This document shows, one piece after another, positions 1 through 64,000 of a stretch of 64,000 nucleotides of DNA. Position 1 is the stretch's first letter; the number at the start of each line of letters is the position of its first letter. The stretch is from an uncultured Verrucomicrobia subdivision 3 bacterium (GTDB taxonomy: Bacteria > Verrucomicrobiota > Verrucomicrobiia > Limisphaerales > UBA8199): assembly GCA_903913865.1 (NCBI GenBank), contig CAIWMU010000093.1:62001-126000 (forward strand), in the 5' to 3' direction. Below the pieces are notes generated by a model. That model ran no database searches. It worked only from the letters and a program-made list of their open reading frames with translations, and was not told where the DNA came from. The translations under genes and the position numbers were made by a program.

Positions 1-3000
1 ATAACAAATGAGGGGTCGTTCACGAATGCTGCTTTCGGGACTTTCTTCCCGCCCACCCTTTCGCTTCCGAGAGTGGGGGTTCGGGAGCCGACAAAAGCCA
101 ACTCGACGCGCACAGAGTCCGATATTGACCTGTATGTCTCGCAGGATGCCGGACTCACAAATCTGGACGGGGCGGTTCTAGGCAGTGCCTTCAAGAGCCT
201 GGGACGGGATGGCACGGAGACGATTGTCCTGACGAACGCGGAACCGGGCGTTTACTACATCGGTGTTAAGAGTGAGTCCCAGTTGGCAGGTGAGTATGGC
301 CTGCTGAGTGTTTTCAGCGAGGAGCCGTTCAGCAAGGATGGAGCGTTGCTGACCTTCCCCAACCCGGTGGAGATCCCCGATGGGACTACGGCAAAACCGG
401 GTGGTGTTCAGATTTTTGGCATTCAGCCTGAAGGGTATCTGGTCCGACGGGTGATGGTCACCAACATCCTCTCCCATGAGATGATGGGGGACCTGATGGG
501 GAACCTGAATCATTCCGGAAAATCGGCATGGCTCAACAATCATTCCCCTGAGAGTGCCGTCACGAACCGGATGTATATCTACGACGACTCGGACGAGAAA
601 GATCATGAGGGGTCCATTCGTTCTGATGGCCCGGGGCACCTGACCGAGTTTGGCGGTGCAAAGGGTCAGGGGCAGTGGATTTTCACCCAGTTTGACAGCG
701 CACTGACCCACCGGGGGACGAACGAGCTTCTTAATATTTACCTCGAAAAGCAGGAGGACCTTGAGAAGGGGTTTCTTGCAACGATCAATGGCCACAGTTG
801 CAGGGAGGATTTTCTGTATGTGGCGCCTGAGGCAACGAACCTCACAGTCCGGGTGCGGATGGAGGAGGGGGATGGGCCTGTTTCTGTTCAGGTTTGCCGG
901 CAGGGGGACATCACCTGCCACAGCATCCTGATCACAGGGATCACCAGTTCCAACGATTATACGGTTCTGATCATCAACGGGACGACCGATCCGCCGTTGA
1001 ATGCGGGCATGTATGTGATCCGGATGTGCAACCAGGGTGGCGCACAGGCAAAGGTCTTTGTGCAGGCCACGATTGAGTATGACTACAGCGGCCTGATCCC
1101 GGTGAAGTTCACATCCACGGAGCCTGTGCCGATTTTGGATGATGCCGTGACCTATTCAACGATCACGATTCCGAACAAGGATCGGCTTATATCAGTTGAG
1201 GCAGGCATCCGGGTGGATCACCCACGGGTCTCCGATCTGGCATTCACCCTGATCAGCCCAACAGGGACGCGGGTGCTCCTGCAGGAAAACCGTGGTGGAG
1301 ATAGTGCCTCGCAGATGGGTGGGGACATGTTCGCCACCAACATCATACCCGTCTCCTCTTCAGGCGGGGCAGCAGCAAGCACGAACACCGTGAACACGGG
1401 GCTTATCGCCGGGAACCTGACCATCGACTGGACCTTCTATTCCATTCCGGACCGGATGGTGGTTTATTACGAATCCAACGTTCTCTTCGATACCGGGATG
1501 GTGAGTGGCAACGGGACAACCAACCTGACCTTCGGTCCCGGGGCATCCACATTCCTGACCGTCGTCATGAATCCGGGGAACAATCCGGATCAGAACACGG
1601 CCTGGGATTACACGCTGACCTCCACGATGGCGGAGTATCTCTATACGATCTTCACAGAGGACACGAACAAGACCTTGATGCCGATCAAGTTTGCCGAGGT
1701 TCCCTATACCAACGCCAATTACATCGGGACGAATCTTTTGTTCACAAACGGCATCTATTATCTGCCTGAGGAGAGCCTGGCAAAGTTGCAGGCTGAGCAG
1801 GCGCAGGGGGACTGGCGCCTGGAGATTGAGGACCGCCGGGTCGGTGCGTTGGCCCCGAAGCCAAATCTGATCTCCTGGGAGCTCCTGATGCGGTTCGAGA
1901 ACCCGGTGCCTGCTCCGACGGTTGTTTCGGCCGGGACAGCCATGACAAACACCGTGGGGTCGGGTCAGATCAAATACCTCATTGTGAACGTTCCTGACTG
2001 GGCCAGTTTCTCCACGAACATGCTGATTACGGCCACGGGAGATCTGAACCTGTGGTTCAACCAGACCGCACGCCCCACCGGGACCAACTCGGGTGACGTG
2101 TTTCTTTTTGGACCCAAGACCAATGACGTTTACACGCTCAACACGAATGCTGCTCCCATCCTGATCCCCGGAACGTTCTATTATCTGGGAGTTGAGAACA
2201 CGAATGCCACATCCGTGACGTTTGTGCTTCAAGTGGATTTCAACATGACTCCGCTCACGAACGGGTTGCCCATCGCCACCACGATGGCAGCCGGGGATCC
2301 TCCCCGATATTTTTATTACGATGTCGCAGCGGATGAGACTGCCATGTCCTTCACCCTGGATGGTCTGAGCGCCGATGGCTCCCTTGTTTTGAGGAAGGGA
2401 ATACCGTTCCCCACCCCGCAGGATTATACCTATGGGAGTTTCAACCCGGGTTTGGGCAGGGAGGAGATCATCGTCACCACCAATTCAGATCCCGTGGTGC
2501 TCTCTGCGGGACGGTGGTATCTGGGTGTTTACAAGGTCAACGGCGGCGGCATGGATTACACCATCCTGGCCACCGCCTATACGAATCCGATTCCCACGAT
2601 CGTGACCCTCTACAGCGGGGTGCCTTATTCGACTGTGAACCCGGGTGGGACCCAGACGAATGACTATTACCGGTTCGTGGTATCACCGAAGGCCGCCCGG
2701 TTGCAGTTCGACGTGCTGAATCCCACCGAGAATGTGGTGCTTGTCGCCCGGAAGGGGTTGCTGCCTCCAGACCTGGGCTCTTATCAATACCTTAGCGACA
2801 ACACAGGATTCCGGGTGGGTCCGGTGGATGAAATGATCGTGGTTTATGATTTCACGCAACCTTTTCCCGTGGCTCCCGGTGATTGGTTCCTCACTGTTGT
2901 GAACCTGTTCGGTGATCCCGTCTCGTATTCTGTGAAGGCAACCGAATGGCAGGTTTACGGGACGAACTTCGGGATTGTCGGACAGACCGTTCAAGGTGAT

Positions 3001-3279
3001 CTGGCCAGTGGCACATTCCAGTTGTGCCTGACATGGTTGTCCGAGCCGGGCATGCGCTATTACATTGAGGGGAAGGCGGACTTGCAAAGTCTGAATTGGC
3101 GCCCGGTCACCCCCACGCTCACCGCTGTGGATCAGACCCTGAGCTACTGTTTCAATCCGATCGGGACCGGTTGCACCATCTTCCGGGTGAGGCAGGGGCT
3201 CGCACCGTTGCCGCCTTTTCCGGCGGTTAAGCCCCCGGAGACAAACCCCAGGTTAGCGGACCCAGCTCCTGTTCGGTAG
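1..3279 (+). CDS. Large secreted protein with P-domain-like and PPC-like modules (5' partial)
   Basis: The reading frame is open to the left edge, so the true start lies upstream; the GTG at 73 is only the first possible start inside the window. About 1,092 codons are visible. Beta-rich modules repeat: a PPC-like (bacterial pre-peptidase C-terminal) unit around 100-310 with the 'DIDLYV' core, two regions resembling the proprotein convertase P domain ('RVSDLAFTL', then 'SPTGTRVLL' near 1230-1280), and further PPC-like units from about 1930 to 2950. The C-terminus has a 'YYIEG...NWRPV' segment of a kind I associate with verrucomicrobial surface proteins. Such modules usually follow a subtilisin-like protease or adhesin domain, which would lie outside the window, so the catalytic role is unknown. 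Extracellular location is inferred. Ends convergent to the sialic acid operon. Confidence 0.75.
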   Translation: MTNEGSFTNAAFGTFFPPTLSLPRVGVREPTKANSTRTESDIDLYVSQDAGLTNLDGAVLGSAFKSLGRDGTETIVLTNAEPGVYYIGVKSESQLAGEYGLLSVFSEEPFSKDGALLTFPNPVEIPDGTTAKPGGVQIFGIQPEGYLVRRVMVTNILSHEMMGDLMGNLNHSGKSAWLNNHSPESAVTNRMYIYDDSDEKDHEGSIRSDGPGHLTEFGGAKGQGQWIFTQFDSALTHRGTNELLNIYLEKQEDLEKGFLATINGHSCREDFLYVAPEATNLTVRVRMEEGDGPVSVQVCRQGDITCHSILITGITSSNDYTVLIINGTTDPPLNAGMYVIRMCNQGGAQAKVFVQATIEYDYSGLIPVKFTSTEPVPILDDAVTYSTITIPNKDRLISVEAGIRVDHPRVSDLAFTLISPTGTRVLLQENRGGDSASQMGGDMFATNIIPVSSSGGAAASTNTVNTGLIAGNLTIDWTFYSIPDRMVVYYESNVLFDTGMVSGNGTTNLTFGPGASTFLTVVMNPGNNPDQNTAWDYTLTSTMAEYLYTIFTEDTNKTLMPIKFAEVPYTNANYIGTNLLFTNGIYYLPEESLAKLQAEQAQGDWRLEIEDRRVGALAPKPNLISWELLMRFENPVPAPTVVSAGTAMTNTVGSGQIKYLIVNVPDWASFSTNMLITATGDLNLWFNQTARPTGTNSGDVFLFGPKTNDVYTLNTNAAPILIPGTFYYLGVENTNATSVTFVLQVDFNMTPLTNGLPIATTMAAGDPPRYFYYDVAADETAMSFTLDGLSADGSLVLRKGIPFPTPQDYTYGSFNPGLGREEIIVTTNSDPVVLSAGRWYLGVYKVNGGGMDYTILATAYTNPIPTIVTLYSGVPYSTVNPGGTQTNDYYRFVVSPKAARLQFDVLNPTENVVLVARKGLLPPDLGSYQYLSDNTGFRVGPVDEMIVVYDFTQPFPVAPGDWFLTVVNLFGDPVSYSVKATEWQVYGTNFGIVGQTVQGDLASGTFQLCLTWLSEPGMRYYIEGKADLQSLNWRPVTPTLTAVDQTLSYCFNPIGTGCTIFRVRQGLAPLPPFPAVKPPETNPRLADPAPVR

Positions 3280-3381
3280 GCGGGGTGGCGGGTGTTCCTC
3301 ATGGGGAAGGGTGTTGACCGAGTTCCCGCCTTGGTGGTGGGCACGGTCATGTTACCAGCATTTTGCGGGGGTGGTTGACTT

Positions 3382-3413
3382 TCGGCGATGTGGGGATGCC
3401 GCGCCGATCTTTT
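3382..3413 (+). terminator. Candidate intrinsic terminator
   Basis: TCGGCG (3382-3387) pairs perfectly with CGCCGA (3402-3407) around a 14-nt loop and is followed by TCTTTT. It lies about 100 nt after the stop of the large secreted-protein gene and before the convergent epimerase gene. The stem is short, so this is a candidate only. The rest of 3280-3470 shows nothing clear. Confidence 0.35.
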
Positions 3414-3470
3414 GGTTGGGGCGGTTCCAGATCCGTCACCTGCCCGGTCCGTGGCGATCGGGAACGTTTG

Positions 3471-4709
3471 TCACTCGGAGAGGAGTTTGTGGCAATACCA
3501 GAGCATTCTGGGGAGATGGAATGGGCCTTTCCAATGGTTCCCTTTCAGGGTTGAGGTGACGGTGCCATCCCGTTGCAGGTAGCCATACCATTCACCGTGC
3601 TCGGAATCGCTGAAGTGGCGGAAACTCCAATCGTGAACCTTCCGGTGCCATTCGGCATACCGGGCATCCCCTGTCAGCTTGAATGCGAGAAGCGTCGCGA
3701 TGATCGTTTCGTTGTGCGGCCACCAGAATTTCATGTGGTGCCAGTATTCCTGGATGGGCAGGTTCTTGAGGTCGCAGAAATAAAGAATCCCGCCATGCTG
3801 CCGGTCCCAACCCCGTTCCCACATCCAGTCGAGGATGGTGAGACCCAGTTGGATGAGGCGGGCACTGTTTCTAAGCCTGCCCTCGTGCATGATGAACCAG
3901 GCGCATTCGATGGCGTGGCCGGGATTGAGGAGTCGGCCATCAAAATGGTCGAGGATCTCCCCGTTCGGGCCGACGGTCTCCATGAGTGCCCTGAGATCCG
4001 GCTTGAGGAAGTATTTTTCGATCTGTTCTATGGAGTAGTCGATCCATCCTGTGCAAGTGCGGCCATCAACCATCCGGTCTCCAAGGTTGGCACGGATTTC
4101 CTGGGCCGTCACAATGCCGATCATGTGGGAGCCGATTCCCTGCTGGGGTCGGGTCGGCTCAAGTTTTGGCTGCATCACCCCGGGAGTGAAGCTGTAGCGC
4201 AGGTAGGTGGTGAAACGTTCGAGAGCTTCTGCGGTGGCCCCGGGTTCCGGTTCCCCATGGGATGATGCGGTGGCTCTGGCGACAGCCGCACTGGCGATGG
4301 CACCGAAGCTCTCGCTGTAAACGTAGCGGCGCATTCGCAGCGGTTTTCCATCCCGGGTGACCAGGAAATACATCTTGCCGCTTTCCGAGACACAATGGTT
4401 GCGCAGAAAGTCGTGGCAGCTTGTTGCGGCCTGAAGCCACTCCGGTCGGCGTTCGATGGTGTTGTAGAGGGTGGCGAACATCCATGCCGCCCTCCCTTGG
4501 AACCAGACCGACTTGTCGGTGTCAACGATTGAGCCATCGCGGTTGAGGGATGTCATTATCCCCCCGTGCGCAGGATCAATCCCGTGCCTGAGCCAGAAGG
4601 GTATGACGTTGTTCAGGAGGGTGCCCTGATAGGTCTCAGCGAGAGACAGATCATCCGGATGAACGGCAGGCGGAGTGCCCGCCCCATGCTGGGGAGAATC
4701 GGGGTTCAC
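3471..4709 (-). CDS. N-acylglucosamine 2-epimerase (AGE/RnBP family)
   Basis: Predicted to interconvert ManNAc and GlcNAc in the cytoplasm, the second step of the Bacteroides-type sialic acid route. The 412-residue length fits the (alpha/alpha)6-barrel AGE family. Family motifs are visible: 'NPGHAIE' (His about 265), 'WWPHNE' (about 332) and 'KGPFHLPR' (His about 398); the first and last histidines match the family's catalytic pair. The frame is open further upstream, but the GTG at 4709-4707 overlaps the TGA of the upstream sialidase (GTGA), so I take it as the start with translational coupling; no strong ribosome binding site is seen. Last gene of the minus-strand operon. A related cellobiose 2-epimerase activity cannot be excluded by sequence, but the lyase next door favours ManNAc. 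Confidence 0.88.
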   Translation of the reverse strand: MNPDSPQHGAGTPPAVHPDDLSLAETYQGTLLNNVIPFWLRHGIDPAHGGIMTSLNRDGSIVDTDKSVWFQGRAAWMFATLYNTIERRPEWLQAATSCHDFLRNHCVSESGKMYFLVTRDGKPLRMRRYVYSESFGAIASAAVARATASSHGEPEPGATAEALERFTTYLRYSFTPGVMQPKLEPTRPQQGIGSHMIGIVTAQEIRANLGDRMVDGRTCTGWIDYSIEQIEKYFLKPDLRALMETVGPNGEILDHFDGRLLNPGHAIECAWFIMHEGRLRNSARLIQLGLTILDWMWERGWDRQHGGILYFCDLKNLPIQEYWHHMKFWWPHNETIIATLLAFKLTGDARYAEWHRKVHDWSFRHFSDSEHGEWYGYLQRDGTVTSTLKGNHWKGPFHLPRMLWYCHKLLSE

Positions 4710-5875
4710 TGGTGCTTTTTGGTTTTGGCGAGGGTATCGAGCTCGGAGAGCTTCAGGTGCACGCTGGCAACGTAGGGAAGCTCGTTTTGAGTCCAATGCC
4801 CGTAGGTGGTGGTAACAAACGTTCCGTCCGGGAGACATTCCACACCGGGATAGGCGCAGTCGCCAGACTTGGTATTGTGCATCAGCCGGACCCGGTATTG
4901 ACCCTCCCTGCCTTTCAAAATGTCGTCAAAACGGCCGACCCAGCCAATCCAATCGCCTTTGGTGGCGGATTCGAGGGTGGTGTCGCGGAAGGAGATGAAC
5001 AGGCGTCCATCCGGCGCGTATTTGCCGCAGTGGCGGTCGCCGGTCAGGGCCGCCGGGAGTTCACGTGGATTGCTCCAGGTGACGCCTTCATCCTCAGAAA
5101 AGATGACGTGGGAGTTTTTGCGCCGGGAGTTTTCCCGCATGAGGACGGCGATCCGTTTTCCATTCGGGGAGCGAATCCAGCCCGGTTCGCAGAGATGGAT
5201 GTCGGAACTTTTGTAGAGTGCCCGGGGCGTTCCCCACGTGAGTCCTCCATCGTCCGACGTGGTCTGATACAGGGTAAAAACGACCGGGCTGTTTTTGACC
5301 GGAGCCGGTTGGAAGAACCGACCATCGTCATGGAACATGGCGAGGTAATGGCCCGGGCCGGTCTTGATCGGCTCAACGAAGCCCATGACGACGATTCCAC
5401 CCCAATTTCCGGCGGGGACCAGCTCACTCCATGTCATGCCGTCATCCTCGCTGTGGGCGATGCGGGCCGGGTAAAGGCCGGACCAGAGGATCAGCCTCTT
5501 TTTCCCGGATGCATCAACGACGCGGTGAATGGTGGGAGTCTCGAGGCTGGTCTCCCAGGACTTCGGGGTTGGCAACCGGCCACTCCAGGTACGGCCCCCA
5601 TCGGTGCTGCGCTTGTAGAGAATCGGCCCCTTTCCATGTCCTTTGGGATAGACGCAGAGGATCGTTTTGCCGTCCTCAAGCAGGACAGTTGTCGGGTGGC
5701 CCAGATACTGACCGGGTTCGCGATCGACGATGACCTGGCGGTTGGTCTGATCTGCCAGATCCACAAGCGGGATCGTGTATCCACGGGTCGGTGTCTGCGC
5801 CGGGGCACTGAACGCCCAGAGAAGAAAGAGTAGAACCGGGAGCGTGGCAGGAAGGGGAGGCTTATGGCTTCTCAT
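4706..5875 (-). CDS. Secreted sialidase (BNR/Asp-box, GH33-like)
   Basis: Predicted to release terminal sialic acid outside the cytoplasm. A 389-residue protein with a signal peptide (about residues 1-27, hydrophobic core then 'APAQT'). Asp boxes of the S-x-D-x-G-x-T-W type occur near 90, 142, 207 and 260, marking a six-bladed propeller. It lacks a classical 'FRIP' but has 'YLGHP' near 57, and candidate active-site residues Arg247, Arg297, Glu230 and Tyr342. This matches the shorter sialidase type common in Planctomycetes and Verrucomicrobia rather than classical NanH. It lies between the lyase (34-nt gap) and the coupled epimerase gene. Exact linkage or substrate cannot be read from sequence. 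Confidence 0.85.
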   Translation of the reverse strand: MRSHKPPLPATLPVLLFLLWAFSAPAQTPTRGYTIPLVDLADQTNRQVIVDREPGQYLGHPTTVLLEDGKTILCVYPKGHGKGPILYKRSTDGGRTWSGRLPTPKSWETSLETPTIHRVVDASGKKRLILWSGLYPARIAHSEDDGMTWSELVPAGNWGGIVVMGFVEPIKTGPGHYLAMFHDDGRFFQPAPVKNSPVVFTLYQTTSDDGGLTWGTPRALYKSSDIHLCEPGWIRSPNGKRIAVLMRENSRRKNSHVIFSEDEGVTWSNPRELPAALTGDRHCGKYAPDGRLFISFRDTTLESATKGDWIGWVGRFDDILKGREGQYRVRLMHNTKSGDCAYPGVECLPDGTFVTTTYGHWTQNELPYVASVHLKLSELDTLAKTKKHQ

Positions 5876-5909
5876 AAAGATCGTGATGTATTTTGGAAGG
5901 GAGTGCGGA

Positions 5910-6842
5910 TCAGGACGCGCTGGTCACTGGTTTGATCCATTCAAAAAACCCCAACTGTTCGAGGTCCTGCCTGAGCCGGGCGGTTTGTTCGGTGCTGAGG
6001 TTCGAGTTGGGGAGGCGCGCCGGCCCGACATCCACCCCGAGCATCTTCATTACCGCCTTGGCGGCACTCAGATAGCCGTATCCGGCAAGGAGGGTGATCA
6101 GGCGGACGGAGCGGAATTGTGCATCCCTTGCGGCATCAAGTTTTCCGGCTGAGAAGTTCTGAAGCAGGTGATGGTAGATCGGGGCGGCGAAATTGTAACT
6201 GCTGCCCACGGCGCCCGTTGCTCCAAGGGCGAGAGCGCCGAGGAGGAATTCATCGACCCCCCACGGGATGTCGAAGGCTCCGCCCTGCTGGTGGAGGCAG
6301 GTTTGAAACGATGCGAGGTCGTAGTTGGTGAATTTGATGCCGTTGAGGGTGGGGACCTGGCGCGCTGCGGCGTCGAGGAATGCGGGCATGGAGAATTGGA
6401 CACCGGTCAATGCCGGTATGTCATAGAAATAGAAAGGGGTTGAAGGGGCCGTAGCGGCGATTGCGGCGCACCATTGGACCAGATCCGGAAGAGTGCGGGG
6501 CTTGAAATAGGAGGGGGCGAGGGCCGATATGGCGAGAGCCCCGCATTTTTCAGCATGGGCTGCCAGTTCCCGTGCATCCATGACGTTGTTCGAGCCGACA
6601 TGGACGATGAAGCGCAGGGATGAACCCTTTGTCACATTCGCCCAGCGTTCCGCCATAAGGATGCGCTCGGCGGTTGTCAGGGAGTGGCTTTCTCCAGTGC
6701 TTCCACAGATGAAGGCGGTTTGAATGCCATTTTGAACGAGGTGTGCCGCCTGCTTTTCAACAACCGGCAGGTTGAGGGCTCCGTCGCTGGTGAAAGGTGT
6801 GTGTGTGGCGGCGATGAGGCCGGGTAGTTTGATTCGTTGCAT
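5910..6842 (-). CDS. nanA: N-acetylneuraminate lyase (DHDPS/NAL family)
   Basis: Predicted to cleave N-acetylneuraminate to ManNAc and pyruvate by a Schiff-base aldolase mechanism in the cytoplasm. The 310 residues form a TIM-barrel of the DapA/NanA superfamily: 'GSTGES' at 47-52, the tyrosine of 'YDIPALTG' at 140 and the Schiff-base lysine of 'GIKFTNYD' at 170. These match E. coli NanA Tyr137 and Lys165. GSTGE-type motifs and the sialidase, epimerase and transporter neighbours favour sialate lyase over dihydrodipicolinate synthase. It is 20 nt downstream of the transporter gene and 34 nt upstream of the sialidase gene, in one operon. Confidence 0.9.
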   Translation of the reverse strand: MQRIKLPGLIAATHTPFTSDGALNLPVVEKQAAHLVQNGIQTAFICGSTGESHSLTTAERILMAERWANVTKGSSLRFIVHVGSNNVMDARELAAHAEKCGALAISALAPSYFKPRTLPDLVQWCAAIAATAPSTPFYFYDIPALTGVQFSMPAFLDAAARQVPTLNGIKFTNYDLASFQTCLHQQGGAFDIPWGVDEFLLGALALGATGAVGSSYNFAAPIYHHLLQNFSAGKLDAARDAQFRSVRLITLLAGYGYLSAAKAVMKMLGVDVGPARLPNSNLSTEQTARLRQDLEQLGFFEWIKPVTSAS

Positions 6843-6862
6843 GTTTTAAAAGGGGATGTGTG

Positions 6863-8107
6863 TTATTGGGTTTCGAGGTCGCTTCGCGGCTTCAGCGCGA
6901 GCATCAATAGAGCTGCCAGACCCAGTCCGGCGGCTGCGATTTGAAAAACAATGGCCAGATTGAAGTGGGTGTCCCGCAGGATTCCACTGAGGTAGATGGT
7001 GGCACCGCCGACCAGACAACTGATGCAGTTGAGCAGGCCGTAGCCGGTGGCACGATAGCGTGAATCGACGATCTGGCACAACACGGGCATCATGTTGGCA
7101 TCGGAAAAGCCGCGCGCCAAACCAAAGATGACGAGCCCTGCGAGGGCCACAGAAAGAGTGTTTGAGGAGGCGGCGCAAAACAGGGCAGGTGCGGCGGCGC
7201 AGAAGCCAACGAAGGGGACAAGGGCCCGGGCTTTGACGTTCCGGCGGCTCCAGGAATCGGCCCAGATGCCCCCAACCAGAATGCCGACAAAGGATGCCGC
7301 CTGGACATAGCCGGTTGCGGAGAGTCCGGCCTGACCCAGCCCCAGTTTGAATTGCTCCCGCAGGTAGGTTGGAAGCCAGCCATTGATCCCCCAGTAGGCA
7401 AGGGCCAGAAGGCCCACATGGCACAGGAGCACAAGGAATGAGCCCTGCCGCAGCAAATTGCCGATGGCTTTGATTGGGCTCTCCCGGCGGGCAGGGGATG
7501 GGGTGACGGGCGCATCGGCTTTCCGGGGTGAGCCGGGCGAGTCCCGCAATCCGGCGAGCAGCACAATCGTGTAGCACACACCCGTGGCACCAAAAATGTA
7601 GAAGGCCGACTGCCAGTGGTAATGCTCAGCGATATAGCCACCAAGACCGCCGAGCGCCGCCCCGGCATAGACGCCGCTCATATGCAGACCGGTGGCGAGG
7701 GAACGGGTGGGGCCCTGATGGTAATCTGCAATCAGGGCAAGGGCCGCAGGAATGTAGCAGGCCTCGCTGACACCCATCAGCGCCCGGGCGATGAGCAGTT
7801 GCTCGAAGTTGGCCGCATGCCCTGTCAGCCAGGTGACTGCCGACCAGACAAACAGGCTTAGAATGATGACACGGGACCGGCCGCAGCGGTCGGCGAGGTA
7901 GCCTGCCATGGGGCTAAGGACCCCATAGACCCATAGAAAAACGGAAGTCAGAAGGCCGAATTGTGCCTCAGTCATGGGGATGCTCTCCTTCACAGCATCC
8001 CTCATGGTGGTGATCATGAGCCGGTCCAGATAATTGAGGCAGGCCACAAACCAGAGCAGGCCGACAATCAGCCACGCGCGGGAGTGGGTTGGGCGGGCAT
8101 CGCTCAT
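6863..8107 (-). CDS. MFS transporter, probable sialic acid importer
   Basis: A 414-residue major facilitator with about 12 hydrophobic helices and the MFS loop motif after helix 2 ('GYLADRCGRSR'), followed by a charged central loop ('SPARRES'). ATG at 8107-8105 overlaps the TGA of the upstream mutarotase gene (ATGA), fixing the start; the longer frame upstream would run inside that gene. Sialic acid as substrate is inferred from its place between a NanM-like mutarotase and the lyase gene, as in nanLET-type loci of Bacteroidetes. Another acidic sugar is possible. Inner-membrane location. Confidence 0.87.
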   Translation of the reverse strand: MSDARPTHSRAWLIVGLLWFVACLNYLDRLMITTMRDAVKESIPMTEAQFGLLTSVFLWVYGVLSPMAGYLADRCGRSRVIILSLFVWSAVTWLTGHAANFEQLLIARALMGVSEACYIPAALALIADYHQGPTRSLATGLHMSGVYAGAALGGLGGYIAEHYHWQSAFYIFGATGVCYTIVLLAGLRDSPGSPRKADAPVTPSPARRESPIKAIGNLLRQGSFLVLLCHVGLLALAYWGINGWLPTYLREQFKLGLGQAGLSATGYVQAASFVGILVGGIWADSWSRRNVKARALVPFVGFCAAAPALFCAASSNTLSVALAGLVIFGLARGFSDANMMPVLCQIVDSRYRATGYGLLNCISCLVGGATIYLSGILRDTHFNLAIVFQIAAAGLGLAALLMLALKPRSDLETQ

Positions 8108-9210
8108 TTGGATCGCTCCGTCGAAGGATCCGGGCGCAGCATCCAGACCTGCGGGGATCGCACACCGGGACGCATCTCGCCGCTGGGCAGGACCCAGGCT
8201 CCGTTCCACTCGACAGTGGGAAGGGTGGCCCGCGAGGCTGGCACCTCGCCGAATGAAACCCAGTTTGTGGAGGCAAGGTCCAGAGCCAGAATGTGGCTTG
8301 GAAATCCGGGGTGCTTCTCAGGAGTCACCTTCCCGGCCAGAGAGCCATCATCACCTCCGGCTAGCAACAGCATGGAATGGATGACCGGTGCGGGAGAGGG
8401 TGCGGCGACGCTTGGTCGCGGGAGGTTCGGAAGCGGGTGCCATCCGCTGGAAGGATCGTAGCGCCAGGCATCGAGCAGGTAGGCGCGTGAAATCTGACCG
8501 TTTTTTGGTCGCAAGGCCGCACCGCCGATCAGGTAGAAACTGGCATTTGCCGCAGCAGCAACTGGGAGAATTCTGGGTTCGCCGGGGCAGGGGGGCAGTT
8601 CCTCCCATCGGGGATTGGGTCGGCTCAGATCCAGGGCAAAGAACCGGCTGGTTGCGGCCTGCTCCCCGGGCTGTTCCGAACCGCAGCAAAGATAGGCAGT
8701 TGACCCCAGGAACGCTCCCGCGCCGTTGGCCAGGGGGATTGGCAGCGGAGGGAGCGGCTTCACACTGAGTTGATCCCCCGTGATGGAGAGGATGAACGTA
8801 TCAGGGTGGTGGCGCTCGGAATCGCTGCCGCCCACACAGAGGAGGCCCCCGGGGGTGGATGCTGAAAATCCGTAACCCAGCGGGCGGGGAAGCTTGCCGA
8901 TGGATCGCCATGATCCGGTTTCCGATTTGAGTGCCCAGACAGCATCGTGCCAGACTTTGCGTCCCCCTTCCCAGGGCATCCTGTCCGGGAAATTGGCTCC
9001 CCCGGCCACGATCAGTGTGCCATTGCAGGTCCCGGCAAATGCCCCGGCCACGCCGTTGGTATCCGGGAGTGGCGGGAGCTGGGACCAATGGAGGCGGGCC
9101 CGGGTCGGGTCTGGCTGGGGCGTGTCGGAATTAGCCGGGCCCGCTTCTAGACACATTTGTGCGCTGGCGATGGTGGTGGTGGCAAGCATTGTCAGGGTTC
9201 GAAAGGACAT
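8104..9210 (-). CDS. nanM: Kelch-type N-acetylneuraminate mutarotase (NanM/YjhT-like)
   Basis: Predicted periplasmic beta-propeller that speeds conversion of the alpha-anomer of sialic acid released by sialidases to the beta-anomer. A 368-residue protein with a signal peptide ('MSFRTLTMLATTTIASA'), then kelch repeats: 'VAGGANFPD...MPWEGG' near the N-terminus (typical of this family), 'CVGGSDSE', 'LIGGAA' and 'LAGGDD'. Start ATG 9210 is preferred because the longer open frame would overlap the upstream gene and lacks a signal peptide. It begins 13 nt after the esterase-sialidase stop and overlaps the MFS gene by ATGA. Confidence 0.85.
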   Translation of the reverse strand: MSFRTLTMLATTTIASAQMCLEAGPANSDTPQPDPTRARLHWSQLPPLPDTNGVAGAFAGTCNGTLIVAGGANFPDRMPWEGGRKVWHDAVWALKSETGSWRSIGKLPRPLGYGFSASTPGGLLCVGGSDSERHHPDTFILSITGDQLSVKPLPPLPIPLANGAGAFLGSTAYLCCGSEQPGEQAATSRFFALDLSRPNPRWEELPPCPGEPRILPVAAAANASFYLIGGAALRPKNGQISRAYLLDAWRYDPSSGWHPLPNLPRPSVAAPSPAPVIHSMLLLAGGDDGSLAGKVTPEKHPGFPSHILALDLASTNWVSFGEVPASRATLPTVEWNGAWVLPSGEMRPGVRSPQVWMLRPDPSTERSK

Positions 9211-9223
9211 CGTGCGCTTCAGC

Positions 9224-12200
9224 TCAGTGTGTCTGCGATATGCGGAGCCGAAAGTAGCCGCTTTTGTTGGTGTTGGCAGCAGGAATTTCAACCGGGGTTC
9301 CCTCCGGTGGATTCGTGATGTTCGCAAATTGGACCCAGGAACCGGTTGTGATGCCGGTGCGATTTTCGACGATGTAAGTGCGGTTCGTGGCGGGCTGGAA
9401 CCAGAGCATCGGTGTGCTGTTGGTTCCCGGGGTGATCTTGAACTGCGGGCGGCTTTCACTGTTGCCCGGTTCGGTTCCCGCCAGGAACTCCTCCTGATTG
9501 CTGTATCCGTCGTGATCGGGGTCGGCTCCGGGACCCGAGATGGACGGGTTCATGAGTTGGGGCGGGGTGAACCTGGATGCCTTCCACTCCTCAAACGGCG
9601 GGAGGAAATCGTTGCCCGCAGTGATTTCCCGGATTGAACGCCATGTGAAAGAGAGGCTGCCGTAGGGGTCCTTTTCAAAGATCAGACCAATCTCCCCCGA
9701 GGCCAGACGGGTCACGGATGAGTAGGCGGATCCAGCTGCATAGACCTGATTGCTCACCGGCCATGTGGATCCTTCGTCGTAGCTCAGGTGGAAGCTCATG
9801 TTGACCCGGGATGAGATGTGGGTCGCGCTTGCGTGAAGGATCCTGCTCCGGTCGCCATCATTCGTCGTGGTGAGACGATAGATGTTCCCCTGGCAGCCGG
9901 GATCGGGAAGATAGGGGGGGATGGTTGTGTCGGAGAACGGGGTGCCCCAGGTGATACCCGCGTCCTGGCTCCGGCTGAAGGTCCTCCGTCCGGAAGTCGC
10001 AAAATTGTTGTCCCGCATGGAGGCGATCAGCCCACCCCCGGCTGTTTCGGCCATCTGAACCTCCCCGCCCCCGATGCCTGAGATCCCGCCGCGTTGCCAT
10101 GTTGCGCCATGGTCATCGCTGTAAATGCAGAGGGAGGAGGATGTGGCGGCGTAGATATAGACCGGGAAAATCAACCGGCCTGCGCGGGGACCGCTGCTCA
10201 TCTGGATGCCGTTCCCAGGGCCTGCCAGAAATTCGCCGGTGGCTGGACGCAAGCCCGGATTGGACCGCTCCAGATCAATTGCTGGGGACCACGTCGCTCC
10301 GTCGTCGTCACTGTTGCGCAGTTCCAGCTTGATCCTGCGGCTGCCGCTCACGCCGCCGTTATCGTACAGCGTCCATATCCTGCCGGTCACCTGATCCACC
10401 AGCATGGCAGCATCCCCGGCCGCCACGCGCTGGATGGAGGTTGCGCCGTAGAATGGATAGTCATCCACATCAGCGGGGTCGCTACCGTAGTTGGCGATGA
10501 TCTGGAGAGGCTCCCAGGATCGCCCGTTGTCAAAACTGCGTTTGCAGACGAGATCGAGGGGAGTGGGGATGTCCCCGCAACTGCCGATGCGTCCATCGGC
10601 GACGGCGATCACAGTCCCGTTTGTGCTCGTGACGATGCCCGGGATGCGGAAACAGGTGTAGCCGGACTCGCCTGCGGCGAAGATCGTGCTGAAGGGGGGC
10701 GCGGTGGATGCGGGCAGGGTGTTGGTGTCATCCACCACCCCCGTCCATTTGGAGGAGAGATAGGCTTCAATGTTGGTACGCGTGGCATCCGGAAGGGCAG
10801 AGTCGAACACCAGCAACTCAGCGACATCCGCCTTGATTCCGAGCGCCTGGGAGGCGTTTGCACCGACCATCAGTCCCGGCATGGCTCCGTTCGTCGGGAG
10901 TGGAACATCCCCTGCAAGGACCCCGCCGATGAAGTGCTGAAAACGGGCCCCCGCCGGATTGGTGCGCACGAGAAAAGAGTGAACCTCCCAGAGGTTGGTC
11001 GAGACCGGGGCAGTGGGGGTTCCCCCGTTTGAGCCATAGGCAGTGGAGGTGCTCCCGGAAGTGGCGACATGCCAGTAGCCCGTTCTTACCTGCACACGGG
11101 TCAGTCCGGGTGTGTAGGAGGTGGCGTCGAACAGGAACCCCTGCGTCCGGGCATCCATCACGCGTGCCATCGTGATCAGGGTGCGGTCGGTTGAAATGAT
11201 GCCGAAATTTGCCTTTTGCGCCCAGATGCCATCGGTTCCCTCGAAACGGACCGCCCCAGCAGGGGTGCCATCCGGCAGGCGGAGGTAGGACTTTTTGGGT
11301 GCGCCCGTTAGTTGCGCAAGATCCCGAGCTGCCTGACTGATGCCGGTGACCGTTCTTGAACCGGAGTTGGTCCACCGCGTCACAGTTCTGAGGTCCGAGG
11401 CAATCTCCAGACCGTCATCACCACGGAACCAGGCATAGACGATGGAGGGATCGGGACTCCGGGACTCGGGGTGCCACGTTAGCGCCATTCGTGAGGTCAA
11501 AGTGGAACGTTCCTCATCGGAAAGTTCCCGGTTGTAAACAAGTATTTCTCCGATATCGACAGGGAGGAATCGCTGGGCCTGGGCGTTGGCGCCAATGATG
11601 AATCCGCCGAGACCGTTCTGGTCCGGATCCAGAAAATTGGTGATGGCGAGCCCATCCACCCAGTGCCGCACCCGGGTGCCATTGTTGGTGCGGGTGAAGT
11701 CGAACGCGTGAACCTGCCAGGAACCGGTGGTGATGGGGGTGGTGGGGGAGTCGGCATTGGCGGCGTTGGCAATGGGAGGGGCCTGCAAACCGGCCTGCCA
11801 GGACCCATCACGCACCTGTGCGCGGGTCATGCCGCTGGATGTTGATCCGTCGAAAAGGAACCCATCCGTTCGGCCGGGAAGGCGGAGCGCGAAGAGGATT
11901 GTTCGGGAGTTGGTGAGGGCCCCGAAGTTGGCGGAGGTGCTCCAGGCTGCCTGTGTTCCCTCAAGGCGGATGCAGGCGCGCGACAGTCCCCCCTGAAAGA
12001 TGCTGCTGGCGAGGACGGGTTGTCCAACGATCTGCGTGAGGTCGGCGTTGGTGGCGCCATTTGCCAGATTGTCCCACCGGGAGACCGGCAGACCTGCTTT
12101 GGGAACCACCCCGTGGTCACCGCGATACCATGCGTGAAGGCCGGTTAGAATCGGGATCGAAGAATTTGTCCAGACCCCGAGCGAAAAGGATTCCGAGGCC

Positions 12201-13048
12201 ATGCGCTCACCCATGATGAGGAGACTGTCGGCATCGTAGTGGACATTCAAGCCATCCAGATTATGGGTGGAAAGACCTGCCGATTGGGCAAAGCCGATAT
12301 CCTGTCTGGCGGCTGCGAGTGCCAGCTGCTTCTGGGTTGTGACCAGGCGATTGCCGGAGGAATCACTGGCGATCTGCCCCAGAATTCCGACCATCGATGA
12401 GGCGTTGGGCAGGTCGCTCCGCAAGTTTTGGAGCAGTTCGGAAAATCGGTTTCCCGCTTCGGATGCCTCGGTGGCGTCGTTGCTCTCACCCTGCAGGTAG
12501 AGAAGTCCCGCGACCCGGCAGTCTGTGAAACCAGCCGGCAGTGTTGTGGTGGCCTCAAGCGCTGTCTTGACCACCTTTTCATACGTATGGTGGTCCGCGT
12601 TGGTCTTGTTCCAGAAGGAGTTGCCCCCTCCGCCCCTGCTTGCCTTGATGATGCCGAAATCCCTGCAACCTGCATCCCAAAGCATTCGTGCGAAGCCCAC
12701 TTCCGGTCCCCAGTGGTTCTGGCTCAGGGCGTAGTAGCCACCCAGCTGCGGGCAGATGTTGGTCCAGCCAGCCGAGGTGCCCAAGGCAAGATCCCCCGCG
12801 ATTGTGCCATCTGCAGTGTTGTCCCAGAAAAAGGGGATGGTCCCGTCTGCCGCATGCGCGGCCATCCGGGGCAGCAGCATGTTCGTCGTGGTGGTGGCCG
12901 GGGTCCCCAGGCTGTTCGACTGCCCGGTAAGGATGAACAGGCTCAGGGTGCGGGCTGCAGCAGGCGTCGTGAGCAGGCCTGCCATCAACAGCCATGGCAG
13001 GAGGCTCCGGTGGTGCGGGACCGTTGGATGGGTGGCTTTGGTTGTCAA
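9224..13048 (-). CDS. Fused sialate O-acetylesterase / tandem LamG-like / GH33 sialidase
   Basis: A 1,274-residue secreted enzyme. Signal peptide about 1-32. Residues 35-295 form an SGNH/SASA esterase with 'TGQSNS' (Ser44), 'YLQGESN' and a C-terminal 'DGLNVH' (His270). Two similar LamG-like concanavalin domains follow (about 300-530 and 536-770, each starting 'AWYRGD' or 'AWFRGD'). Residues 783-1145 are a GH33 sialidase with 'FRIP' (Arg801), acid/base Asp818, Arg1012, Arg1081, nucleophile Tyr1109 and Glu996, plus five Asp boxes. A calcium-type 'DPDHDGYSNQEE' segment lies near 1177 and a beta-rich tail ends the protein. It should remove O-acetyl groups from sialoglycans and then release the sialic acid, feeding the downstream catabolic genes. 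Confidence 0.92.
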   Translation of the reverse strand: MTTKATHPTVPHHRSLLPWLLMAGLLTTPAAARTLSLFILTGQSNSLGTPATTTTNMLLPRMAAHAADGTIPFFWDNTADGTIAGDLALGTSAGWTNICPQLGGYYALSQNHWGPEVGFARMLWDAGCRDFGIIKASRGGGGNSFWNKTNADHHTYEKVVKTALEATTTLPAGFTDCRVAGLLYLQGESNDATEASEAGNRFSELLQNLRSDLPNASSMVGILGQIASDSSGNRLVTTQKQLALAAARQDIGFAQSAGLSTHNLDGLNVHYDADSLLIMGERMASESFSLGVWTNSSIPILTGLHAWYRGDHGVVPKAGLPVSRWDNLANGATNADLTQIVGQPVLASSIFQGGLSRACIRLEGTQAAWSTSANFGALTNSRTILFALRLPGRTDGFLFDGSTSSGMTRAQVRDGSWQAGLQAPPIANAANADSPTTPITTGSWQVHAFDFTRTNNGTRVRHWVDGLAITNFLDPDQNGLGGFIIGANAQAQRFLPVDIGEILVYNRELSDEERSTLTSRMALTWHPESRSPDPSIVYAWFRGDDGLEIASDLRTVTRWTNSGSRTVTGISQAARDLAQLTGAPKKSYLRLPDGTPAGAVRFEGTDGIWAQKANFGIISTDRTLITMARVMDARTQGFLFDATSYTPGLTRVQVRTGYWHVATSGSTSTAYGSNGGTPTAPVSTNLWEVHSFLVRTNPAGARFQHFIGGVLAGDVPLPTNGAMPGLMVGANASQALGIKADVAELLVFDSALPDATRTNIEAYLSSKWTGVVDDTNTLPASTAPPFSTIFAAGESGYTCFRIPGIVTSTNGTVIAVADGRIGSCGDIPTPLDLVCKRSFDNGRSWEPLQIIANYGSDPADVDDYPFYGATSIQRVAAGDAAMLVDQVTGRIWTLYDNGGVSGSRRIKLELRNSDDDGATWSPAIDLERSNPGLRPATGEFLAGPGNGIQMSSGPRAGRLIFPVYIYAATSSSLCIYSDDHGATWQRGGISGIGGGEVQMAETAGGGLIASMRDNNFATSGRRTFSRSQDAGITWGTPFSDTTIPPYLPDPGCQGNIYRLTTTNDGDRSRILHASATHISSRVNMSFHLSYDEGSTWPVSNQVYAAGSAYSSVTRLASGEIGLIFEKDPYGSLSFTWRSIREITAGNDFLPPFEEWKASRFTPPQLMNPSISGPGADPDHDGYSNQEEFLAGTEPGNSESRPQFKITPGTNSTPMLWFQPATNRTYIVENRTGITTGSWVQFANITNPPEGTPVEIPAANTNKSGYFRLRISQTH

Positions 13049-13193
13049 CGTCTGGAGTGGTTTGGCGGGAATCTGCGCCGATTAAATACCGTATAGTTGG
13101 TGTGGCACCCGGGCCATGCTATTCGCAGAGTCCTGCCGGCCTGATGCGGATGTTTATCCGGCAGGCGGGAGGCATTTTGATGAGCTTTAGTGA

Positions 13194-13226
13194 CACCCCG
13201 CAGCGATGAACCATCGCTGCGGGGTG
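13194..13226 (-). terminator. Perfect 15-bp hairpin between two giant secreted-protein genes
   Basis: CACCCCGCAGCGATG (13194-13208) and CATCGCTGCGGGGTG (13212-13226) form a perfect 15-bp stem with a 3-nt loop, 32 nt after the beta-strand repeat protein gene (minus strand). The T-rich tail (GTTTTAATT) is on the plus-strand side, so on the minus strand it is either a terminator without a good U-tract or an mRNA-stabilising structure. A second inverted repeat, CCTGCCGG/CCGGCAGG, sits at 13132-13165. Confidence 0.5.
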
Positions 13227-13257
13227 GTTTTAATTCCGGTGCCGGTATTCCGCATGC

Positions 13258-16200
13258 TCAGGGCATCGGCGGATAGACCAGGCGGATGAACACCGAGGGG
13301 TTCGCGGGGGTGACCGGAATCACAGCCTGGTTCGTGGTGGTGGATCCGGGCCAAGCCGACCAGTTGGTGGACAGGCCGGTGGTGAGGCTGTTTGTCTGAA
13401 CCTGCAGTTGCCATCCGATACTCGACTCAGGCCAGCTGATCTCCAGATTTTCACCGTTGCGGTGGGCTGCAAGAGTGGTCGGTAGGACCGGTGCGCTTAC
13501 GACGGTGATGCTGCCGTTCAGGGCGAGCGTGTTCGACCACCCCAGACCAAAGGGCAGGGAGGGCAGGGCGATGTTGGTGAAGGCCATGCTGAGCGGGCTT
13601 CCTGAGAACAGCTGGAAGGTGTCTCCTGCCTGCAGGGCCTCGCCACTGTTCGTCACGACCAAAGATCCACTCAGGGAAACGGCTGCCAGCCCTGCCAGAC
13701 GATCACTGTTCACCGGTGTGGCAAGACGGTCCAACTCAATCAAGGTGGTCCCTTTGACAGTCGCCGGACCTGAGATGGTCAGCGTCCCCAACCCGTTGCC
13801 CGGGGAGAGGATTGTTCCTTCGTTTAGCACAGCTGCCGCGTTGATCGTTCCTGATCCGCCAAGACCGCCCGGAGAGTTCACTGTCACCACGCTGGTGAGG
13901 CTGCCGTCCACCAGCAGCATCCCGTCCGATACCGTGGTCGGTCCCGTGTAGGTGTTGATGCCACCCAGAGTTTGCCGTCCGCTCCCGATCTTGGAGATGC
14001 TGACCAGACCGTTGCCGTTTTCGATCACGCCGGCGTAAGCGGCTGTCGTTCCATTGGTGCCGGAGAGTCCGACGGTGAGCGTGACCGGGGTTGCGGAACC
14101 GTTTCGCACGAGACCGGAGTTGTTGCCCCCATCTCCCAGACCGCCGATGGAGGGACTGAACCCGTTCAGGTCAAGAGTTCCGGAGGACACGGAGACGATG
14201 TTTTGGGAGCCGGCGCCGCCACTGACCCCGATGGATGCCGTGCGGTCCAAACCGAGGGCGCGAATGTGGTTTACCCGCAGTGTTCCCCCGCTGACCAGGA
14301 CCAGGGGGAAGTTGTTCGTGGCTGAGATTTGCAGCGTTCCCGTTCCGGCCTTCTCGATCGTGGTATTACGACCATCCTGATTCGTGACGATTCCCGACAC
14401 GATAATCCCCATTGTGGCGGTGAGGTTGACTTCGGTGGTGGTGGCGGCACTGTCGCCGATATCGAAGGTGCGCGTTGTGGGGCCTGAGGATCCTGATCCC
14501 ATAAAGGGGGTGGAGATCAGCAGCGCGCCGGGATCGTTGGCCGCGTCATAGATGAGGGTGGATGCCACGCCGACGCCCCAGCCGACGTTTGTCGTGGCGC
14601 TGCTGTCCTGGAATGTGGTGGTTTTGCCCGCAACCCCGCCGAAGGTGATCGGCCCGTCGAACAGGATCACCGGGCGTCCGATGCTGGCGGTGCCGTTGGT
14701 GAAATTGGGGTCATAGGAGGCCTGGCCGTTGATATCCACGATTCCATCCCGGAGGGTGAACGGCTTGGCAAAGTAGCCGGAAGTGCCCGATGTGGTCGCG
14801 CCCCGGCCCAGACCGGCGCCATGGCCATAAACCACCTTGCCAGCGTTGATAACTGTGCCGCCGGTGTAGGAGTTGGAGCCGCGCATGTAGAGCGTTCCCG
14901 CGCTGTTCTTGGTGAGCGAACCTGCGCCGATGACCAGGTTGGTCATGGCAAGGGTGGTGCCTGTGGCGACGTTCACTGTGCCGCCTCCCGCCGCGAGAGT
15001 GATGCCGTTGTTGGTGGACAGATTCACGTTTGCGAGCGTGGCCAGAGTGCCACCGTTGAAGGTGATGCGGTCCGCAAGGAAGGTGGGTGCCAGACCGAGC
15101 GCCGAGACATTGGTGATGGCTAGGGTTCCGTTGATGAGGCTGATCCGGCCCACAAAGTCATTTGAAGTGACCAACGAGAGGGATCCTGTTCCGTCCTTGA
15201 TGAGTGTGCCGCCTCCTGAAAGCCGGCCTGTTCCGGCGAAGGTGTAATCGCCCGAGGCATTCACCGTGACGCTGGCGGGCTGGAGCACCGTCGTGATGTT
15301 GATTGCGGGGCTTCTGGATCCGGTGTCGTCGAAGGTGACGTTGTCGTTGTTGAAGAACACATCGGGTGTGGCTCCGTTGATCCAGTTCATCGTTGCGGCA
15401 TCCCAGTTGTTTGCGGTGTTGTCCCCCTTCCAGACCAGGTTTCCATCCCCGATGACCACAAGTTTCAGCCGGTTCGGGCTGGAGGAGGTGTCGTAGGCGA
15501 GGGTGTAGGACTGCCGGACGCCTGATGTCGGGAGACCTGCGAGTGCAAAGTTGGCCACGGTGCCCTTGAGAGAGCCGTAGACTTCGAGGAGCGTGTATGA
15601 TCCGCCTGAGAGCCCTGCGGTGTTGTTAATCTGCACCGTGGTGATGCCGGAGGGGGACACATCGCCATTGATCATCATCAGGTCACTGCTGGCGGTGTTG
15701 ATGTCGAGCAGCAACATCCCTCCGCCTGAAAGGTTGAGGTTGTTGTTGAAGGTAAGGGTGTTCACCGAATTGGATCCGCCGGGGACGATCACGCTGCCGG
15801 TGCCTGCTGTGATGGATCCGTTGATCGTGGCGATGGAACCGTTTATTCCCGAGGATCCGACGATTTTCTGGTTGGTGTTCAGGAAGAGGCCGGAGGGAAG
15901 AGCTGAGACATCGAGAGTGGCCGAGACGAGGGAGACGCTGGTGGGAGGGGCCAGAAAGATCACCGGGCTGTTGCTCAGGGATGCTCCGGTGGCGAGGGTC
16001 AGTGTGCCCATGCTCACGATTGTATTTCCAGAATAGGTGTTTTGGGCACCGAAGGTGATCGTTTGTGCCTCAGCACCCGCCAGGGAGCCGCCAATGCGAA
16101 CGCTGCCTGTTCCGTGAATCGGGTTGTTGACCTGTAGGGAGTCGGTCCGCAGGAATGTCAGGGTGCCATTGTTGGTGATGACTGCGCTGCCGAGGGTTCC

Positions 16201-17163
16201 TCCCGTGGTGAGGCCCAGGATGGCCGTGGCAGCACTATCCCCGGGAGTTCCTCCCACCCGGACTTTTGCTGTGCTGGAAATCGTAATGGTTCCACTCAGC
16301 GTGTTCTCGGCGGTCAGGATGAAGCCCAGATCGGTGCTGGTCATGCCCGTGCCGGTATCCGCGAACACAAGGTTCCCGGAGCCGGAAATAACCCCCTGCA
16401 ATTTCAGGTAACGTCCGGTGCCGGAAGTGTTCTTGTTGTCGATGGTCGAAACGAGACCGGGCGCGACATCAATGGGAGTCGTCCAGGTCCAGTTGCCCTG
16501 CCAGGGGGCCATGGTGCCGCCGCCGAGGGTGATTGAGTTGCCTGTTCCCCATGCGGAGCGGCCATTGCGGATGTTTTTCGCCAGAACACCCGATCCGATG
16601 GTGAGGCGGCCGGTGTAGTTGGTGTTTCCGCCTGCGTCATCAAATCCAACACTTCCTGAGCCGCCCGGTTGCATGCTGACGAGGGCGGTCCCGGTGCCGG
16701 AATTCGTGAAGGTGAGCGCGGCGCTGCCGTGGAGCCCGCGACCTGCGTTGATGCGGTTCAGGTTCAGTGTCCTTCCACCGGCGATGTCCCAGACCTGATC
16801 GGCCTTGATCCAGACGCTGGGGTTGAGGGTCAGGTCCACGGTCGCCCCTGCCATATTGAGGCCTGCAGCACCATTGGTGAGCCAGACTGCGGGGAGGTTT
16901 GTTTCGATGGTGACGAGACCGGCCGGATTGGCGATGCGCAGGCCGAGCCAGTCGAGATTGTCGCCGAGTTTCGCCGTGTTGGTGGTGGCGACGGTGTTAT
17001 CCCAGACGGCCACATCAGCGGCGGTTGGGGCAACCCCGGCCGCCCAACTGGCGGGCTGGTTGAGGTCGGTGGTGTTGTTTGCCTTGAGCACATCGGCGGT
17101 CCAGCCCGACGGGGCCGTTGCCAGAAGGGCAAGGAGCATGGGGATGCGGCTTGATTGTTTCAT
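13258..17163 (-). CDS. Autotransporter-associated beta-strand repeat protein
   Basis: A 1,301-residue secreted protein. Signal peptide about 1-23 ('LLALLATAPSGWTA'). The body is low-complexity Gly/Thr/Asn-rich beta-helix sequence with passenger-associated repeats such as 'SAGTLYMRGSNSYTGGT', 'GSGRQTLGGINTYTGPTT' and 'GTGTLQISATNNF'. There is no C-terminal outer-membrane barrel; it ends with a verrucomicrobial tail ('LEISWPESSIGWQLQVQTN'). This family is numerous in Verrucomicrobia and thought to be surface-exposed or secreted, possibly binding glycans; no enzyme activity is recognisable. Its place upstream of the esterase-sialidase suggests a role in holding or recognising the sialoglycan substrate, which is inference. 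Confidence 0.82.
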   Translation of the reverse strand: MKQSSRIPMLLALLATAPSGWTADVLKANNTTDLNQPASWAAGVAPTAADVAVWDNTVATTNTAKLGDNLDWLGLRIANPAGLVTIETNLPAVWLTNGAAGLNMAGATVDLTLNPSVWIKADQVWDIAGGRTLNLNRINAGRGLHGSAALTFTNSGTGTALVSMQPGGSGSVGFDDAGGNTNYTGRLTIGSGVLAKNIRNGRSAWGTGNSITLGGGTMAPWQGNWTWTTPIDVAPGLVSTIDNKNTSGTGRYLKLQGVISGSGNLVFADTGTGMTSTDLGFILTAENTLSGTITISSTAKVRVGGTPGDSAATAILGLTTGGTLGSAVITNNGTLTFLRTDSLQVNNPIHGTGSVRIGGSLAGAEAQTITFGAQNTYSGNTIVSMGTLTLATGASLSNSPVIFLAPPTSVSLVSATLDVSALPSGLFLNTNQKIVGSSGINGSIATINGSITAGTGSVIVPGGSNSVNTLTFNNNLNLSGGGMLLLDINTASSDLMMINGDVSPSGITTVQINNTAGLSGGSYTLLEVYGSLKGTVANFALAGLPTSGVRQSYTLAYDTSSSPNRLKLVVIGDGNLVWKGDNTANNWDAATMNWINGATPDVFFNNDNVTFDDTGSRSPAINITTVLQPASVTVNASGDYTFAGTGRLSGGGTLIKDGTGSLSLVTSNDFVGRISLINGTLAITNVSALGLAPTFLADRITFNGGTLATLANVNLSTNNGITLAAGGGTVNVATGTTLAMTNLVIGAGSLTKNSAGTLYMRGSNSYTGGTVINAGKVVYGHGAGLGRGATTSGTSGYFAKPFTLRDGIVDINGQASYDPNFTNGTASIGRPVILFDGPITFGGVAGKTTTFQDSSATTNVGWGVGVASTLIYDAANDPGALLISTPFMGSGSSGPTTRTFDIGDSAATTTEVNLTATMGIIVSGIVTNQDGRNTTIEKAGTGTLQISATNNFPLVLVSGGTLRVNHIRALGLDRTASIGVSGGAGSQNIVSVSSGTLDLNGFSPSIGGLGDGGNNSGLVRNGSATPVTLTVGLSGTNGTTAAYAGVIENGNGLVSISKIGSGRQTLGGINTYTGPTTVSDGMLLVDGSLTSVVTVNSPGGLGGSGTINAAAVLNEGTILSPGNGLGTLTISGPATVKGTTLIELDRLATPVNSDRLAGLAAVSLSGSLVVTNSGEALQAGDTFQLFSGSPLSMAFTNIALPSLPFGLGWSNTLALNGSITVVSAPVLPTTLAAHRNGENLEISWPESSIGWQLQVQTNSLTTGLSTNWSAWPGSTTTNQAVIPVTPANPSVFIRLVYPPMP

Positions 17164-17262
17164 GGTTGCTAGGATTGGGTTGATGTTGTGCTATGAATGA
17201 ATGATTGATGTAGTGGGGGAAATCTGGATTTGCGCTGGCCGGACCCTCAGCGCCGGGGATGT

Positions 17263-17991
17263 TCATTGGCGCCGGTCCATGGTGTAGCTGTTGGTGGACC
17301 AGACGCCGACGCCATAACGCATCAGGCTGGCATGACCATCGGCGAACACCGTATTCCAGCGGTTGTCGCGAATTTTCGTATGCCGGTATTCGAGATCGGG
17401 CGCCAGGGTGCCGTTCCAGACCGGGAAGAAGGCCCCATTCTCGGACATCACAACCATGCGGGTGACGCTGCGGATTTCACTGGCTTTGACACTGGGGTTT
17501 TCCAGTCCGTCTAGAATCTTCGTGATGGTGTATTGGGCCTCGTAGGGGCTGGCGCCTCCGTGGGTGTTAGCGCTGTAGGAGGATCCGTAGGTGGTGTAGC
17601 TGTTGTTGGTCCCGCCACCTGTCAGGGGGCGGTCATTCGGACAGAGGGCGCTTTTGATTTCGGAGTTCGTGGTGAACTTGCCGAGGTACTGGTTGAGGGG
17701 CCTCTTCGTGGCATCCAGATTGAGGTAGCCTCCCGAACTTCCGGCCCGTCCCAGCCAGCCATACATTGTCCCGTTGATCTTCGGGGGGAAGGTGTCCTGG
17801 TAATCATGGATATACATGGAGACGGCGAGCCCCACCTGTTTGAAATTATTCAGGCAGGAAACCTGCTGCGCTTTCCCCTTGGCGTGGGAAAGAGCCGGCA
17901 GCAGCATCGCTGCGAGAATGGCGATGATCGCGATCACGACAAGCAGTTCGATCAGCGTGAAGGCTTTCGCGCCCGAGCGTCCCGAGTTCAC
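17263..17991 (-). CDS. Prepilin-like protein (N-terminal methylation motif, type II pseudopilin family)
   Basis: A 242-residue protein starting with a type IV prepilin segment: basic leader, '[21 protein letters not shown]' type helix at about residues 10-30 with the conserved Glu at +5 after the cleavage site. The globular part ends with '[15 protein letters not shown]', the DG motif seen in large prepilin-like families of Planctomycetes and Verrucomicrobia. These are usually orphan pseudopilins near secreted polysaccharide-degrading enzymes; their role in secretion or surface display is unproven. It lies between the regulator and the beta-strand repeat gene, with gaps near 95-100 nt on both sides, so it may or may not share their transcript. 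Confidence 0.85.
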
Positions 17992-18085
17992 TGTATTATT
18001 GGTCTTCGTAGGAAAAGTGATAACCCGGGACGCCCCCCATCCAAAGGGGAAAGAACTTGTATTTTATCCAGACAAGTTTGGGGTG

Positions 18086-19171
18086 TCAGCCCAGGGTGTC
18101 CCCTTTGACGAAGCGGGGCATGAGGCGGTTGTCGGTCGGGGCCAGTCGGCCTTCGCGGGCGAGATCCGTGGCAAGTTTTGAGACTTTCTGGGCAAAAGCC
18201 CGGGGGTTGGAGGAATAGCGGGCCACCGAGGGGATGGCATGGTCCAGAAAGAAGTCGTCATCGCGCGAGATCAGAGCCACATCACCCGGCACCTTGATTC
18301 CCTTGCGCATCAGGTGGCCAAGGGTTGTGAGTGCGTGCATGGGGCGCGAGACGAGGATGGCGGTGGGCGGGTTTGGTTTCCGGAGCAGTGAGTCGAGTCG
18401 CGTGCAGATGCCTTTGACAGTCCCATCGTGCCTCAGGATGGTTCCGGCCTGGGTGCCGATGTCCCGGCCGTTGGCAGCCTCAAGAAACCCCTGTTCGCTC
18501 TCCAGTTCTCCGCCTGTGCCGGTCTCGGGGTTTAGCAGGACCATGTGCGTGTGGCCCTTGGCCCTGAAGAGGCCTGCGGCGTGGCGGCATGTGGCTTTGT
18601 AATCGGTATCTACCCCCGGCAGTTCGATTCCGGGATGGCGGGAGCCGGTGATGACGCAGGGGAGCTTCTGATCCGCGAAGTGCTTCTGCATCTGGTGCGT
18701 GCTCTGGTAGAGGACCCAGGCGGCGGGGCGGACGCTGCCGGTAAGCTGGTTGAGGTGGTGCGGGTTCCTGGTGGTATAGGCAATCCGGTTGACGTGGATT
18801 TCCAGGTGGAAACCGACATCCCCAAGCTGCTCCCGCAGACCGTCGATCCAGAACACAGCAAAGCCGGGAAGGGCTTGAAGCGGGGCGGGGGTGAGCAGGA
18901 TGACGCGGTTCTCCTGGGCGGCGGTCGGGGGGGCCTTGTCCGGCAGGATGATCTCCCTGCGGCGCCCCTGTCCAACCCGGAGCAATCCCTGCCGCTCCAG
19001 TTGGGAAAGTGCCCCGCGAAGGGTGACACGGCTGACGTGGAGCAATCCGCACAACTCATGCTCCCCCGGGAGTAGATGCCGCCACCGGCCCGCAAGCATC
19101 TCCTCCTGAAGAATGCGGGCGGTCTGGGCCACCAGCGATGAACGCTGGGGGACATTTCGCAGGAACGGCAT
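18086..19171 (-). CDS. GntR-type transcription regulator with LacI-like sugar-binding domain
   Basis: A 361-residue cytoplasmic regulator. Residues about 10-75 are a GntR winged helix-turn-helix ('LPGEHELCGLLHVSRVTLRGAL', 'LERQGLLRVGQGRRR'). Residues about 88-355 resemble the periplasmic-binding-protein-like effector domain of LacI/GalR proteins ('GVDTDYKATCRHAAGLF', 'LVSRPMHALTTLGHLMRKG', 'VPGDVALISRDDD'). The pairing is that of AraR-like GntR regulators. It is the most upstream minus-strand gene of the sialic acid locus and is the likely local regulator; the effector (sialic acid or an amino sugar) is a guess. No clear operator palindrome was identified in 17992-18085. Confidence 0.85.
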   Translation of the reverse strand: MPFLRNVPQRSSLVAQTARILQEEMLAGRWRHLLPGEHELCGLLHVSRVTLRGALSQLERQGLLRVGQGRRREIILPDKAPPTAAQENRVILLTPAPLQALPGFAVFWIDGLREQLGDVGFHLEIHVNRIAYTTRNPHHLNQLTGSVRPAAWVLYQSTHQMQKHFADQKLPCVITGSRHPGIELPGVDTDYKATCRHAAGLFRAKGHTHMVLLNPETGTGGELESEQGFLEAANGRDIGTQAGTILRHDGTVKGICTRLDSLLRKPNPPTAILVSRPMHALTTLGHLMRKGIKVPGDVALISRDDDFFLDHAIPSVARYSSNPRAFAQKVSKLATDLAREGRLAPTDNRLMPRFVKGDTLG

Positions 19172-19202
19172 ACGACACTTTCAGCCGTTCCCCCTTCTCC
19201 CG

Positions 19203-20306
19203 TCAAGGAGACAATCTGCTGAGTGCGTAGGCCGTTATGGATGACTGCGATGGAATGTTCGTAAAGTCTCGCTGCTCGAACGAATAACTGCCCGACAGGC
19301 GTTCGTGGGCCGATTCGGCCACCGCTATCGTCCCCCCTTCCGTGAGGGAGCCGATCAGAAATGCCTCGCGGACGGTTTCTCCCCAGAGATCATAGCTGAA
19401 CTTCTTGCGGCCAATCACCCCGGCAACAATCGGTCCGGTGCTGATTCCGATTCGGATGCGGATGGATGTGCTGTAGGCGTTGTTCAATCGTGCGATTTCC
19501 GCACAGAGATCCAATGCCAGAGCTGCGCTGGCTTCGCAATGGTCAGTGGTCGTTCCCCCCAGGCCGCCCGCGGCCATGTAGGCATCCCCGATGGTCTTGA
19601 TTTTTTCCAACCCGTGCTTTTCAACAAGCCCGTCGAATGCCGAGAAAATCTCGTCCAGCAGGCAGACTACCTGCTCCGGGCCAAAGTGGGCGAGAAGCGA
19701 GGAGAATCCGACAAGGTCTGCGACGAGGACCGTGGCATCGGGGTGGTGGTCGGCTATGTTGACCTCGCCCGCCTTCATTCGTTGGGCGATGGCAGCAGGG
19801 AGAATATTAAGGAGCAAGCGCTCCGAGTTCTCCTTTTCCTCATTTAATTGCAGGAACAGGTGGCGGGTTTGGACAGCGTTCCTGACCCGAAGGATCAGGT
19901 CCTGAAGATCGACAGGCTTGTTCAGGAAGTCGTTCGCTCCGGCTGCGATTCCGACCATCCTTTCCTTCCGCTCGGACAGGGCGGTGACGATCAGGACGGG
20001 AATGGGAGCGGTTCTTGGATCCTTTTTCAACCGTCGGCAGACTTCAAATCCATCCATCCCGGGCATCATCACATCCAGCAGGATGGCATCGGGAAGGCGT
20101 TCCGCCACCCGTTGGAGGGCTTGTTCTCCGTTCTCCGCCTCCACAATTTCGAAGTCCCGGGCCTCAAGGGGGTCCCTGAGCAGGGTGCGGTTTTGTTCAT
20201 CGTCATCGACGATGAGGATCCTCCCATTGGGGCGTTGGGGGGTGGTTTGGGCACCCGGTGATGTTGCCGCTCCAGGAGAATTGGGGCTGGGATTTGCAGT
20301 TTCCAT
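19203..20306 (-). CDS. Response regulator with class III nucleotide cyclase-like output domain
   Basis: A 367-residue protein. Receiver at about 27-150 with 'LIVDDDE', phospho-acceptor in 'LLDVMMPGMDG' and Lys in 'NKPVD'. A short helical linker leads to a class III cyclase homology domain (about 185-360). Both metal-binding aspartates are present ('VADLVGFSS', 'TIGDAYMAAGG') and the adenine-type Lys/Asp pair is seen ('EKIKTIGD', 'SYDLWG'). However, the segment after YDLWG reads 'ETVREAFLI' where active cyclases have N and R (N-T-V-N-x-A-S-R pattern), so the ribose Asn and the transition-state Arg appear lost. Start ATG 20306, 11 nt after the lone receiver gene. It could be an inactive cyclase-like output or an unusual cyclase. 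Confidence 0.85.
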   Translation of the reverse strand: METANPSPNSPGAATSPGAQTTPQRPNGRILIVDDDEQNRTLLRDPLEARDFEIVEAENGEQALQRVAERLPDAILLDVMMPGMDGFEVCRRLKKDPRTAPIPVLIVTALSERKERMVGIAAGANDFLNKPVDLQDLILRVRNAVQTRHLFLQLNEEKENSERLLLNILPAAIAQRMKAGEVNIADHHPDATVLVADLVGFSSLLAHFGPEQVVCLLDEIFSAFDGLVEKHGLEKIKTIGDAYMAAGGLGGTTTDHCEASAALALDLCAEIARLNNAYSTSIRIRIGISTGPIVAGVIGRKKFSYDLWGETVREAFLIGSLTEGGTIAVAESAHERLSGSYSFEQRDFTNIPSQSSITAYALSRLSP

Positions 20307-20317
20307 TGTGATCAGGG

Positions 20318-20725
20318 TTATGGTGTTTGGGGGCGGCGTGCGTTTGCGGCCTCGACGAATTCGGCGATCCGGGCAGTGAGAGTGCGGGTGTTGATGGGTT
20401 TTGAAAGGTAGCCGTCGCAACCCGCATTCAAGGCGCTTTCCTCGTCCCCCTTCATTGCATGGGCTGTGAGGGCGATGATCGGTATGTTCGCGGTCGGCGG
20501 GTTGTTTCGCAGTGCGCGGGTGGTGGCGAGGCCGTCCATGCCGGGGAGGCTGAGGTCCATGAGAATGAGATCCGGAAGGATGGACTCAGCCAGTCGCAGC
20601 CCCTCCTCGCCGCTTCTGGCCTGCGAGACTGTGCAGCCGTGGGCTTCAAGGAGGTCTGTCACCAACTCCAGATTAATGAGGTTGTCCTCCACCACCACCA
20701 CCTTGCGGATTGTCGGGTTGCTCAT
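20318..20725 (-). CDS. Single-domain response regulator (CheY-like)
   Basis: A 135-residue receiver with 'VVVVEDN', phospho-acceptor in 'LILMDLSLPGMDG', Thr in 'IIALTAHAM' and Lys in 'YLSKPI', the pattern of DivK-like receivers that follow hybrid kinases. No output domain. ATG 20725 is chosen over the upstream TTG 20731 because AAGGA lies 8 nt before the ATG and only 2 nt before the TTG. The kinase TGA ends at 20728, so the genes are essentially continuous. Probably a phosphorelay intermediate or diffusible partner of the kinase just upstream. Confidence 0.9.
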   Translation of the reverse strand: MSNPTIRKVVVVEDNLINLELVTDLLEAHGCTVSQARSGEEGLRLAESILPDLILMDLSLPGMDGLATTRALRNNPPTANIPIIALTAHAMKGDEESALNAGCDGYLSKPINTRTLTARIAEFVEAANARRPQTP

Positions 20726-20727
20726 CT

Positions 20728-23727
20728 TCAAGATCCTTTTCTCTCTTCAGTCATGCCCGGCTTGGGTGCTCCCGCTGTGGTTTGAGCCCCTCCGGTTGAT
20801 CCATCCGTGGGTGTCCGTTGTTCGACAGCTTTTTCTGGAGTCGTTGTATCCAAACGGTCCAGTGCTGCGAGCAGGCCATGCTTGTCGGTTTTTGTTGTGA
20901 CAGAAAAGACCTGTCCCGCCAGCTTCGCCTGTTCCTCTTCGCTCAGCGTGATCCCTGTATGGATCAGGACCGGGATGGATCGTGTGAGAGGGAAGGTGCG
21001 AAGTTGCTGCACCACCTGTATTCCATCGTAGTCCGGCATGTTCAAATCCAGAACGATGATGTCCGGGGGGGAGCTGATGGCAGATTTGATACCTTTGGGG
21101 CCGTCGGAGGCGAGCAGGACCTGATATCCCTTGTGCAGAAGTGTGATACCCAACAGGTCTGAAAAAGTGGATTCATCATCAATGACGAGAATGGTCTTCA
21201 CCTCCTTGACAGTCAAATCGTCCGACTGCCGGATCGCATCCCTTAGCCGTGCTTTGGGGGGGGATGTGTTCCCCTCCGTGACGAGGCGGAAACCGAGTTT
21301 TCCATCCTGATCCACCAGAAACAACACGACGGGGATGCCCGGGGGTATGCGGGTTCGCAGTTGCTGGGGGCTTTCCGCAGCCCGGGTTCCATGAGTTTCA
21401 AGAATCTGGGCGTCCACGAGGACGGCGCAAGGCCGTTTGTGCTTCAGGGTGGGGCTGATACTCTCGACTTCGGAGACGCTGGTCACCCCGTAGCCGGCTG
21501 TTGTCAGACATTCTCCCGCCAGAACCTGGCGTTGGGCATCATTTGTGACCATGAGGACCAGCGGTCTCAACACGTCCTCGTTCTGGCCCGGCATGGGTGG
21601 GAACAGTCCGGATTTTGGCGGGGCATTCAGCATGGGAAGCATGAAAATGAAGCGGCTGCCCTTGCCTTCAATGCCCTCGCTCTCGACCCAGATCACTCCA
21701 CCATGGCGCTCAATGAGCCGGCTTGTCAGGGCCAGGCCGAGTCCTGTTCCCTGCTGCTGGCGCCCGTAGGAGGAATCCACCTGCTCAAACTCCAGAAAGA
21801 TCCGTTCATGATCCCGTTGATGGATGCCGATTCCCGTGTCGATGACCTTCACCATGAGGCATTTCCCCGTGGGTGCAAAGAGATTGGCAAAGCCGGGGTA
21901 GCTCCGGGGGTTGGTTTCAACCGTTATGATGACTGTGACATTGCCCCCCTCCGGGGTGAACTTTATGGCGTTGCTTAGGAGATTGTAGAGGATCTGTTTG
22001 AATTTGGCCTCATCCGCCAGAAGCGGGGGGATGTCCTGGGGGGCCTCGACCTCGAGGGTGATGCTTTTTTTGCTCGCCAGGGTTCGCACCACAGCCTGTG
22101 CATTGGCCAGGGCATTGGCCACGTTGAAGGATGTGCGGTCGAGTTCCACCCGTCCCGACTCCACCTTTGAGAGATCCAGAATGTCGTTGATCAATTGCAG
22201 GAGGTGTCTGCCGCTGATCAGGACGTTGTTGGTATAGCGCAATTGGCGGTCGTTGAGGTCGCCAAAGGTTTTGTCAGTGAGAATTTCCGAAAAGCCGATG
22301 ATGGCATTCAACGGTGTGCGGAGTTCGTGGCTCATGTTCGCCAGAAACTGGCTCTTGGCACGATTCGCTGCCTCAGCCACCTCCTTGGCTTGATGAAGTG
22401 CGGCTTCCACTCTTTTCTGCTGAGTGATGTCTGAAAGCAATCCGTCCGCGCAGAGGATGTCGTTGCGGAGTTGTGTTGATGGCACCCGGCTGCGGAGCCA
22501 GATCCAATGGCCATCCCTGCGGCGAAACCGGAAAGAAAGGTCAATGGGGTCCTTGTTTTTGAAGAGCCGCTGGTAGGCCAGATCCACATTGGCAAAGTCG
22601 CTGGGGTGGACCCGGGCTCGCCAGGATGCTTTTCCTGCCGAAACCAGCTGATCGAGAGTGTATCCCAGGATCTTCTCGACGTTGTCACTCACGTAGCAAA
22701 GCTCACACTTGGCGTCGACGGTCCAGACCACGTCCGGAATGTTGGCGACGAGGGAACGGTATTTCTCCTCACTGGCGCGCAGGGCCTGTTCAGTCTCCTT
22801 TCGCTGGCTGATGTCATCTGCCATCGCACGCTCCACACCCCGGCGCTCAGCTGCTGCGGAGGCTAGAAGGAGGTTGATAATTGCGAGCACCCCCACATAG
22901 CTGCCCATCAGCATGAGGCTCTGGCTCTCGCTGGAGGTTTCAAAAGGCCCGCGGCCATCCAGGAGTGAATGGATCGCCAGAATCGCCACAAGGAGCGTGC
23001 CGACTGTTGCCCCTCGTGGTCCGAATCGCAGAGCCCCCCATACAAGAAACGGGAATGGCAGGTAGGCAATAGGGTAACTCTGTAATCCGTAGGAGAACCA
23101 GGAGTCGAAGGAAATCAGGGTCCCGCATAGCAGACCCAGCCCGCAGACTGCCGCCTCGATGACAAGCCTGCGATTCCACCTGAACGTGGCAGGGGTGGAC
23201 CATACCATGACGAACGGGGCGATCACCAAAACCGCAAGTGAATTCGGAACCCAATAGATGAGAATTTCGGAGAACAGGTCACTCCAGAGGATGATTCCAG
23301 TTGCTGCAAGGGCCAGAACACAAAGGGCGGCGTTGACGATGGCACCCACACTAATGCTCACAATCGTAAAGGCTGTAGCGTCTATCGTCCGTTCCATGGA
23401 GGGATTGAATGCGACGCCCCGCTCAAGCAGGAACTTGCATATGATTGCCCCAAGCGTGTTCCCCAGCAACGTCCCCCAGACGGCGAGGTTCGGTGGAATT
23501 CCCGACATCAATGAACACAGGAGGGATCCTATTGCCACGGCTGGCCAATACCGATAACCCAGCAGGAGGATCGCTCCCAGGCCGATTCCAGCTGGGGGCC
23601 AGATCATTGAGACCCCTCCGGGGTGGGATGATGCTTCCCTCCCGGCCAACCCACCCAAAAGGCAGGCGGCAGTCACAATCACCGCACGGGTGATAGGTGA
23701 AAGTTTAAAGGTGCTGGACCAGTTCAC
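20728..23727 (-). CDS. Membrane hybrid histidine kinase (MASE1-like, PAS, HisKA, HATPase, receivers)
   Basis: A 999-residue sensor kinase starting at GTG 23727. Residues 1-295 hold about eight membrane helices with '[15 protein letters not shown]', typical of the MASE1 sensor domain. A PAS domain spans about 320-440 ('[22 protein letters not shown]'). HisKA contains the phospho-His467 ('[13 protein letters not shown]'); the ATPase domain has 'NLLSNAIKF', 'DTGIGI' and 'GTGLGLAL'. A degenerate receiver (about 723-830, 'VTND' in place of the acidic pair) precedes a complete receiver with Asp894 ('[11 protein letters not shown]'). The signal is unknown. It is followed directly by a lone receiver and a receiver-cyclase, probably one phosphorelay. 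Confidence 0.92.
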
Positions 23728-24260
23728 GCAATGTACAAGGTTGGGCTATTTTTTGTGCCAATTCAATCTTGTAGCAAGTCCTGTTCCCGGAGATTGCCCG
23801 GTTGGACCTGCCCGTCCAGGAGGTCGGGCGGAGGCTTGGGTGGCAGCGCTGCGCTGGGTTCTAAAGAGATGTCGGTGCACAAGTTGTACCGGACCTTTTC
23901 GGGTTGCAGTTCCAAAACAGGGCACTCATGTTAACCAATTCAGGACACAGGGCATTGGCAGGTTGCGAATCAGGATGGGGATTTCCTGACTTGTAATTTG
24001 GGGAACGGGCCCGGGGGACCGCAGGATGATGTTTTTCACGGTTTTCGTGTTTACTAATGCGGCTTTTTTGGCTTACTTTTTGTTTAAACAGGCATGCAAA
24101 ACGAGTTTACTTTGAACTGGAGACGACGCCATTTAATGGTGGTGGGGTGCTTTTCCATGATCAAGTTCCGTCTTTGGGGCTGGGGAGGCTTTTCAGAAAG
24201 GCTCCTGCATTCCCTCCAATTCGGGGTTGGGGGCATCCTTCCGGGAGGGGGATTTTAAGC
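23728..24260. other. Divergent intergenic region between histidine kinase and ccoI
   Basis: 533 bp that should hold the promoters of the minus-strand kinase operon and the plus-strand cbb3 operon. An inverted repeat TCAGGA/TCCTGA with an 8-nt spacer is at 23970-23989, and the interval 24030-24080 is T-rich. I looked for an FNR/Anr box (TTGAT-N4-ATCAA), expected for cbb3 operons, and did not find a good one. The ccoI frame is open back to an ATG at 24057, but that stretch has no recognisable domain. Confidence 0.4.
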
Positions 24261-26783
24261 GTGTCGGCAACTCTTGATTCGGCGGCGTTGAAAATCCCGG
24301 AATTAGCCGGGGGTGGAAATTTCCTGCACGCCACCTGTGACAAGGTGGGGTGCTATCATTGCGGTGAGCCTTGCCCGGATCATTCCTTTAAGCACGAGAG
24401 AAAGATTTTCTGTTGCCAGGGGTGCATGATTGTGCATGACCTGTTGAATGAGAACGGTTTGGATCAGTTTTATGACCTAAGCAGGCACCCAGGGGTCAAG
24501 ATGCCTGCGCCAGGGCGGAGCGGTCGTTGGGACTATCTCGATGATCCGGTGGTGCGGGGGAAGTTGTTGGATTTTGATGATGGGAAGTTGTGCCGGTTGC
24601 GGTTGCATCTGCCGGCCATCCATTGTGTTGCCTGTGTGTGGTTGTTGGAGAACCTGTTCCGCCTGAATCCGGGGATCGGGGCAACAAAAGTGAATTTTCC
24701 GAGGCGGGAAATTTCGTTGGCGTTTTACTCGGAAAAGATTGCGTTGAGCGGTGTTGTGGGTCTGCTGGCGTCCATAGGTTATGAACCCAGGCTGACTTTG
24801 GGGGAGTTGGAGAAAAAGCCTCAAGAGACCCTGAGAAGAAAGTATTGGCTGCAGCTGGGGATTGCCGGGTTTGGTTTCGGCAACATCATGCTGATGAGTC
24901 TGCCGCTTTACATTGGGCTGGACAGCTTCAGCGGTCCCATGTTCAGGCTCATCTTCGGCTATCTCAGCCTGCTGCTTGCCCTTCCCATCGTTTTCTACAG
25001 CGCTTCGGACTATTGGCGTTCAGCGTTTCTCTCATTCAGGCAGCGGCGGATGACGTTGGATGTCCCGATTGCTGCCGGGCTGGCGGCACTTTATGTGCAA
25101 AGTGCCTACGAGATTGTGGGGCGGGTGGGGGACGGATACCTCGACTCTCTGGCAGGGTTGGTTTTCTTCCTTTTGTGCGGGAGGGTATTCCAATTTCGCG
25201 CGCAGGAGCGGCTTTCTTTCGACCGTGATTACAAGTGCTTTTTCCCATTGTCCACCACCCGGCTCGGGTCTGCGGGGGAGGAGAGCGTTTCCCTTTCGAA
25301 TCTGGCTGTGGGGGATCGGTTGGTGGTGCGCAACAGTGAGTTGTTGCCTGCGGACTGCCGTCTTCATGCCGGGGATGCCTGTATCGACTACAGCTTTGTA
25401 ACGGGCGAGAGTGAGCCGGTTTCCAAGGCTGCCGGGGACTACCTATATGCAGGGGGGCAGCAGAGGGGAGGCGGGATCACGGTCGAAATAGTCAAGCCGG
25501 TGTCGCAAAGCTACCTGATTTCCCTTTGGGACCATGAGGCTTTCCGCAAGGAGCGGCACAACACTTTCAACTCTTTGACGAACAGGTTCAGCCGCTGGTT
25601 TACCCGGGCCGTGGTGCTTGTGGCTCTGGGTGTGGCCTTGTATTGGATCGCGTGCGGGAACACGGGCAGGGGGTTGAAGGCGTTCACGTCCGTGCTGATT
25701 GTGGCATGTCCCTGCGCCTTGGCTCTTGCCGCCCCGTTCACTCTCGGGACGGCTCATCGGGCACTGGCTGCCATTCAGGTTTTTCTCAGAAACGTCCAAG
25801 TGTTGGAGCGTCTGGCCCAAGTCGATACCATTGTTTTCGACAAGACGGGAACCCTGACCATGGCTGATGCCAGTGAAGTGAGTTTCATAGGGTTCAAAGC
25901 GGCCGGGCAGAACGAAACAGACCTTACAAGCAGGGAAAAGGGGTGGGTTGCTGGTCTGGCCCGGCAATCGACGCATCCTCATTCCAGCCGAATTCACCGG
26001 TGGATGGGGATCGCAAATCCTGCTGCTCCCGTGGGGCGGTTCGCCGAGATTCCAGGGTGCGGGGTTGAAGGATGTCAGGATGGGGTGTGCGTCCGTCTGG
26101 GGTCGAGGCAGTGGCTTGAGACCCAGGGGATTGTCATCCCTGAGCAGACGATTCCGGCCGGGAGCGTGGTTTACTTTGCGGTTGATGGGGTGTGTCGTGG
26201 AGTCTTCGTCCTTGCCAACCGGTTGCGCCCCGAGGCCCGGGGAATGCTATCCGATCTCGGTCGCAGTTATGAACTGGCACTTCTGAGCGGGGACAACGCG
26301 AGGGAGCGGGAGCGGTTTCGGGAGCTGTTTGGAGATCGGGCCGGTCTTCAATTCAACCAAAGTCCGCTAGATAAACTGGGTTTTATCAAGGGCTTGCAAG
26401 ATTCAGGCAAGGTGGTCATGATGGTGGGGGACGGGTTGAACGATGCCGGGGCCTTGAGGCAGAGTGACGTTGGTGTGGCGGTTGTGGAGAACGTAGGAGC
26501 TTTTTCTCCGGCAAGCGACATTATTATGGATGCAGGCAAAGTGGCAGGCCTGACGGATGTGCTCAGGATCGCCCGACAATCAGTGAAAATCATTCACTTG
26601 AGCTTCGGGCTGTCGATAATGTACAATGTTGTCGGCGTGACGTTTGCCGCAGCCGGAGTGTTGTCGCCCTTGATTGCAGCGATCCTGATGCCGCTGAGTT
26701 CCGTCTCGGTGGTGGCGTTTGCGTGTGGAATGACCAATAGGGCGGCACGTCCGCTCAGATCCTTTGTGACCGAATGTCCGTAA
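24261..26783 (+). CDS. ccoI: Copper-translocating P1B-type ATPase of cbb3 oxidase assembly (CcoI/FixI)
   Basis: Supplies copper for the binuclear centre of cbb3 oxidase by pumping it across the inner membrane. An N-terminal Cys-rich metal-binding segment ('CYHCGEPC', 'FCCQGC') is typical of CcoI and is followed by a heavy-metal-associated domain with 'HCVACVWLLENL'. Then come the membrane helices, 'TGES', the CPC ion site ('VACPCALALA'), 'DKTGTLT' phosphorylation site and 'GDGLNDAGAL'. GTG 24261 gives 840 residues and has GGGAGGGGG about 9 nt upstream; an in-frame ATG at 24057 would add 68 residues without recognisable sequence. First gene of the operon; its end overlaps ccoS by 10 nt. Confidence 0.92.
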   Translation: MSATLDSAALKIPELAGGGNFLHATCDKVGCYHCGEPCPDHSFKHERKIFCCQGCMIVHDLLNENGLDQFYDLSRHPGVKMPAPGRSGRWDYLDDPVVRGKLLDFDDGKLCRLRLHLPAIHCVACVWLLENLFRLNPGIGATKVNFPRREISLAFYSEKIALSGVVGLLASIGYEPRLTLGELEKKPQETLRRKYWLQLGIAGFGFGNIMLMSLPLYIGLDSFSGPMFRLIFGYLSLLLALPIVFYSASDYWRSAFLSFRQRRMTLDVPIAAGLAALYVQSAYEIVGRVGDGYLDSLAGLVFFLLCGRVFQFRAQERLSFDRDYKCFFPLSTTRLGSAGEESVSLSNLAVGDRLVVRNSELLPADCRLHAGDACIDYSFVTGESEPVSKAAGDYLYAGGQQRGGGITVEIVKPVSQSYLISLWDHEAFRKERHNTFNSLTNRFSRWFTRAVVLVALGVALYWIACGNTGRGLKAFTSVLIVACPCALALAAPFTLGTAHRALAAIQVFLRNVQVLERLAQVDTIVFDKTGTLTMADASEVSFIGFKAAGQNETDLTSREKGWVAGLARQSTHPHSSRIHRWMGIANPAAPVGRFAEIPGCGVEGCQDGVCVRLGSRQWLETQGIVIPEQTIPAGSVVYFAVDGVCRGVFVLANRLRPEARGMLSDLGRSYELALLSGDNARERERFRELFGDRAGLQFNQSPLDKLGFIKGLQDSGKVVMMVGDGLNDAGALRQSDVGVAVVENVGAFSPASDIIMDAGKVAGLTDVLRIARQSVKIIHLSFGLSIMYNVVGVTFAAAGVLSPLIAAILMPLSSVSVVAFACGMTNRAARPLRSFVTECP

Positions 26784-26962
26784 TTGTCATATTAATACTG
26801 GCCAGCCTGAGCATTGCCGGGACGTTTCTGCTTGGATTCGTCTGGGCGGTTCGATCGGGTCAGTATGAGGATACAGAGACTCCATCAATGCGGATTTTGA
26901 TGGAACCCCTGAGACAGCAATCCGAATCAAAAATAATCAGCAAAAACAATCGACTAGAATGA
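26774..26962 (+). CDS. ccoS: cbb3-type oxidase assembly protein CcoS
   Basis: A 62-residue single-span membrane protein: hydrophobic helix at about 3-25, then '[19 protein letters not shown]', the family signature after the helix. CcoS is needed for heme and copper insertion into CcoN. It starts inside the 3' end of ccoI and its TGA overlaps the ATG of the next gene (ATGA), so it is tightly coupled to both. Confidence 0.93.
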
Positions 26963-29169
26963 GTGCAGCAGCGAAAACACATGAGAGTGCGGGCCGAACC
27001 GGCCCAATGGAGACGTTCAAGTATGACAATCACGTTGTCCGCGCCTTTGCCATCGCCGCCGCGATCTGGGGCTTGGTCGGCACCGTGGCTGGATTGCTGG
27101 CAGCCTGCCAGTTGTTCTGGCCATGGCTGAATCTGGACACTCCGTTCACGACGTTCGGCCGGATACGTCCCTTGCATACGAACGCCGTTATTTTTGCCTT
27201 TGTTGGTAACGGCATGTTCTGCGGCATCTACTACTCGCTGCAGCGGCTATGCAAAGCCCGGATGTTCAGCGACACACTCAGTTGGTTGAACTTCTGGGGA
27301 TGGCAGGCGATCATCGTTTCTGCTGCCATCACACTCCCATTGGGGTTGACCAGCAGCAAGGAATATGCGGAATTGGAATGGCCGATCGATATCGCCATCG
27401 CGCTGATCTGGGTTGCGTTCACCGTCAATCTGATGGGGACTATTTTCAAGCGCCGCGAGAAGCATATGTATGTGGCGATCTGGTTCTACATCGCCACCGC
27501 CATCACGGTGGCGATGCTGCATATTTTCAACTCATTGGAGATGCCGGCCAGCCTGTTCAAGAGCTATTCCGTGTATGCCGGCGTTCAGGATGCCCTTGTT
27601 CAATGGTGGTATGGGCACAACGCAGTGGCATTCTTCCTCACGACGCCCTATCTCGGCCTCATGTATTATTTTCTGCCCAAGGCCTCCGGCCGCCCGGTGT
27701 TCAGCTATCGACTTTCCATCATTCATTTCTGGGCGCTGATCTTCATCTACATCTGGGCGGGGCCGCACCATTTGCTCTACACCGCCCTGCCGGATTGGGC
27801 ACAATCTCTCGGCATGGTTTTTTCGGTCATGCTTGTGGCCCCCTCCTGGGGCGGCATGCTCAACGGATTGCTGACCCTGCGCGGTGCGTGGGACAAGGTG
27901 CGTGAAGAGCCCATGCTCAAGTTCATGGTGGTCGCGGTGACGGCATACGGAATGTCCACCCTGGAAGGCCCGACGATGGCCATCAAGAGCGTCAACGCTC
28001 TCTCCCATTATACGGATTGGACTGTCGCCCATGTGCACACCGGGGCGTTGGGGTGGAACGGTTTCATGACCTTCTCCCTCCTGTATTGGATGATCCCCAG
28101 GCTCTACAACACCCGCCTGTGGTCCACAAAACTTGCGAATTACCACTTCTGGGTCGGCCTTCTCGGCATGATGTTTTACATCGTCCCCATTTATGTCAGC
28201 GGCATCACCCAGGGCCTGATGTGGAAGCAGTTCAACGCCGACGGGTTTCTGCAATACCCGAACTTTTTGGAAACAACGATCCGGCTTCTCCCGATGCATC
28301 AACTGCGGGCAGTCGGCGGGGTGTTATACATCACTGGAATAGTGATCATGCTTGTGAACCTGTATCGCACCGCCAAGGCGGGCAAGTTCATTGGCGATCA
28401 GGAAGATTCCGCTCCAGCCCTGCTCCGGGGTGCAAATCAGGAAGGAATGAAGGACGGACACCGCTGGCTCGAAGGGGTGCCTGTGACCTTCACCGTTCTG
28501 GCGGCTCTTGCAGTGGTTGTGGGTGGACTGGTGGAAATTGTGCCTCTGTTCCTGATCAAGGAAAACGTGCCGACTATCTCAAGTGTGAAACCTTACAGTC
28601 CCCTCGAAGTGCTGGGCCGGGACCTATACATTCGTGAAGGTTGCGTCGGCTGTCATTCCCAGATGGTTCGGCCATTCCGCTCCGAGACGGAGCGCTATGG
28701 GGAATATTCCAAGGTTGGCGAATACGTCTACGACCATCCGTTTCTCTGGGGTTCGAAGCGGACCGGCCCGGACCTGCACCGTGTGGGTGGCAAATATCCG
28801 GATGCTTGGCACTACAACCATATGGAGAACCCACGGAACACATCTCCAGAGTCCATCATGCCGAACTATTTCTGGCTGCTGAGCCAGAAGTTGGACACAA
28901 CCGTGGTTGTGGACCGGATGCATGCACTCCGCAAGGTTGGTGTTCCCTATACCGATGACGAGATCAAGGGCGCGGCCAAGAGCATTGAGGCACAATCCAA
29001 GAAGGTCGTTGCCAATCTCGCGGTGGGCTCCATAACAAATGCCCCCGCAGACCGCGAGATCGTCGCCCTGATCGCCTACCTGCAGCGCCTTGGCACCGAC
29101 ATCAAGGCCATGCCCACGAATGCGCCAGCCGCACCTGTGGCCACTGCCATAACTCCTGCCCGCAACTGA
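26959..29169 (+). CDS. ccoNO: Fused cbb3 cytochrome c oxidase subunits I/II (CcoN-CcoO)
   Basis: The catalytic subunit and the mono-heme subunit of high-affinity cbb3 oxidase in one 736-residue polypeptide. The CcoN part (about 20-480) has 12 or so helices with metal-ligand regions '[12 protein letters not shown]', 'GPHHLLY' and '[11 protein letters not shown]'. A linker with another helix leads to the CcoO part (about 530-700), with one heme c site '[12 protein letters not shown]' and '[13 protein letters not shown]'. Most Proteobacteria encode the two separately; a fusion is known in Bacteroidetes and some PVC bacteria. Inner membrane, heme c on the periplasmic side; proton-pumping oxygen reduction at low oxygen. 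Followed 7 nt later by ccoQ. Confidence 0.95.
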
Positions 29170-29176
29170 AAGGAAA

Positions 29177-29380
29177 ATGATCCAAAACGTATTAAGGACT
29201 TTCGGCGGCATCGATGTTTACGGCATCCTCTCGTTGAGTCTTTTCATTCTGGTATTCAGCAGCGCCATGGTCTGGGCGATGCTCCTGAAGAAAAGCCATC
29301 TTGAGGCCATGGCCCGGGTGCCGCTCGAGGACGAAACCAAGAACTCCCCATCCAAAACTGCAACACATCATGAGCAATAA
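29177..29380 (+). CDS. ccoQ: cbb3-type oxidase subunit CcoQ/FixQ-like
   Basis: A 67-residue protein with one membrane helix (about 16-36) and a charged cytoplasmic tail. Position between ccoNO and ccoP, and the short helix-plus-tail layout, identify it as the small accessory subunit that stabilises the complex; sequence conservation in this family is low. The last 11 nt overlap the start of ccoP. Confidence 0.8.
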   Translation: MIQNVLRTFGGIDVYGILSLSLFILVFSSAMVWAMLLKKSHLEAMARVPLEDETKNSPSKTATHHEQ

Positions 29381-29987
29381 ACCAAAGGACAATCAGGAAG
29401 ATCCCCTGCTGTTGGATCACGACTATGATGGGATCCGCGAGCTGGACAATAAGCTGCCACGCTGGTGGGTCTATCTCTTCTGGTGCTGCAACATTTTCGC
29501 CCCGTTCTATCTGGGCTATTACCACCTGTTCGCCAAAGGTTCCATAGCGGAGGTGGGCCAGATGCGGACGGAATATGCCGAAGAGATGCGGATCGGGGAT
29601 GCGATCAAGTCGAAGAGTGTCGCTGAATTTGAGGGAAAGGTTGACTCACTTGAGCCGTCGAAGGATGCCGCCATTCTTGCACGGGGTCAGGCAACCTTCC
29701 GGTCCAAGTGTTCCCCCTGTCATCGGCCGGATGCGGGCGGTTTGGTCGGTCCGAACCTTTGCGACGATTATTGGATCCATGGTCCCAAGTTCGCCGACAA
29801 CGTGCGCACCATTTGGAACGGATTTGAGTCCAAGGGCATGCTTGCCTGGAAGAAGCAGGGCATGAAGCCTGCCGAAGTGATCGAAGTCGCAAGCTACATC
29901 TACACGCTGCGCGGGAGCAATCCAAAGAATCCGAAACCTGCTGAGAATACAGCCCCGGTCAAGACGGGACCCAGCGAGTTTGAGTAG
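29370..29987 (+). CDS. ccoP: cbb3-type oxidase subunit III (CcoP), mono-heme
   Basis: A 205-residue electron-entry subunit. The N-terminal domain matches CcoP ('DGIRELDNKLPRWWVYLFW', one membrane helix about 32-52), followed by a linker and a single cytochrome c domain with 'CSPCH' at 114-118 and 'GPNLCDDYWIHG'. Canonical CcoP carries two heme c groups; here only one CxxCH is present in the whole protein. Start ATG 29370 is chosen because it begins the conserved N-terminus; the longer frame runs inside ccoQ. Membrane-anchored, periplasmic heme. Confidence 0.92.
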   Translation: MSNKPKDNQEDPLLLDHDYDGIRELDNKLPRWWVYLFWCCNIFAPFYLGYYHLFAKGSIAEVGQMRTEYAEEMRIGDAIKSKSVAEFEGKVDSLEPSKDAAILARGQATFRSKCSPCHRPDAGGLVGPNLCDDYWIHGPKFADNVRTIWNGFESKGMLAWKKQGMKPAEVIEVASYIYTLRGSNPKNPKPAENTAPVKTGPSEFE

Positions 29988-29992
29988 GTTCG

Positions 29993-31468
29993 ATGCCCCT
30001 TAATAGCCCATCGCCTCATATCAGGCCCTCCCAGTCAGCGGATAAACCGGGAATAGCCGCCAACAAGGCGGCATGGGGGGACTTTCGCAATCACATTGCA
30101 ACTGCGGACCGGGATGGGAGCAGAAAGTGGGTCTATCCCACCAAGCCTCGGGGGAGGTATTACAGGGCGCGGCAGTGGTTGACGTGGGTGATGTTGCTGG
30201 TGATGTTCGGGGGCCCGTTCGTCAAGATTCAGGGCAACCCGCTCCTGATGATCAACATCGTGGAGCGCAGATTTTCGGTTCTGGGAGTCATTTTTTGGCC
30301 CCAGGACAATCTGATCTTTGCGCTTGGGTTTCTCCTATTCCTGACCGGGATTGCCATATTCACAGCCGCCTTTGGGCGGTTGTGGTGTGGTTGGACCTGT
30401 CCACAGACAGTCCTCATGGAGATGGTATTCCGCAGGATCGAATATGCGATAGAAGGGGATGCCAGTGCCCAGAAGGCGTTGAATCGGGCACCTCTGAGCG
30501 GGACAAAAATTCTGAAGAAAGGGAGCAAGCACCTGATTTTTGCCATCCTCTCCTTCGTCATCGGCAATGTTCTTCTGGCCTATATCATCGGCTGGGACTC
30601 GCTCAAGCTCATCATCACAGATGGTCCCCTCCAGCATACGACCGGGTTGGGCTTCATGTTTCTTTTCAGTCTGGTTTTTTACGGGATTTTTGCACGATTC
30701 CGGGAGCAGGCCTGCACCTTCATCTGTCCTTACGGTCGTTTTCAATCCACTCTTCTCGACGAGAACAGCATCGTGGTTGCATACGACCACAAGAGGGGTG
30801 AGCATCGAGGGCGGGCCCGGAGGCATGAGCCTTGGGACCAGCGCCGCACCCACGGCATGGGGGACTGCATCGATTGTTTTCGATGTGTGACAGTCTGCCC
30901 CACTGGAATCGACATCCGGAACGGGACCCAGATGGAGTGTGTGGCGTGCACCGCGTGCATTGATGCTTGTGACGAGGTCATGGACAAGATGAAGCACCCA
31001 CGCGGACTGATCCGCTACGCGTCCCTCAACGGGATCGAAAAGGGTGAAAAATTGCGCGTGACCCCGCGTCTGATGGTTTACTGTGGACTGCTTGTGACAC
31101 TGGGTTTGGGGTTGACGGTTCTCCTAATGACCCGCAGCGACATGGATGCCAGCTTCCTGCGCAACCCCGGGAGCCTCTTTCAGCAGGCGGCTGAAGGGCG
31201 CATCAGCAACATTTACCAGCTCAAGCTGACCAACAAGACTCACAGCAGCAAGCGGGTCGAATTGAAGCTTGAGGGGATTGAAGGTGTAATCTCGATTCTT
31301 GGTGAGGACCTCCTCGTTCCGGCGGAGCAGCAGGCTGAGGTGCCAGTGATTGTGGAGATCGCCCCCGGAAAACTGCAGTCGGGCAGCACCCCCTTGCAGG
31401 TGGCGATTTACGTGGATGGCAAGCGTGGACAGCTTGTCAAAACGGGTTTCATCGGTCCCAGAAAATAA
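29993..31468 (+). CDS. ccoG: cbb3 oxidase accessory protein CcoG (4Fe-4S membrane protein)
   Basis: A 491-residue membrane protein of the RdxA/FixG/CcoG type. Helices in the N-terminal half contain the conserved Cys pairs 'WCGWTCPQTV' and 'CTFICPYGRFQ'; two ferredoxin-type clusters follow ('CIDCFRCVTVCP', 'CVACTACIDACD'). A further helix (about 360-380) leads to a C-terminal beta-sandwich periplasmic domain. CcoG is reported to reduce copper(II) during cbb3 assembly. It begins 5 nt after ccoP and ends 2 nt before ccoH. Confidence 0.93.
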   Translation: MPLNSPSPHIRPSQSADKPGIAANKAAWGDFRNHIATADRDGSRKWVYPTKPRGRYYRARQWLTWVMLLVMFGGPFVKIQGNPLLMINIVERRFSVLGVIFWPQDNLIFALGFLLFLTGIAIFTAAFGRLWCGWTCPQTVLMEMVFRRIEYAIEGDASAQKALNRAPLSGTKILKKGSKHLIFAILSFVIGNVLLAYIIGWDSLKLIITDGPLQHTTGLGFMFLFSLVFYGIFARFREQACTFICPYGRFQSTLLDENSIVVAYDHKRGEHRGRARRHEPWDQRRTHGMGDCIDCFRCVTVCPTGIDIRNGTQMECVACTACIDACDEVMDKMKHPRGLIRYASLNGIEKGEKLRVTPRLMVYCGLLVTLGLGLTVLLMTRSDMDASFLRNPGSLFQQAAEGRISNIYQLKLTNKTHSSKRVELKLEGIEGVISILGEDLLVPAEQQAEVPVIVEIAPGKLQSGSTPLQVAIYVDGKRGQLVKTGFIGPRK

Positions 31469-31470
31469 TC

Positions 31471-31968
31471 ATGCCTAGCGCGACTCAAAATCCAACCGTC
31501 CGCCCTCCGCGCAGTCTCTGGCCTGTTTCGATAGTGATTTTTTTCATCTTCGTCGTGATTGGTCTCGGATCACTCGTTGCCGTATGCACGATGCACAAGG
31601 AGGAGTTGGTCCGGCCTGATTACTATGAGCAGGAGTTGCGGCACCAGGGGCGGATGGACCAGATTGGAAGGGCTGGAGCACTCTCCACACGACTTTCGAT
31701 CGCCTATGATCCCGAATCCAGGGCGATCCAGCTGGAGTTTCCCAGTGCGGCGTTCGGGCAGACGACCACGGGACAGGTGGAGTTGTATCGTCCCTCGTCT
31801 GTGAGCATGGACCGCATGTTCAAGATTAATCCCAATCTGGGGAGAACTCAGGTCATTGACGCCTCCCGAATCAGTTCCGGACTCTGGAGAGTTCGGGTTT
31901 CCTGGGTGACGGAGGGACAGACATTCATGGTGGAGGAGAAGTTGGTGATCCCCGCGATGGTGAAGTAA
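31471..31968 (+). CDS. ccoH: FixH/CcoH family cbb3 assembly protein
   Basis: 165 residues: one N-terminal membrane helix (about 17-40) followed by 'LVRPDYYEQELRHQ', the FixH signature, and a periplasmic beta-rich domain. It stabilises early cbb3 assembly intermediates. The stop is directly followed by the ATG of the SafE-like gene with no spacer. Confidence 0.88.
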   Translation: MPSATQNPTVRPPRSLWPVSIVIFFIFVVIGLGSLVAVCTMHKEELVRPDYYEQELRHQGRMDQIGRAGALSTRLSIAYDPESRAIQLEFPSAAFGQTTTGQVELYRPSSVSMDRMFKINPNLGRTQVIDASRISSGLWRVRVSWVTEGQTFMVEEKLVIPAMVK

Positions 31969-32655
31969 ATGGATTTATACGCGGCACTGGTGCTGGGATT
32001 GGTGGGCGGTCTTCATTGCGCGGGCATGTGTGGCCCTCTTGCGCTTGCTCTGCCGGGGAGGGATCGTAGCGGGGCGGCATACGTTTTGGGTCGGCTGGCC
32101 TACAATTTGGGGAGGGTTGTGACTTATTGCGGGTTGGGTCTGATTTTTGGGGTTGTGGGCAAATCGTTTTGGATGGCCGGAGTACAACGTTGGGCCTCAA
32201 TCACACTGGGGCTGCTACTGATCTTCGGGTTGTTCCTTTCCCGAAAACTCGCATTATCCAAACCTGTGGTCCTTCTTGTCCAACGCCTCAAACTGGCCAT
32301 GGGAGGCTTGCTCAGGCGGCGGTCTCTGGTCGCATTGGGCCTTTTGGGTTTGCTCAATGGGCTTCTTCCCTGCGGACTTGTTTACGTCGCCTGTGCAGGT
32401 GCAGCTGCCACCGGGGGTGTTGTCTCGGGGTTGGAATACATGGCAGTTTTTGGGCTCGGGACGGTGCCTGTAATGTTCGTAATCAGCGTTTCGGGCAAGC
32501 TCATGCCGACTGCGCTCCGGATCAGGCTGGTCAGGGTGGTTCCTCTTTCCATAATCCTGCTGGCGATTCTGCTGATTTTGCGCGGGATGTCGTTGGGAAT
32601 TCCCTACGTCAGCCCTGATCTTTCAAGTCAGGATCCTGCCTGTTGCAGTCACTGA
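31969..32655 (+). CDS. SafE/DsbD-like membrane protein of the cbb3 operon
   Basis: A 228-residue protein with six or so hydrophobic helices and the motif 'GGLHCAGMCGPLALA' at the N-terminus, repeated in related form as 'LNGLLPCGLVYVA' in the second half. This is the signature of the sulfite exporter TauE/SafE-like (UreH_2/DsbD-related) proteins that end many cbb3 operons. The paired Cys-containing motifs suggest copper or thiol handling for oxidase maturation. A 'CCSH' tail could bind metal. True substrate unknown. Confidence 0.82.
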   Translation: MDLYAALVLGLVGGLHCAGMCGPLALALPGRDRSGAAYVLGRLAYNLGRVVTYCGLGLIFGVVGKSFWMAGVQRWASITLGLLLIFGLFLSRKLALSKPVVLLVQRLKLAMGGLLRRRSLVALGLLGLLNGLLPCGLVYVACAGAAATGGVVSGLEYMAVFGLGTVPVMFVISVSGKLMPTALRIRLVRVVPLSIILLAILLILRGMSLGIPYVSPDLSSQDPACCSH

Positions 32656-32689
32656 GCGGTTGGCCGACTCTCACCCAGCGCCACCCTTT

Positions 32690-33979
32690 TCAAGGGGTGG
32701 AGGAACTCAAATTCTCCGCCTTCCAAGTCATCGCCATGCGGATGCGTGTTCTGCCGCTTGGATGATCGTAGAAGAGGAATTCTTCAACGGGGCCAGGTGC
32801 CATTTTCCGGTAATCGGCCAGCTTGAGGGCTGCCTCGGCGAACCCATCCGGTTGACGGGCTGCGTTTAGTCCGAAAATGTCGGCCTCGGATTCCTGAACT
32901 CGGATGAAGGTGTTAATGGCCGGGGTCAGGACGAGCATATATGCCGAGAAAAGAACCACAACCAGGGGGAAGGTGGCCACGTCGGCGGGGTCCTGAATAT
33001 TCCATTTGTGTTTGTAGCGATCGAACAGGGATTGCAACGACCAGCGCAGGAGGTAAAAGCCGATGACCACCACCACACCAAAGAACAGAATCATTTTATA
33101 TACATGATTCAGGGCGTAGTGTCCCATCTCATGGGCCATGACCGCCTCGATTTCCGGGAGGGAGCATCGCTGCAGGAGGTTGTCGTTGAGGGTGATGCGT
33201 GTCGTGCCGAGCATTCCGCTCACATTTGCACTGATCCTCGTCGTTTGTCTCGATGCGTCCATTTCGTAAACCCGGTCAGCCGGGATGCCGTTCGCGCGGG
33301 CCAGACGGAGAATCGGATCCAGGATTTTGTGGTCCGACAACGGCTTGTAGGCGTTGAAAATGGGGGAGATGTAAACGGGTGCGATCACGGCACCCAGAAT
33401 GAGGAACATCATTGTAACGGCCGCCCCTGCGGCAGGCCAGATGCGTGGAAGCCGACGGACCACTGCCATCAGAACCACAAGAAAGAGGGAGCCAAACACA
33501 AGGGTCAGGATGAGCCCCTTGCACCAATCCAGCATCCAGTCGCCGAGGGTGTTCGTCGCCATTCCATACTGGTGCTCACGAAAAAAATCGGTGTAGAGAC
33601 TCAGGGGAAAGCTGAGCAGGGCTGAGGCAAGAAAGTAGAGGACACCATACCCGGCCGTGTGAAGCGGCTTGAACCGGGTGATCTTGCGGGTCAGGTCCCG
33701 CATACGGGCCGAGGCGGAAGTGCCGAGCAGCAGCCAGGCGATCAGAAGGCCGTTGAGGAACTGCCAGAGCTGGATCCAATAGCCCCCCTCGAAATAGGCA
33801 TCGCTTTTGGCACGTTGTTCCTGAGAAAGCCGGTTCAGGTATGTCCGGGTTGCTGATTCGACGTCGAAGGCCATTCCTGCGGGAGGAGCCGGTGTGGCAG
33901 GCTGTCCATGGCTCGAAAAGCTGAATAGCAGCAGGCACATCAACAGTGCGACAACCTTGAATTTAAGAACAATGCTCAT
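32690..33979 (-). CDS. M48 family metallopeptidase (Ste24/CAAX protease-like)
   Basis: A 429-residue membrane zinc protease. Hydrophobic N-terminus (probable signal peptide) and several membrane helices; zinc ligands in 'VMAHEMGHYALNH' and the third ligand Glu in 'ESEADIFGLN'. The layout is that of Ste24-type M48A enzymes, which in bacteria act in membrane protein quality control. The first codon overlaps the stop of the upstream secreted-protein gene (ATGA), so the two form an operon. It converges on the cbb3 operon; an imperfect inverted repeat, CCACCCTT/AAGGGGTGG at 32681-32700, covers the stop codon. Confidence 0.9.
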   Translation of the reverse strand: MSIVLKFKVVALLMCLLLFSFSSHGQPATPAPPAGMAFDVESATRTYLNRLSQEQRAKSDAYFEGGYWIQLWQFLNGLLIAWLLLGTSASARMRDLTRKITRFKPLHTAGYGVLYFLASALLSFPLSLYTDFFREHQYGMATNTLGDWMLDWCKGLILTLVFGSLFLVVLMAVVRRLPRIWPAAGAAVTMMFLILGAVIAPVYISPIFNAYKPLSDHKILDPILRLARANGIPADRVYEMDASRQTTRISANVSGMLGTTRITLNDNLLQRCSLPEIEAVMAHEMGHYALNHVYKMILFFGVVVVIGFYLLRWSLQSLFDRYKHKWNIQDPADVATFPLVVVLFSAYMLVLTPAINTFIRVQESEADIFGLNAARQPDGFAEAALKLADYRKMAPGPVEEFLFYDHPSGRTRIRMAMTWKAENLSSSTP

Positions 33980-34692
33980 TTTGAAACGGTTATGTTTTTT
34001 GGTTCGCGCGGCAGGATGATCCGTGTTTCTCCGGGCTTGATGGAACTGAACTCAACCTTGATTCTGCCTTTTTCGTCGGCCTCAACGGTTCGATTCTCCT
34101 TGCGATTGCAGACAGTAACGGTCGCCGGTTTGCTCGGCTCGAATTCAAAAACCACGGTCTTGAGTTTGGGGACGGCTAGAGCGAGCAACCCCAACTTTTT
34201 CTTGATGGCGGCATTCAAATCGTCAAGCGCCCCCGCGTAGTAAGTGGCGGATTCATCCAGCAGGCCCGGGTAGCGGATGCTGACCCCCATGCGGATCGAG
34301 ATGGCTCCCTCGGGCTGGTTGCTGGTTACGGGGGGATTTTCAGACCGCAACTCCCGCGTGAGGGGGAACTCCAGAATCTGTCCGTCCGCACCCAGCTTGA
34401 TTGGTATCGCCCCCCGGGAGGAGTTAACCTCCAGCTTGAGGAGTGAGAGGGAAGTCCCGTTGGTGGACAATCTCACCTTCAGGTTGGGGATCAGCTTGTC
34501 CTTTCCCTTGAGCAGGGCGAGATCATCGAAGGTCTTGGCCAGTGTGTTATAAGGGATGGATGCGTTGGCCGCCATGGATCGGTCTCCACCTGAGAGGAGC
34601 ATTGACAGGACCAGCGCCGCACAGAGCAGGGGCGGGCACAACGATCCAGTTGGGTTCCTGCGACCAGTTATTGCATGTCTGATTTTGCTCAT
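33976..34692 (-). CDS. Secreted protein of unknown function
   Basis: A 238-residue protein with an N-terminal hydrophobic signal segment ('LLCAALVLSMLLSG', cleavage likely near 'SMAANA'). The mature part begins 'IPYNTLAKTFDDLALL' and alternates beta strands with charged loops; it faintly resembles DUF2987 proteins, but I cannot confirm that. ATG 34692 is preferred over the TTG at 34707. Its TGA overlaps the ATG of the M48 protease gene, so the pair probably works together at the membrane or in the periplasm. Confidence 0.72.
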   Translation of the reverse strand: MSKIRHAITGRRNPTGSLCPPLLCAALVLSMLLSGGDRSMAANASIPYNTLAKTFDDLALLKGKDKLIPNLKVRLSTNGTSLSLLKLEVNSSRGAIPIKLGADGQILEFPLTRELRSENPPVTSNQPEGAISIRMGVSIRYPGLLDESATYYAGALDDLNAAIKKKLGLLALAVPKLKTVVFEFEPSKPATVTVCNRKENRTVEADEKGRIKVEFSSIKPGETRIILPREPKNITVSK

Positions 34693-34847
34693 GGTGAAGT
34701 CACGCAAGCTTACGGGGTGATGTCCCAGGGGACAAGCCCGTTGCGGTTGGCTCGATTGAAATTGCCCGGTGTGTCAAGCTGCCGCTGTCCCCGTGAGACA
34801 TGGCGAATCTTCTCGTCGGAATCAGGGTTGCCGGTTAGAATTTCCCC

Positions 34848-35711
34848 ATGTCTGAGCATGTCATCGGCATTATTGGCGGCAGTGGACTTTACCATATTGA
34901 AGGCTTCACCAGTCAAAAATGGGTCAAAGTGAAGACTCCGTTCGGTCCTCCTTCCGACGAACTACTGACGGGCGAACTTCACGACCGCCGGGTGGTTTTT
35001 TTGCCCCGCCATGGCCGGGGACATCGCATTTTGCCCTCTGAACTGAACCATCGGGCCAATCTTTGGGCCATGAAAAAGCTTGGGGTGGCCTGGGTGATCA
35101 GTGTGAGTGCGGTGGGTTCCCTGCAAGCAGCTTACAAACCTTGCGACATCCTTTTCCCCGACCAGTTTTTGGATCGGACCAAACAGTCGGCCGCGCACAC
35201 TTTTTTCGGGCGTGGCATTGTGGGCCATGTGCCGTTTGGTCGTCCTGTTTCCGAAGAACTGAGGGCGATCCTGCATCAGAGTGCCCGCAGCCTCAAAGTC
35301 CGGTGCCACAATGGCGGGACCTATGTGAACATGGAGGGCCCCGCATTTTCGACCCTGGCGGAATCGCTGACCAATCGCAAGGCCGGTTATTCTGTCGTGG
35401 GGATGACGAACCTCGGGGAGGCCAAGTGCGCCCGGGAAGCGGAGATTGCCTATGCAACGATGGCGATGATCACCGACTACGATTGTTGGAAAGAGGACGA
35501 GGCGCACGTTACGGTGGATGTCGTGATCGCAAATGTGGCCAGGAATGGGGCGAATGCGAAGCGGATTATTGCTGATGCGATCCCGAAGATTCCTCTTGAG
35601 CCGACCTGGGATTGCCATTGTGTCCTGAAAAACGCGATCATGACGGAGCGCTCCTGCTGGCCTGCGAAGACCATCAAGGAGTTGCACCCGATCCTTAAGA
35701 AATATCTTTGA
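34848..35711 (+). CDS. mtnP: S-methyl-5'-thioadenosine phosphorylase (PNP/MTAP family)
   Basis: Splits methylthioadenosine with phosphate into adenine and methylthioribose-1-phosphate (methionine salvage, polyamine by-product). 287 residues with family motifs 'IIGGSGLY', 'LPRHGRGHRI', 'NMEGPAFSTLAES', 'VVGMTNLGEAK' and 'TDYDCWKED'; the last Asp-x-Asp region marks adenine-type rather than guanine-type purine specificity. A 6-oxopurine phosphorylase is the main alternative. Divergent from the M48 pair and 7 nt upstream of gatB. Confidence 0.9.
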   Translation: MSEHVIGIIGGSGLYHIEGFTSQKWVKVKTPFGPPSDELLTGELHDRRVVFLPRHGRGHRILPSELNHRANLWAMKKLGVAWVISVSAVGSLQAAYKPCDILFPDQFLDRTKQSAAHTFFGRGIVGHVPFGRPVSEELRAILHQSARSLKVRCHNGGTYVNMEGPAFSTLAESLTNRKAGYSVVGMTNLGEAKCAREAEIAYATMAMITDYDCWKEDEAHVTVDVVIANVARNGANAKRIIADAIPKIPLEPTWDCHCVLKNAIMTERSCWPAKTIKELHPILKKYL

Positions 35712-35718
35712 GCAGCCT

Positions 35719-37143
35719 ATGGAATACGAAGCGGTGATTGGACTGGAGACACACGTCCAGCTTAAGACAAAGTCCAAGATGTGGTGTGGTTGTGCCAACG
35801 AGTTTGGCGCATCCCCAAACACGAACGTCTGCCCGGTTTGCCTCGGCCTGCCGGGGGTGCTACCCGTGGCGAACGAGGAGGCGTTGCGGTTGACGACCCT
35901 GACCGGTCTGCTCCTCAACTGCACCATTCCACGCCGTGCGAAGTTCGACCGGAAGAATTATTTCTATCCGGACATGCCCAAGAACTACCAGTTGACCCAA
36001 TACGACCAGCCATCCACCAGCACCGGTTGGGTGGATTTTGAGCATCAGGGTGGCATCTCCCGGGTCCGGATCACGCGGGCCCATTTGGAGGAGGATGTGG
36101 GAAAGAACAGCCATTTTGACCGCAACAGCGGTGTCGATTTCAACCGGGCCGGGGTTCCATTGATGGAGATTGTTTCAGAGCCGGATATCGACGGGCCAGA
36201 CATGGCCTGCGCCTACCTTAATGCGCTGAAGGACATCCTTGTTTATGGAGGGGTGAGTGATTGCGACATGGAGAAGGGGATGGTGCGGTGCGATGTCAAC
36301 GTGAGTGTCCGGCCGAAGGGGACCAGGGGGCTTGGGGCAAAGATTGAAATCAAGAACATGAACAGCTTCAGCGGGGTGCGGAAAGCGCTGGAGTATGAGA
36401 TCCCCCGCCAGATAGCGGTGGTTCAAGCCGGGGGTAAGTTGATCCAATCCACCCGGCGCTGGGAGGATACCACCGGGATTACGGAGGAGATGCGGACGAA
36501 GGAGGACGCGCACGATTACCGGTATTTTGCAGAGCCGGATCTGATGCCGTTTGAACCGACGGAGGCATGGCTTGCGGAGGTTTCCAGGTGTGTTGTCGAG
36601 ATTCCGCTCGCGCGGAAGCAGCGGTTCATGCGGGATTACCAGCTACCGGCTCCTGATGCTCAGGCCTTCGTCTGGGATCGTCCATTGGGTGATTACTATG
36701 AGGCGGCTGTCGCCTCGGCAAAGAATCCCAAGGCCCTGGCAAACTGGGTCATCAACAACCTGCGGGCCAAGCTCACCGAGTCTGGGTCCGCACTGGACCA
36801 GCTGAAATTCCCCCCTGCAGCACTGGTGGAGTTGGTCGATCTGGTGGACTCGGGCAAGATCAGCGGCAGGATTGCACAGGATGTTTTTGCGGAGATGTTT
36901 TCCACTGGATCGAATCCTGGGAGGATCGTGGAGATCAAAGGGCTGGCCCAGGTCAGTGACAGCGGTGCCATTGAGACCTTCTGCGATCAGGCAATCGCTG
37001 CGAACCCCGGTCCCGTGGCCGATTTTCTGGCTGGCAAGGAGGCTGCGTTGAACTTCCTAAAGGGGCAGGTGATGAAACTCAGCAAGGGCAAGGCCAATCC
37101 GGCGCTTGTTGGGGAGGTTCTGACCCGAAAAATCAAGGGTTGA
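35719..37143 (+). CDS. gatB: Asp-tRNA(Asn)/Glu-tRNA(Gln) amidotransferase subunit B
   Basis: 474 residues, the normal GatB length. N-terminal 'YEAVIGLETHVQL', zinc-type 'CGCANEFGASPNTNVCPVCLG', 'FYPDMPKNYQLTQ' and 'MVRCDVNVSVR' motifs; C-terminal YqeY-like tail. Activates the misacylated tRNA for transamidation by GatCAB. gatA and gatC are not in the window. Start is 7 nt after the mtnP stop, so the two are co-transcribed. Confidence 0.96.
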   Translation: MEYEAVIGLETHVQLKTKSKMWCGCANEFGASPNTNVCPVCLGLPGVLPVANEEALRLTTLTGLLLNCTIPRRAKFDRKNYFYPDMPKNYQLTQYDQPSTSTGWVDFEHQGGISRVRITRAHLEEDVGKNSHFDRNSGVDFNRAGVPLMEIVSEPDIDGPDMACAYLNALKDILVYGGVSDCDMEKGMVRCDVNVSVRPKGTRGLGAKIEIKNMNSFSGVRKALEYEIPRQIAVVQAGGKLIQSTRRWEDTTGITEEMRTKEDAHDYRYFAEPDLMPFEPTEAWLAEVSRCVVEIPLARKQRFMRDYQLPAPDAQAFVWDRPLGDYYEAAVASAKNPKALANWVINNLRAKLTESGSALDQLKFPPAALVELVDLVDSGKISGRIAQDVFAEMFSTGSNPGRIVEIKGLAQVSDSGAIETFCDQAIAANPGPVADFLAGKEAALNFLKGQVMKLSKGKANPALVGEVLTRKIKG

Positions 37144-37288
37144 ATCTGTTCATCCGATGAAGCGGACAGTGGAATTCAGAGCCACCAGGGCAGTGTGGGC
37201 ATTTGTGGCGTTTTTGAGTCTATCCCGAATTCATGCTGCCGCTGTTATGGCTTGCGCAGGCAGGCCGGGTTAGTGCATAAAGAGTGGC

Positions 37289-37606
37289 ATGGATGCTCCC
37301 ATCAAAGGCATAAAGCGTATTTTCCCTGAAGAGCCTGTGACTCTGACTCCTGCCCAGTTGCATGAGTTGTATAACAAGCTCAGGGAAATGAATCATGATG
37401 TCCGAGGGGTGCTGGCCATAATAGCCGGATCTTTGGAAGTGATGCGGCTCTACCCTGACAACGCGGCCCGCTTTGTGGGCAGTCTCGGGCTTCAGCCCCA
37501 GCGCATCGAGGAGAGCCTCACAAAGTTCGCAGCGGATTTCGAGCAGCAATTCGGAATCACGAAGACTCCCTCCGACGGGTCGAACCAGTCGAAGAGGTCC
37601 TCCTGA
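37289..37606 (+). CDS. Small protein with a HisKA-like helical segment
   Basis: A 105-residue predicted helical protein with no membrane segment. Residues about 31-52 ('LREMNHDVRGVLAIIAGSLEVM') resemble the helix of a histidine kinase dimerisation domain, where 'HD-R-x-x-L-x-x-I' is the phospho-acceptor pattern; no ATPase domain is present. It may be a phosphotransfer-like or kinase-binding protein, or the similarity may be chance. An 8-bp hairpin starts directly after the stop, supporting a real, short transcription unit. It follows gatB after 145 bp. Confidence 0.55.
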   Translation: MDAPIKGIKRIFPEEPVTLTPAQLHELYNKLREMNHDVRGVLAIIAGSLEVMRLYPDNAARFVGSLGLQPQRIEESLTKFAADFEQQFGITKTPSDGSNQSKRSS

Positions 37607-37634
37607 TCCGATCCCGAAGGATCGGAATCCTTTC
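37607..37634 (+). terminator. Terminator-like hairpin
   Basis: TCCGATCC (37607-37614) and GGATCGGA (37619-37626) form a perfect 8-bp stem with a CGAA tetraloop, followed by ATCCTTTC. It lies immediately after the stop of the 105-residue protein gene and between convergent genes. The T-run is short. Confidence 0.5.
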
Positions 37635-37682
37635 AATGGCGAGGCCCCGGCAGGTCCCGCTATTCAACTCTTCCGGCCGATT

Positions 37683-39116
37683 TTAGACCGTCTGCGAACC
37701 GAGTGGCGGGGCTGTTTTCAGATATTCATCCATCGCCGCCGCCGCCCGCTTTCCATCCCCCATGGCGAGGATGACTGTCGCAGCTCCGCGAACGATATCG
37801 CCTCCGGCGAACACGCCCGGGAGGTTGGTCATCCCGTTTTCATCGACAACAATGTTGCCCCACTTGTTCAGTTTCATCTCAGGGCATGTGGCTGTCAGGA
37901 GGGGGTTTGCGCGGGTTCCAATTGAAACCACCACAACGTCGCAAGGGATTACAAACTCCGATCCGGGTATGATTTCAGGGCGGGCCCGGCCTGAGGCGTC
38001 AGGTGCTCCGAGTTGCATGCGGACACACTTCAAACCTGTCACCCACCGTTTTTCATCGCCGATAACCTCAACCGGTGCAACGAGAAATTCAAAATCGATC
38101 CCTTCCTGCTCAGCGTGGTGGATCTCCTCCGCCCGGGCCGGCATTTCCTTGCGGGTCCGGCGGTAGACGATGATGGAGGCCTCGGCACCAATGCGTTTTG
38201 CGGTGCGGGCAGCGTCCATGGCCACATTGCCTCCTCCCACGGTTGCGACACGTCGCCCCACCAGCACAGGTGTGTCTGCCTGGGGAAACTGGTAGGCGGA
38301 CATCAGGTTGACGCGGGTGAGGTATTCATTGGCAGAATAGACTCCCTTGAAATTCTCCCCCGGAACGTTCATGAATACGGGCAGACCCGCCCCGTTGGCG
38401 ATAAAGACGGCGTCGAACTGTTCGCGCAACTCCTGAATGGTATAGGTCCTGCCGATCACGGTGTTGCAGACGATCTTGACGCCCGCCTGCTGAAGGCGGG
38501 CCACTTCATCCTCCACGATTGCCTTGGGAAGTCGAAATTCCGGGATGCCATACACGAGAACGCCACCGGGCTTGTGGAGAGCCTCAAAAATCGTTACATC
38601 ATGGCCTCGGCGGGCCAGTTCCCCCGCTGCGGTCAATCCACCGGGGCCAGCCCCAGCGACCGCCACCTTGCGTCCCGTCGGTGCGGCGACCTGCATTGGC
38701 ACCTGTTCGCGGTTGCCGCGTGCCCAGTCTCCGACGAAGCGCTCGAGATAGCCCACGGCGACGGGCAGTCCTTTGTTCCCACGGATACACTCAATTTCGC
38801 ACTGCGTTTCCTGCGGACAAACCCGCCCGGTGACGGATGGCAGGGCGTTGTCGTTTAGCAGTGATTGTGCGGCGGCCGCGAGGTTGCCCTCAGAGAGTAA
38901 CTCGAGAAACTGCGGGATGTTCACCATTACGGGACAGCCGGAGACACACTTGGGATCCCGGCATTGCAGACAGCGCTCAGCCTCAAGCAGGGCCACTTTC
39001 TCCTGCAGTCCAAGATTTACCTCGCCAAAATTTGTGCTGCGCTGCAGGGGGTCCTGTTCCGACATCTTCTGCCGGTCAATCTTCATCCGCTCGCGTGCGG
39101 TATATTTGTCGCTCAC
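37683..39116 (-). CDS. NADPH-dependent flavoprotein, NfnB / glutamate synthase small-subunit type
   Basis: 477 residues. N-terminal double 4Fe-4S region ('CLQCRDPKCVSGCP', 'GRVCPQETQCEIEC'), FAD-binding 'VAGAGPGGLTAAGELA' and NADPH-binding 'VGGGNVAMDAARTA', C-terminal 'GVFAGGDIVRG'. Such proteins act either as GltD with a large GltB or, next to an NfnA-like partner, as NfnB of the NADH-dependent ferredoxin:NADP oxidoreductase. The partner gene lies 40 nt upstream and no gltB is seen, which favours NfnB. Start is GTG 39116; ATGs at residues 11 and 18 are alternatives but would remove conserved-looking sequence. Confidence 0.87.
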   Translation of the reverse strand: MSDKYTARERMKIDRQKMSEQDPLQRSTNFGEVNLGLQEKVALLEAERCLQCRDPKCVSGCPVMVNIPQFLELLSEGNLAAAAQSLLNDNALPSVTGRVCPQETQCEIECIRGNKGLPVAVGYLERFVGDWARGNREQVPMQVAAPTGRKVAVAGAGPGGLTAAGELARRGHDVTIFEALHKPGGVLVYGIPEFRLPKAIVEDEVARLQQAGVKIVCNTVIGRTYTIQELREQFDAVFIANGAGLPVFMNVPGENFKGVYSANEYLTRVNLMSAYQFPQADTPVLVGRRVATVGGGNVAMDAARTAKRIGAEASIIVYRRTRKEMPARAEEIHHAEQEGIDFEFLVAPVEVIGDEKRWVTGLKCVRMQLGAPDASGRARPEIIPGSEFVIPCDVVVVSIGTRANPLLTATCPEMKLNKWGNIVVDENGMTNLPGVFAGGDIVRGAATVILAMGDGKRAAAAMDEYLKTAPPLGSQTV

Positions 39117-39156
39117 AGTTTAAATAGGGTGTTTTCTCTTCTCGAGGGGAAAGCTG

Positions 39157-39996
39157 TTAGTGCAGGCCCACCTTGCACTGTCCTGATTCGCAGGCATGGG
39201 TTGCCCGCTGTTCGAACTCGCGGTATGTCCCGAGCCGATCCATCAGCCCCTCAAAATCAACAAGATGGCCATCGAACTCGGGGCCATCCACACAGGCGAA
39301 GAAGGTCTGGTTGTCCACAGTGACGCGGCAGCCGCCGCACATTCCCGTGCCGTCCACCATCACCGGGTTCAGAGAGACGATGGTATGGACCCCCATGGGG
39401 CGGGTAAGGTTCACCACGGCGCGCATCATTGGAACAGGTCCAACCGCGTAAACAATGTCAATACCCCCGGCGGAGAGCAATTCTTTGGCAGCCTCTGTGA
39501 CAAAACCCTTGCGACCGTGGCTTCCGTCATCCGTGCAGACCGTGACCTCCCCCAGTTGGCGCAACTCCTGTTCAAAGATCACCCATTCCTTTGAGCGCCC
39601 CCCGATGATGCTGTGAACGGAGACTCCCTGACGGTGAAGGCCCTGGGCGATGGGGTGCACCACGGCAGTCCCCACGCCACCCCCCACACAAAGGGCACGT
39701 CCCTTTTCGATGAGTTCCGTTGGCTTGCCCAGAGGGCCTGCAATGCCCGTGATGAATTCGCCGGGCTCCATCGCAACCAGATCGCGAGTGCTCTTGCCAA
39801 CGGCCTGAATGACCAGGGCGATGGTCCCCTTTTCCGGATCGGCATCCGCGATGGTCAGGGGTATGCGCTCGGCACCCTCGGCGCGGTGGACAATGACGAA
39901 CTGTCCGGCCTGGCGTATCTTTGCAAGGCGCGGGGCCTTCACGTCCAACCGGGTTACATTCGGGCTCAGGCCCTGCTTGGCGATGATCTCATGCAT
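39157..39996 (-). CDS. Ferredoxin-NADP reductase-like subunit NfnA (FAD/NAD and 2Fe-2S binding)
   Basis: 279 residues of the dihydroorotate dehydrogenase PyrK / sulfide dehydrogenase beta type. FAD-binding 'RIPLTIAD', NAD-binding 'CVGGGVGTAVVHPI' and a 2Fe-2S site built from 'DGTGMCGGCRV' and 'FFACVDGPEFDGHLVDF'. With the downstream flavoprotein it would form NfnAB, which can couple NADH, NADPH and ferredoxin redox states by electron bifurcation. Whether this pair bifurcates is not shown by sequence. Confidence 0.87.
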   Translation of the reverse strand: MHEIIAKQGLSPNVTRLDVKAPRLAKIRQAGQFVIVHRAEGAERIPLTIADADPEKGTIALVIQAVGKSTRDLVAMEPGEFITGIAGPLGKPTELIEKGRALCVGGGVGTAVVHPIAQGLHRQGVSVHSIIGGRSKEWVIFEQELRQLGEVTVCTDDGSHGRKGFVTEAAKELLSAGGIDIVYAVGPVPMMRAVVNLTRPMGVHTIVSLNPVMVDGTGMCGGCRVTVDNQTFFACVDGPEFDGHLVDFEGLMDRLGTYREFEQRATHACESGQCKVGLH

Positions 39997-40105
39997 GGTT
40001 ACTTATACTGGCTCAAGCCCGACAAGCGGGATCAGTGGATGAAATATCGGTCAGAAGCCCCATAAAAGTCAATCGCGTAAGCGAAAAATGGGCGATGACC
40101 CACTC

Positions 40106-40134
40106 AAAAAGGGCCCCCCGTTAAGAGCCGGGGC
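40106..40134 (-). terminator. Candidate intrinsic terminator of the mannosyltransferase gene
   Basis: On the minus strand, CCCCG-loop-CGGGG (40133-40129 with 40120-40116) is followed by GGCCC and a TTTTT run (40110-40106), 14 nt after the mannosyltransferase stop. The stem is only 5 bp but very GC-rich. It also separates this gene from the nfnA gene downstream. Confidence 0.45.
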
Positions 40135-40147
40135 TGCAGCGCATAGG

Positions 40148-40882
40148 TCAGCGGGGAATCCGGTTGGGAACGCGCCGGCCGCCGTTTTGGAACCAGAGAC
40201 GCCAGACCATCATAAGGGCCTCCTGAACGATGTTCCCGGACATTTTGGAATGTCCATGAAACCTATCCGTAAAGATGATGGGCACTTCGACGACCTTCAG
40301 ACCCTGACGCCACAGGCGGTGGGTCATTTCAATCTGGAAGCTGTAGCCGTTGGATTCCACCTGATCGAGATTGAGCGCCTGAAGAGCCTTGCGGCGGAAG
40401 CATTTGTAGCCACCAGTAGGGTCTGTAAAAGGCATTCCGGTGATTGTCCGTACATAACAAGCGGCCCCCTTGCTCAGCATCAGCCGACTCAGGGGCCAGT
40501 TGATGATTCGAATGCCATTCAGGTAGCGGGACCCAAGAACAAGATCCGCATTCTTTGCCGCCTCCAGAAACATGGGGATGTCATCCGGATTGTGGGAAAA
40601 ATCCCCGTCCAATTCGAACACGAACTCATATCCGCGCTCGAGAGCCCACTTGAATCCAGCGATATAGGCCCGGCCCAGACCGTTTTTTTGCTTACGGTGC
40701 AGGACGTTGATCGCCGGATTCTTTGATGCAAGGTCGTCAGCGATCTTTCCGGTCCCATCGGGAGAGTTGTCATCCACCACCAGAAGATCGACAGGGGCGG
40801 GCAAATTCAAAAGGCGTTGGGCCAGCGGGGGAAGGTTCTCCCGCTCGTTGTAAGTTGGCACCACCACCAGGGTCTTGTTCAT
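40148..40882 (-). CDS. Polyprenol-phosphate mannosyltransferase-type GT2 glycosyltransferase (Dpm1-like)
   Basis: 244 residues of a GT-A fold family 2 glycosyltransferase: 'VVPTYNERENL', 'VVDDNSPDGTG', 'ELDGDFSHNP' (metal-binding aspartates) and 'DPTGGYKCFRR'. No C-terminal membrane helices, so it is of the short Dpm1/Ppm1 class that makes polyprenyl-phosphate mannose or a similar lipid sugar donor. Sugar specificity is inferred from the family. ATG 40882 is chosen because the conserved domain begins directly there; the longer frame holds no recognisable sequence. Divergent from frr. Confidence 0.87.
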   Translation of the reverse strand: MNKTLVVVPTYNERENLPPLAQRLLNLPAPVDLLVVDDNSPDGTGKIADDLASKNPAINVLHRKQKNGLGRAYIAGFKWALERGYEFVFELDGDFSHNPDDIPMFLEAAKNADLVLGSRYLNGIRIINWPLSRLMLSKGAACYVRTITGMPFTDPTGGYKCFRRKALQALNLDQVESNGYSFQIEMTHRLWRQGLKVVEVPIIFTDRFHGHSKMSGNIVQEALMMVWRLWFQNGGRRVPNRIPR

Positions 40883-41118
40883 TTGAATTTCCAAGAATAA
40901 GTAACGCAACCCGGACCTGCAAGACAAGCCGAACTTTGAGGCGACGATTTTTGGGAGGGTGTGTCGGGTTCCCAAACCACTGCAGCCTGGGAGGGAGGGA
41001 CCGTTTCGCGGGTGGGGTCGTGGTGTTGTTTGCAGGCTGGAGATGCACAGGTCAACCTGTCTGGTAGCCAGTTTACCCCTATACATGACGTGAACCTCTT
41101 GCTATCATATAAGAACAT

Positions 41119-41679
41119 ATGGCACTCGACGATTATCTACTGGAAGCGGAAGAGAAGATGATGAAGACCGAGCATGTTGTGGTGAATGAGTTTGCCGGTG
41201 TGCGCACAGGCAAGGCATCACCATCCCTGGTCGAGAACATCATTGTGGAGGTTTACGGATCCCAAATGCGCATTAGGGAACTGGCTGGCATCACAACCCC
41301 GGAGCCGAGGGCTTTGGCGATTCAACCCTGGGATGTCAATTCGTTGCATCCGATAGAAAAAGCGATTCAAAAGAGCAACCTTGGCCTTTCCCCGTCAATT
41401 CAGGGCAAAGCGATCCGTATTTTCTTTCCCGAGTTGAGTCAGGAGCGCCGTCAGGAGTTCGTCAAGATCATCCGCAAGATGGCAGAGGATGGCCGGGTGG
41501 CAATCCGGCACGTGCGACGCGACACGATGGACCAGATCAAGAAGCACGGCCATGACAGCGGAACCACGGAAGATGATGTGAAGCACGCCGAAAAGGAATT
41601 GCAAAAGCTTACAGATGACTACATCGGAAAGTTGGATGCACATCTGGCCGGAAAAGAGAAAGAGATCATGACGGTCTGA
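41119..41679 (+). CDS. frr: Ribosome recycling factor
   Basis: 186 residues, standard RRF size. 'FAGVRTGKASPSLVENI', 'ITTPEPRALAIQPWD', 'IRIFFPELSQERRQEFVK' and 'AIRHVRRD' are the conserved RRF blocks of the tRNA-like three-helix bundle. Splits post-termination ribosomes with EF-G. Its usual neighbours (pyrH, tsf, rpsB) are absent here; it is monocistronic, followed by a short hairpin. Confidence 0.97.
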   Translation: MALDDYLLEAEEKMMKTEHVVVNEFAGVRTGKASPSLVENIIVEVYGSQMRIRELAGITTPEPRALAIQPWDVNSLHPIEKAIQKSNLGLSPSIQGKAIRIFFPELSQERRQEFVKIIRKMAEDGRVAIRHVRRDTMDQIKKHGHDSGTTEDDVKHAEKELQKLTDDYIGKLDAHLAGKEKEIMTV

Positions 41680-41698
41680 CCCGAAGGTCGGGGTTTTC
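41680..41698 (+). terminator. Candidate terminator after frr
   Basis: CCCGA (41680-41684) and TCGGG (41688-41692) form a 5-bp stem with an AGG loop, followed by GTTTTC. It starts on the base after the frr stop codon. A short stem, so moderate support. Confidence 0.4.
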
Positions 41699-41724
41699 AG
41701 GCTTCTCTTCCATGGTTCGAGTTG

Positions 41725-41743
41725 CCCGCCCCCCCGGGGCGGG
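41725..41743. terminator. GC hairpin between convergent frr and ftsB-like genes
   Basis: CCCGCCCC (41725-41732) and GGGGCGGG (41736-41743) form a perfect 8-bp GC stem with a CCC loop, 2 nt beyond the stop of the minus-strand septum-formation gene. No T-run on either side, so it may act as a roadblock or 3'-end stabiliser rather than a classical terminator. Confidence 0.4.
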
Positions 41744-41745
41744 TG

Positions 41746-42117
41746 TTACGGCCTTTGCGGGACGGGTTTGGTGGAGGGGTTTGTGGGTGTTGTGCCCGCC
41801 CGGGGGGTGGAGGGGACCTCAAACCGTATCACTGTCTCACCGGTTTTGGCGTAGCCCAGGCGTTCGCGAATCAGCCTCTCCATGGCCTTTTGGTCCGAGC
41901 CAAGGGTCTGAATTGAGGACAGGAGCTGCTTACGGTTTTCTTCCGCTTTCTGTGTTTGAGCGTCGAGCAGCACAATCTGCTTGCGCATGCGTTCGTTGGT
42001 TCGGATGAGGGGGAGATACCAGACGCCAACGAGGAGCAATCCTGCGATAAACAGCAGAAAAAGCACCAGCCGGGTCAACTTGTCCCAAATGCCGAGGTCC
42101 ACTTTCATTGCGTTCAT
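41746..42117 (-). CDS. FtsB/DivIC-like septum formation initiator
   Basis: 123 residues: short N-terminus, one membrane helix (about 16-35), then a coiled coil (about 38-80) and 'RLIRERLGYAKTGETVIRFEVP', the typical end of the DivIC/FtsB family before a Pro/Thr-rich tail. Predicted bitopic divisome protein working with FtsL and FtsQ. The start may be ATG 42117 or ATG 42108; the difference is three residues. Confidence 0.82.
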   Translation of the reverse strand: MNAMKVDLGIWDKLTRLVLFLLFIAGLLLVGVWYLPLIRTNERMRKQIVLLDAQTQKAEENRKQLLSSIQTLGSDQKAMERLIRERLGYAKTGETVIRFEVPSTPRAGTTPTNPSTKPVPQRP

Positions 42118-42255
42118 TAAATCAGGTAACGGCTGCGTGATAAAGGGAGAAAGATGCGGGTTAGCCCTTTCAGGCGGGGCAGGGTGGGAAGATTCACCGC
42201 CGAACTCAGCAATTTAGGTTGTCTATCACATCCAAAGCGGGCAGATTATTACAGA

Positions 42256-42882
42256 ATGATTAGAGCGGTGCTCCTGATTTTTGAACCGGTCGCCACCTGG
42301 GAGAAGTTGTTTCGTACCCGGCCAGGCGTCGGTGCTGTTTTTGGGATCAGCTTTTTTCCATTACTGCTGGCCGTGGCTGCGCTTGAGGGATATGGCATCA
42401 AACGCTGGGGGAGTTGGCAGACAGAGTTGGAACGAATGAAGACGTTCCCACAGAACGAGGCTGTTGTCGTTGCTGTTGTTCATCTGCTGTTGATGACTTT
42501 GGTGTGTTTTCTGGCCACAAAGGTGATCAAATCAATGGCTGACACCTTTCATGCGCGCCAGACTTACGATCAAGCTTTCGTGACTGTTGCCTGCAGCATG
42601 CTTCCGCTGCTGCTCTTCTCCCTTCTTAATGTTTTTCCGTTCGTTTCTCCGTGGGCAACATGGTCGGTTGGAATTGCTTTCACCGTTCGGGCACTCTATC
42701 ACGGGATTCCCAGGTTGATGGATCCAGATCCGATTCATGCGTTCGGTCTTTTCATTGGCAGTGCTTTGGTGATCGCTTTCGCAACATCTCTGGTGCGCTT
42801 TTTTATTTATTACTACGTCCGGGGGAGTTCACCTCTCCTGACGGATCTTGTCTACAAGCTCTGCTCAAAGCTGCATTTCTAG
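42256..42882 (+). CDS. YIP1-like membrane protein
   Basis: 208 residues with five hydrophobic helices. 'LLIFEPVATWEKLFRTRPGV' at the N-terminus and the 'MLPLLLFSLLNVFP' and 'ALYHGIPRLMDPDPIHAF' blocks are typical of bacterial YIP1-family proteins. ATG 42256 starts the conserved part; the upstream in-frame extension is not supported. Function of bacterial YIP1 proteins is unknown, perhaps membrane organisation. Divergent from the FtsB-like gene. Confidence 0.8.
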   Translation: MIRAVLLIFEPVATWEKLFRTRPGVGAVFGISFFPLLLAVAALEGYGIKRWGSWQTELERMKTFPQNEAVVVAVVHLLLMTLVCFLATKVIKSMADTFHARQTYDQAFVTVACSMLPLLLFSLLNVFPFVSPWATWSVGIAFTVRALYHGIPRLMDPDPIHAFGLFIGSALVIAFATSLVRFFIYYYVRGSSPLLTDLVYKLCSKLHF

Positions 42883-43130
42883 TCCGACGAGCAACCCTTC
42901 GAGGGTGGCTCTGACGTATGGCCCCGCTCTCGCCCGGGGATACAGGTCCCTACATGCGAGGGGACTTCTGTTTTCACTTCTGATCTCATTCCATTGATCG
43001 CCCGATTTCCGGGTTGATCTTGGTTCAACCGTCGAAAAAGTTTGGTGAGGAGGATCTTAGGGGGTAGGTTCTAGCCTGTCGCACCGAGAACAACCCGCCA
43101 AGATCGTTACGGTGGAGGGTTTTCGTGGTA

Positions 43131-44189
43131 ATGTTTGTCCGGGTTATGGAAAAGACACGATTGATCGAGAAGGAATCGAAGCGCAGCAAGGACGATTTGA
43201 TCGTCATTGGTGGTGCGGGTGGGTTTATCGGGGGTGCCCTTGCCCGCTATTTTGTGGCGAAAGGGTTCAGGAACATTCGTGCTGTGGACAAGAAGCCGCT
43301 ACCTGACTGGTATCAACGTGTGGCCGGGGTGGAATGTCTGTGTCTCGACCTGAGTCGGGAGAGAGATTGCGATCAGTCCTGTGAAGGGGCTGTCGAGGTA
43401 TACAATCTGGCTGCGGACATGGGGGGGATGGGCTTCATCGAACGATTTCGGGTGGAATGCCTTCGCAGCATTTTGATCAACACACACCTGATAGAGGCAG
43501 CCTACCGGGCCGGTGCCCGCCGATATTTCTTCGCATCCTCGGCTTGTGCCTACAACACCCTGCTCCAGCAGGATCCCCAGGTGACGGCTTTGAAGGAGAG
43601 TGATGCTTACCCTGCGATGGCGGAACGTGGCTACGGCTGGGAGAAACTGGTGAGTGAGATGTTTTGTCAGGAATATTGGGCAGAGCGGGGATTAAAGACA
43701 GCCATTGCCCGTTTCCACAATGTTTACGGGCCGAATGGAACCTGGGACGGAGGGCGTGAGAAGGCTCCGGCGGCTATTTGCCGGAAGGTGGTCGAGGCGG
43801 TGGAGAGTGGGTCGAACCGGATCAAGATCTGGGGCGATGGAACCCAAACCCGCAGTTTCATGTATATCGACGACTGCACGAAAGGGATCGACAAGATCAT
43901 GCACTGCGATGATCTGATCGGGACTCCGATAAATCTGGGTTCGAGTGAATTGGTCTCCATCAACGAGTTGGTGGACAAGGTGGAGCGGGTTGCGGGTGTG
44001 AAACTGGAGCGCGACTACCAGTTGGACGCCCCACGCGGTGTCGCCGGGCACAATAGCGACAACACGTTCATCCGGCAGGTTCTCGGGTGGGAACCGGATA
44101 CGACATTGAACGCGGGCCTTAAGGCGACCTACAGGTGGATTCTTGCACAGTTTCAGGCGATGAGGAAGGGCCATCGGGTGGTCGAGTGA
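43131..44189 (+). CDS. NAD-dependent epimerase, GDP-mannose 3,5-epimerase-like
   Basis: 352 residues, extended short-chain dehydrogenase. Rossmann motif 'GGAGGFIGGALA' near residues 27-38, 'NLAADMGGMGFI' (highly typical of GDP-mannose 3,5-epimerase), 'SSACAYN', 'DAYPAMAERGYGWEKL' with the catalytic Tyr-x3-Lys, and 'RFHNVYGPNGTW'. It should interconvert GDP-D-mannose and GDP-L-galactose or a related GDP-hexose. ATG 43131 is chosen with GGAGGG 11 nt upstream; GTG 43125 (spacing 5) and ATG 43146 are alternatives. It is flanked by gaps of 248 and 212 bp and seems to stand alone. Confidence 0.87.
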   Translation: MFVRVMEKTRLIEKESKRSKDDLIVIGGAGGFIGGALARYFVAKGFRNIRAVDKKPLPDWYQRVAGVECLCLDLSRERDCDQSCEGAVEVYNLAADMGGMGFIERFRVECLRSILINTHLIEAAYRAGARRYFFASSACAYNTLLQQDPQVTALKESDAYPAMAERGYGWEKLVSEMFCQEYWAERGLKTAIARFHNVYGPNGTWDGGREKAPAAICRKVVEAVESGSNRIKIWGDGTQTRSFMYIDDCTKGIDKIMHCDDLIGTPINLGSSELVSINELVDKVERVAGVKLERDYQLDAPRGVAGHNSDNTFIRQVLGWEPDTTLNAGLKATYRWILAQFQAMRKGHRVVE

Positions 44190-44301
44190 GACCTGATTTC
44201 AGTGAACGCAAGCAGTTACATGGCGGGGATGTTTTCTTTGCGTTCCCCGATAATGACGCTTTCATTTGGATTCCGGTTCAGATAATCTTAGGTTTCGTTA
44301 G

Positions 44302-44347
44302 TCCGAACGGGCTCAAATCCGGCATGCCCGAGCAGCCGGGGTTCGGA
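44302..44347. other. Structured inverted repeat upstream of the nitronate monooxygenase gene
   Basis: TCCGAAC (44302-44308) pairs with GTTCGGA (44341-44347), and the adjoining GGGC (44309-44312) with GCCC (44326-44329). This gives a bipartite stem about 55 nt before the next start codon. It could be a terminator of the epimerase transcript without a T-run, or a leader structure. No known riboswitch class recognised. Confidence 0.3.
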
Positions 44348-44401
44348 TTGCCCCTGAGTTGCCTGCCGTGCAGGTCGCGAAGAGGCTTGCGGTAGTTGGA
44401 T

Positions 44402-45838
44402 ATGATCACGTCACATCCCAGAATAATTCAGGGCGGCATGGGTGTCGCAGTGTCCGGTTGGCATTTGGCACGTGCTGTGTCCCGCTTGGGGCATCTAGGC
44501 GTCGTGTCCGGGACCGCGCTGGCTGTAGTATTGGCCCGTCGCCTGCAAATGGGCGATCCGGAGGGTGCCTTGAGGGACGCCTTGTCCCAGTTTCCCTATC
44601 AGGACATGGCGGCTCGAATCGTCGCTGAACATTACATTCCCGGTGGCAAGAGCGAGAACACTCCTTTCCGGCTCACCGCGATGCCAACTTTGCAATCCCG
44701 CAAGGATCTCATTGAGCTGACGGTGGTTGCCAATTTCGTTGAAGTTTTTCTCGCCCGGCAGGGTCACTCAGGCCCGGTCGGAATCAATTACCTGGAAAAA
44801 ATCCAGATTCCGACCCTCTCCTCCATCTATGGTGCCATTCTGGGAGGGGTTGATTATATTTTGATGGGCGCAGGCATCCCCAGGGCGATTCCCGGGGTCA
44901 TGGATCAGTTGTCGCGCGGGGAGAAAGTTGAACTCCGCATTGATGTCGAAGGTGCGGACGTCAACGAAGTCTTCACCACAGAGTTTGATCCCCGCGCATT
45001 CTGCGGCGGGGAACCCCCGATTCTCAAGAGACCGAAGTTTTTGGGGATCGTGGCCTCGGCCACTCTGGCGATGACTTTGGCGAAAAAGGCAAGTGGCCAG
45101 GTGGATGGATTCATCGTGGAAGGTCCGACCGCAGGCGGGCACAATGCCCCACCCCGGGGCCCCATGCAGTTGACCGACGCGGGGGAACCCCTTTACGGAC
45201 CTCGGGACAATGCTGATTTGGACAAGATTCGCGCGCTCGGCCTGCCGTTCTGGCTGGCTGGCTCCTACGGGCGGCCCGGCAAACTGGCCGAAGCTCTTTC
45301 CCTTGGGGCAGCTGGTGTTCAGGTCGGAACGGCTTTTGCGTTTTGTAATGAGTCCGGGATCCTGCCCGAACTGCGCAAGCAGGCTTTTGCGCTCAGCCGT
45401 CAAGGTGCGCTTCAGGTTTTTACCGACCCGAAGGCATCTCCCACCGGATTCCCTTTCAAGCTGGCCCGCCTGCCTGGGAGTCTGGCCGATGCTCCAGTGT
45501 ATGAGGCCCGGCCCCGAATTTGCGATCTCGGCTACCTGCGGCACCCATACAGGAAGGTCGATGGCACGATCGGTTATCGCTGCCCTGCCGAGCCGAAAGC
45601 GAACTACGTGCGGAAGGGTGGATTGATCGAAGACACTGAGGGTCGCAAGTGCATCTGCAACGGACTCTCTGGAACGGTTGGTTTGGGTCAATTCCGATCC
45701 GAATCCGGGCAGGAATTGCCAGTGGTTACCGGGGGTGACGATTTGGCTGAAGTTGCCGCGTTTCTTCCCCCGGGCCAGGATTCCTATAGTGCTGCGGATG
45801 TGGTTGCGCGTCTTACCGAGGGTGTTGTCGAAGGTTGA
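44402..45838 (+). CDS. Nitronate monooxygenase / 2-nitropropane dioxygenase family protein
   Basis: 478 residues, an FMN-dependent TIM-barrel: 'IIQGGMGVAVSG' (flavin binding, N-terminus), 'EGPTAGGHNAPPRG' with the catalytic-type His, and 'SLGAAGVQVGTAFAFC'. It is longer than typical nitronate monooxygenases (about 320-350 residues) because of a middle insertion and a C-terminal 'RKCICNGLSGTVGL' block, a pattern also seen in PfaD-like relatives. Actual substrate uncertain: nitronate detoxification or an enoyl-reductase-like role. ATG 44402; a TTG at 44396 with AGAGG 10 nt upstream is an alternative. Confidence 0.82.
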   Translation: MITSHPRIIQGGMGVAVSGWHLARAVSRLGHLGVVSGTALAVVLARRLQMGDPEGALRDALSQFPYQDMAARIVAEHYIPGGKSENTPFRLTAMPTLQSRKDLIELTVVANFVEVFLARQGHSGPVGINYLEKIQIPTLSSIYGAILGGVDYILMGAGIPRAIPGVMDQLSRGEKVELRIDVEGADVNEVFTTEFDPRAFCGGEPPILKRPKFLGIVASATLAMTLAKKASGQVDGFIVEGPTAGGHNAPPRGPMQLTDAGEPLYGPRDNADLDKIRALGLPFWLAGSYGRPGKLAEALSLGAAGVQVGTAFAFCNESGILPELRKQAFALSRQGALQVFTDPKASPTGFPFKLARLPGSLADAPVYEARPRICDLGYLRHPYRKVDGTIGYRCPAEPKANYVRKGGLIEDTEGRKCICNGLSGTVGLGQFRSESGQELPVVTGGDDLAEVAAFLPPGQDSYSAADVVARLTEGVVEG

Positions 45839-45910
45839 GGAGTGGTCTCCGGATTTTGGAGTGCCACCCGATGGAGGGATGTTCCCCAACCGTTGCCCTT
45901 CCACCTCCTT

Positions 45911-45942
45911 CAGGCAACACACAGAGGTGTGTCTCCCGCCTG
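45911..45942 (+). promoter_or_regulatory. Hairpin in the leader of the lut operon
   Basis: ACACAC (45917-45922) pairs with GTGTGT (45927-45932) around AGAG, enclosed by CAGGC (45911-45915) and GCCTG (45938-45942). It lies 52 nt before the lutA start. No T-run follows, so it may be a leader structure or an operator rather than a terminator. Confidence 0.3.
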
Positions 45943-45994
45943 AACTGTGATTGCACCACCCCGGGTTCCTGCCCTAAACTGAGTCGGTCTTGTT

Positions 45995-46708
45995 ATGGTC
46001 GTAACACTGTTCATCCCATGTTTTGTTGACATGATGTATCCCAAGGTGGGGATCAGCATGGTGAGCATTCTGGAGCGGTTGGGCCATACGGTTCGTTGCC
46101 CTGAGGCCGCAGCCTGCTGCGGGCAACCCGCCTTTAATTCCGGCTATTGGAACGAGGCCCGGACCGTGGCGGAGAAGACGCTTGCCGTTCTCGCAGATTC
46201 GGAGGTGGTTGTCATCGCCTCCGGTTCCTGTGGTGCGATGGTCAAGAAGTTCTACCCGGATCTCTTCAAGGGAACTTCAAACGAGGCACCGGCTCTTGCG
46301 CTGTCCAAAAAATGCTTCGAGTTTTCTGATTTCCTCGTGTCCCGCCTTGGGGTCACGGATCTAGGTGCCTCATTCCCCTCGAAGGTGACTTTTCATGATG
46401 GTTGCCATGGGTTGCGCGAGTTGCGCATCAAGAGCCAGCCGCGCCGGTTGCTGGAGAAGGTGCGCGGGTTGCAACTGGTGGAAATGTCCGAGGAGATATG
46501 TTGCGGGTTTGGCGGGACGTTTGCGGCGAAATTCCCGATGATTTCGACCGCGATGGGTGAGGTGAAATGTGAACGGGCATCCGAAACCGGGGCTGAATAC
46601 ATCGTCTCGAATGATTCCAGTTGCCTGATGCATATTCAGGGGCTGCTGGACCGGCGCAAAAGCAAGATGAAAACCATCCACCTTGCGGAGGTGCTGGCCG
46701 CATCATGA
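45995..46708 (+). CDS. lutA: L-lactate utilization protein LutA (Cys-rich Fe-S protein)
   Basis: 237 residues with two CCG-type cysteine-rich domains: 'EAAACCGQPAFNSGYW' in the first half and 'FHDGCHGLRELRI' plus 'EEICCGFGGTFAAKFP' in the second, as in LutA/YkgE and the heterodisulfide reductase B family. Part of the LutABC complex that oxidises L-lactate to pyruvate in the cytoplasm. The TGA overlaps the ATG of lutB (ATGA). Confidence 0.92.
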   Translation: MVVTLFIPCFVDMMYPKVGISMVSILERLGHTVRCPEAAACCGQPAFNSGYWNEARTVAEKTLAVLADSEVVVIASGSCGAMVKKFYPDLFKGTSNEAPALALSKKCFEFSDFLVSRLGVTDLGASFPSKVTFHDGCHGLRELRIKSQPRRLLEKVRGLQLVEMSEEICCGFGGTFAAKFPMISTAMGEVKCERASETGAEYIVSNDSSCLMHIQGLLDRRKSKMKTIHLAEVLAAS

Positions 46709-48099
46709 AAACCGCCGCCCGTCAGTTCAAGGAGGATGCTTCTGCGATCACAAAGGATCAGCAGCATAGGCAACTCATCCAGACGGCCCTTGGAAAATAC
46801 GAGGTCGTTCGTGACCGGGTGCTGGGGCGTTTTCAGAATTGGAATGCGGCCAGGGACGCTGCTGCCGAGACCAAATGGGAGGCGGTCAACCATCTTGACG
46901 AGCATCTGATCCGTTTTGCATCGCAGTTGGAAGGGCGTGGGGCGAAGGTTCATTGGGCTGGAACGGGGGGAGAGGCCCGGGAGATCATTGCCGGCATCCT
47001 CCGCGAGAAAGGGGCCAAATCGATCATCAAGTCGAAGTCGATGACATCGGAGGAAATCCACCTGAACGCTGCTCTCGAGGAGGCGGGTTTTGAGGTGGTG
47101 GAGTCGGATCTGGGTGAGTTCATTGTGCAACTTCGCAAGGAGCCACCCTACCACATCGTTTTTCCGGCGATGCATCTCACCCGGCATCAGATCAGTGAGT
47201 TGTTCACCCGCGAATTGGGCACAACCCCCACATCCAGTCCCGAGGAGTTGACCATGATCGCCCGGAGGGTGTTGCGCGATAAATACATCCGTGCAGATGT
47301 CGGTTTTACCGGGGCGAACTTTGCGATTGCTGAGACCGGGATGATATCCATCACGGAGAACGAGGGTAACGCCCGTCTGACTGCGGCGCTGCCCAAGGTG
47401 ATGGTGACGTTGATTGGCATCGAGAAAGTCCTTCCCCGGCTGGAGGATCTGGCACTGTTCCTTCCGATGCTCGCGACTGTGGGGGCAGGGCAGGGGTTCA
47501 CCTGTTACAATTCATTTTATGGCGGACCCCGGCAACCCGGGGAACCCGATGGTCCTGAGGAGTATCATGTGGTTCTGCTCGACAATCGCCGGAGCGAGCT
47601 CTTGGCCGATCCTGAGCAGCGGGACAGCCTGCACTGCATCCGTTGTGGTGGTTGTCTGAATGTGTGCCCCATCTATCGAAATGTGGGGGGCCATTCTTAC
47701 GGCACCACCTATTCCGGTCCGGTTGGTTCCGTGATTACACCGCATCTCAGGGGCCTCAAGGATTGGAAGCATCTTTCGCATGCGAGTTCGCTCTGTGGGG
47801 CTTGCACGGATATCTGTCCCGTCCGGATCGACCTGCACCACCACCTGTTGCAGAACAGGCGCAACGCCGCCGCCAGTGGGCCTTCCATGCTTGAGAAGGT
47901 TGCGTTCAAGGCCTTCGCTTTTGTGATAAACCGGCCGGCTCTCTATGCGTTTGTCAAGATCGCCGGCCGCATTGCACAGCGGTTTCATCCCCTCGTGAAG
48001 GGCACCCGACTTGACCCTGTCGGGGTTTGGACACGAACGCGCGATCTGCCCCCCATAGCGAAGCAGACGTTCAAGGAGTATTGGAGGAGCCGCCAATGA
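46705..48099 (+). CDS. lutB: L-lactate utilization iron-sulfur protein LutB
   Basis: 464 residues. An N-terminal LUD domain ('FTGANFAIAETGMISITENEGN') is followed by two 4Fe-4S motifs, 'CIRCGGCLNVCPIY' and 'CGACTDICPVRIDL', and a C-terminal helical tail, the standard LutB/YkgF layout. ATG 46705 is in the ATGA overlap with lutA; the longer frame runs inside lutA. Couples to lutC by another ATGA. Confidence 0.94.
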   Translation: MKTAARQFKEDASAITKDQQHRQLIQTALGKYEVVRDRVLGRFQNWNAARDAAAETKWEAVNHLDEHLIRFASQLEGRGAKVHWAGTGGEAREIIAGILREKGAKSIIKSKSMTSEEIHLNAALEEAGFEVVESDLGEFIVQLRKEPPYHIVFPAMHLTRHQISELFTRELGTTPTSSPEELTMIARRVLRDKYIRADVGFTGANFAIAETGMISITENEGNARLTAALPKVMVTLIGIEKVLPRLEDLALFLPMLATVGAGQGFTCYNSFYGGPRQPGEPDGPEEYHVVLLDNRRSELLADPEQRDSLHCIRCGGCLNVCPIYRNVGGHSYGTTYSGPVGSVITPHLRGLKDWKHLSHASSLCGACTDICPVRIDLHHHLLQNRRNAAASGPSMLEKVAFKAFAFVINRPALYAFVKIAGRIAQRFHPLVKGTRLDPVGVWTRTRDLPPIAKQTFKEYWRSRQ

Positions 48100-48785
48100 C
48101 CAGCCGGGAAAAAATACTGGGGCGGATCCGTGAGGCTCTGAGCATCGTTGCGCCAAGGCCCGGTCACAATGAGGGATCCTCCAAAGTCAAAAGGGGGGAG
48201 GGTGCATCCGTCAGGGACTGGCTGCCAAGGGTTGGGGAGGGTTACAGTGAGCGGCTGGCTTTGTTTCAGCAGCACTCCTCAGATCTCAAGACGGATCTCC
48301 GCGTGGTTCCATCGGTGGGGGATTTTGAGGCTGAACTGCGCCGCATTCAAGAGGCTGAGGGGTGGAAGAAGATTGGTGCCCATGGTGGAACCCTTGTAAA
48401 GAGATCCATCGGGGGGATGAATCTTCCGGTTTGCTGGACGGATGGTGGCTATGCAGCGGAGGAGTTGGAAAAGTGCGACGCCGGGATCACGGAGTGTGAC
48501 GCGTTGGTGGCCCAGACCGGTAGTGTCCTGATCACCAGTCGCAGCGCGGGTGGAAGGGCTTTGTCTGTGTTGCCGCCGCACCATGTGGTTCTGGCCCGGG
48601 CGGACCAACTGCTGGCGGACCTGCCGGATGCGTTTGCCCTGATCAAGCAGCGTTATAGTGCCGCTTATCCCAGTTTCATATCCTTTGTCACCGGACCCAG
48701 CCGCACCGGGGATATCGAGCGCATCCTGGTGCTGGGCGCACACGGTCCGAAGAAGCTGACCATTTTACTGGCCGGGGAAGTGTAG
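48096..48785 (+). CDS. lutC: L-lactate utilization protein LutC (LUD domain)
   Basis: 229 residues of the LUD family: 'REKILGRIREALS' start, 'ECDALVAQTGSVLITSRSAGGRALSVLPPHHVVLAR' core in pieces, and the C-terminal 'ITGPSRTGDIE'-like block (here 'VTGPSRTGDIERILVLGAHGPK'-type). Third component of LutABC. ATG 48096 overlaps the lutB stop (ATGA). No lactate permease gene is adjacent. Confidence 0.92.
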   Translation: MTSREKILGRIREALSIVAPRPGHNEGSSKVKRGEGASVRDWLPRVGEGYSERLALFQQHSSDLKTDLRVVPSVGDFEAELRRIQEAEGWKKIGAHGGTLVKRSIGGMNLPVCWTDGGYAAEELEKCDAGITECDALVAQTGSVLITSRSAGGRALSVLPPHHVVLARADQLLADLPDAFALIKQRYSAAYPSFISFVTGPSRTGDIERILVLGAHGPKKLTILLAGEV

Positions 48786-48806
48786 GGGATAGCAGCCGGA
48801 TTCGCT

Positions 48807-48820
48807 GACCCACACGGGTC
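48807..48820 (+). terminator. Weak hairpin after lutC
   Basis: GACCC (48807-48811) and GGGTC (48816-48820) with an ACAC loop, followed by GTCCCACTTTTC. It lies 22 nt after the lutC stop. The stem is short and the T-run is interrupted. The remaining gap to 49025 shows no clear element. Confidence 0.3.
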
Positions 48821-49025
48821 GTCCCACTTTTCTGGGGGGTATAAGCCGGGCAACAGGGTGTCAAAACCGGGTGAAGGGAATGTGGTTTCTCGCCTGTTCG
48901 CCAGGGACTTTAGATCCTTCCTTCTGGATTCTCACGGCCGCAACGATTCGGATTTTTGCGTGAACCTTGAGCGATTGCTTGTAATCGCCGTGGCAGAACG
49001 TATAAAGAAGCCATAGACAGCCTGT

Positions 49026-50963
49026 ATGCGTGAGTTAAGTTCTCTCTTTTTTCGGGGGGCCACCGTGCCCCTTGGCCTGTTGATGGCTTTGCTGGCCATC
49101 GAGATCCCTGCAATGGCCGACCCTGCCGGTGGTGCTCCAGCATCCAACACTGCGGTGCCGTGGGGGGCGCCGGGTGCATTGGTTTTGAGCGATGACGAGA
49201 GCAAGGCCTACGTTGCGTATACCCAGACTGAGCGGGTGGACGAGATTGATCCTGGTTCAAGGAAGCTGGCCCGATCCTTCAAGGTTCCAGGCTCCCCGCT
49301 GGGACTGGCGTTGCACGGTTCGGATCTCTTTGTCACCTGTTCAGGGGCCGCAAGCCCGCTGTGCCGGGTGGATTTGGCCAGTGGCAAACTCAAAACTGTG
49401 GGGCGAACAGGGCATACTGCCGTTTCTCCCGTTTTCTCGCCGGACGGTCGGACCCTCTACTTCTGCCTGCGTTTTGAGAATCAGGTGGTTGTTTGGGACG
49501 TGTCCAGCAACAGGGAGCGGAGACGCATCAAAGTAGGGCGTGAGCCGGTATCTGTGGCCTGCACGGCTGATGGGGCTTATCTGCTGGTTTCACACCATCT
49601 GCCCGCTGGCGCGGCCACTGCGTCCGTGGTGGCGGCCACGATCGGGGTGGTGGATCTTCAATCCGGATCCATGATCAGTGAAGTCGCTTTGCCTAACGGG
49701 AGTGGCCTTGTGCGGGACATTCGAATTTCACCCGATGGGCGCCATGCCGCGGTGGCACACAATCTCGCGCATTACCAACTCCCCACGACCCAGTTGGACC
49801 GTGGCTGGATGAACACGGCTGCCGTGTCGATTCTGGATCTGGGACCCCGCGGAGGGGTTGCATCCGTTTCCTCCACCACGACGGCATCCGCCGCTCAACC
49901 GGTGGTTCTGGAAGTTACCTGTGTCCTTGATGAGATGGACAAGGGGGCTGCAAATCCGTGGGCTGTGGGATGGAGCAGGGATGGTCAGCACCTCTTTGTG
50001 ACCCACGCAGGCACCCATGAGTTGAGCAGGATCAATTTCACCGGGTTGCTCGAAAAGATGGCGCGCATGAAGGCCGGAACTGGCTGGGACCCGATCCTTC
50101 CAGCGGAGGATTTTTCATTCTTACTCGGTTTGCGGGAGCGGATACCTCTTGCAGGTCGGGGACCGAGGTCTTTGGCGGTGGGGCGGACCCGGGTCTGCAT
50201 CGCCGACTACTTTTCCGACATGGTGGAATCTGTTGGGATCGCGCCGGGTGCTCTTGCTGCAGTGATAAAGGCCCCGATCCGGGAACCGTTCGGGAAGTTC
50301 AGGGAAGGAGAACAATATTTCAATGACGCTACTTACTGCTTTCAGGGATGGCAAAGTTGTGCGAGTTGCCATTCGGAGCAGGCCCGGGTGGACGGTCTGA
50401 ATTGGGATCTGCTGAATGACGGCATCGGAAACCCCAAGAACAGCAAGACCCTTCTGTGGTCGCACCGAACCCCGCCGGCGATGAGCATGGGGGTGCGCAT
50501 CAGCGCGGAGGTGGCTGTGCGTGCGGGCATAAGACACATTCTTTTCGCGATACCTGATGAGGCAGTGGCACGGCCCATGGATGCGTGGCTGGGCAGTCTG
50601 GAACCGGTGCCCAGTCCAATGCTTGTCCGTGGAGGCCTTTCTGCGGCAGCACGGAGGGGGCGGGATGTGTTCAACCGTCCGCTGGTGGGCTGCGCCGGTT
50701 GCCACAAGCAGGGCTTGTTCACGGACCTCCAAACCTATGATGTGGGAACGGGGACGGGAGGGGCTTCGGGAGCGCAAGTTCTCGGCTTTGACACCCCAAC
50801 CCTCGTTGAACTTTGGAGGACAGCCCCATATCTCCACGATGGATCCGCAGCTGACTTGCGATCTGTGTTGACGACTCACAATGTTGAGGATCGCCACGGG
50901 CACACCTCCCGGCTTGCCGAACAGGAACTCAACGATCTCATCGAATACCTGCTTTCCCTATGA
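49026..50963 (+). CDS. Secreted beta-propeller / diheme cytochrome c fusion protein
   Basis: 645 residues. A signal peptide (about 1-31, ending 'AMADPA') is followed by YVTN-type propeller repeats (about 45-400; 'VFSPDGRTLYF', 'RISPDGRHAAVAHN', 'GWSRDGQHLFVTHA'). The C-terminal third resembles di-heme cytochrome c peroxidases (MauG/CcpA family) with heme sites 'CASCH' at 445-449 and 'CAGCH' at 556-560 and 'TPTLVELWRTAPYLHDG'. Propeller-cytochrome fusions of this kind are frequent in PVC bacteria; substrate unknown, redox role outside the cytoplasm. Its stop overlaps the start of the next cytochrome gene (ATGA). Confidence 0.87.
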   Translation: MRELSSLFFRGATVPLGLLMALLAIEIPAMADPAGGAPASNTAVPWGAPGALVLSDDESKAYVAYTQTERVDEIDPGSRKLARSFKVPGSPLGLALHGSDLFVTCSGAASPLCRVDLASGKLKTVGRTGHTAVSPVFSPDGRTLYFCLRFENQVVVWDVSSNRERRRIKVGREPVSVACTADGAYLLVSHHLPAGAATASVVAATIGVVDLQSGSMISEVALPNGSGLVRDIRISPDGRHAAVAHNLAHYQLPTTQLDRGWMNTAAVSILDLGPRGGVASVSSTTTASAAQPVVLEVTCVLDEMDKGAANPWAVGWSRDGQHLFVTHAGTHELSRINFTGLLEKMARMKAGTGWDPILPAEDFSFLLGLRERIPLAGRGPRSLAVGRTRVCIADYFSDMVESVGIAPGALAAVIKAPIREPFGKFREGEQYFNDATYCFQGWQSCASCHSEQARVDGLNWDLLNDGIGNPKNSKTLLWSHRTPPAMSMGVRISAEVAVRAGIRHILFAIPDEAVARPMDAWLGSLEPVPSPMLVRGGLSAAARRGRDVFNRPLVGCAGCHKQGLFTDLQTYDVGTGTGGASGAQVLGFDTPTLVELWRTAPYLHDGSAADLRSVLTTHNVEDRHGHTSRLAEQELNDLIEYLLSL

Positions 50964-53500
50964 AATACATCTTTCCCCGGACAGACAGTTTCCCCGGATT
51001 CCTGATAGCACTCCTGGTTTTTCTTTTTGTATCAGCATCAATTCCCGTCAGGGCAGGGTTGCTGGAGGAACATTCCCGGGGGGCGCTTTCGAACGTAACC
51101 GAGTTTGTCTTTGCGGCGCGGAAAATGAACAACACGGATGGGCATTGGTATGCGAACATTGGCTACTATGCCCATGATCCGGACCGCAAAGCCTGGCGTG
51201 AGGGGGCGAAACTGTACAAGTGGAATCGCCAATCGGGTCAGTTGCAGACCTTGCTGGAGGATTCCAGAGGGGGGATTCGTGATCCGCAGGTGAGTTATGA
51301 CGGCACTAGAATCCTCTTCGCCTACCGCAAAGGAGGCAGGGAAAACTATCTTCTACACGAGATTAACATCGATGGCTCGGGTCTCCGCCAGTTGACCAGC
51401 GGAGAGTATGACGATATCGAGCCGACCTACCTGCCTGATGGGGGAATTGTGTTTGTGTCCACAAGATGCAAGCGCTGGGTCAACTGCTGGCTGACTCAGG
51501 TGGCCACTCTGCACCGGTGTGATCCGGATGGGGGTAACGTCCGTCCCATTTCCAGCAATAATGAGCAGGACAACACCCCGTGGCCGCTCAAGGATGGGCG
51601 AATTCTTTATACCCGTTGGGAGTATGTGGATCGCAGTCAGGTTGACTACCACCACCTGTGGAGCGCGAACGCGGATGGGACAGGCCAGATGATCTGGTAT
51701 GGGAACCAGCATCCCGGGATTGTGATGATCGATGCCAAACCGGTTCCTGGGAGCGATCAGGTGATTGCGATTTTTTCACCGGGTCATGGCGGGCGGGAGC
51801 ACTCAGGGCCGGTGGCGCTTGTGGATGTGAAGGCGGGGCCCGACGACACTTCCCATTCCCGCAAGATCAGCGACGATTTGCCCTATCGCGATCCGTGGGC
51901 TTTCTCCGGGCACTGTTTCGTGGCGGCGCTGGATGGCAAGCTCGTCCTGATGGATGATGGCGGGAGGCGGGAAACGATCTTCACGCTGCCCAAGGGTGAT
52001 CTGCAGGCCGGGATGCACCTGCATGAGCCCCGTCCTGTGGCATCCCGCGAGCGGGAGCCTGTGCTGCCGTCACGGATGGATGTGGCGAAATCAACAGGGC
52101 GCCTGCTGCTGGCGGATATTTACGAGGGGCGCAACATGAAGGGGGTGCAGCGGGGGCAGATCAAGAAGTTGCTCGTGCTGGAGAGTCTGCCGATGCCCAT
52201 CCACTACACCGGGGGGATGGACCCCATCAGTTATGGAGGGACATTCACTTTGGAGCGGGTGGTGGGAACCGTGCCCGTTGAGGAGGACGGTTCGGCCTTT
52301 GTCGAGCTGCCGGCTCTCCGCAGTTTTTTCTTTGTGGCCCTCGATGAGAATGATCTTTCCGTGAAGCGGATGCAGAGCTTTCTTACGGTGCAACCGGGTG
52401 AGACGACATCCTGTGTCGGATGCCACGAGCAGCGTGAGCGGGCCCCGAAGATCGCCTATAGCAATTCCGGCCCGCGTGCTGCACGGCGTGCCCCCAGCAG
52501 GGTTGAGCCGATACCCGGGGTCCCGGATGTGCTCGATTTTCCACGTGATATTCAGCCAATTCTGGACGAGCATTGTGTCAAATGCCATGGCTACGATGGG
52601 CCGGCACCCGGTGCCCGGGTGGAGCAGGCCACGGCCAAAGGTGGCGCCGGGTCCCGGGCAGGTCGCCTCATTCTCAGTGGGGATCGCGGGCCGATGTTCA
52701 GCCACAGCTACTACATGCTGACTGTGGCCAGACTCTTTTCGGATGGCCGCAACGAGCCCATCAGCAACTACTCCCCGCGAACATTGGGAACAGGCTCCAG
52801 CCGGATTCTGTCCTTTGTCGATGGGGCACATTACGACGTGAAGATCCGAGCGGACCAGAAGCGAAAGCTGATGTTGTGGATTGAAACCGGGGCACCTTAT
52901 CCCGGGACCTATGCGGCTCTGGGCACAGGGATGATCGGTGCCTACGCCGAAAATCAGCCCGTGGAGACCGATTTTGAGTGGGCGCAGACCAGGAAGGCTA
53001 CCGCAGTGATCGCCTCCCGCTGCGGTTCCTGCCACAGTGACCCCTCCCGGTCGCTCCCGACGGCACTCTCGGATGAGCGCGGGGTCTCCTTCTGGAGGCC
53101 CAGCATGGACGATCCAAGACTGAACACGAGCCGCCACATTGTTTTCAATCTGTCCCATCCCGAGAAATCTCTGATGCTGCTTGCCCCTCTGGCTGAGACG
53201 GCGGGCGGATGGCAATTATGCCGGGATCCCAAAACGAAGGCGCGGGTGGTGGTTTTTGAGAGCGTCAACGACCCTGATTATCAGGCATTGCTGGGGATGT
53301 GTGAGGCGGGAAAAACCAGGATGGATCAGATCAAGCGGTTCGACATGCCGGGTTTCATTCCGCGTCAGGACTGGGTTCGTGAGATGAAGCGTTACGGGGT
53401 TATCGCCGGGGCGGTATCGGACCAAAAGATGGATGTTTATGCAGTGGAACAGCGTTACTGGGAGTCGCTGTGGTATGGGGCGGAAATCGGAAAAAAGTGA
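50960..53500 (+). CDS. HzsA-related secreted triheme protein
   Basis: 846 residues. Signal peptide about 1-32. The N-terminal part (about 45-400) is a TolB/PD40-like propeller ('QVSYDGTRILFAYRK', 'PTYLPDGGIVFVSTR') with the arrangement of the hydrazine synthase alpha-subunit family ('VVGTVPVEEDGSAFVELPA'). Three heme c sites follow: 'CVGCH' 485-489, 'CVKCH' 539-543 and 'CGSCH' 688-692. HzsA-like proteins occur in many non-anammox PVC bacteria with no known reaction; no HzsB or HzsC partner is present. Translational coupling with the diheme protein suggests one extracytoplasmic electron-transfer or oxidation unit. Confidence 0.87.
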   Translation: MKYIFPRTDSFPGFLIALLVFLFVSASIPVRAGLLEEHSRGALSNVTEFVFAARKMNNTDGHWYANIGYYAHDPDRKAWREGAKLYKWNRQSGQLQTLLEDSRGGIRDPQVSYDGTRILFAYRKGGRENYLLHEINIDGSGLRQLTSGEYDDIEPTYLPDGGIVFVSTRCKRWVNCWLTQVATLHRCDPDGGNVRPISSNNEQDNTPWPLKDGRILYTRWEYVDRSQVDYHHLWSANADGTGQMIWYGNQHPGIVMIDAKPVPGSDQVIAIFSPGHGGREHSGPVALVDVKAGPDDTSHSRKISDDLPYRDPWAFSGHCFVAALDGKLVLMDDGGRRETIFTLPKGDLQAGMHLHEPRPVASREREPVLPSRMDVAKSTGRLLLADIYEGRNMKGVQRGQIKKLLVLESLPMPIHYTGGMDPISYGGTFTLERVVGTVPVEEDGSAFVELPALRSFFFVALDENDLSVKRMQSFLTVQPGETTSCVGCHEQRERAPKIAYSNSGPRAARRAPSRVEPIPGVPDVLDFPRDIQPILDEHCVKCHGYDGPAPGARVEQATAKGGAGSRAGRLILSGDRGPMFSHSYYMLTVARLFSDGRNEPISNYSPRTLGTGSSRILSFVDGAHYDVKIRADQKRKLMLWIETGAPYPGTYAALGTGMIGAYAENQPVETDFEWAQTRKATAVIASRCGSCHSDPSRSLPTALSDERGVSFWRPSMDDPRLNTSRHIVFNLSHPEKSLMLLAPLAETAGGWQLCRDPKTKARVVVFESVNDPDYQALLGMCEAGKTRMDQIKRFDMPGFIPRQDWVREMKRYGVIAGAVSDQKMDVYAVEQRYWESLWYGAEIGKK

Positions 53501-53581
53501 GCCGGTTGCTCGTGATGGAACCGCAGGATTCGCAACGGTGGATTGAAGGGTTCCGCGAGGCCGCCGCCGGAGTGGATGATC

Positions 53582-54055
53582 TCACTCCTTCTTTTTGAAC
53601 AGGTTGGTGGTGTCCGCCATGTTGATGACGGAGAGGTCCATGCTGCATGATGGGTTTCTCATGCGGGCATTGCCCAGTTGGGTGGCGATGCTTTCTGCCG
53701 CGCTTTGGGCGAAGTATTTGACGGCTCCCACACTAATTTCGGCAGGGAAGACCACCGTCAGCAGACATTGCTCATCAATCGACATGACCAGCAGGCTGAA
53801 TTTTTGACCCTGGTGGTAGACACTGTTGAAGCTCGGCTCCTGGATCATGTTGGCGATCGTCTGGGTTGCCATGTAGGCTCCGGATGCCAGAGCGGCGATG
53901 GATACCATGTCGTCCCCCTTCCCACTGCTGCTGATCAGGAACCCCGCCTTGTCGATGACCATGGCGGAGGATGCCTCAGACTCGTGAAGCAGATCCTTGA
54001 GCTCATGGTTGAGCACCTGGATGTCTTCCTCAATCAGTTGTGGGAGGGTTCCCAT
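53582..54055 (-). CDS. Roadblock/LC7 domain protein (MglB-like)
   Basis: 157 residues. The roadblock fold is indicated by 'SSAMVIDKAGFLISSSG', a central helix ('IAALASGAYMATQTIANMI') and 'FSLLVMSIDEQCLLTVVF'. MglB-type proteins act as GTPase-activating partners of MglA. Six nt downstream of the MglA-like gene in the same operon. The C-terminal tail ('NMADTTNLFKKKE') is Lys-rich. Confidence 0.88.
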   Translation of the reverse strand: MGTLPQLIEEDIQVLNHELKDLLHESEASSAMVIDKAGFLISSSGKGDDMVSIAALASGAYMATQTIANMIQEPSFNSVYHQGQKFSLLVMSIDEQCLLTVVFPAEISVGAVKYFAQSAAESIATQLGNARMRNPSCSMDLSVINMADTTNLFKKKE

Positions 54056-54061
54056 GGGAAA

Positions 54062-54676
54062 TCAAATCTGAGGGGTTCCGCCCTGATTGATGAACTTGTG
54101 CAGGAGCATGCGGGTGATCATGTTGAGCGTCTCAAAGACACCTTCGCACTTGTGTGCCGAGGATGTGAAGGAAGGAACCTGGACGTCGCGATTGTTGAGC
54201 AGGTAGTCCAGGTATTCGACCGGCGCCACGTTCGGCAGATCCCGCTTGTTGTATTGGAGCACGTAGGGGATTGAGTTCAGGTCCAGTTTGAGGGACCGGA
54301 GATTCTCCTCCATGTTGGCGAAGCTCTCCACGTTTTCGGCCATTTTTTCGTATTGGGAGTCGGCCACGAAGACGATTCCATCGACCCCCCGAAGCACGAG
54401 TTGCCGGGTGGTGTTGTAGATCACCTGGCCAGGTACTGTATAGAGCTGGAATTTGGTCTTGAACCCTTTGATGGACATGGCTTCGATGGGGAGAAAGTCG
54501 AAAAACAGAGTGCGGTCTGAACTGGTGGCCAGGGACACCAGTTTGCCCTTGTTGCCCGCATTTGTCTGAACGTGGTCATGCACCTGCACGAGGTTCGTGG
54601 TCTTGCCGCCCATCGCGGGGCCGTAATAAACGATCTTGACCTGAAGCTCTTTGCTAGCCTGATTAATGATTGCCAT
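54062..54676 (-). CDS. MglA-like small Ras-family GTPase
   Basis: 204 residues. P-loop 'GPAMGGKTTN' near 19-28, the MglA hallmark 'YTVPGQVIYNTTRQLVLRG' (VPGQ in place of the DTAGQ of Ras proteins), 'GIVFVADSQ' and base-specificity motif 'NKRD'. In Myxococcus MglA with MglB sets cell polarity; in Verrucomicrobia the role is unknown. It lies 6 nt from genes on both sides, in an operon with two roadblock proteins. Confidence 0.92.
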   Translation of the reverse strand: MAIINQASKELQVKIVYYGPAMGGKTTNLVQVHDHVQTNAGNKGKLVSLATSSDRTLFFDFLPIEAMSIKGFKTKFQLYTVPGQVIYNTTRQLVLRGVDGIVFVADSQYEKMAENVESFANMEENLRSLKLDLNSIPYVLQYNKRDLPNVAPVEYLDYLLNNRDVQVPSFTSSAHKCEGVFETLNMITRMLLHKFINQGGTPQI

Positions 54677-54682
54677 ATTTCT

Positions 54683-56497
54683 TCACTTGTTGTGGTCGAG
54701 TTCAGCGGCCAACCCGGCCAACTGGGCGGTGGGTAGCGGTTGGCCAGCCCGGCCAAAGGCTGCGAAATAGATCGCGTTTACTCTAAAGATCTTCCAGGGG
54801 ATATTCCCGACCGTAAAATTCAAGTTATTCAACTCACCCATGCGCAGTTCGTTTGTGGATTGGCTAACCTTCGCGAAAATCTGTGGGAGAAAGGCGGCGA
54901 GGGTATCCCCATTGACGTCCACTGAAAGCCGGCTGGCCACCATGAGGCCATCTGGAAGCGCGATCAAGGCGCCTGCCACTCCCTCAAGCCCTGCTGCCCT
55001 GGAGACCACCTCGTTTGGAGTGGCGTATTTGGCAATAAACCGGGTGCCGGGAGATCCTTGACCGCTTGTGCTGGAAAAGTTTTGAACCTGACATGGGGTG
55101 GCAGGATTCTGACGGATGAAGTAGTTCGTGTCCTCCGTCTGAGGTTGGCTCGGTTGGGTGGTGGCGGTCTGAGGAAAGCCGAAGAAAAGGTTCGGGATTT
55201 CCTTGTCAACATCCACCTTCTTGCGATCCCGGAGGCGTTCCTTCTGCCGTGTCAGGAACAGGGGAGCCATCACTTTTAGAGGCAACTCCAGTTGTGCGCC
55301 ATCTGCCGGGGAAACCTTCAAAGGTGATGGTGGTCGCATCCACTGCCGCAGGGTTCTCCAATCACAGATTACCCTGCCGAGCTTCAAAGTGCGGTCGAGT
55401 AACTCCATTGGGATATGAAGCTCGGTGTCCACCATGTCGAACTCGAGGATTTCCTTGCGGATTGGCTCCGGCCAAGCCTCAGCAAGCTGGCAGAGAGGAA
55501 CAACCACCATCCCATCCCCCTGTTTGGCACTGTCGAAGCGTGCTTTGACGGGTGTGTGCGCCTCTGTGGCGACGGATGTTCTGGAGATGAGGGCGGTGCC
55601 GCCCGAGGAGAGAGGGGACATCGTCTGGCCGGAGGGAGACGCGAGACCAGGACGGCCGGTGAGTGGTTGGGGCAGCTGAGCAACGCAGCTTCCGCCTGTG
55701 CCATTTCCCCTTGCGGCAGGAGTTGTTGCACTGTTTACGGGAGATTGGGATGGGGTAGGGGGTTTCCCTGCTGAATTGGTGGAAATTGGAGATGCAGGTG
55801 CGTCCTGACGCTGGATCGAGGATGCCGGGGTGGTCTGAGTTGGGAGCCCTGATGCTGGAGATTTTCCCAATCCGGAACCGGTCGAGGGTTCGGATTCCTT
55901 CAGGCTCAGGGGATTCGTGATTTGGGCAGTGGACGGACCCGCCCCCCCCGAGGTCTGATCATCGCCAGGGGCCGGTCGAATTGCCCTGGGGTCAAAGGGA
56001 CTGGTGATCTCAGCCGGAACTTGAATCTGACGCTGGTTCTTGCGGCGGGAGATTGAAGATGGGTGGATCTGCCTCAGAACTTCATCAAGGGGCAAAACGA
56101 CAGGGCTTGGGTCCTTGTCGGCCACCGCACCAAAGACATCAGGCACAAGAAAACGCAGTTCGCCGAAAGTCAACCGGATTGATCCCCGGGAGAGTTGGGG
56201 GAGAACTTTGTCCAAAGGAATCTGAACCAAACGGTTTTCAAGGTTTTTGGCCGCCGATCGTGGTTTGAGTTCTGGAGCCAGACCGCTGAGAATCCTTTGC
56301 AGGGGGATTGCGATGTTGCCTGTGGAACCGCCCGCTGCCGTGCTGCCCCTGGTGCTGTCAGCGGGGGTATTCGACGCCTGCTGCCCGCCACCAGTAGGTT
56401 TTCCACTTGGCGGGGATGCCTGTCCTGCCAAGGGCTGGGCGGATTCTTCCTTTCTGCCCATGAGGGCTCTAAAGAATTTCAGAATTTGTTCTTTCAC
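54683..56497 (-). CDS. Protein with duplicated PL-motif domain and C-terminal roadblock domain
   Basis: 604 residues, start GTG 56497. Residues 1-60 are low complexity. Two homologous blocks (about 62-164 and 331-434) each carry three hydrophobic-P-(L/M) motifs with matching spacing: Pro65, 94, 136 then 'AEI'; Pro334, 363, 406 then 'KEI'. They can be aligned almost without gaps. A Pro/Ser/Thr-rich linker (about 170-325) separates them. Residues about 490-604 resemble a roadblock/LC7 domain ('GVAGALIALPDGLMVASRL', 'GNIPWKIFRV'). I do not recognise the repeated domain. First gene of the MglA/roadblock operon, so it is a likely scaffold or effector of the GTPase. Confidence 0.8.
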   Translation of the reverse strand: MKEQILKFFRALMGRKEESAQPLAGQASPPSGKPTGGGQQASNTPADSTRGSTAAGGSTGNIAIPLQRILSGLAPELKPRSAAKNLENRLVQIPLDKVLPQLSRGSIRLTFGELRFLVPDVFGAVADKDPSPVVLPLDEVLRQIHPSSISRRKNQRQIQVPAEITSPFDPRAIRPAPGDDQTSGGAGPSTAQITNPLSLKESEPSTGSGLGKSPASGLPTQTTPASSIQRQDAPASPISTNSAGKPPTPSQSPVNSATTPAARGNGTGGSCVAQLPQPLTGRPGLASPSGQTMSPLSSGGTALISRTSVATEAHTPVKARFDSAKQGDGMVVVPLCQLAEAWPEPIRKEILEFDMVDTELHIPMELLDRTLKLGRVICDWRTLRQWMRPPSPLKVSPADGAQLELPLKVMAPLFLTRQKERLRDRKKVDVDKEIPNLFFGFPQTATTQPSQPQTEDTNYFIRQNPATPCQVQNFSSTSGQGSPGTRFIAKYATPNEVVSRAAGLEGVAGALIALPDGLMVASRLSVDVNGDTLAAFLPQIFAKVSQSTNELRMGELNNLNFTVGNIPWKIFRVNAIYFAAFGRAGQPLPTAQLAGLAAELDHNK

Positions 56498-57091
56498 AGG
56501 TTCTGCTCTCTTCCGTTTGTCAGTTATTGCCGCCTATCGATGACCGAAATCTGCAGCCGATTGGCACAGCGTTGTTAAGCTGGCTTTCGAGCCTCTTCGT
56601 GCCATCATGGATTTCGGGGGATAACGCCACTTCATCCGATGCCATGACCAAACTGATAAAGCATCTTACATGCCGATGCTGGGTTTTTGAAGTTTTTTTA
56701 CCCTTATATTGATTCAGCCCCCCGGAGCCAATCTGGTGCGACGAATCAGAAGCTGACACGGGTTCCCGATTCAGGGAAAACTTTCGATGTGTCTTTATTC
56801 TGGCAGGCACCCGGGTTGGATGTGTCTCAGGGTTGGACGTCGAGGTCTTGAGCCATGGGGCCGGGACCGGGAATGGGAGGGGGGCCGGATGAATTATAGG
56901 GAATAGCTTGATTCGCCCGGAAATTTCCTGAATCTTCAGCTTGTGGAAGGATTGTTGATGTGCCGAGGATGGGCTGCCTACGGGTGGGTACAAGAAGCAT
57001 GTGTCCTGGAGTCGTTCCATTGTCCGATTCGGACCGTCTCCTTGTAGGCCAACCGACAACCCTCAGTGTGTGGTTCTGATACGTTTATTTC
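56498..57091. other. Divergent intergenic region of the MglA/roadblock cluster
   Basis: 594 bp between the divergent operons, presumably with both promoters. Lower-GC stretch at 56680-56720, including TATATT at 56704, within T- and A-runs. The open frames in this interval (for example minus 57059-56520) have no recognisable domain, signal peptide or convincing ribosome binding site. No strong hairpin or known RNA motif was seen. Confidence 0.4.
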
Positions 57092-58153
57092 ATGCCAGCG
57101 AGTAACAAAGTTCTGTTGGTGGATGACGATCAAGCGTTGCTGGAGACTTACCAGGAGCTGCTGCGACAACTGCCAAGCCGTCCTGAGATCCAGACAGCCA
57201 GCTCTGGGGCAAAGGCGCTGGCGCGGCTTGAGACCGAGCCATTCCGGCTCCTGATCTGTGACTTGAGAATGCCGAAGATGGACGGTCTGCAGGTTCTTAC
57301 CATCGTCAGGCGCAGGTTCCCGAAGGTTAGGACTGTGGCCCTGACATCGGTGCAGGATGAGCAATTTCGGTCCCGGATTTATGCACTTGGGGTGGATCTG
57401 TTCTGGAGCAAACCCGGCAACGATCAGGAGGTGAGGCTGTTTCTGGAATGCCTTGAATCGCTGCTTGGGGCGGAGGACGATGTCGGTTTTCGTGGGGTGC
57501 AAAGCAAGAGCCTGATGGATCTTGTCCAATCGGAATGTCTCTCCCAGAGTTCATCCCTCCTGCGCATCACAAACGGGGCTCTGACTGGAAAAATTTGGAT
57601 TCAGGATGGCGAGGTGGTGGACGCAGCAGCCGGAGATTTGGTTGGCGTGGAGGCATTTCGTCGGATTTTTGCCTGGCGAGGTGGAGGGTTTGAGACACTG
57701 CCTGCCGAACCCGGACAGCTGCGACGGATCACGCAATCCTACCACGGTCTTTTGCTGGATTCCGCCCAGGCTATGGATGAGGCGGCCACCCCTGCAGGGC
57801 AGGAAGCTCTGCGGGATTCGGAAGCTGGCCCCTTGAGAACCCTTGCGGCCATACCGGAACTGAGTTTCGGCCTTGTGCTTGAACCGGGTGCGGCCCGGCC
57901 AAAGGTGATCGGGGAGTTGCTGAATCCTGACGGATTGACAGTGTGGACACGGGAGACTCTGGCCGCCTTTGGAACACTGGGGGACCAGTTGCAGGCGGGC
58001 AGGGTGATTCGGATCGAAGGGAACACCCCCAACAATAGACAGACCCTGTTCTCAGCAGGCCAGACCCAGGTTTGCATCGGATGGCGCTCCGGCACGAGCG
58101 CGGGCCGGATCAAGGAACTGACAGAATTCGCAATTTCGCTATGGGCCTGTTGA
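57092..58153 (+). CDS. Response regulator with DUF4388 (PATAN-type) domain
   Basis: 353 residues. Receiver at 1-125 with 'LLVDDDQ', phospho-acceptor in 'LLICDLRMPKMDG' and Lys in 'WSKPG'. A DUF4388-like domain (about 133-235) shows the family pattern 'LMDLVQSECLSQSSSLLRI', 'GKIWIQDGEVVDAAAGDLVGVEAFRRIFAWRGGGFE'. The last 100 residues ('FGLVLEPGA...') may be another roadblock-like fold, which is tentative. DUF4388 proteins occur next to MglA/roadblock genes in deltaproteobacteria and others. Divergent from the GTPase operon; ends with a 13-nt overlap into the next gene. Confidence 0.83.
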   Translation: MPASNKVLLVDDDQALLETYQELLRQLPSRPEIQTASSGAKALARLETEPFRLLICDLRMPKMDGLQVLTIVRRRFPKVRTVALTSVQDEQFRSRIYALGVDLFWSKPGNDQEVRLFLECLESLLGAEDDVGFRGVQSKSLMDLVQSECLSQSSSLLRITNGALTGKIWIQDGEVVDAAAGDLVGVEAFRRIFAWRGGGFETLPAEPGQLRRITQSYHGLLLDSAQAMDEAATPAGQEALRDSEAGPLRTLAAIPELSFGLVLEPGAARPKVIGELLNPDGLTVWTRETLAAFGTLGDQLQAGRVIRIEGNTPNNRQTLFSAGQTQVCIGWRSGTSAGRIKELTEFAISLWAC

Positions 58154-58449
58154 ATATTTTTGGAAAGTCAGAGCCGACCTTGCTCACCTTACCCTCAGGA
58201 AGTTTCACAGTGGGAGCAGATGGCAATATCGTTGCTTCGACGATCTCCTCCGGTTTTCCCCGTAAGCATCTTCAGGATATTGCGAGGGTGGTTCTGCGAT
58301 CTTTCACGATGGCACAGGATGCCGGTCTGCCCCTGTCGGACTTGAACATTGAGTTTCCCACCTTCAGAATCACCGCCCGCGAATTGCGTGGCGGGGCGCT
58401 TGTGTTTTTGATTCCCGTGAACGTGGGCGCGACGAAACGTGCAAAGTAG
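58141..58449 (+). CDS. Small protein of the roadblock cluster, function unknown
   Basis: 102 residues, start ATG 58141 inside the 3' end of the response-regulator gene. The sequence 'TVGADGNIVASTISSGFP' followed by a helix ('LQDIARVVLRSFTMA') and strands ('IEFPTFRITAREL', 'GGALVFLIPV') has the order of a small roadblock-like alpha/beta fold, but I cannot assign it with certainty. Overlap implies translational coupling with the receiver-DUF4388 protein. Confidence 0.72.
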   Translation: MGLLNIFGKSEPTLLTLPSGSFTVGADGNIVASTISSGFPRKHLQDIARVVLRSFTMAQDAGLPLSDLNIEFPTFRITARELRGGALVFLIPVNVGATKRAK

Positions 58450-58456
58450 CTTTTCT

Positions 58457-58861
58457 ATGTCGAACAACATGCTGGAGCAACTGATCAGCCAGATGGAGAA
58501 CTATCTGGAGTGCTGGAAGCAGTTCAACCACTTCTTGAACCTTGCCCGCACAAAGGAGTTCAAACCTGAGGATGATCTTCAATTTTTGGAGATCAAGAGC
58601 CTCCTCGTTCAGGAGTTGGAGATCATTCTGGCATCGCTTGATGTCGATTCCCCAACCAAGGAGGAAATTCACACACTCGTCGGCAGCGCCACATCGCTCC
58701 GCTCCCTCAGCGAGATGGGGGAGGGGGCCCTTCGGAATCTGGAGAACCAGTGGCACAAGATTTACATTGGCTGGCATGCGATCCTTGGCCAGTTGAAGGT
58801 CCGGCAGAGGGACGCGCAGACGAAGTCATCGCTGGGCTCCATTTTTTCAAAGAAGAAGTGA
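58457..58861 (+). CDS. Small helical protein of the roadblock cluster, function unknown
   Basis: 134 residues, nearly all predicted alpha-helix, no membrane segment, with charged stretches and a Lys-rich end ('SIFSKKK'). ATG 58457 is preferred over GTG 58439, which would lie in the preceding gene. It starts 7 nt after the 102-residue protein gene. Co-transcribed with the receiver-DUF4388 gene, so probably a partner in the same pathway. Confidence 0.72.
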   Translation: MSNNMLEQLISQMENYLECWKQFNHFLNLARTKEFKPEDDLQFLEIKSLLVQELEIILASLDVDSPTKEEIHTLVGSATSLRSLSEMGEGALRNLENQWHKIYIGWHAILGQLKVRQRDAQTKSSLGSIFSKKK

Positions 58862-58923
58862 CAATCATCCGGGTGTTTGATTCCGGGCTTGTTTTTCTAC
58901 GGGGCATATGATTTCTACGACGG

Positions 58924-59793
58924 ATGCCTGACTGGGTTGCGATTGTCATTTTGGGTATTGTTGAAGGAATCACTGAATTCCTGCCTGTTTCATCCACAGG
59001 CCATCTGCTGATTGTGGAGCACTGGCTGCCCCGGCAGTCGGATTTGTTCAACATCGTGATCCAATCCGGGGCTGTGTTGGCCGTGATTCCACTCTTTCGT
59101 GAGCGGTTGACCCAGTTCATCTTTCAGTGGCGGGAACGTGAGACGAGGGAATACCTGCTGAAGGTTGCCCTTGCCTTTTTCATCACCGGTGTGGGGGGTG
59201 TTTTGCTTGAAAAATTCCACTTCAAACTTACGGATAACCCGCTGCCGATCGCCATTGCGCTGCTTGTCGGGGGTGTTGCGTTCATCCTGGTTGAGCGGCA
59301 GATCAAGGGAAAGCCACTGTCGGCGAATGTGACCTGGCAAATGGCGGTGGTGGTGGGGCTGGGACAGTTGCTTGCCGCCGGGTTTCCGGGAACATCACGT
59401 TCGGGTGCCACGATCCTGCTTGCCCTGATTCTCGGTCTTAGCCGGAGCGCGGCCACCGAGTTCACCTTCCTTGTGGGCATTCCCACGATGCTCGCGGCCG
59501 GAGGCTTGAAGATTGTGAGCGCGGTCCTGAAGAGCCACGGGGCATTGGGGGAGAACGTGGGGATGGTGGCGCTGGGATTTCTCGTTTCCGCAGTGGTATC
59601 CTTTGCAGTGGTGAAGTGGTTGCTCCGATATGTGCAGACCCACACGTTCAACGCGTTTGGATACTACCGGATCCTGCTCGCACTGTTCGTGTTCCTGCTT
59701 TGGGGAACCGGCCACTTGCCCACGGTTCACCACGGAGGCGGGTTTGAGAATGGGAGAGGGTTACCGGCTGATGTCCAACCTGGATCCCATTAA
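58924..59793 (+). CDS. uppP: Undecaprenyl-diphosphatase (UppP/BacA)
   Basis: 289 residues with 7-8 membrane helices. 'GIVEGITEFLPVSSTGHLL' and 'PGTSRSGATILLALILG' are the two catalytic BacA motifs. Recycles undecaprenyl diphosphate to the monophosphate lipid carrier for peptidoglycan synthesis. The C-terminal 11 codons overlap the convergent OB-fold gene on the other strand by 33 bp. It sits in a run of envelope genes (LysM protein, murA). Confidence 0.95.
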   Translation: MPDWVAIVILGIVEGITEFLPVSSTGHLLIVEHWLPRQSDLFNIVIQSGAVLAVIPLFRERLTQFIFQWRERETREYLLKVALAFFITGVGGVLLEKFHFKLTDNPLPIAIALLVGGVAFILVERQIKGKPLSANVTWQMAVVVGLGQLLAAGFPGTSRSGATILLALILGLSRSAATEFTFLVGIPTMLAAGGLKIVSAVLKSHGALGENVGMVALGFLVSAVVSFAVVKWLLRYVQTHTFNAFGYYRILLALFVFLLWGTGHLPTVHHGGGFENGRGLPADVQPGSH

Positions 59794-60432
59794 CGCCACT
59801 CCAGATTCGCGGTTGCCCTTGCATTGGCCATCAATCACGACGTGATCCCCGAGCCGGGCGATGGTTACCGGCGTTCCTGCTGCCATTCCCCGCAACTCGG
59901 TTCCGTTCTTCACGGGGTAAACCGCACTGAACCGTTCTTCCGGAATGAACTCGCAAGCCACTATGGTCCGCGGGTCATTCGTCCGAAGGAAGATCTTGTA
60001 GGGGCGGACGAAGGCCGGTTTCTCAAATCCGGTGATGATGCCGCTGACCCTGAATTTCCGGTTCCCATAGCGCGTCTTCGCAAGATCCTGTTCAAACTTG
60101 AAATGGTTGGCCAGATCCACCGCCGGGACGATGTCCGACTCGGTGAGCGATCCAAGGGTTGAGATCGCGGGGCTTGTGTTGGTTTCCACCATTCCTGGCG
60201 CTGCCGCCAGTTTTGCGCGTGCCTCCTGATTCTGGACCTGAAGCTTCGCATTCTCGCTCTTCGTCTGATGCAGGTCGGCCTTGATCCGGTCCAGTTCCGC
60301 CGCCTTTCTTTCCAATTCCTCAAGCCGTGACTTTGGGATGGTCACGGTCTCCTGCGCGGTGGCATGCAGGGGGGCCATGCCAACCCAAACAAGGGCTGCA
60401 GTGAGCGCCATTCTCCGGAGGCAGGTTTTCAT
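59761..60432 (-). CDS. Secreted coiled-coil protein with tRNA_anti-like OB-fold
   Basis: 223 residues. Signal peptide about 1-27 ('AALVWVGMAPLHATAQ'), a coiled coil (about 34-75, 'ELERKAAELDRIKADL') and a C-terminal beta-rich domain (about 105-220) whose 'FRVSGIITGFEK' start and 'GTPVTIARLGDHVVIDGQCKG' end look like the tRNA_anti-like OB-fold family. Function unknown, periplasmic. ATG 60432 overlaps the TGA of the LysM gene (TGATG); a GTG 3 nt upstream is the alternative. Convergent and overlapping with uppP. Confidence 0.75.
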   Translation of the reverse strand: MKTCLRRMALTAALVWVGMAPLHATAQETVTIPKSRLEELERKAAELDRIKADLHQTKSENAKLQVQNQEARAKLAAAPGMVETNTSPAISTLGSLTESDIVPAVDLANHFKFEQDLAKTRYGNRKFRVSGIITGFEKPAFVRPYKIFLRTNDPRTIVACEFIPEERFSAVYPVKNGTELRGMAAGTPVTIARLGDHVVIDGQCKGNRESGVALMGSRLDISR

Positions 60433-61037
60433 CACGGTTTCGGGACCTTGTCAGCCGGGGCTGGAATGAACAGTTTTTGTCCGGCCCGCATGCGCTCCGG
60501 TTTCAATGTGGGATTGGCTTTGAGCACCTGATCCATGGTGACCTTGATCCCCTTCTCGCGAACCCTCTGGATGATGACGGAGAGGGCGTCCCCTTTTTCC
60601 ACAGTATATTCGAAGCCTGATTCAGGGTGGGCGGGCTTGTCGGGAATTGCTGCCTCGGGGGAGGGAGCGGGATTCCGCACATGGGGGGTGGGCGGGGGTC
60701 TTGAAACGATTTGCCCCAGTTTTGAGATCTCGCTGCGGATCTTCTCATAGTCATCCAGCCGTTTGCGGTCCACCTCACGCACCGATTCCGAGAGGCGCTT
60801 CACATCTTCGGCGCTGGCATAATCGACCGTCGGCTTGTTGGCGATTTGATCGCGCAACTGGGCCACCTCGCGTGACACCCCGGCAATGTGCGCCTGCAGG
60901 GCCTTCTGACCCGCGATCAGGTCCTCAATCTGTCCGCTCAACTGCTTGAGCCGCTCCTCTGTCGCTGCGTCCTGCGCATTGGAGGGGTAGGCCGCCAGCA
61001 AAGGGAGGATTAATAGAAACCACCCGAATCTTTTCAT
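60432..61037 (-). CDS. Secreted coiled-coil LysM domain protein
   Basis: 201 residues. Signal peptide (about 1-21, 'FGWFLLILPLLAAYPSNAQ'), coiled coil (about 25-110), Pro-rich linker, and one LysM domain (about 140-193: 'YTVEKGDALSVIIQRVREKG', 'LKANPTLKPERMRAGQKLFIP'), a peptidoglycan-binding module. Likely anchors a periplasmic complex to the cell wall. ATG 61037 is chosen because it begins the signal peptide. Coupled to the OB-fold protein by a TGATG overlap, so the two probably act together. Divergent from prmC. Confidence 0.85.
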   Translation of the reverse strand: MKRFGWFLLILPLLAAYPSNAQDAATEERLKQLSGQIEDLIAGQKALQAHIAGVSREVAQLRDQIANKPTVDYASAEDVKRLSESVREVDRKRLDDYEKIRSEISKLGQIVSRPPPTPHVRNPAPSPEAAIPDKPAHPESGFEYTVEKGDALSVIIQRVREKGIKVTMDQVLKANPTLKPERMRAGQKLFIPAPADKVPKP

Positions 61038-61146
61038 GGGGCGAACATAGAAACGCAACCCACGCAATTCAAGGTCTAAAAAGCAGGATTGTGCGATGGG
61101 ACCGCTTTGAGCTTTGCTCAACAGGGTTTCGGCATACATTGGGGGC

Positions 61147-61998
61147 GTGACCGTTTTGGAAACAATCCAGCGCAGTGCCGAGTTTTTGACCCGAAAGGGG
61201 GTGGAATCCCCCCGGTTGAACGCGGAACTGCTGCTTGCCCGGGTGCTGAGCCTTCCCCGGATGCGGCTCTATCTGGAGTTTGAGCGCCCTTTGGCGGCTG
61301 CCGAGACGGATTTAATGCGGGAATGGGTGAAGCGTCGGGGGTTGAGGGAGCCGCTGCAGCACATTCTGGGGGGTAGCAACTTTTGCGGGTTTGAGTTCCG
61401 GGTGGATTCGCGTGTTCTGGTGCCAAGGCCCGAGACGGAATTATTGGCTGAGGCGGCATGGCAATACCTGAACAGCCGTGAGGGGGAACCGGTGGTGCTG
61501 GACTATGGAACGGGCAGTGGATGCCTGGCTGTGACCCTGGCCTTGAAAGCTCCAAAGTGTCGCGTCCTTGCCATCGACGTCTCACCGGATGCCCTCGAAG
61601 TGGCACGAGGGAATGCGCAGGTGCACAAAGTGGACGGACGCATCTCCTTTATTCTGAGCGACCGCCTGGTGGCCGTAACTCCGGGGGCAAAGCTGGATCT
61701 GATTGTGGGAAACCCTCCCTACATCGCGACAGAGGAGGTTTCACGGTTGGAACCGGAAGTGAGGCTGTTCGATCCACTGCTGGCTCTGAATGGTGGGATC
61801 GATGGGCTCGACCACTACCGTTTTCTTGCGGCGGAGGCGGGGGGATGGCTGTCGGAATCCGGGAAGGTGATGCTGGAGATCGGCGATGGGCAGGAGATTG
61901 CGGTGCGGGAATTGCTGGAGAAGCAAAACTGGATTGTCGAAGCGGAGATCAAAGATTACAATCAGCGCCCGAGAATTATTGTGGCATGCCAGCGCTGA
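61147..61998 (+). CDS. prmC: Release factor glutamine methyltransferase
   Basis: 283 residues. N-terminal helical substrate-recognition domain, then a class I methyltransferase: 'VLDYGTGSGCLAVTLAL' (SAM site), 'AIDVSPDALEVA' and the catalytic 'GNPPYI' that binds the target Gln amide. Methylates the GGQ glutamine of RF1/RF2. GTG 61147 gives standard length; TTG 61114 is an alternative. prfA, its usual neighbour, is not present in the window. Followed by two hairpins and then murA. Confidence 0.93.
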   Translation: MTVLETIQRSAEFLTRKGVESPRLNAELLLARVLSLPRMRLYLEFERPLAAAETDLMREWVKRRGLREPLQHILGGSNFCGFEFRVDSRVLVPRPETELLAEAAWQYLNSREGEPVVLDYGTGSGCLAVTLALKAPKCRVLAIDVSPDALEVARGNAQVHKVDGRISFILSDRLVAVTPGAKLDLIVGNPPYIATEEVSRLEPEVRLFDPLLALNGGIDGLDHYRFLAAEAGGWLSESGKVMLEIGDGQEIAVRELLEKQNWIVEAEIKDYNQRPRIIVACQR

Positions 61999-62002
61999 AC
62001 AG

Positions 62003-62021
62003 CCCCGGCGTGATGCCGGGG
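62003..62021 (+). terminator. Hairpin after prmC
   Basis: CCCCGGC (62003-62009) and GCCGGGG (62015-62021) form a perfect 7-bp GC stem with a GTGAT loop, just after the prmC stop. No T-run follows, so termination may be partial. Confidence 0.4.
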
Positions 62022-62053
62022 TGTGAGGCTGTGACCGGGCGGACTTCAAAACT

Positions 62054-62075
62054 GATGGAACAGACTTGTTCCATC
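62054..62075 (+). promoter_or_regulatory. Hairpin in the murA leader
   Basis: GATGGAACA (62054-62062) and TGTTCCATC (62067-62075) form a perfect 9-bp stem with a GACT loop, 41 nt upstream of the murA start. Could be an operator palindrome or an RNA leader structure. No known riboswitch class recognised. Confidence 0.35.
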
Positions 62076-62116
62076 GTGGCGTTGGACAGTGCAAAAAAGA
62101 AACAACTGGAATTCAA

Positions 62117-63379
62117 ATGGATAGCTTTTTAATCAAAGGCGGGGTGCCGCTTCGCGGGACGGTGACCGTGGGGGGGGCCAAGAATGCGGTGCTTCCCATC
62201 ATGGCGGCCACGCTGCTGACCAGCGAGCCTTGTGTGATCCGGCGCGTGCCCAACCTCAGCGATGTGCAGTTCATGACCCAGATCCTCGCCTGGCTGGGGG
62301 CGGAAGTTCAGATGGAGGGGGGAGTTGTCCGGGTTCATGCCAAAAAAATCAAGGGGGCAGGGGATTACGACCTTGTCCGGAAGATGCGCGGATCCATTTG
62401 CATCATGGGGCCGCTATTGGGTCGCTTGAAGAAGGCAACCGTCTCGCTGCCTGGTGGCTGTGTGATCGGGGCGAGGCCGATCAACCTGCACTTGAAGGGT
62501 TTTGAGGCGCTGGGTGCGAAGGTGGCGATCAAGGCTGGGTATGTTGAGGTCAGCGCGAAGCGTCTTGTGGGGTCGGCGATGTTCCTTGGGGGGCGTTCAG
62601 GATCCACGGTATTGGGCACCGCCAACGTGATGATGGCGGCGGTTCTCGCTGAAGGGGTGACCGTGATCGAGAGCGCCGCCTGTGAGCCTGAGGTGGTGGA
62701 CCTTGCCAAGTTCCTCACTGCCATGGGAGCGCGGATTTCCGGCGCAGGCAGTCCCACCATGACTATCACCGGAGTCAAGGAGTTGCATGGCGCTGAGCAT
62801 GAAGTCATTCCGGACCGCATTGAGGCGGCCACGTTCGCGATTGCGGCAGTCGCGACAGATGGGAATGTGACCATCCGGGGGGCGCGTGCCGACCATATGC
62901 ACGCCATTCTGGACAAGTTGAGGGGCGCCGGTGCCCGGGTTGACTGCACCAGCGATGGGCTTCAGGTCCGACGGAACGGCAAACTCAAGCCGGTGGACAT
63001 CACGACCCTTCCCTATTCAGGATTTCCCACGGATGCTCAGGCGCAGATGATGGCCCTGATGATCCTCACTCCGGGGATCAGCATCATCACGGAACGGATT
63101 TTTGAATCCCGGTTCATGCATGTGAGTGAATTGACGCGTCTGGGGGCCGATATTGAGATCGAGGGGCCCAGCGCGATTGTGAAGGGTGGCAAGCCGCTGA
63201 GCGGCGCTCCTGTGATGGCAAGCGACCTGCGGGCATCTGCGGCGCTCGTCATTGCCGGATTGGCTGCCAAAGGGACAACACAGGTCAATCGTGTTTATCA
63301 CATTGACCGTGGTTACGAGAATATAGATCTGAAACTCCGCCAGCTGGGAGCGCGGATCGAACGGATCGAGGAAACATGA
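62117..63379 (+). CDS. murA: UDP-N-acetylglucosamine 1-carboxyvinyltransferase
   Basis: 420 residues, the standard MurA size. Lys22 and Asn23 ('GGAKNAVLP'), catalytic Cys115 in 'LPGGCVIGARPINLH', 'GRSGSTVLGTANVMMAA', 'TLPYSGFPTDAQAQMM' and 'FESRFMHVSELTRLGA' all match. First committed step of peptidoglycan synthesis (enolpyruvyl transfer to UDP-GlcNAc). Cys at 115 predicts fosfomycin sensitivity of this enzyme. ATG 62117 begins the conserved part. Stop overlaps the start of the next gene (ATGA). Confidence 0.97.
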   Translation: MDSFLIKGGVPLRGTVTVGGAKNAVLPIMAATLLTSEPCVIRRVPNLSDVQFMTQILAWLGAEVQMEGGVVRVHAKKIKGAGDYDLVRKMRGSICIMGPLLGRLKKATVSLPGGCVIGARPINLHLKGFEALGAKVAIKAGYVEVSAKRLVGSAMFLGGRSGSTVLGTANVMMAAVLAEGVTVIESAACEPEVVDLAKFLTAMGARISGAGSPTMTITGVKELHGAEHEVIPDRIEAATFAIAAVATDGNVTIRGARADHMHAILDKLRGAGARVDCTSDGLQVRRNGKLKPVDITTLPYSGFPTDAQAQMMALMILTPGISIITERIFESRFMHVSELTRLGADIEIEGPSAIVKGGKPLSGAPVMASDLRASAALVIAGLAAKGTTQVNRVYHIDRGYENIDLKLRQLGARIERIEET

Positions 63380-63780
63380 CAAAACTCATCGCGCTGACAA
63401 TCATCATCGGTGTCCTCTACGGTGGATGGGAGCTCTTTCTCTATTGGGACCGCGTCAAGAATGAGGAGGAGACAACGAAGAAGGTGGCGGTCTCCACGGT
63501 GGTCGTGCCGGAGCAACTGCCCGGCATGACCCAGGCTCTGGAAACCTCCCTGCAGGCGGCCCAGCGGCAGGGGGCGGCCGGATATCGTAATTTTCTGAAG
63601 ACCTACGGCCATGCCCTTCAGGATCCGCGCAAGGGCTGGATCGAAATGGACTACTGCGTTGCCCTTTCCCGGGAGAATCCGTCTGAGGCCAAACGCATCT
63701 TCAACAGTGTCCGCGAGCGGACCGGTCCATCATCGCCGATTTGGAAACGGGTGAAGGAGTTGGAGAAAACTTATCAGTAG
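63376..63780 (+). CDS. Small membrane-anchored protein downstream of murA
   Basis: 134 residues. One N-terminal membrane helix (about 4-24, 'LIALTIIIGVLYGGWELFLYW') followed by a soluble helical domain ('ALETSLQAAQRQGAAGYRNFLKTYG', 'RIFNSVRERTG'), facing the periplasm or cytoplasm. The latter half resembles TPR-like helical repeats loosely. I do not recognise the family. Coupled to murA by an ATGA overlap, suggesting an envelope role. Confidence 0.75.
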   Translation: MTKLIALTIIIGVLYGGWELFLYWDRVKNEEETTKKVAVSTVVVPEQLPGMTQALETSLQAAQRQGAAGYRNFLKTYGHALQDPRKGWIEMDYCVALSRENPSEAKRIFNSVRERTGPSSPIWKRVKELEKTYQ

Positions 63781-63851
63781 GGGCATTTTTTGTTGGCATT
63801 GGCTTGCAGCCCTGTGTTAGGGTTCCTTAACATTCCAAAAAAAGGACACCT

Positions 63852-64000
63852 ATGGACATAATCTTCAACTGTCGGAAGTGTGAACAGGAACTCGCTGTGG
63901 ACAGCTCAGCTGCCGGTTCCGAAATCAACTGCCCTTCCTGCAACGCCACCATTACCATTCCGGAACCCGTGTCGCCCATTCCCCACTCGGGCGACGATTC
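63852..64000 (+). CDS. Zinc-ribbon protein (3' truncated by the window)
   Basis: ATG 63852 with AAAGGAC about 7 nt upstream. The visible 49 codons read a zinc ribbon: 'CRKCEQ' and, 20 residues on, 'CPSCNA', each a CxxC pair, followed by 'TITIPEPVSP'. Such short N-terminal ribbons head many planctomycete and verrucomicrobial proteins of varied function. The rest lies beyond the window. Confidence 0.75.
   Translation, partial: MDIIFNCRKCEQELAVDSSAAGSEINCPSCNATITIPEPVSPIPHSGDD

Follow-up and report, generated by a model that had tools for sequence, protein, structure and literature searches.

Most sialidases are hindered by O-acetylation of sialic acids, and the locus described here raises the question whether a single bacterial protein both removes these groups and cuts off the sugar. 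The locus lies in a stretch of 64,000 nucleotides from an uncultured bacterium of the Verrucomicrobiota (the window), in which a gene on the minus strand (9224..13048, TTG start) encodes a protein of 1274 amino acids. Domains, residues, gene cluster, conservation, the affinities of two LamG-like domains and the two GH33 partners of the esterase unit were computed directly.

Domains and catalytic residues of the fusion protein

A sequence-only reading had described one polypeptide with a sialate O-acetylesterase, two LamG-like domains and a GH33 sialidase. The single chain with esterase and sialidase was borne out, both the SASA and the BNR_2 family scoring over their cut-offs in one open reading frame, and the protein therewith belongs to the esterase-sialidase fusion enzymes of the SiaBb1 and SiaA kind. 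The domain order on the minus strand is a signal peptide recognized by eye (residues 1-33, 12950..13048), a SASA/CE6-like SGNH esterase (residues 34-298, 12155..12949), LamG-like domain 1 (residues 302-526, 11471..12145), LamG-like domain 2 (residues 536-768, 10745..11443), a GH33 sialidase domain (residues 788-1150, 9599..10687) and a calcium-type (TSP3-like) segment with a C-terminal domain (residues 1160-1274, 9227..9571). The N-terminus of the aligned orthologs is likewise hydrophobic, ahead of a T-L-x-x-F motif. The calcium-type segment, DPDHDGYSNQEEFLAGTEP, was read directly in the sequence at about residues 1170-1195; in a relative (L072), the equivalent part of the C-terminus matches Pfam TSP3_bac. 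A scan for promoters and terminators yielded no more than shuffled sequences did.

The esterase is delimited by Pfam, a PDB profile match, alignment and a fold match. SASA (PF03629) covers residues 36-286 with 75.6 bits against a cut-off of 24.8. The motif residues in the alignment are S44 (GQSN), Q186-G-E-S189, D265 and H270, which confirms the positions given earlier for Ser44 and His270; Asp265 is probably the third catalytic residue of the SGNH esterase. The D-x4-H spacing between Asp265 and His270 differs from the D-x2-H usual in SASA/CE6-like esterases. The GQSN serine is kept in the window's fusion protein and 13 more of the 17 esterase rows, and Asp265 and His270 in 17 of 17; two second SASA copies are gapped at the serine in this alignment and were read separately. 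GEAN replaces GQSN in one ortholog of type B, the form without a second LamG-like domain (genome G102, L051), so that with Ser44 changed to Ala this esterase has probably lost its activity or reflects a mis-assembly. Two 1.9-kaa proteins (L072, L073) have Gly in place of the same serine in their second SASA copy.

Among PDB entries, the esterase profile matches best the putative plant esterase 2apj (E 0.0014). AlphaFold2 models from six rows each were poor (esterase–LamG1 pLDDT 51, LamG2–sialidase pLDDT 28), and from the first the esterase fold alone was used, as support. With this model (pLDDT 51) Foldseek ranked the sialate esterase SIAE first, whereas VIA placed 2apj (Z 16.7), the acetylxylan esterase 1zmb (16.4) and CE20 (15.8) somewhat above SIAE (14.2). 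Of the earlier name "sialate O-acetylesterase", the SASA/CE6-like family holds; the proposed specificity for O-acetyl sialate is drawn from context.

The GH33 domain is delimited by Pfam, PDB phmmer and alignment. BNR_2 covers residues 836-1120 with 83.6 bits (cut-off 31.4), the PDB matches are GH33 sialidases with 7lbu the best (E 2.5e-36, residues 799-1136), and five Asp-boxes mark the BNR propeller of the family. In an alignment of 29 GH33 rows, R801, R1012, R1081, Y1109, E996 and D826 are constant in all rows having the respective column. Position 826 is D in 27 of the 27 rows with this column, two split rows being without columns 818 and 826, whereas at position 818 there are 23 rows with D and 4 with E. 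Asp826 lies 25 residues past the first arginine, R801, the spacing of R37 and D62 in the Salmonella sialidase, and because of this distance and its invariance in the GH33 rows, unlike position 818, it is assigned as the acid/base. The earlier list of catalytic residues thus stands for the three arginines, Glu996 and Tyr1109, while Asp818, although present, gives up its role to Asp826. Judged by their residues both catalytic domains are apparently intact, and the protein is predicted to hydrolyze alpha-sialosides.

LamG-like domains, distribution and history of the fusion

LamG1 and LamG2 share 78 of 221 aligned residues, with a local score of 340, where the highest of 500 shuffles reached 80, and a BLAST E of 5e-41 (one-sequence comparison). 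Laminin_G_3 (PF13385) is matched at residues 379-513 with 22.0 bits in the full protein and with 27.2 bits by LamG1 alone; as the cut-off of 27.6 is not reached, the domains are named LamG-like only. The same family is matched at E <= 0.01 by 14 of 27 homologous domains. None of the 60 PDB matches listed, of 66, aligns best within LamG1 or LamG2. Foldseek with the poor esterase–LamG1 model (pLDDT 51) found 2v73, the CBM40 of NanJ, at E 6.9e-4; the esterase part accounts for most of the VIA matches, which makes the absence of CBM40 there uninformative. The LamG-like domains may bind glycans.

Among 320 genomes of the order, 7 have the exact domain order (type A, two LamG-like domains), 3 more are without the second LamG-like domain (type B), and 4 have LamG2–sialidase without esterase (type C). 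The orthologs have 51-57% identity in the best segment. A same-genus relative is without the fusion. Five fusion genomes belong to a second order, where the GH33 partner of the esterase–LamG unit comes from a different lineage. In the GH33 tree, which like the LamG tree is unrooted and carries long-branch warnings, types A, B and C form one clade (support 100/100) and the fused GH33 domains of the other order a separate one (100/100); an AU test against grouping the fused GH33 of both orders, a group picked after viewing the tree, gave p = 0.0014.

The LamG tree separates LamG2 of types A and C from all LamG1 (support 100/98), which indicates that LamG1 groups with the esterase and LamG2 with the sialidase. 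The two domains, earlier called duplicates, are indeed homologous, but they seem to have diverged before the fusion formed; a recent tandem duplication was considered and the LamG tree speaks against it. The fusion would have arisen by the joining of an esterase–LamG1 unit to a LamG2–sialidase unit, gain and loss being inseparable in unrooted trees.

Gene neighborhood and the PATR-repeat protein

All neighboring genes described here lie on the minus strand. A NanM-type kelch mutarotase (8104..9459; its best family matches start only at residue 119 and the true start is probably internal) is followed by an MFS transporter, a probable sialic acid importer (6863..8209), an N-acetylneuraminate lyase-like aldolase of the DHDPS family (5910..6842), a BNR-repeat, sialidase-like protein in which inspection by eye shows no F-R-I-P arginine motif (4706..5875) and an N-acylglucosamine 2-epimerase for ManNAc to GlcNAc (3471..4838). 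GH181 was weighed for the BNR-repeat protein as a candidate family only. By family, the adjacent lyase, AGE-type epimerase, transporter and mutarotase make up a sialic-acid catabolic locus of the T. maritimum type, with lyase and epimerase scoring under the NCBIfam equivalog cut-offs. A GntR-type regulator with a Peripla_BP_3 domain is encoded at 18086..19171. Of eight other fusion loci in the order, each read over 20 kb, all 8 have a homolog of this regulator and 7 have one or more of the four catabolic genes; the remaining locus (G240, L050) shows none of these genes in its 20-kb stretch. GH33 with a sialic acid transporter was already noted in freshwater Verrucomicrobia (PMC5673642).

On the other side of the fusion lie a PATR-repeat (autotransporter-strand repeat) protein of 1301 amino acids with a signal peptide by eye (13258..17163) and a type IV pilin-like protein (N_methyl, DUF1559; 17263..17991). 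The repeats match PF12951 with 51.6 bits against 27. Family profile searches with the 1301-aa protein found no C-terminal beta-barrel family at E <= 0.01, and it is therefore not classed as a classical autotransporter; it is probably a long beta-solenoid. One of its domains, here called PATRdom (15904..16866), was found within the order in 10 of 320 genomes, exactly the ones with the esterase fusion, and also in 5 of 5 fusion genomes of the other order, hence in 15 of 15 overall, and the same-genus relative lacks it together with the fusion. Beyond the fusion genomes it was seen in one genome (1 of 381 in the phylum sample). The literature search found PATRdom neither named nor in print, and no paper linking the autotransporter-associated beta strand repeat with "Verrucomicrobi".

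The PATR protein could be functionally unrelated and only travel in the same gene block, a serious contender if short of an even chance: PATRdom mostly lies on the contig of the fusion within 14 kb (in 9 of the 10 fusion genomes of the order and in 3 of the 5 from the other order), and the patchy spread, with a same-genus relative missing both, is expected under block transfer. Against this, PATRdom still co-occurs from a different contig in 2 of the 5 other-order genomes (G497, G596), and in the sole fusion-free genome it stands beside lyase, transporter, mutarotase, epimerase and a GH33 gene. A functional link is put forward tentatively: fusion and PATR protein might form a two-part machine of Verrucomicrobiota, in which the protein with the domain of about 320 residues would capture O-acetylated sialoglycans, or display them, at the surface for the esterase-sialidase. 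The PATR protein could then, speculatively, be a functional counterpart of SusD. That PATRdom marks the esterase-sialidase fusion system, as its presence in all fusion genomes and the single outsider in a sialic-acid locus would have it, is a similarly cautious suggestion.

This genome has 74 pilin matches and 43 PATR repeat matches in 14 reading frames. PATR–pilin pairs were considered as a general feature of it and rejected, as a comparison of positions by eye showed no further pilin match closer than about 2 kb to any PATR frame. Nor is the pilin as strict as PATRdom, occurring in 28 of 320 genomes (10 of 10 fusion, 4 of 4 type C and 14 others). In Akkermansiaceae, a locus for a type IV-like pilus that serves attachment to glycans has been described (PMC13174399); no PATR partner of a sialidase was seen in the portion of that paper available.

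Proposed mechanism, known systems and significance

The fusion is likely a secreted two-step sialoglycan-decapping enzyme. We infer both activities, their order, the O-acetyl position, and the export and location of the protein as follows. The SGNH esterase (Ser44, His270 and probably Asp265) would take off sialidase-blocking O-acetyl groups, most likely at O-9, and the retaining GH33 propeller (Arg801/1012/1081, Tyr1109/Glu996, Asp826) would next free the sialic acid. Each catalytic domain has its own ConA/LamG-type domain, which would probably hold the enzyme on the glycan like CBM40 in other sialidases. The freed sugar would pass through NanM mutarotation, MFS import, conversion to ManNAc by the lyase and to GlcNAc by the epimerase, under control of the GntR-type regulator.

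It is unlikely that the esterase instead deacetylates the underlying glycan or another polysaccharide, with the fusion serving a mixed substrate. Its PF03629 and fold matches do include CE6 acetylxylan and CE20 esterases besides SIAE, and the plant esterase 2apj is the top profile match; yet sialic-acid catabolism genes surround the fusion, two different GH33 lineages are joined to the esterase–LamG unit, and the two published esterase-GH33 fusions, SiaA and SiaBb1, sit in sialic-acid contexts. Very improbable is a pseudoenzyme domain that merely binds substrate and leaves in effect a single enzyme: esterase copies do decay, as the Ala of L051 and the Gly of L072 and L073 illustrate, but the serine, Asp265/His270 and GH33 residues of the window protein are intact.

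The two-step enzyme has precedents, and the architecture was earlier overstated as unusual. SiaA of Tenacibaculum maritimum (MARIT_2686; PMC5561996) likewise has a signal peptide, CE6-type esterase, GH33 and a C-terminal sorting domain, and its locus adjoins lyase, epimerase and NanM/transporter genes. SiaA differs by a single CBM40 in place of two LamG-like domains, by two GH33 domains, by a type IX sorting domain and by its host (Bacteroidota), and at its locus a SusC/SusD pair takes the place of the PATR and pilin genes. SiaBb1 of Bifidobacterium bifidum also joins O-acetylesterase and GH33 in one chain, 9-O-acetyl removal being reported (PMC10017367, PMC7232152); this likeness leaves domain order and linkers uncompared, and the host is a Bifidobacterium instead of a member of the Verrucomicrobiota. 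The architecture is thus known in kind, while its exact order recurs in the order as counted above; the partial texts searched for CE6–GH33 fusions gave no further paper with one. NanB, NanJ and B. thetaiotaomicron 4bbw have the same GH33 domain and residues with a CBM40 or proposed CBM40 beside it, but no esterase. EstA, PvSAE, NanS and mammalian SIAE are SGNH-type esterases on O-acetyl sialic acid (PMC10017367) and, unlike the putative sialate esterase inside the fusion, stand-alone proteins; SIAE is a possible, low-confidence fold match to the esterase.

The fusion kind is known from two other bacteria, and here it stands next to a large repeat protein that merits attention. Joining the deprotecting and the cutting enzyme is a one-protein answer to O-acetyl protection, and esterase–sialidase fusions are hereby extended to Verrucomicrobiota. 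The trees indicate that one esterase–LamG unit has been combined with differing sialidase lineages. The natural forms with two LamG-like domains, with one, without esterase or with the serine lost are material for the function of the modules. Should the PATR domain, which strictly co-occurs with the fusion, prove functional, it would suggest a way of capturing glycans distinct from SusC/D.

Domain architecture and its distribution

The fusion gene (9224–13048, minus strand) comprises 1274 codons and starts with TTG. Since none of the 11 sense codons between the upstream stop and this TTG is ATG, GTG or TTG, it is the only common start before the hydrophobic core of the signal peptide. Against Pfam, SASA (residues 36–286) and BNR_2 (836–1120) score far above the cut-off and Laminin_G_3 (379–513) scores below it. 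In PDB searches GH33 sialidases match residues 799–1136 of the protein (top match 7lbu, 2.5e-36), and a GH33 profile of 25 rows matches 4fj6 at 1.7e-107. The profile of 15 rows for the esterase and the first LamG-like domain (LamG1) matches 2apj with an E value of 0.0014; its sole further match, 7q40 at 0.02, looks like chance. The presence of an esterase, LamG-like domains and a GH33 sialidase in one chain is real, mostly as the sequence-only reading had described it.

With an E-value limit of 1e-100, the full-length profile has matches in 14 of the order's 320 genomes: seven with the whole architecture (type A), three without the second LamG-like domain, LamG2 (type B), and four with LamG2 and sialidase but no esterase (type C). 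Among type A, the gene of G236 is cut by the contig end and that of G239 lacks the calcium-type segment. Isolate names suggest that G232, G221, G236, G073 and G239 come from lake metagenomes. A same-genus relative of the window's genome (87% complete) gave no match to this profile. A phylum sample of 387 genomes delivered eight matches at E <= 1e-60, namely the window's own genome, two genomes with a GH33 match alone, and five genomes of another order of the same class, whose matches also lie within 1e-100. The chains of these five (type V, 1183–1936 aa) are of the form esterase–LamG–other–GH33. Two of them, L072 7253-13024 (1924 aa) and L073 8058-13865 (1936 aa), contain SASA, a GDSL esterase, a second SASA with Gly for the serine, LamG and GH33, a single sialidase being preceded by three esterase-type domains.

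Active sites, LamG-like domains and history

All catalytic residues named from the sequence were located at their positions, and Arg801, Glu996, Arg1012, Arg1081 and Tyr1109 are invariant across 29 GH33 rows wherever the column is present. The acid/base, previously assigned to Asp818, is D826: position 826 holds D in all 27 rows that have it, position 818 D in 23 rows and E in four, two split rows lacking both columns. The spacing from the first Arg to D826 is the same as that of R37–D62 in the Salmonella sialidase. Close to these two residues lie C799 and C824; among the 14 rows of types A, B and C, nine have both cysteines and the other five have neither, a pattern that suggests a possible disulphide; the five form one clade, so that only one event is represented. 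Asp265 and His270 do not vary among the 17 esterase rows, and the serine column holds Ser in 14 and Ala in one (G102). In the G102 ortholog, L051 3594-7052 (-) of type B, GEAN replaces GQSN, either as a natural serine-to-alanine form or as an assembly error. Each of the two 1.9-kaa proteins has a second SASA copy, which shows a gap in the residue table; these copies read G-S-G-N and G-A-G-N, and the serine there is thus Gly.

The two LamG-like domains had been regarded as duplicates. They are homologous (78 of 221 residues in common; score 340 versus at most 80 in 500 shuffles), but in a tree of 27 LamG domains one branch (100/98) sets apart 11 LamG2, which come from types A and C, and the 16 on its far side are all LamG1, those from the other order among them; this branch carries a long-branch warning, L047_1149 being among the long ones. 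The split assigns LamG1 to the esterase and LamG2 to the sialidase and makes recent copying in place an unlikely origin. Both domains may bind glycan, with which the CBM40 matches of a poor structure model agree without establishing it.

The GH33 tree places the domains of type V in a clade of their own (100/100), separate from a clade (100/100) that unites types A, B and C; the AU test rejected the union of the two (p = 0.0014), a group picked after inspection of the tree. The V esterase–LamG1 parts share 40–48% identity with those of the window, and the esterase–LamG unit therefore has two different sialidase partners. Type B is a single clade nested with two type A rows, suggesting that LamG2 was lost once. 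Type C occupies two places, and the esterase arm was thus lost or gained at least twice, the unrooted trees not distinguishing between the two. The type C genome G265 possesses a separate esterase gene similar to the N-terminal half of the 1.9-kaa proteins.

Gene neighbourhood

Downstream of the fusion gene, on the same strand, follow genes for a NanM-type mutarotase, an MFS transporter, a lyase-like aldolase, a BNR protein and an AGE epimerase; upstream, also on the same strand, lie those for a PATR-repeat protein, a pilin-like protein and a GntR/Peripla_BP_3 regulator. Elsewhere in the order, eight further loci with the fusion were inspected over 20 kb (G033 also farther upstream). The regulator occurs in all eight and at least one of four catabolic genes in seven, G240 having none. 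In a ninth genome, G236, the fusion lies on a 5.3-kb contig and the PATR and pilin genes on another small contig.

Sialidase-like BNR propellers are found in the sialic-acid clusters of the window (4706-5875), L047 (11070-12248), L101 (17163-18335) and L074 (10353-13121); by eye the window copy lacks the F-R-I-P arginine motif, and the L074 copy is joined to a GH33 domain. The gap between the PATR and fusion genes contains a perfect 15-pair hairpin (13194-13226) with a T-rich tail on the plus strand, opposite to the genes. Upstream of the cluster, at 19203-20420 and 20728-23727, a response regulator–adenylate/guanylate cyclase fusion adjoins a MASE1-PAS hybrid histidine kinase. At E <= 1e-10 the pilin-like protein (17263-17991) is matched 74 times within the window's genome.

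The PATR-repeat partner and the proposed role

The PATR-repeat protein (13258–17163, minus strand) is covered by NCBIfam only in its 32-residue repeat. A domain of about 320 residues (residues 100–420; window 15904-16866) was used as query; its best PDB match reaches only E 0.68. At E <= 1e-15 it has matches in 10 of the order's 320 genomes, and these are precisely the 10 that carry the esterase fusion; neither the four of type C nor any of the 306 remaining genomes gave a match. The phylum sample contains it in seven of 387 genomes: the window's own, all five with type V, and G331, in which a search for esterase–LamG at 1e-8 yielded nothing and whose copy, with a PEP-CTERM-like end, adjoins lyase, transporter, mutarotase, epimerase, GH33 and regulator genes. 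In exact tests without correction for relatedness, p was 4e-19 in the order, 2e-12 in the phylum sample and 0.001 for types A and B versus C, with partly overlapping samples and at most seven (order) or five (phylum) candidates scored per genome. Half of the ten genomes belong to one genus (g100), and the independent events are therefore few; families f1 and f26 each include genomes in both states. Physical linkage accounts for part of the co-occurrence, the domain lying on the contig of the fusion in nine of the ten order genomes and three of the five V genomes; in G497 and G596 it lies on a different contig, beside a regulator and a lyase gene, respectively. Against a link to the esterase as such stands G265, with its separate esterase gene but no PATR domain. 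The specific C-terminal part of the pilin co-occurs more loosely, in 28 of 320 order genomes (all 14 with a type A, B or C sialidase and 14 others).

O-acetylated Neu5Ac is reported to resist sialidases generally, and a fusion enzyme of B. bifidum to take off the 9-O-acetyl group before cutting (PMC10017367). The window fusion is of the same kind as SiaBb1 (B. bifidum) and SiaA (T. maritimum); new are the module type, the lineage, the genes that accompany it and its recurrence with a second GH33 lineage. Once secreted, the enzyme would first deprotect sialic acids and then cleave them, and the remaining genes of the cluster would serve uptake and subsequent degradation of the released sialic acids. 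The PATR partner is the part of the finding worth following.
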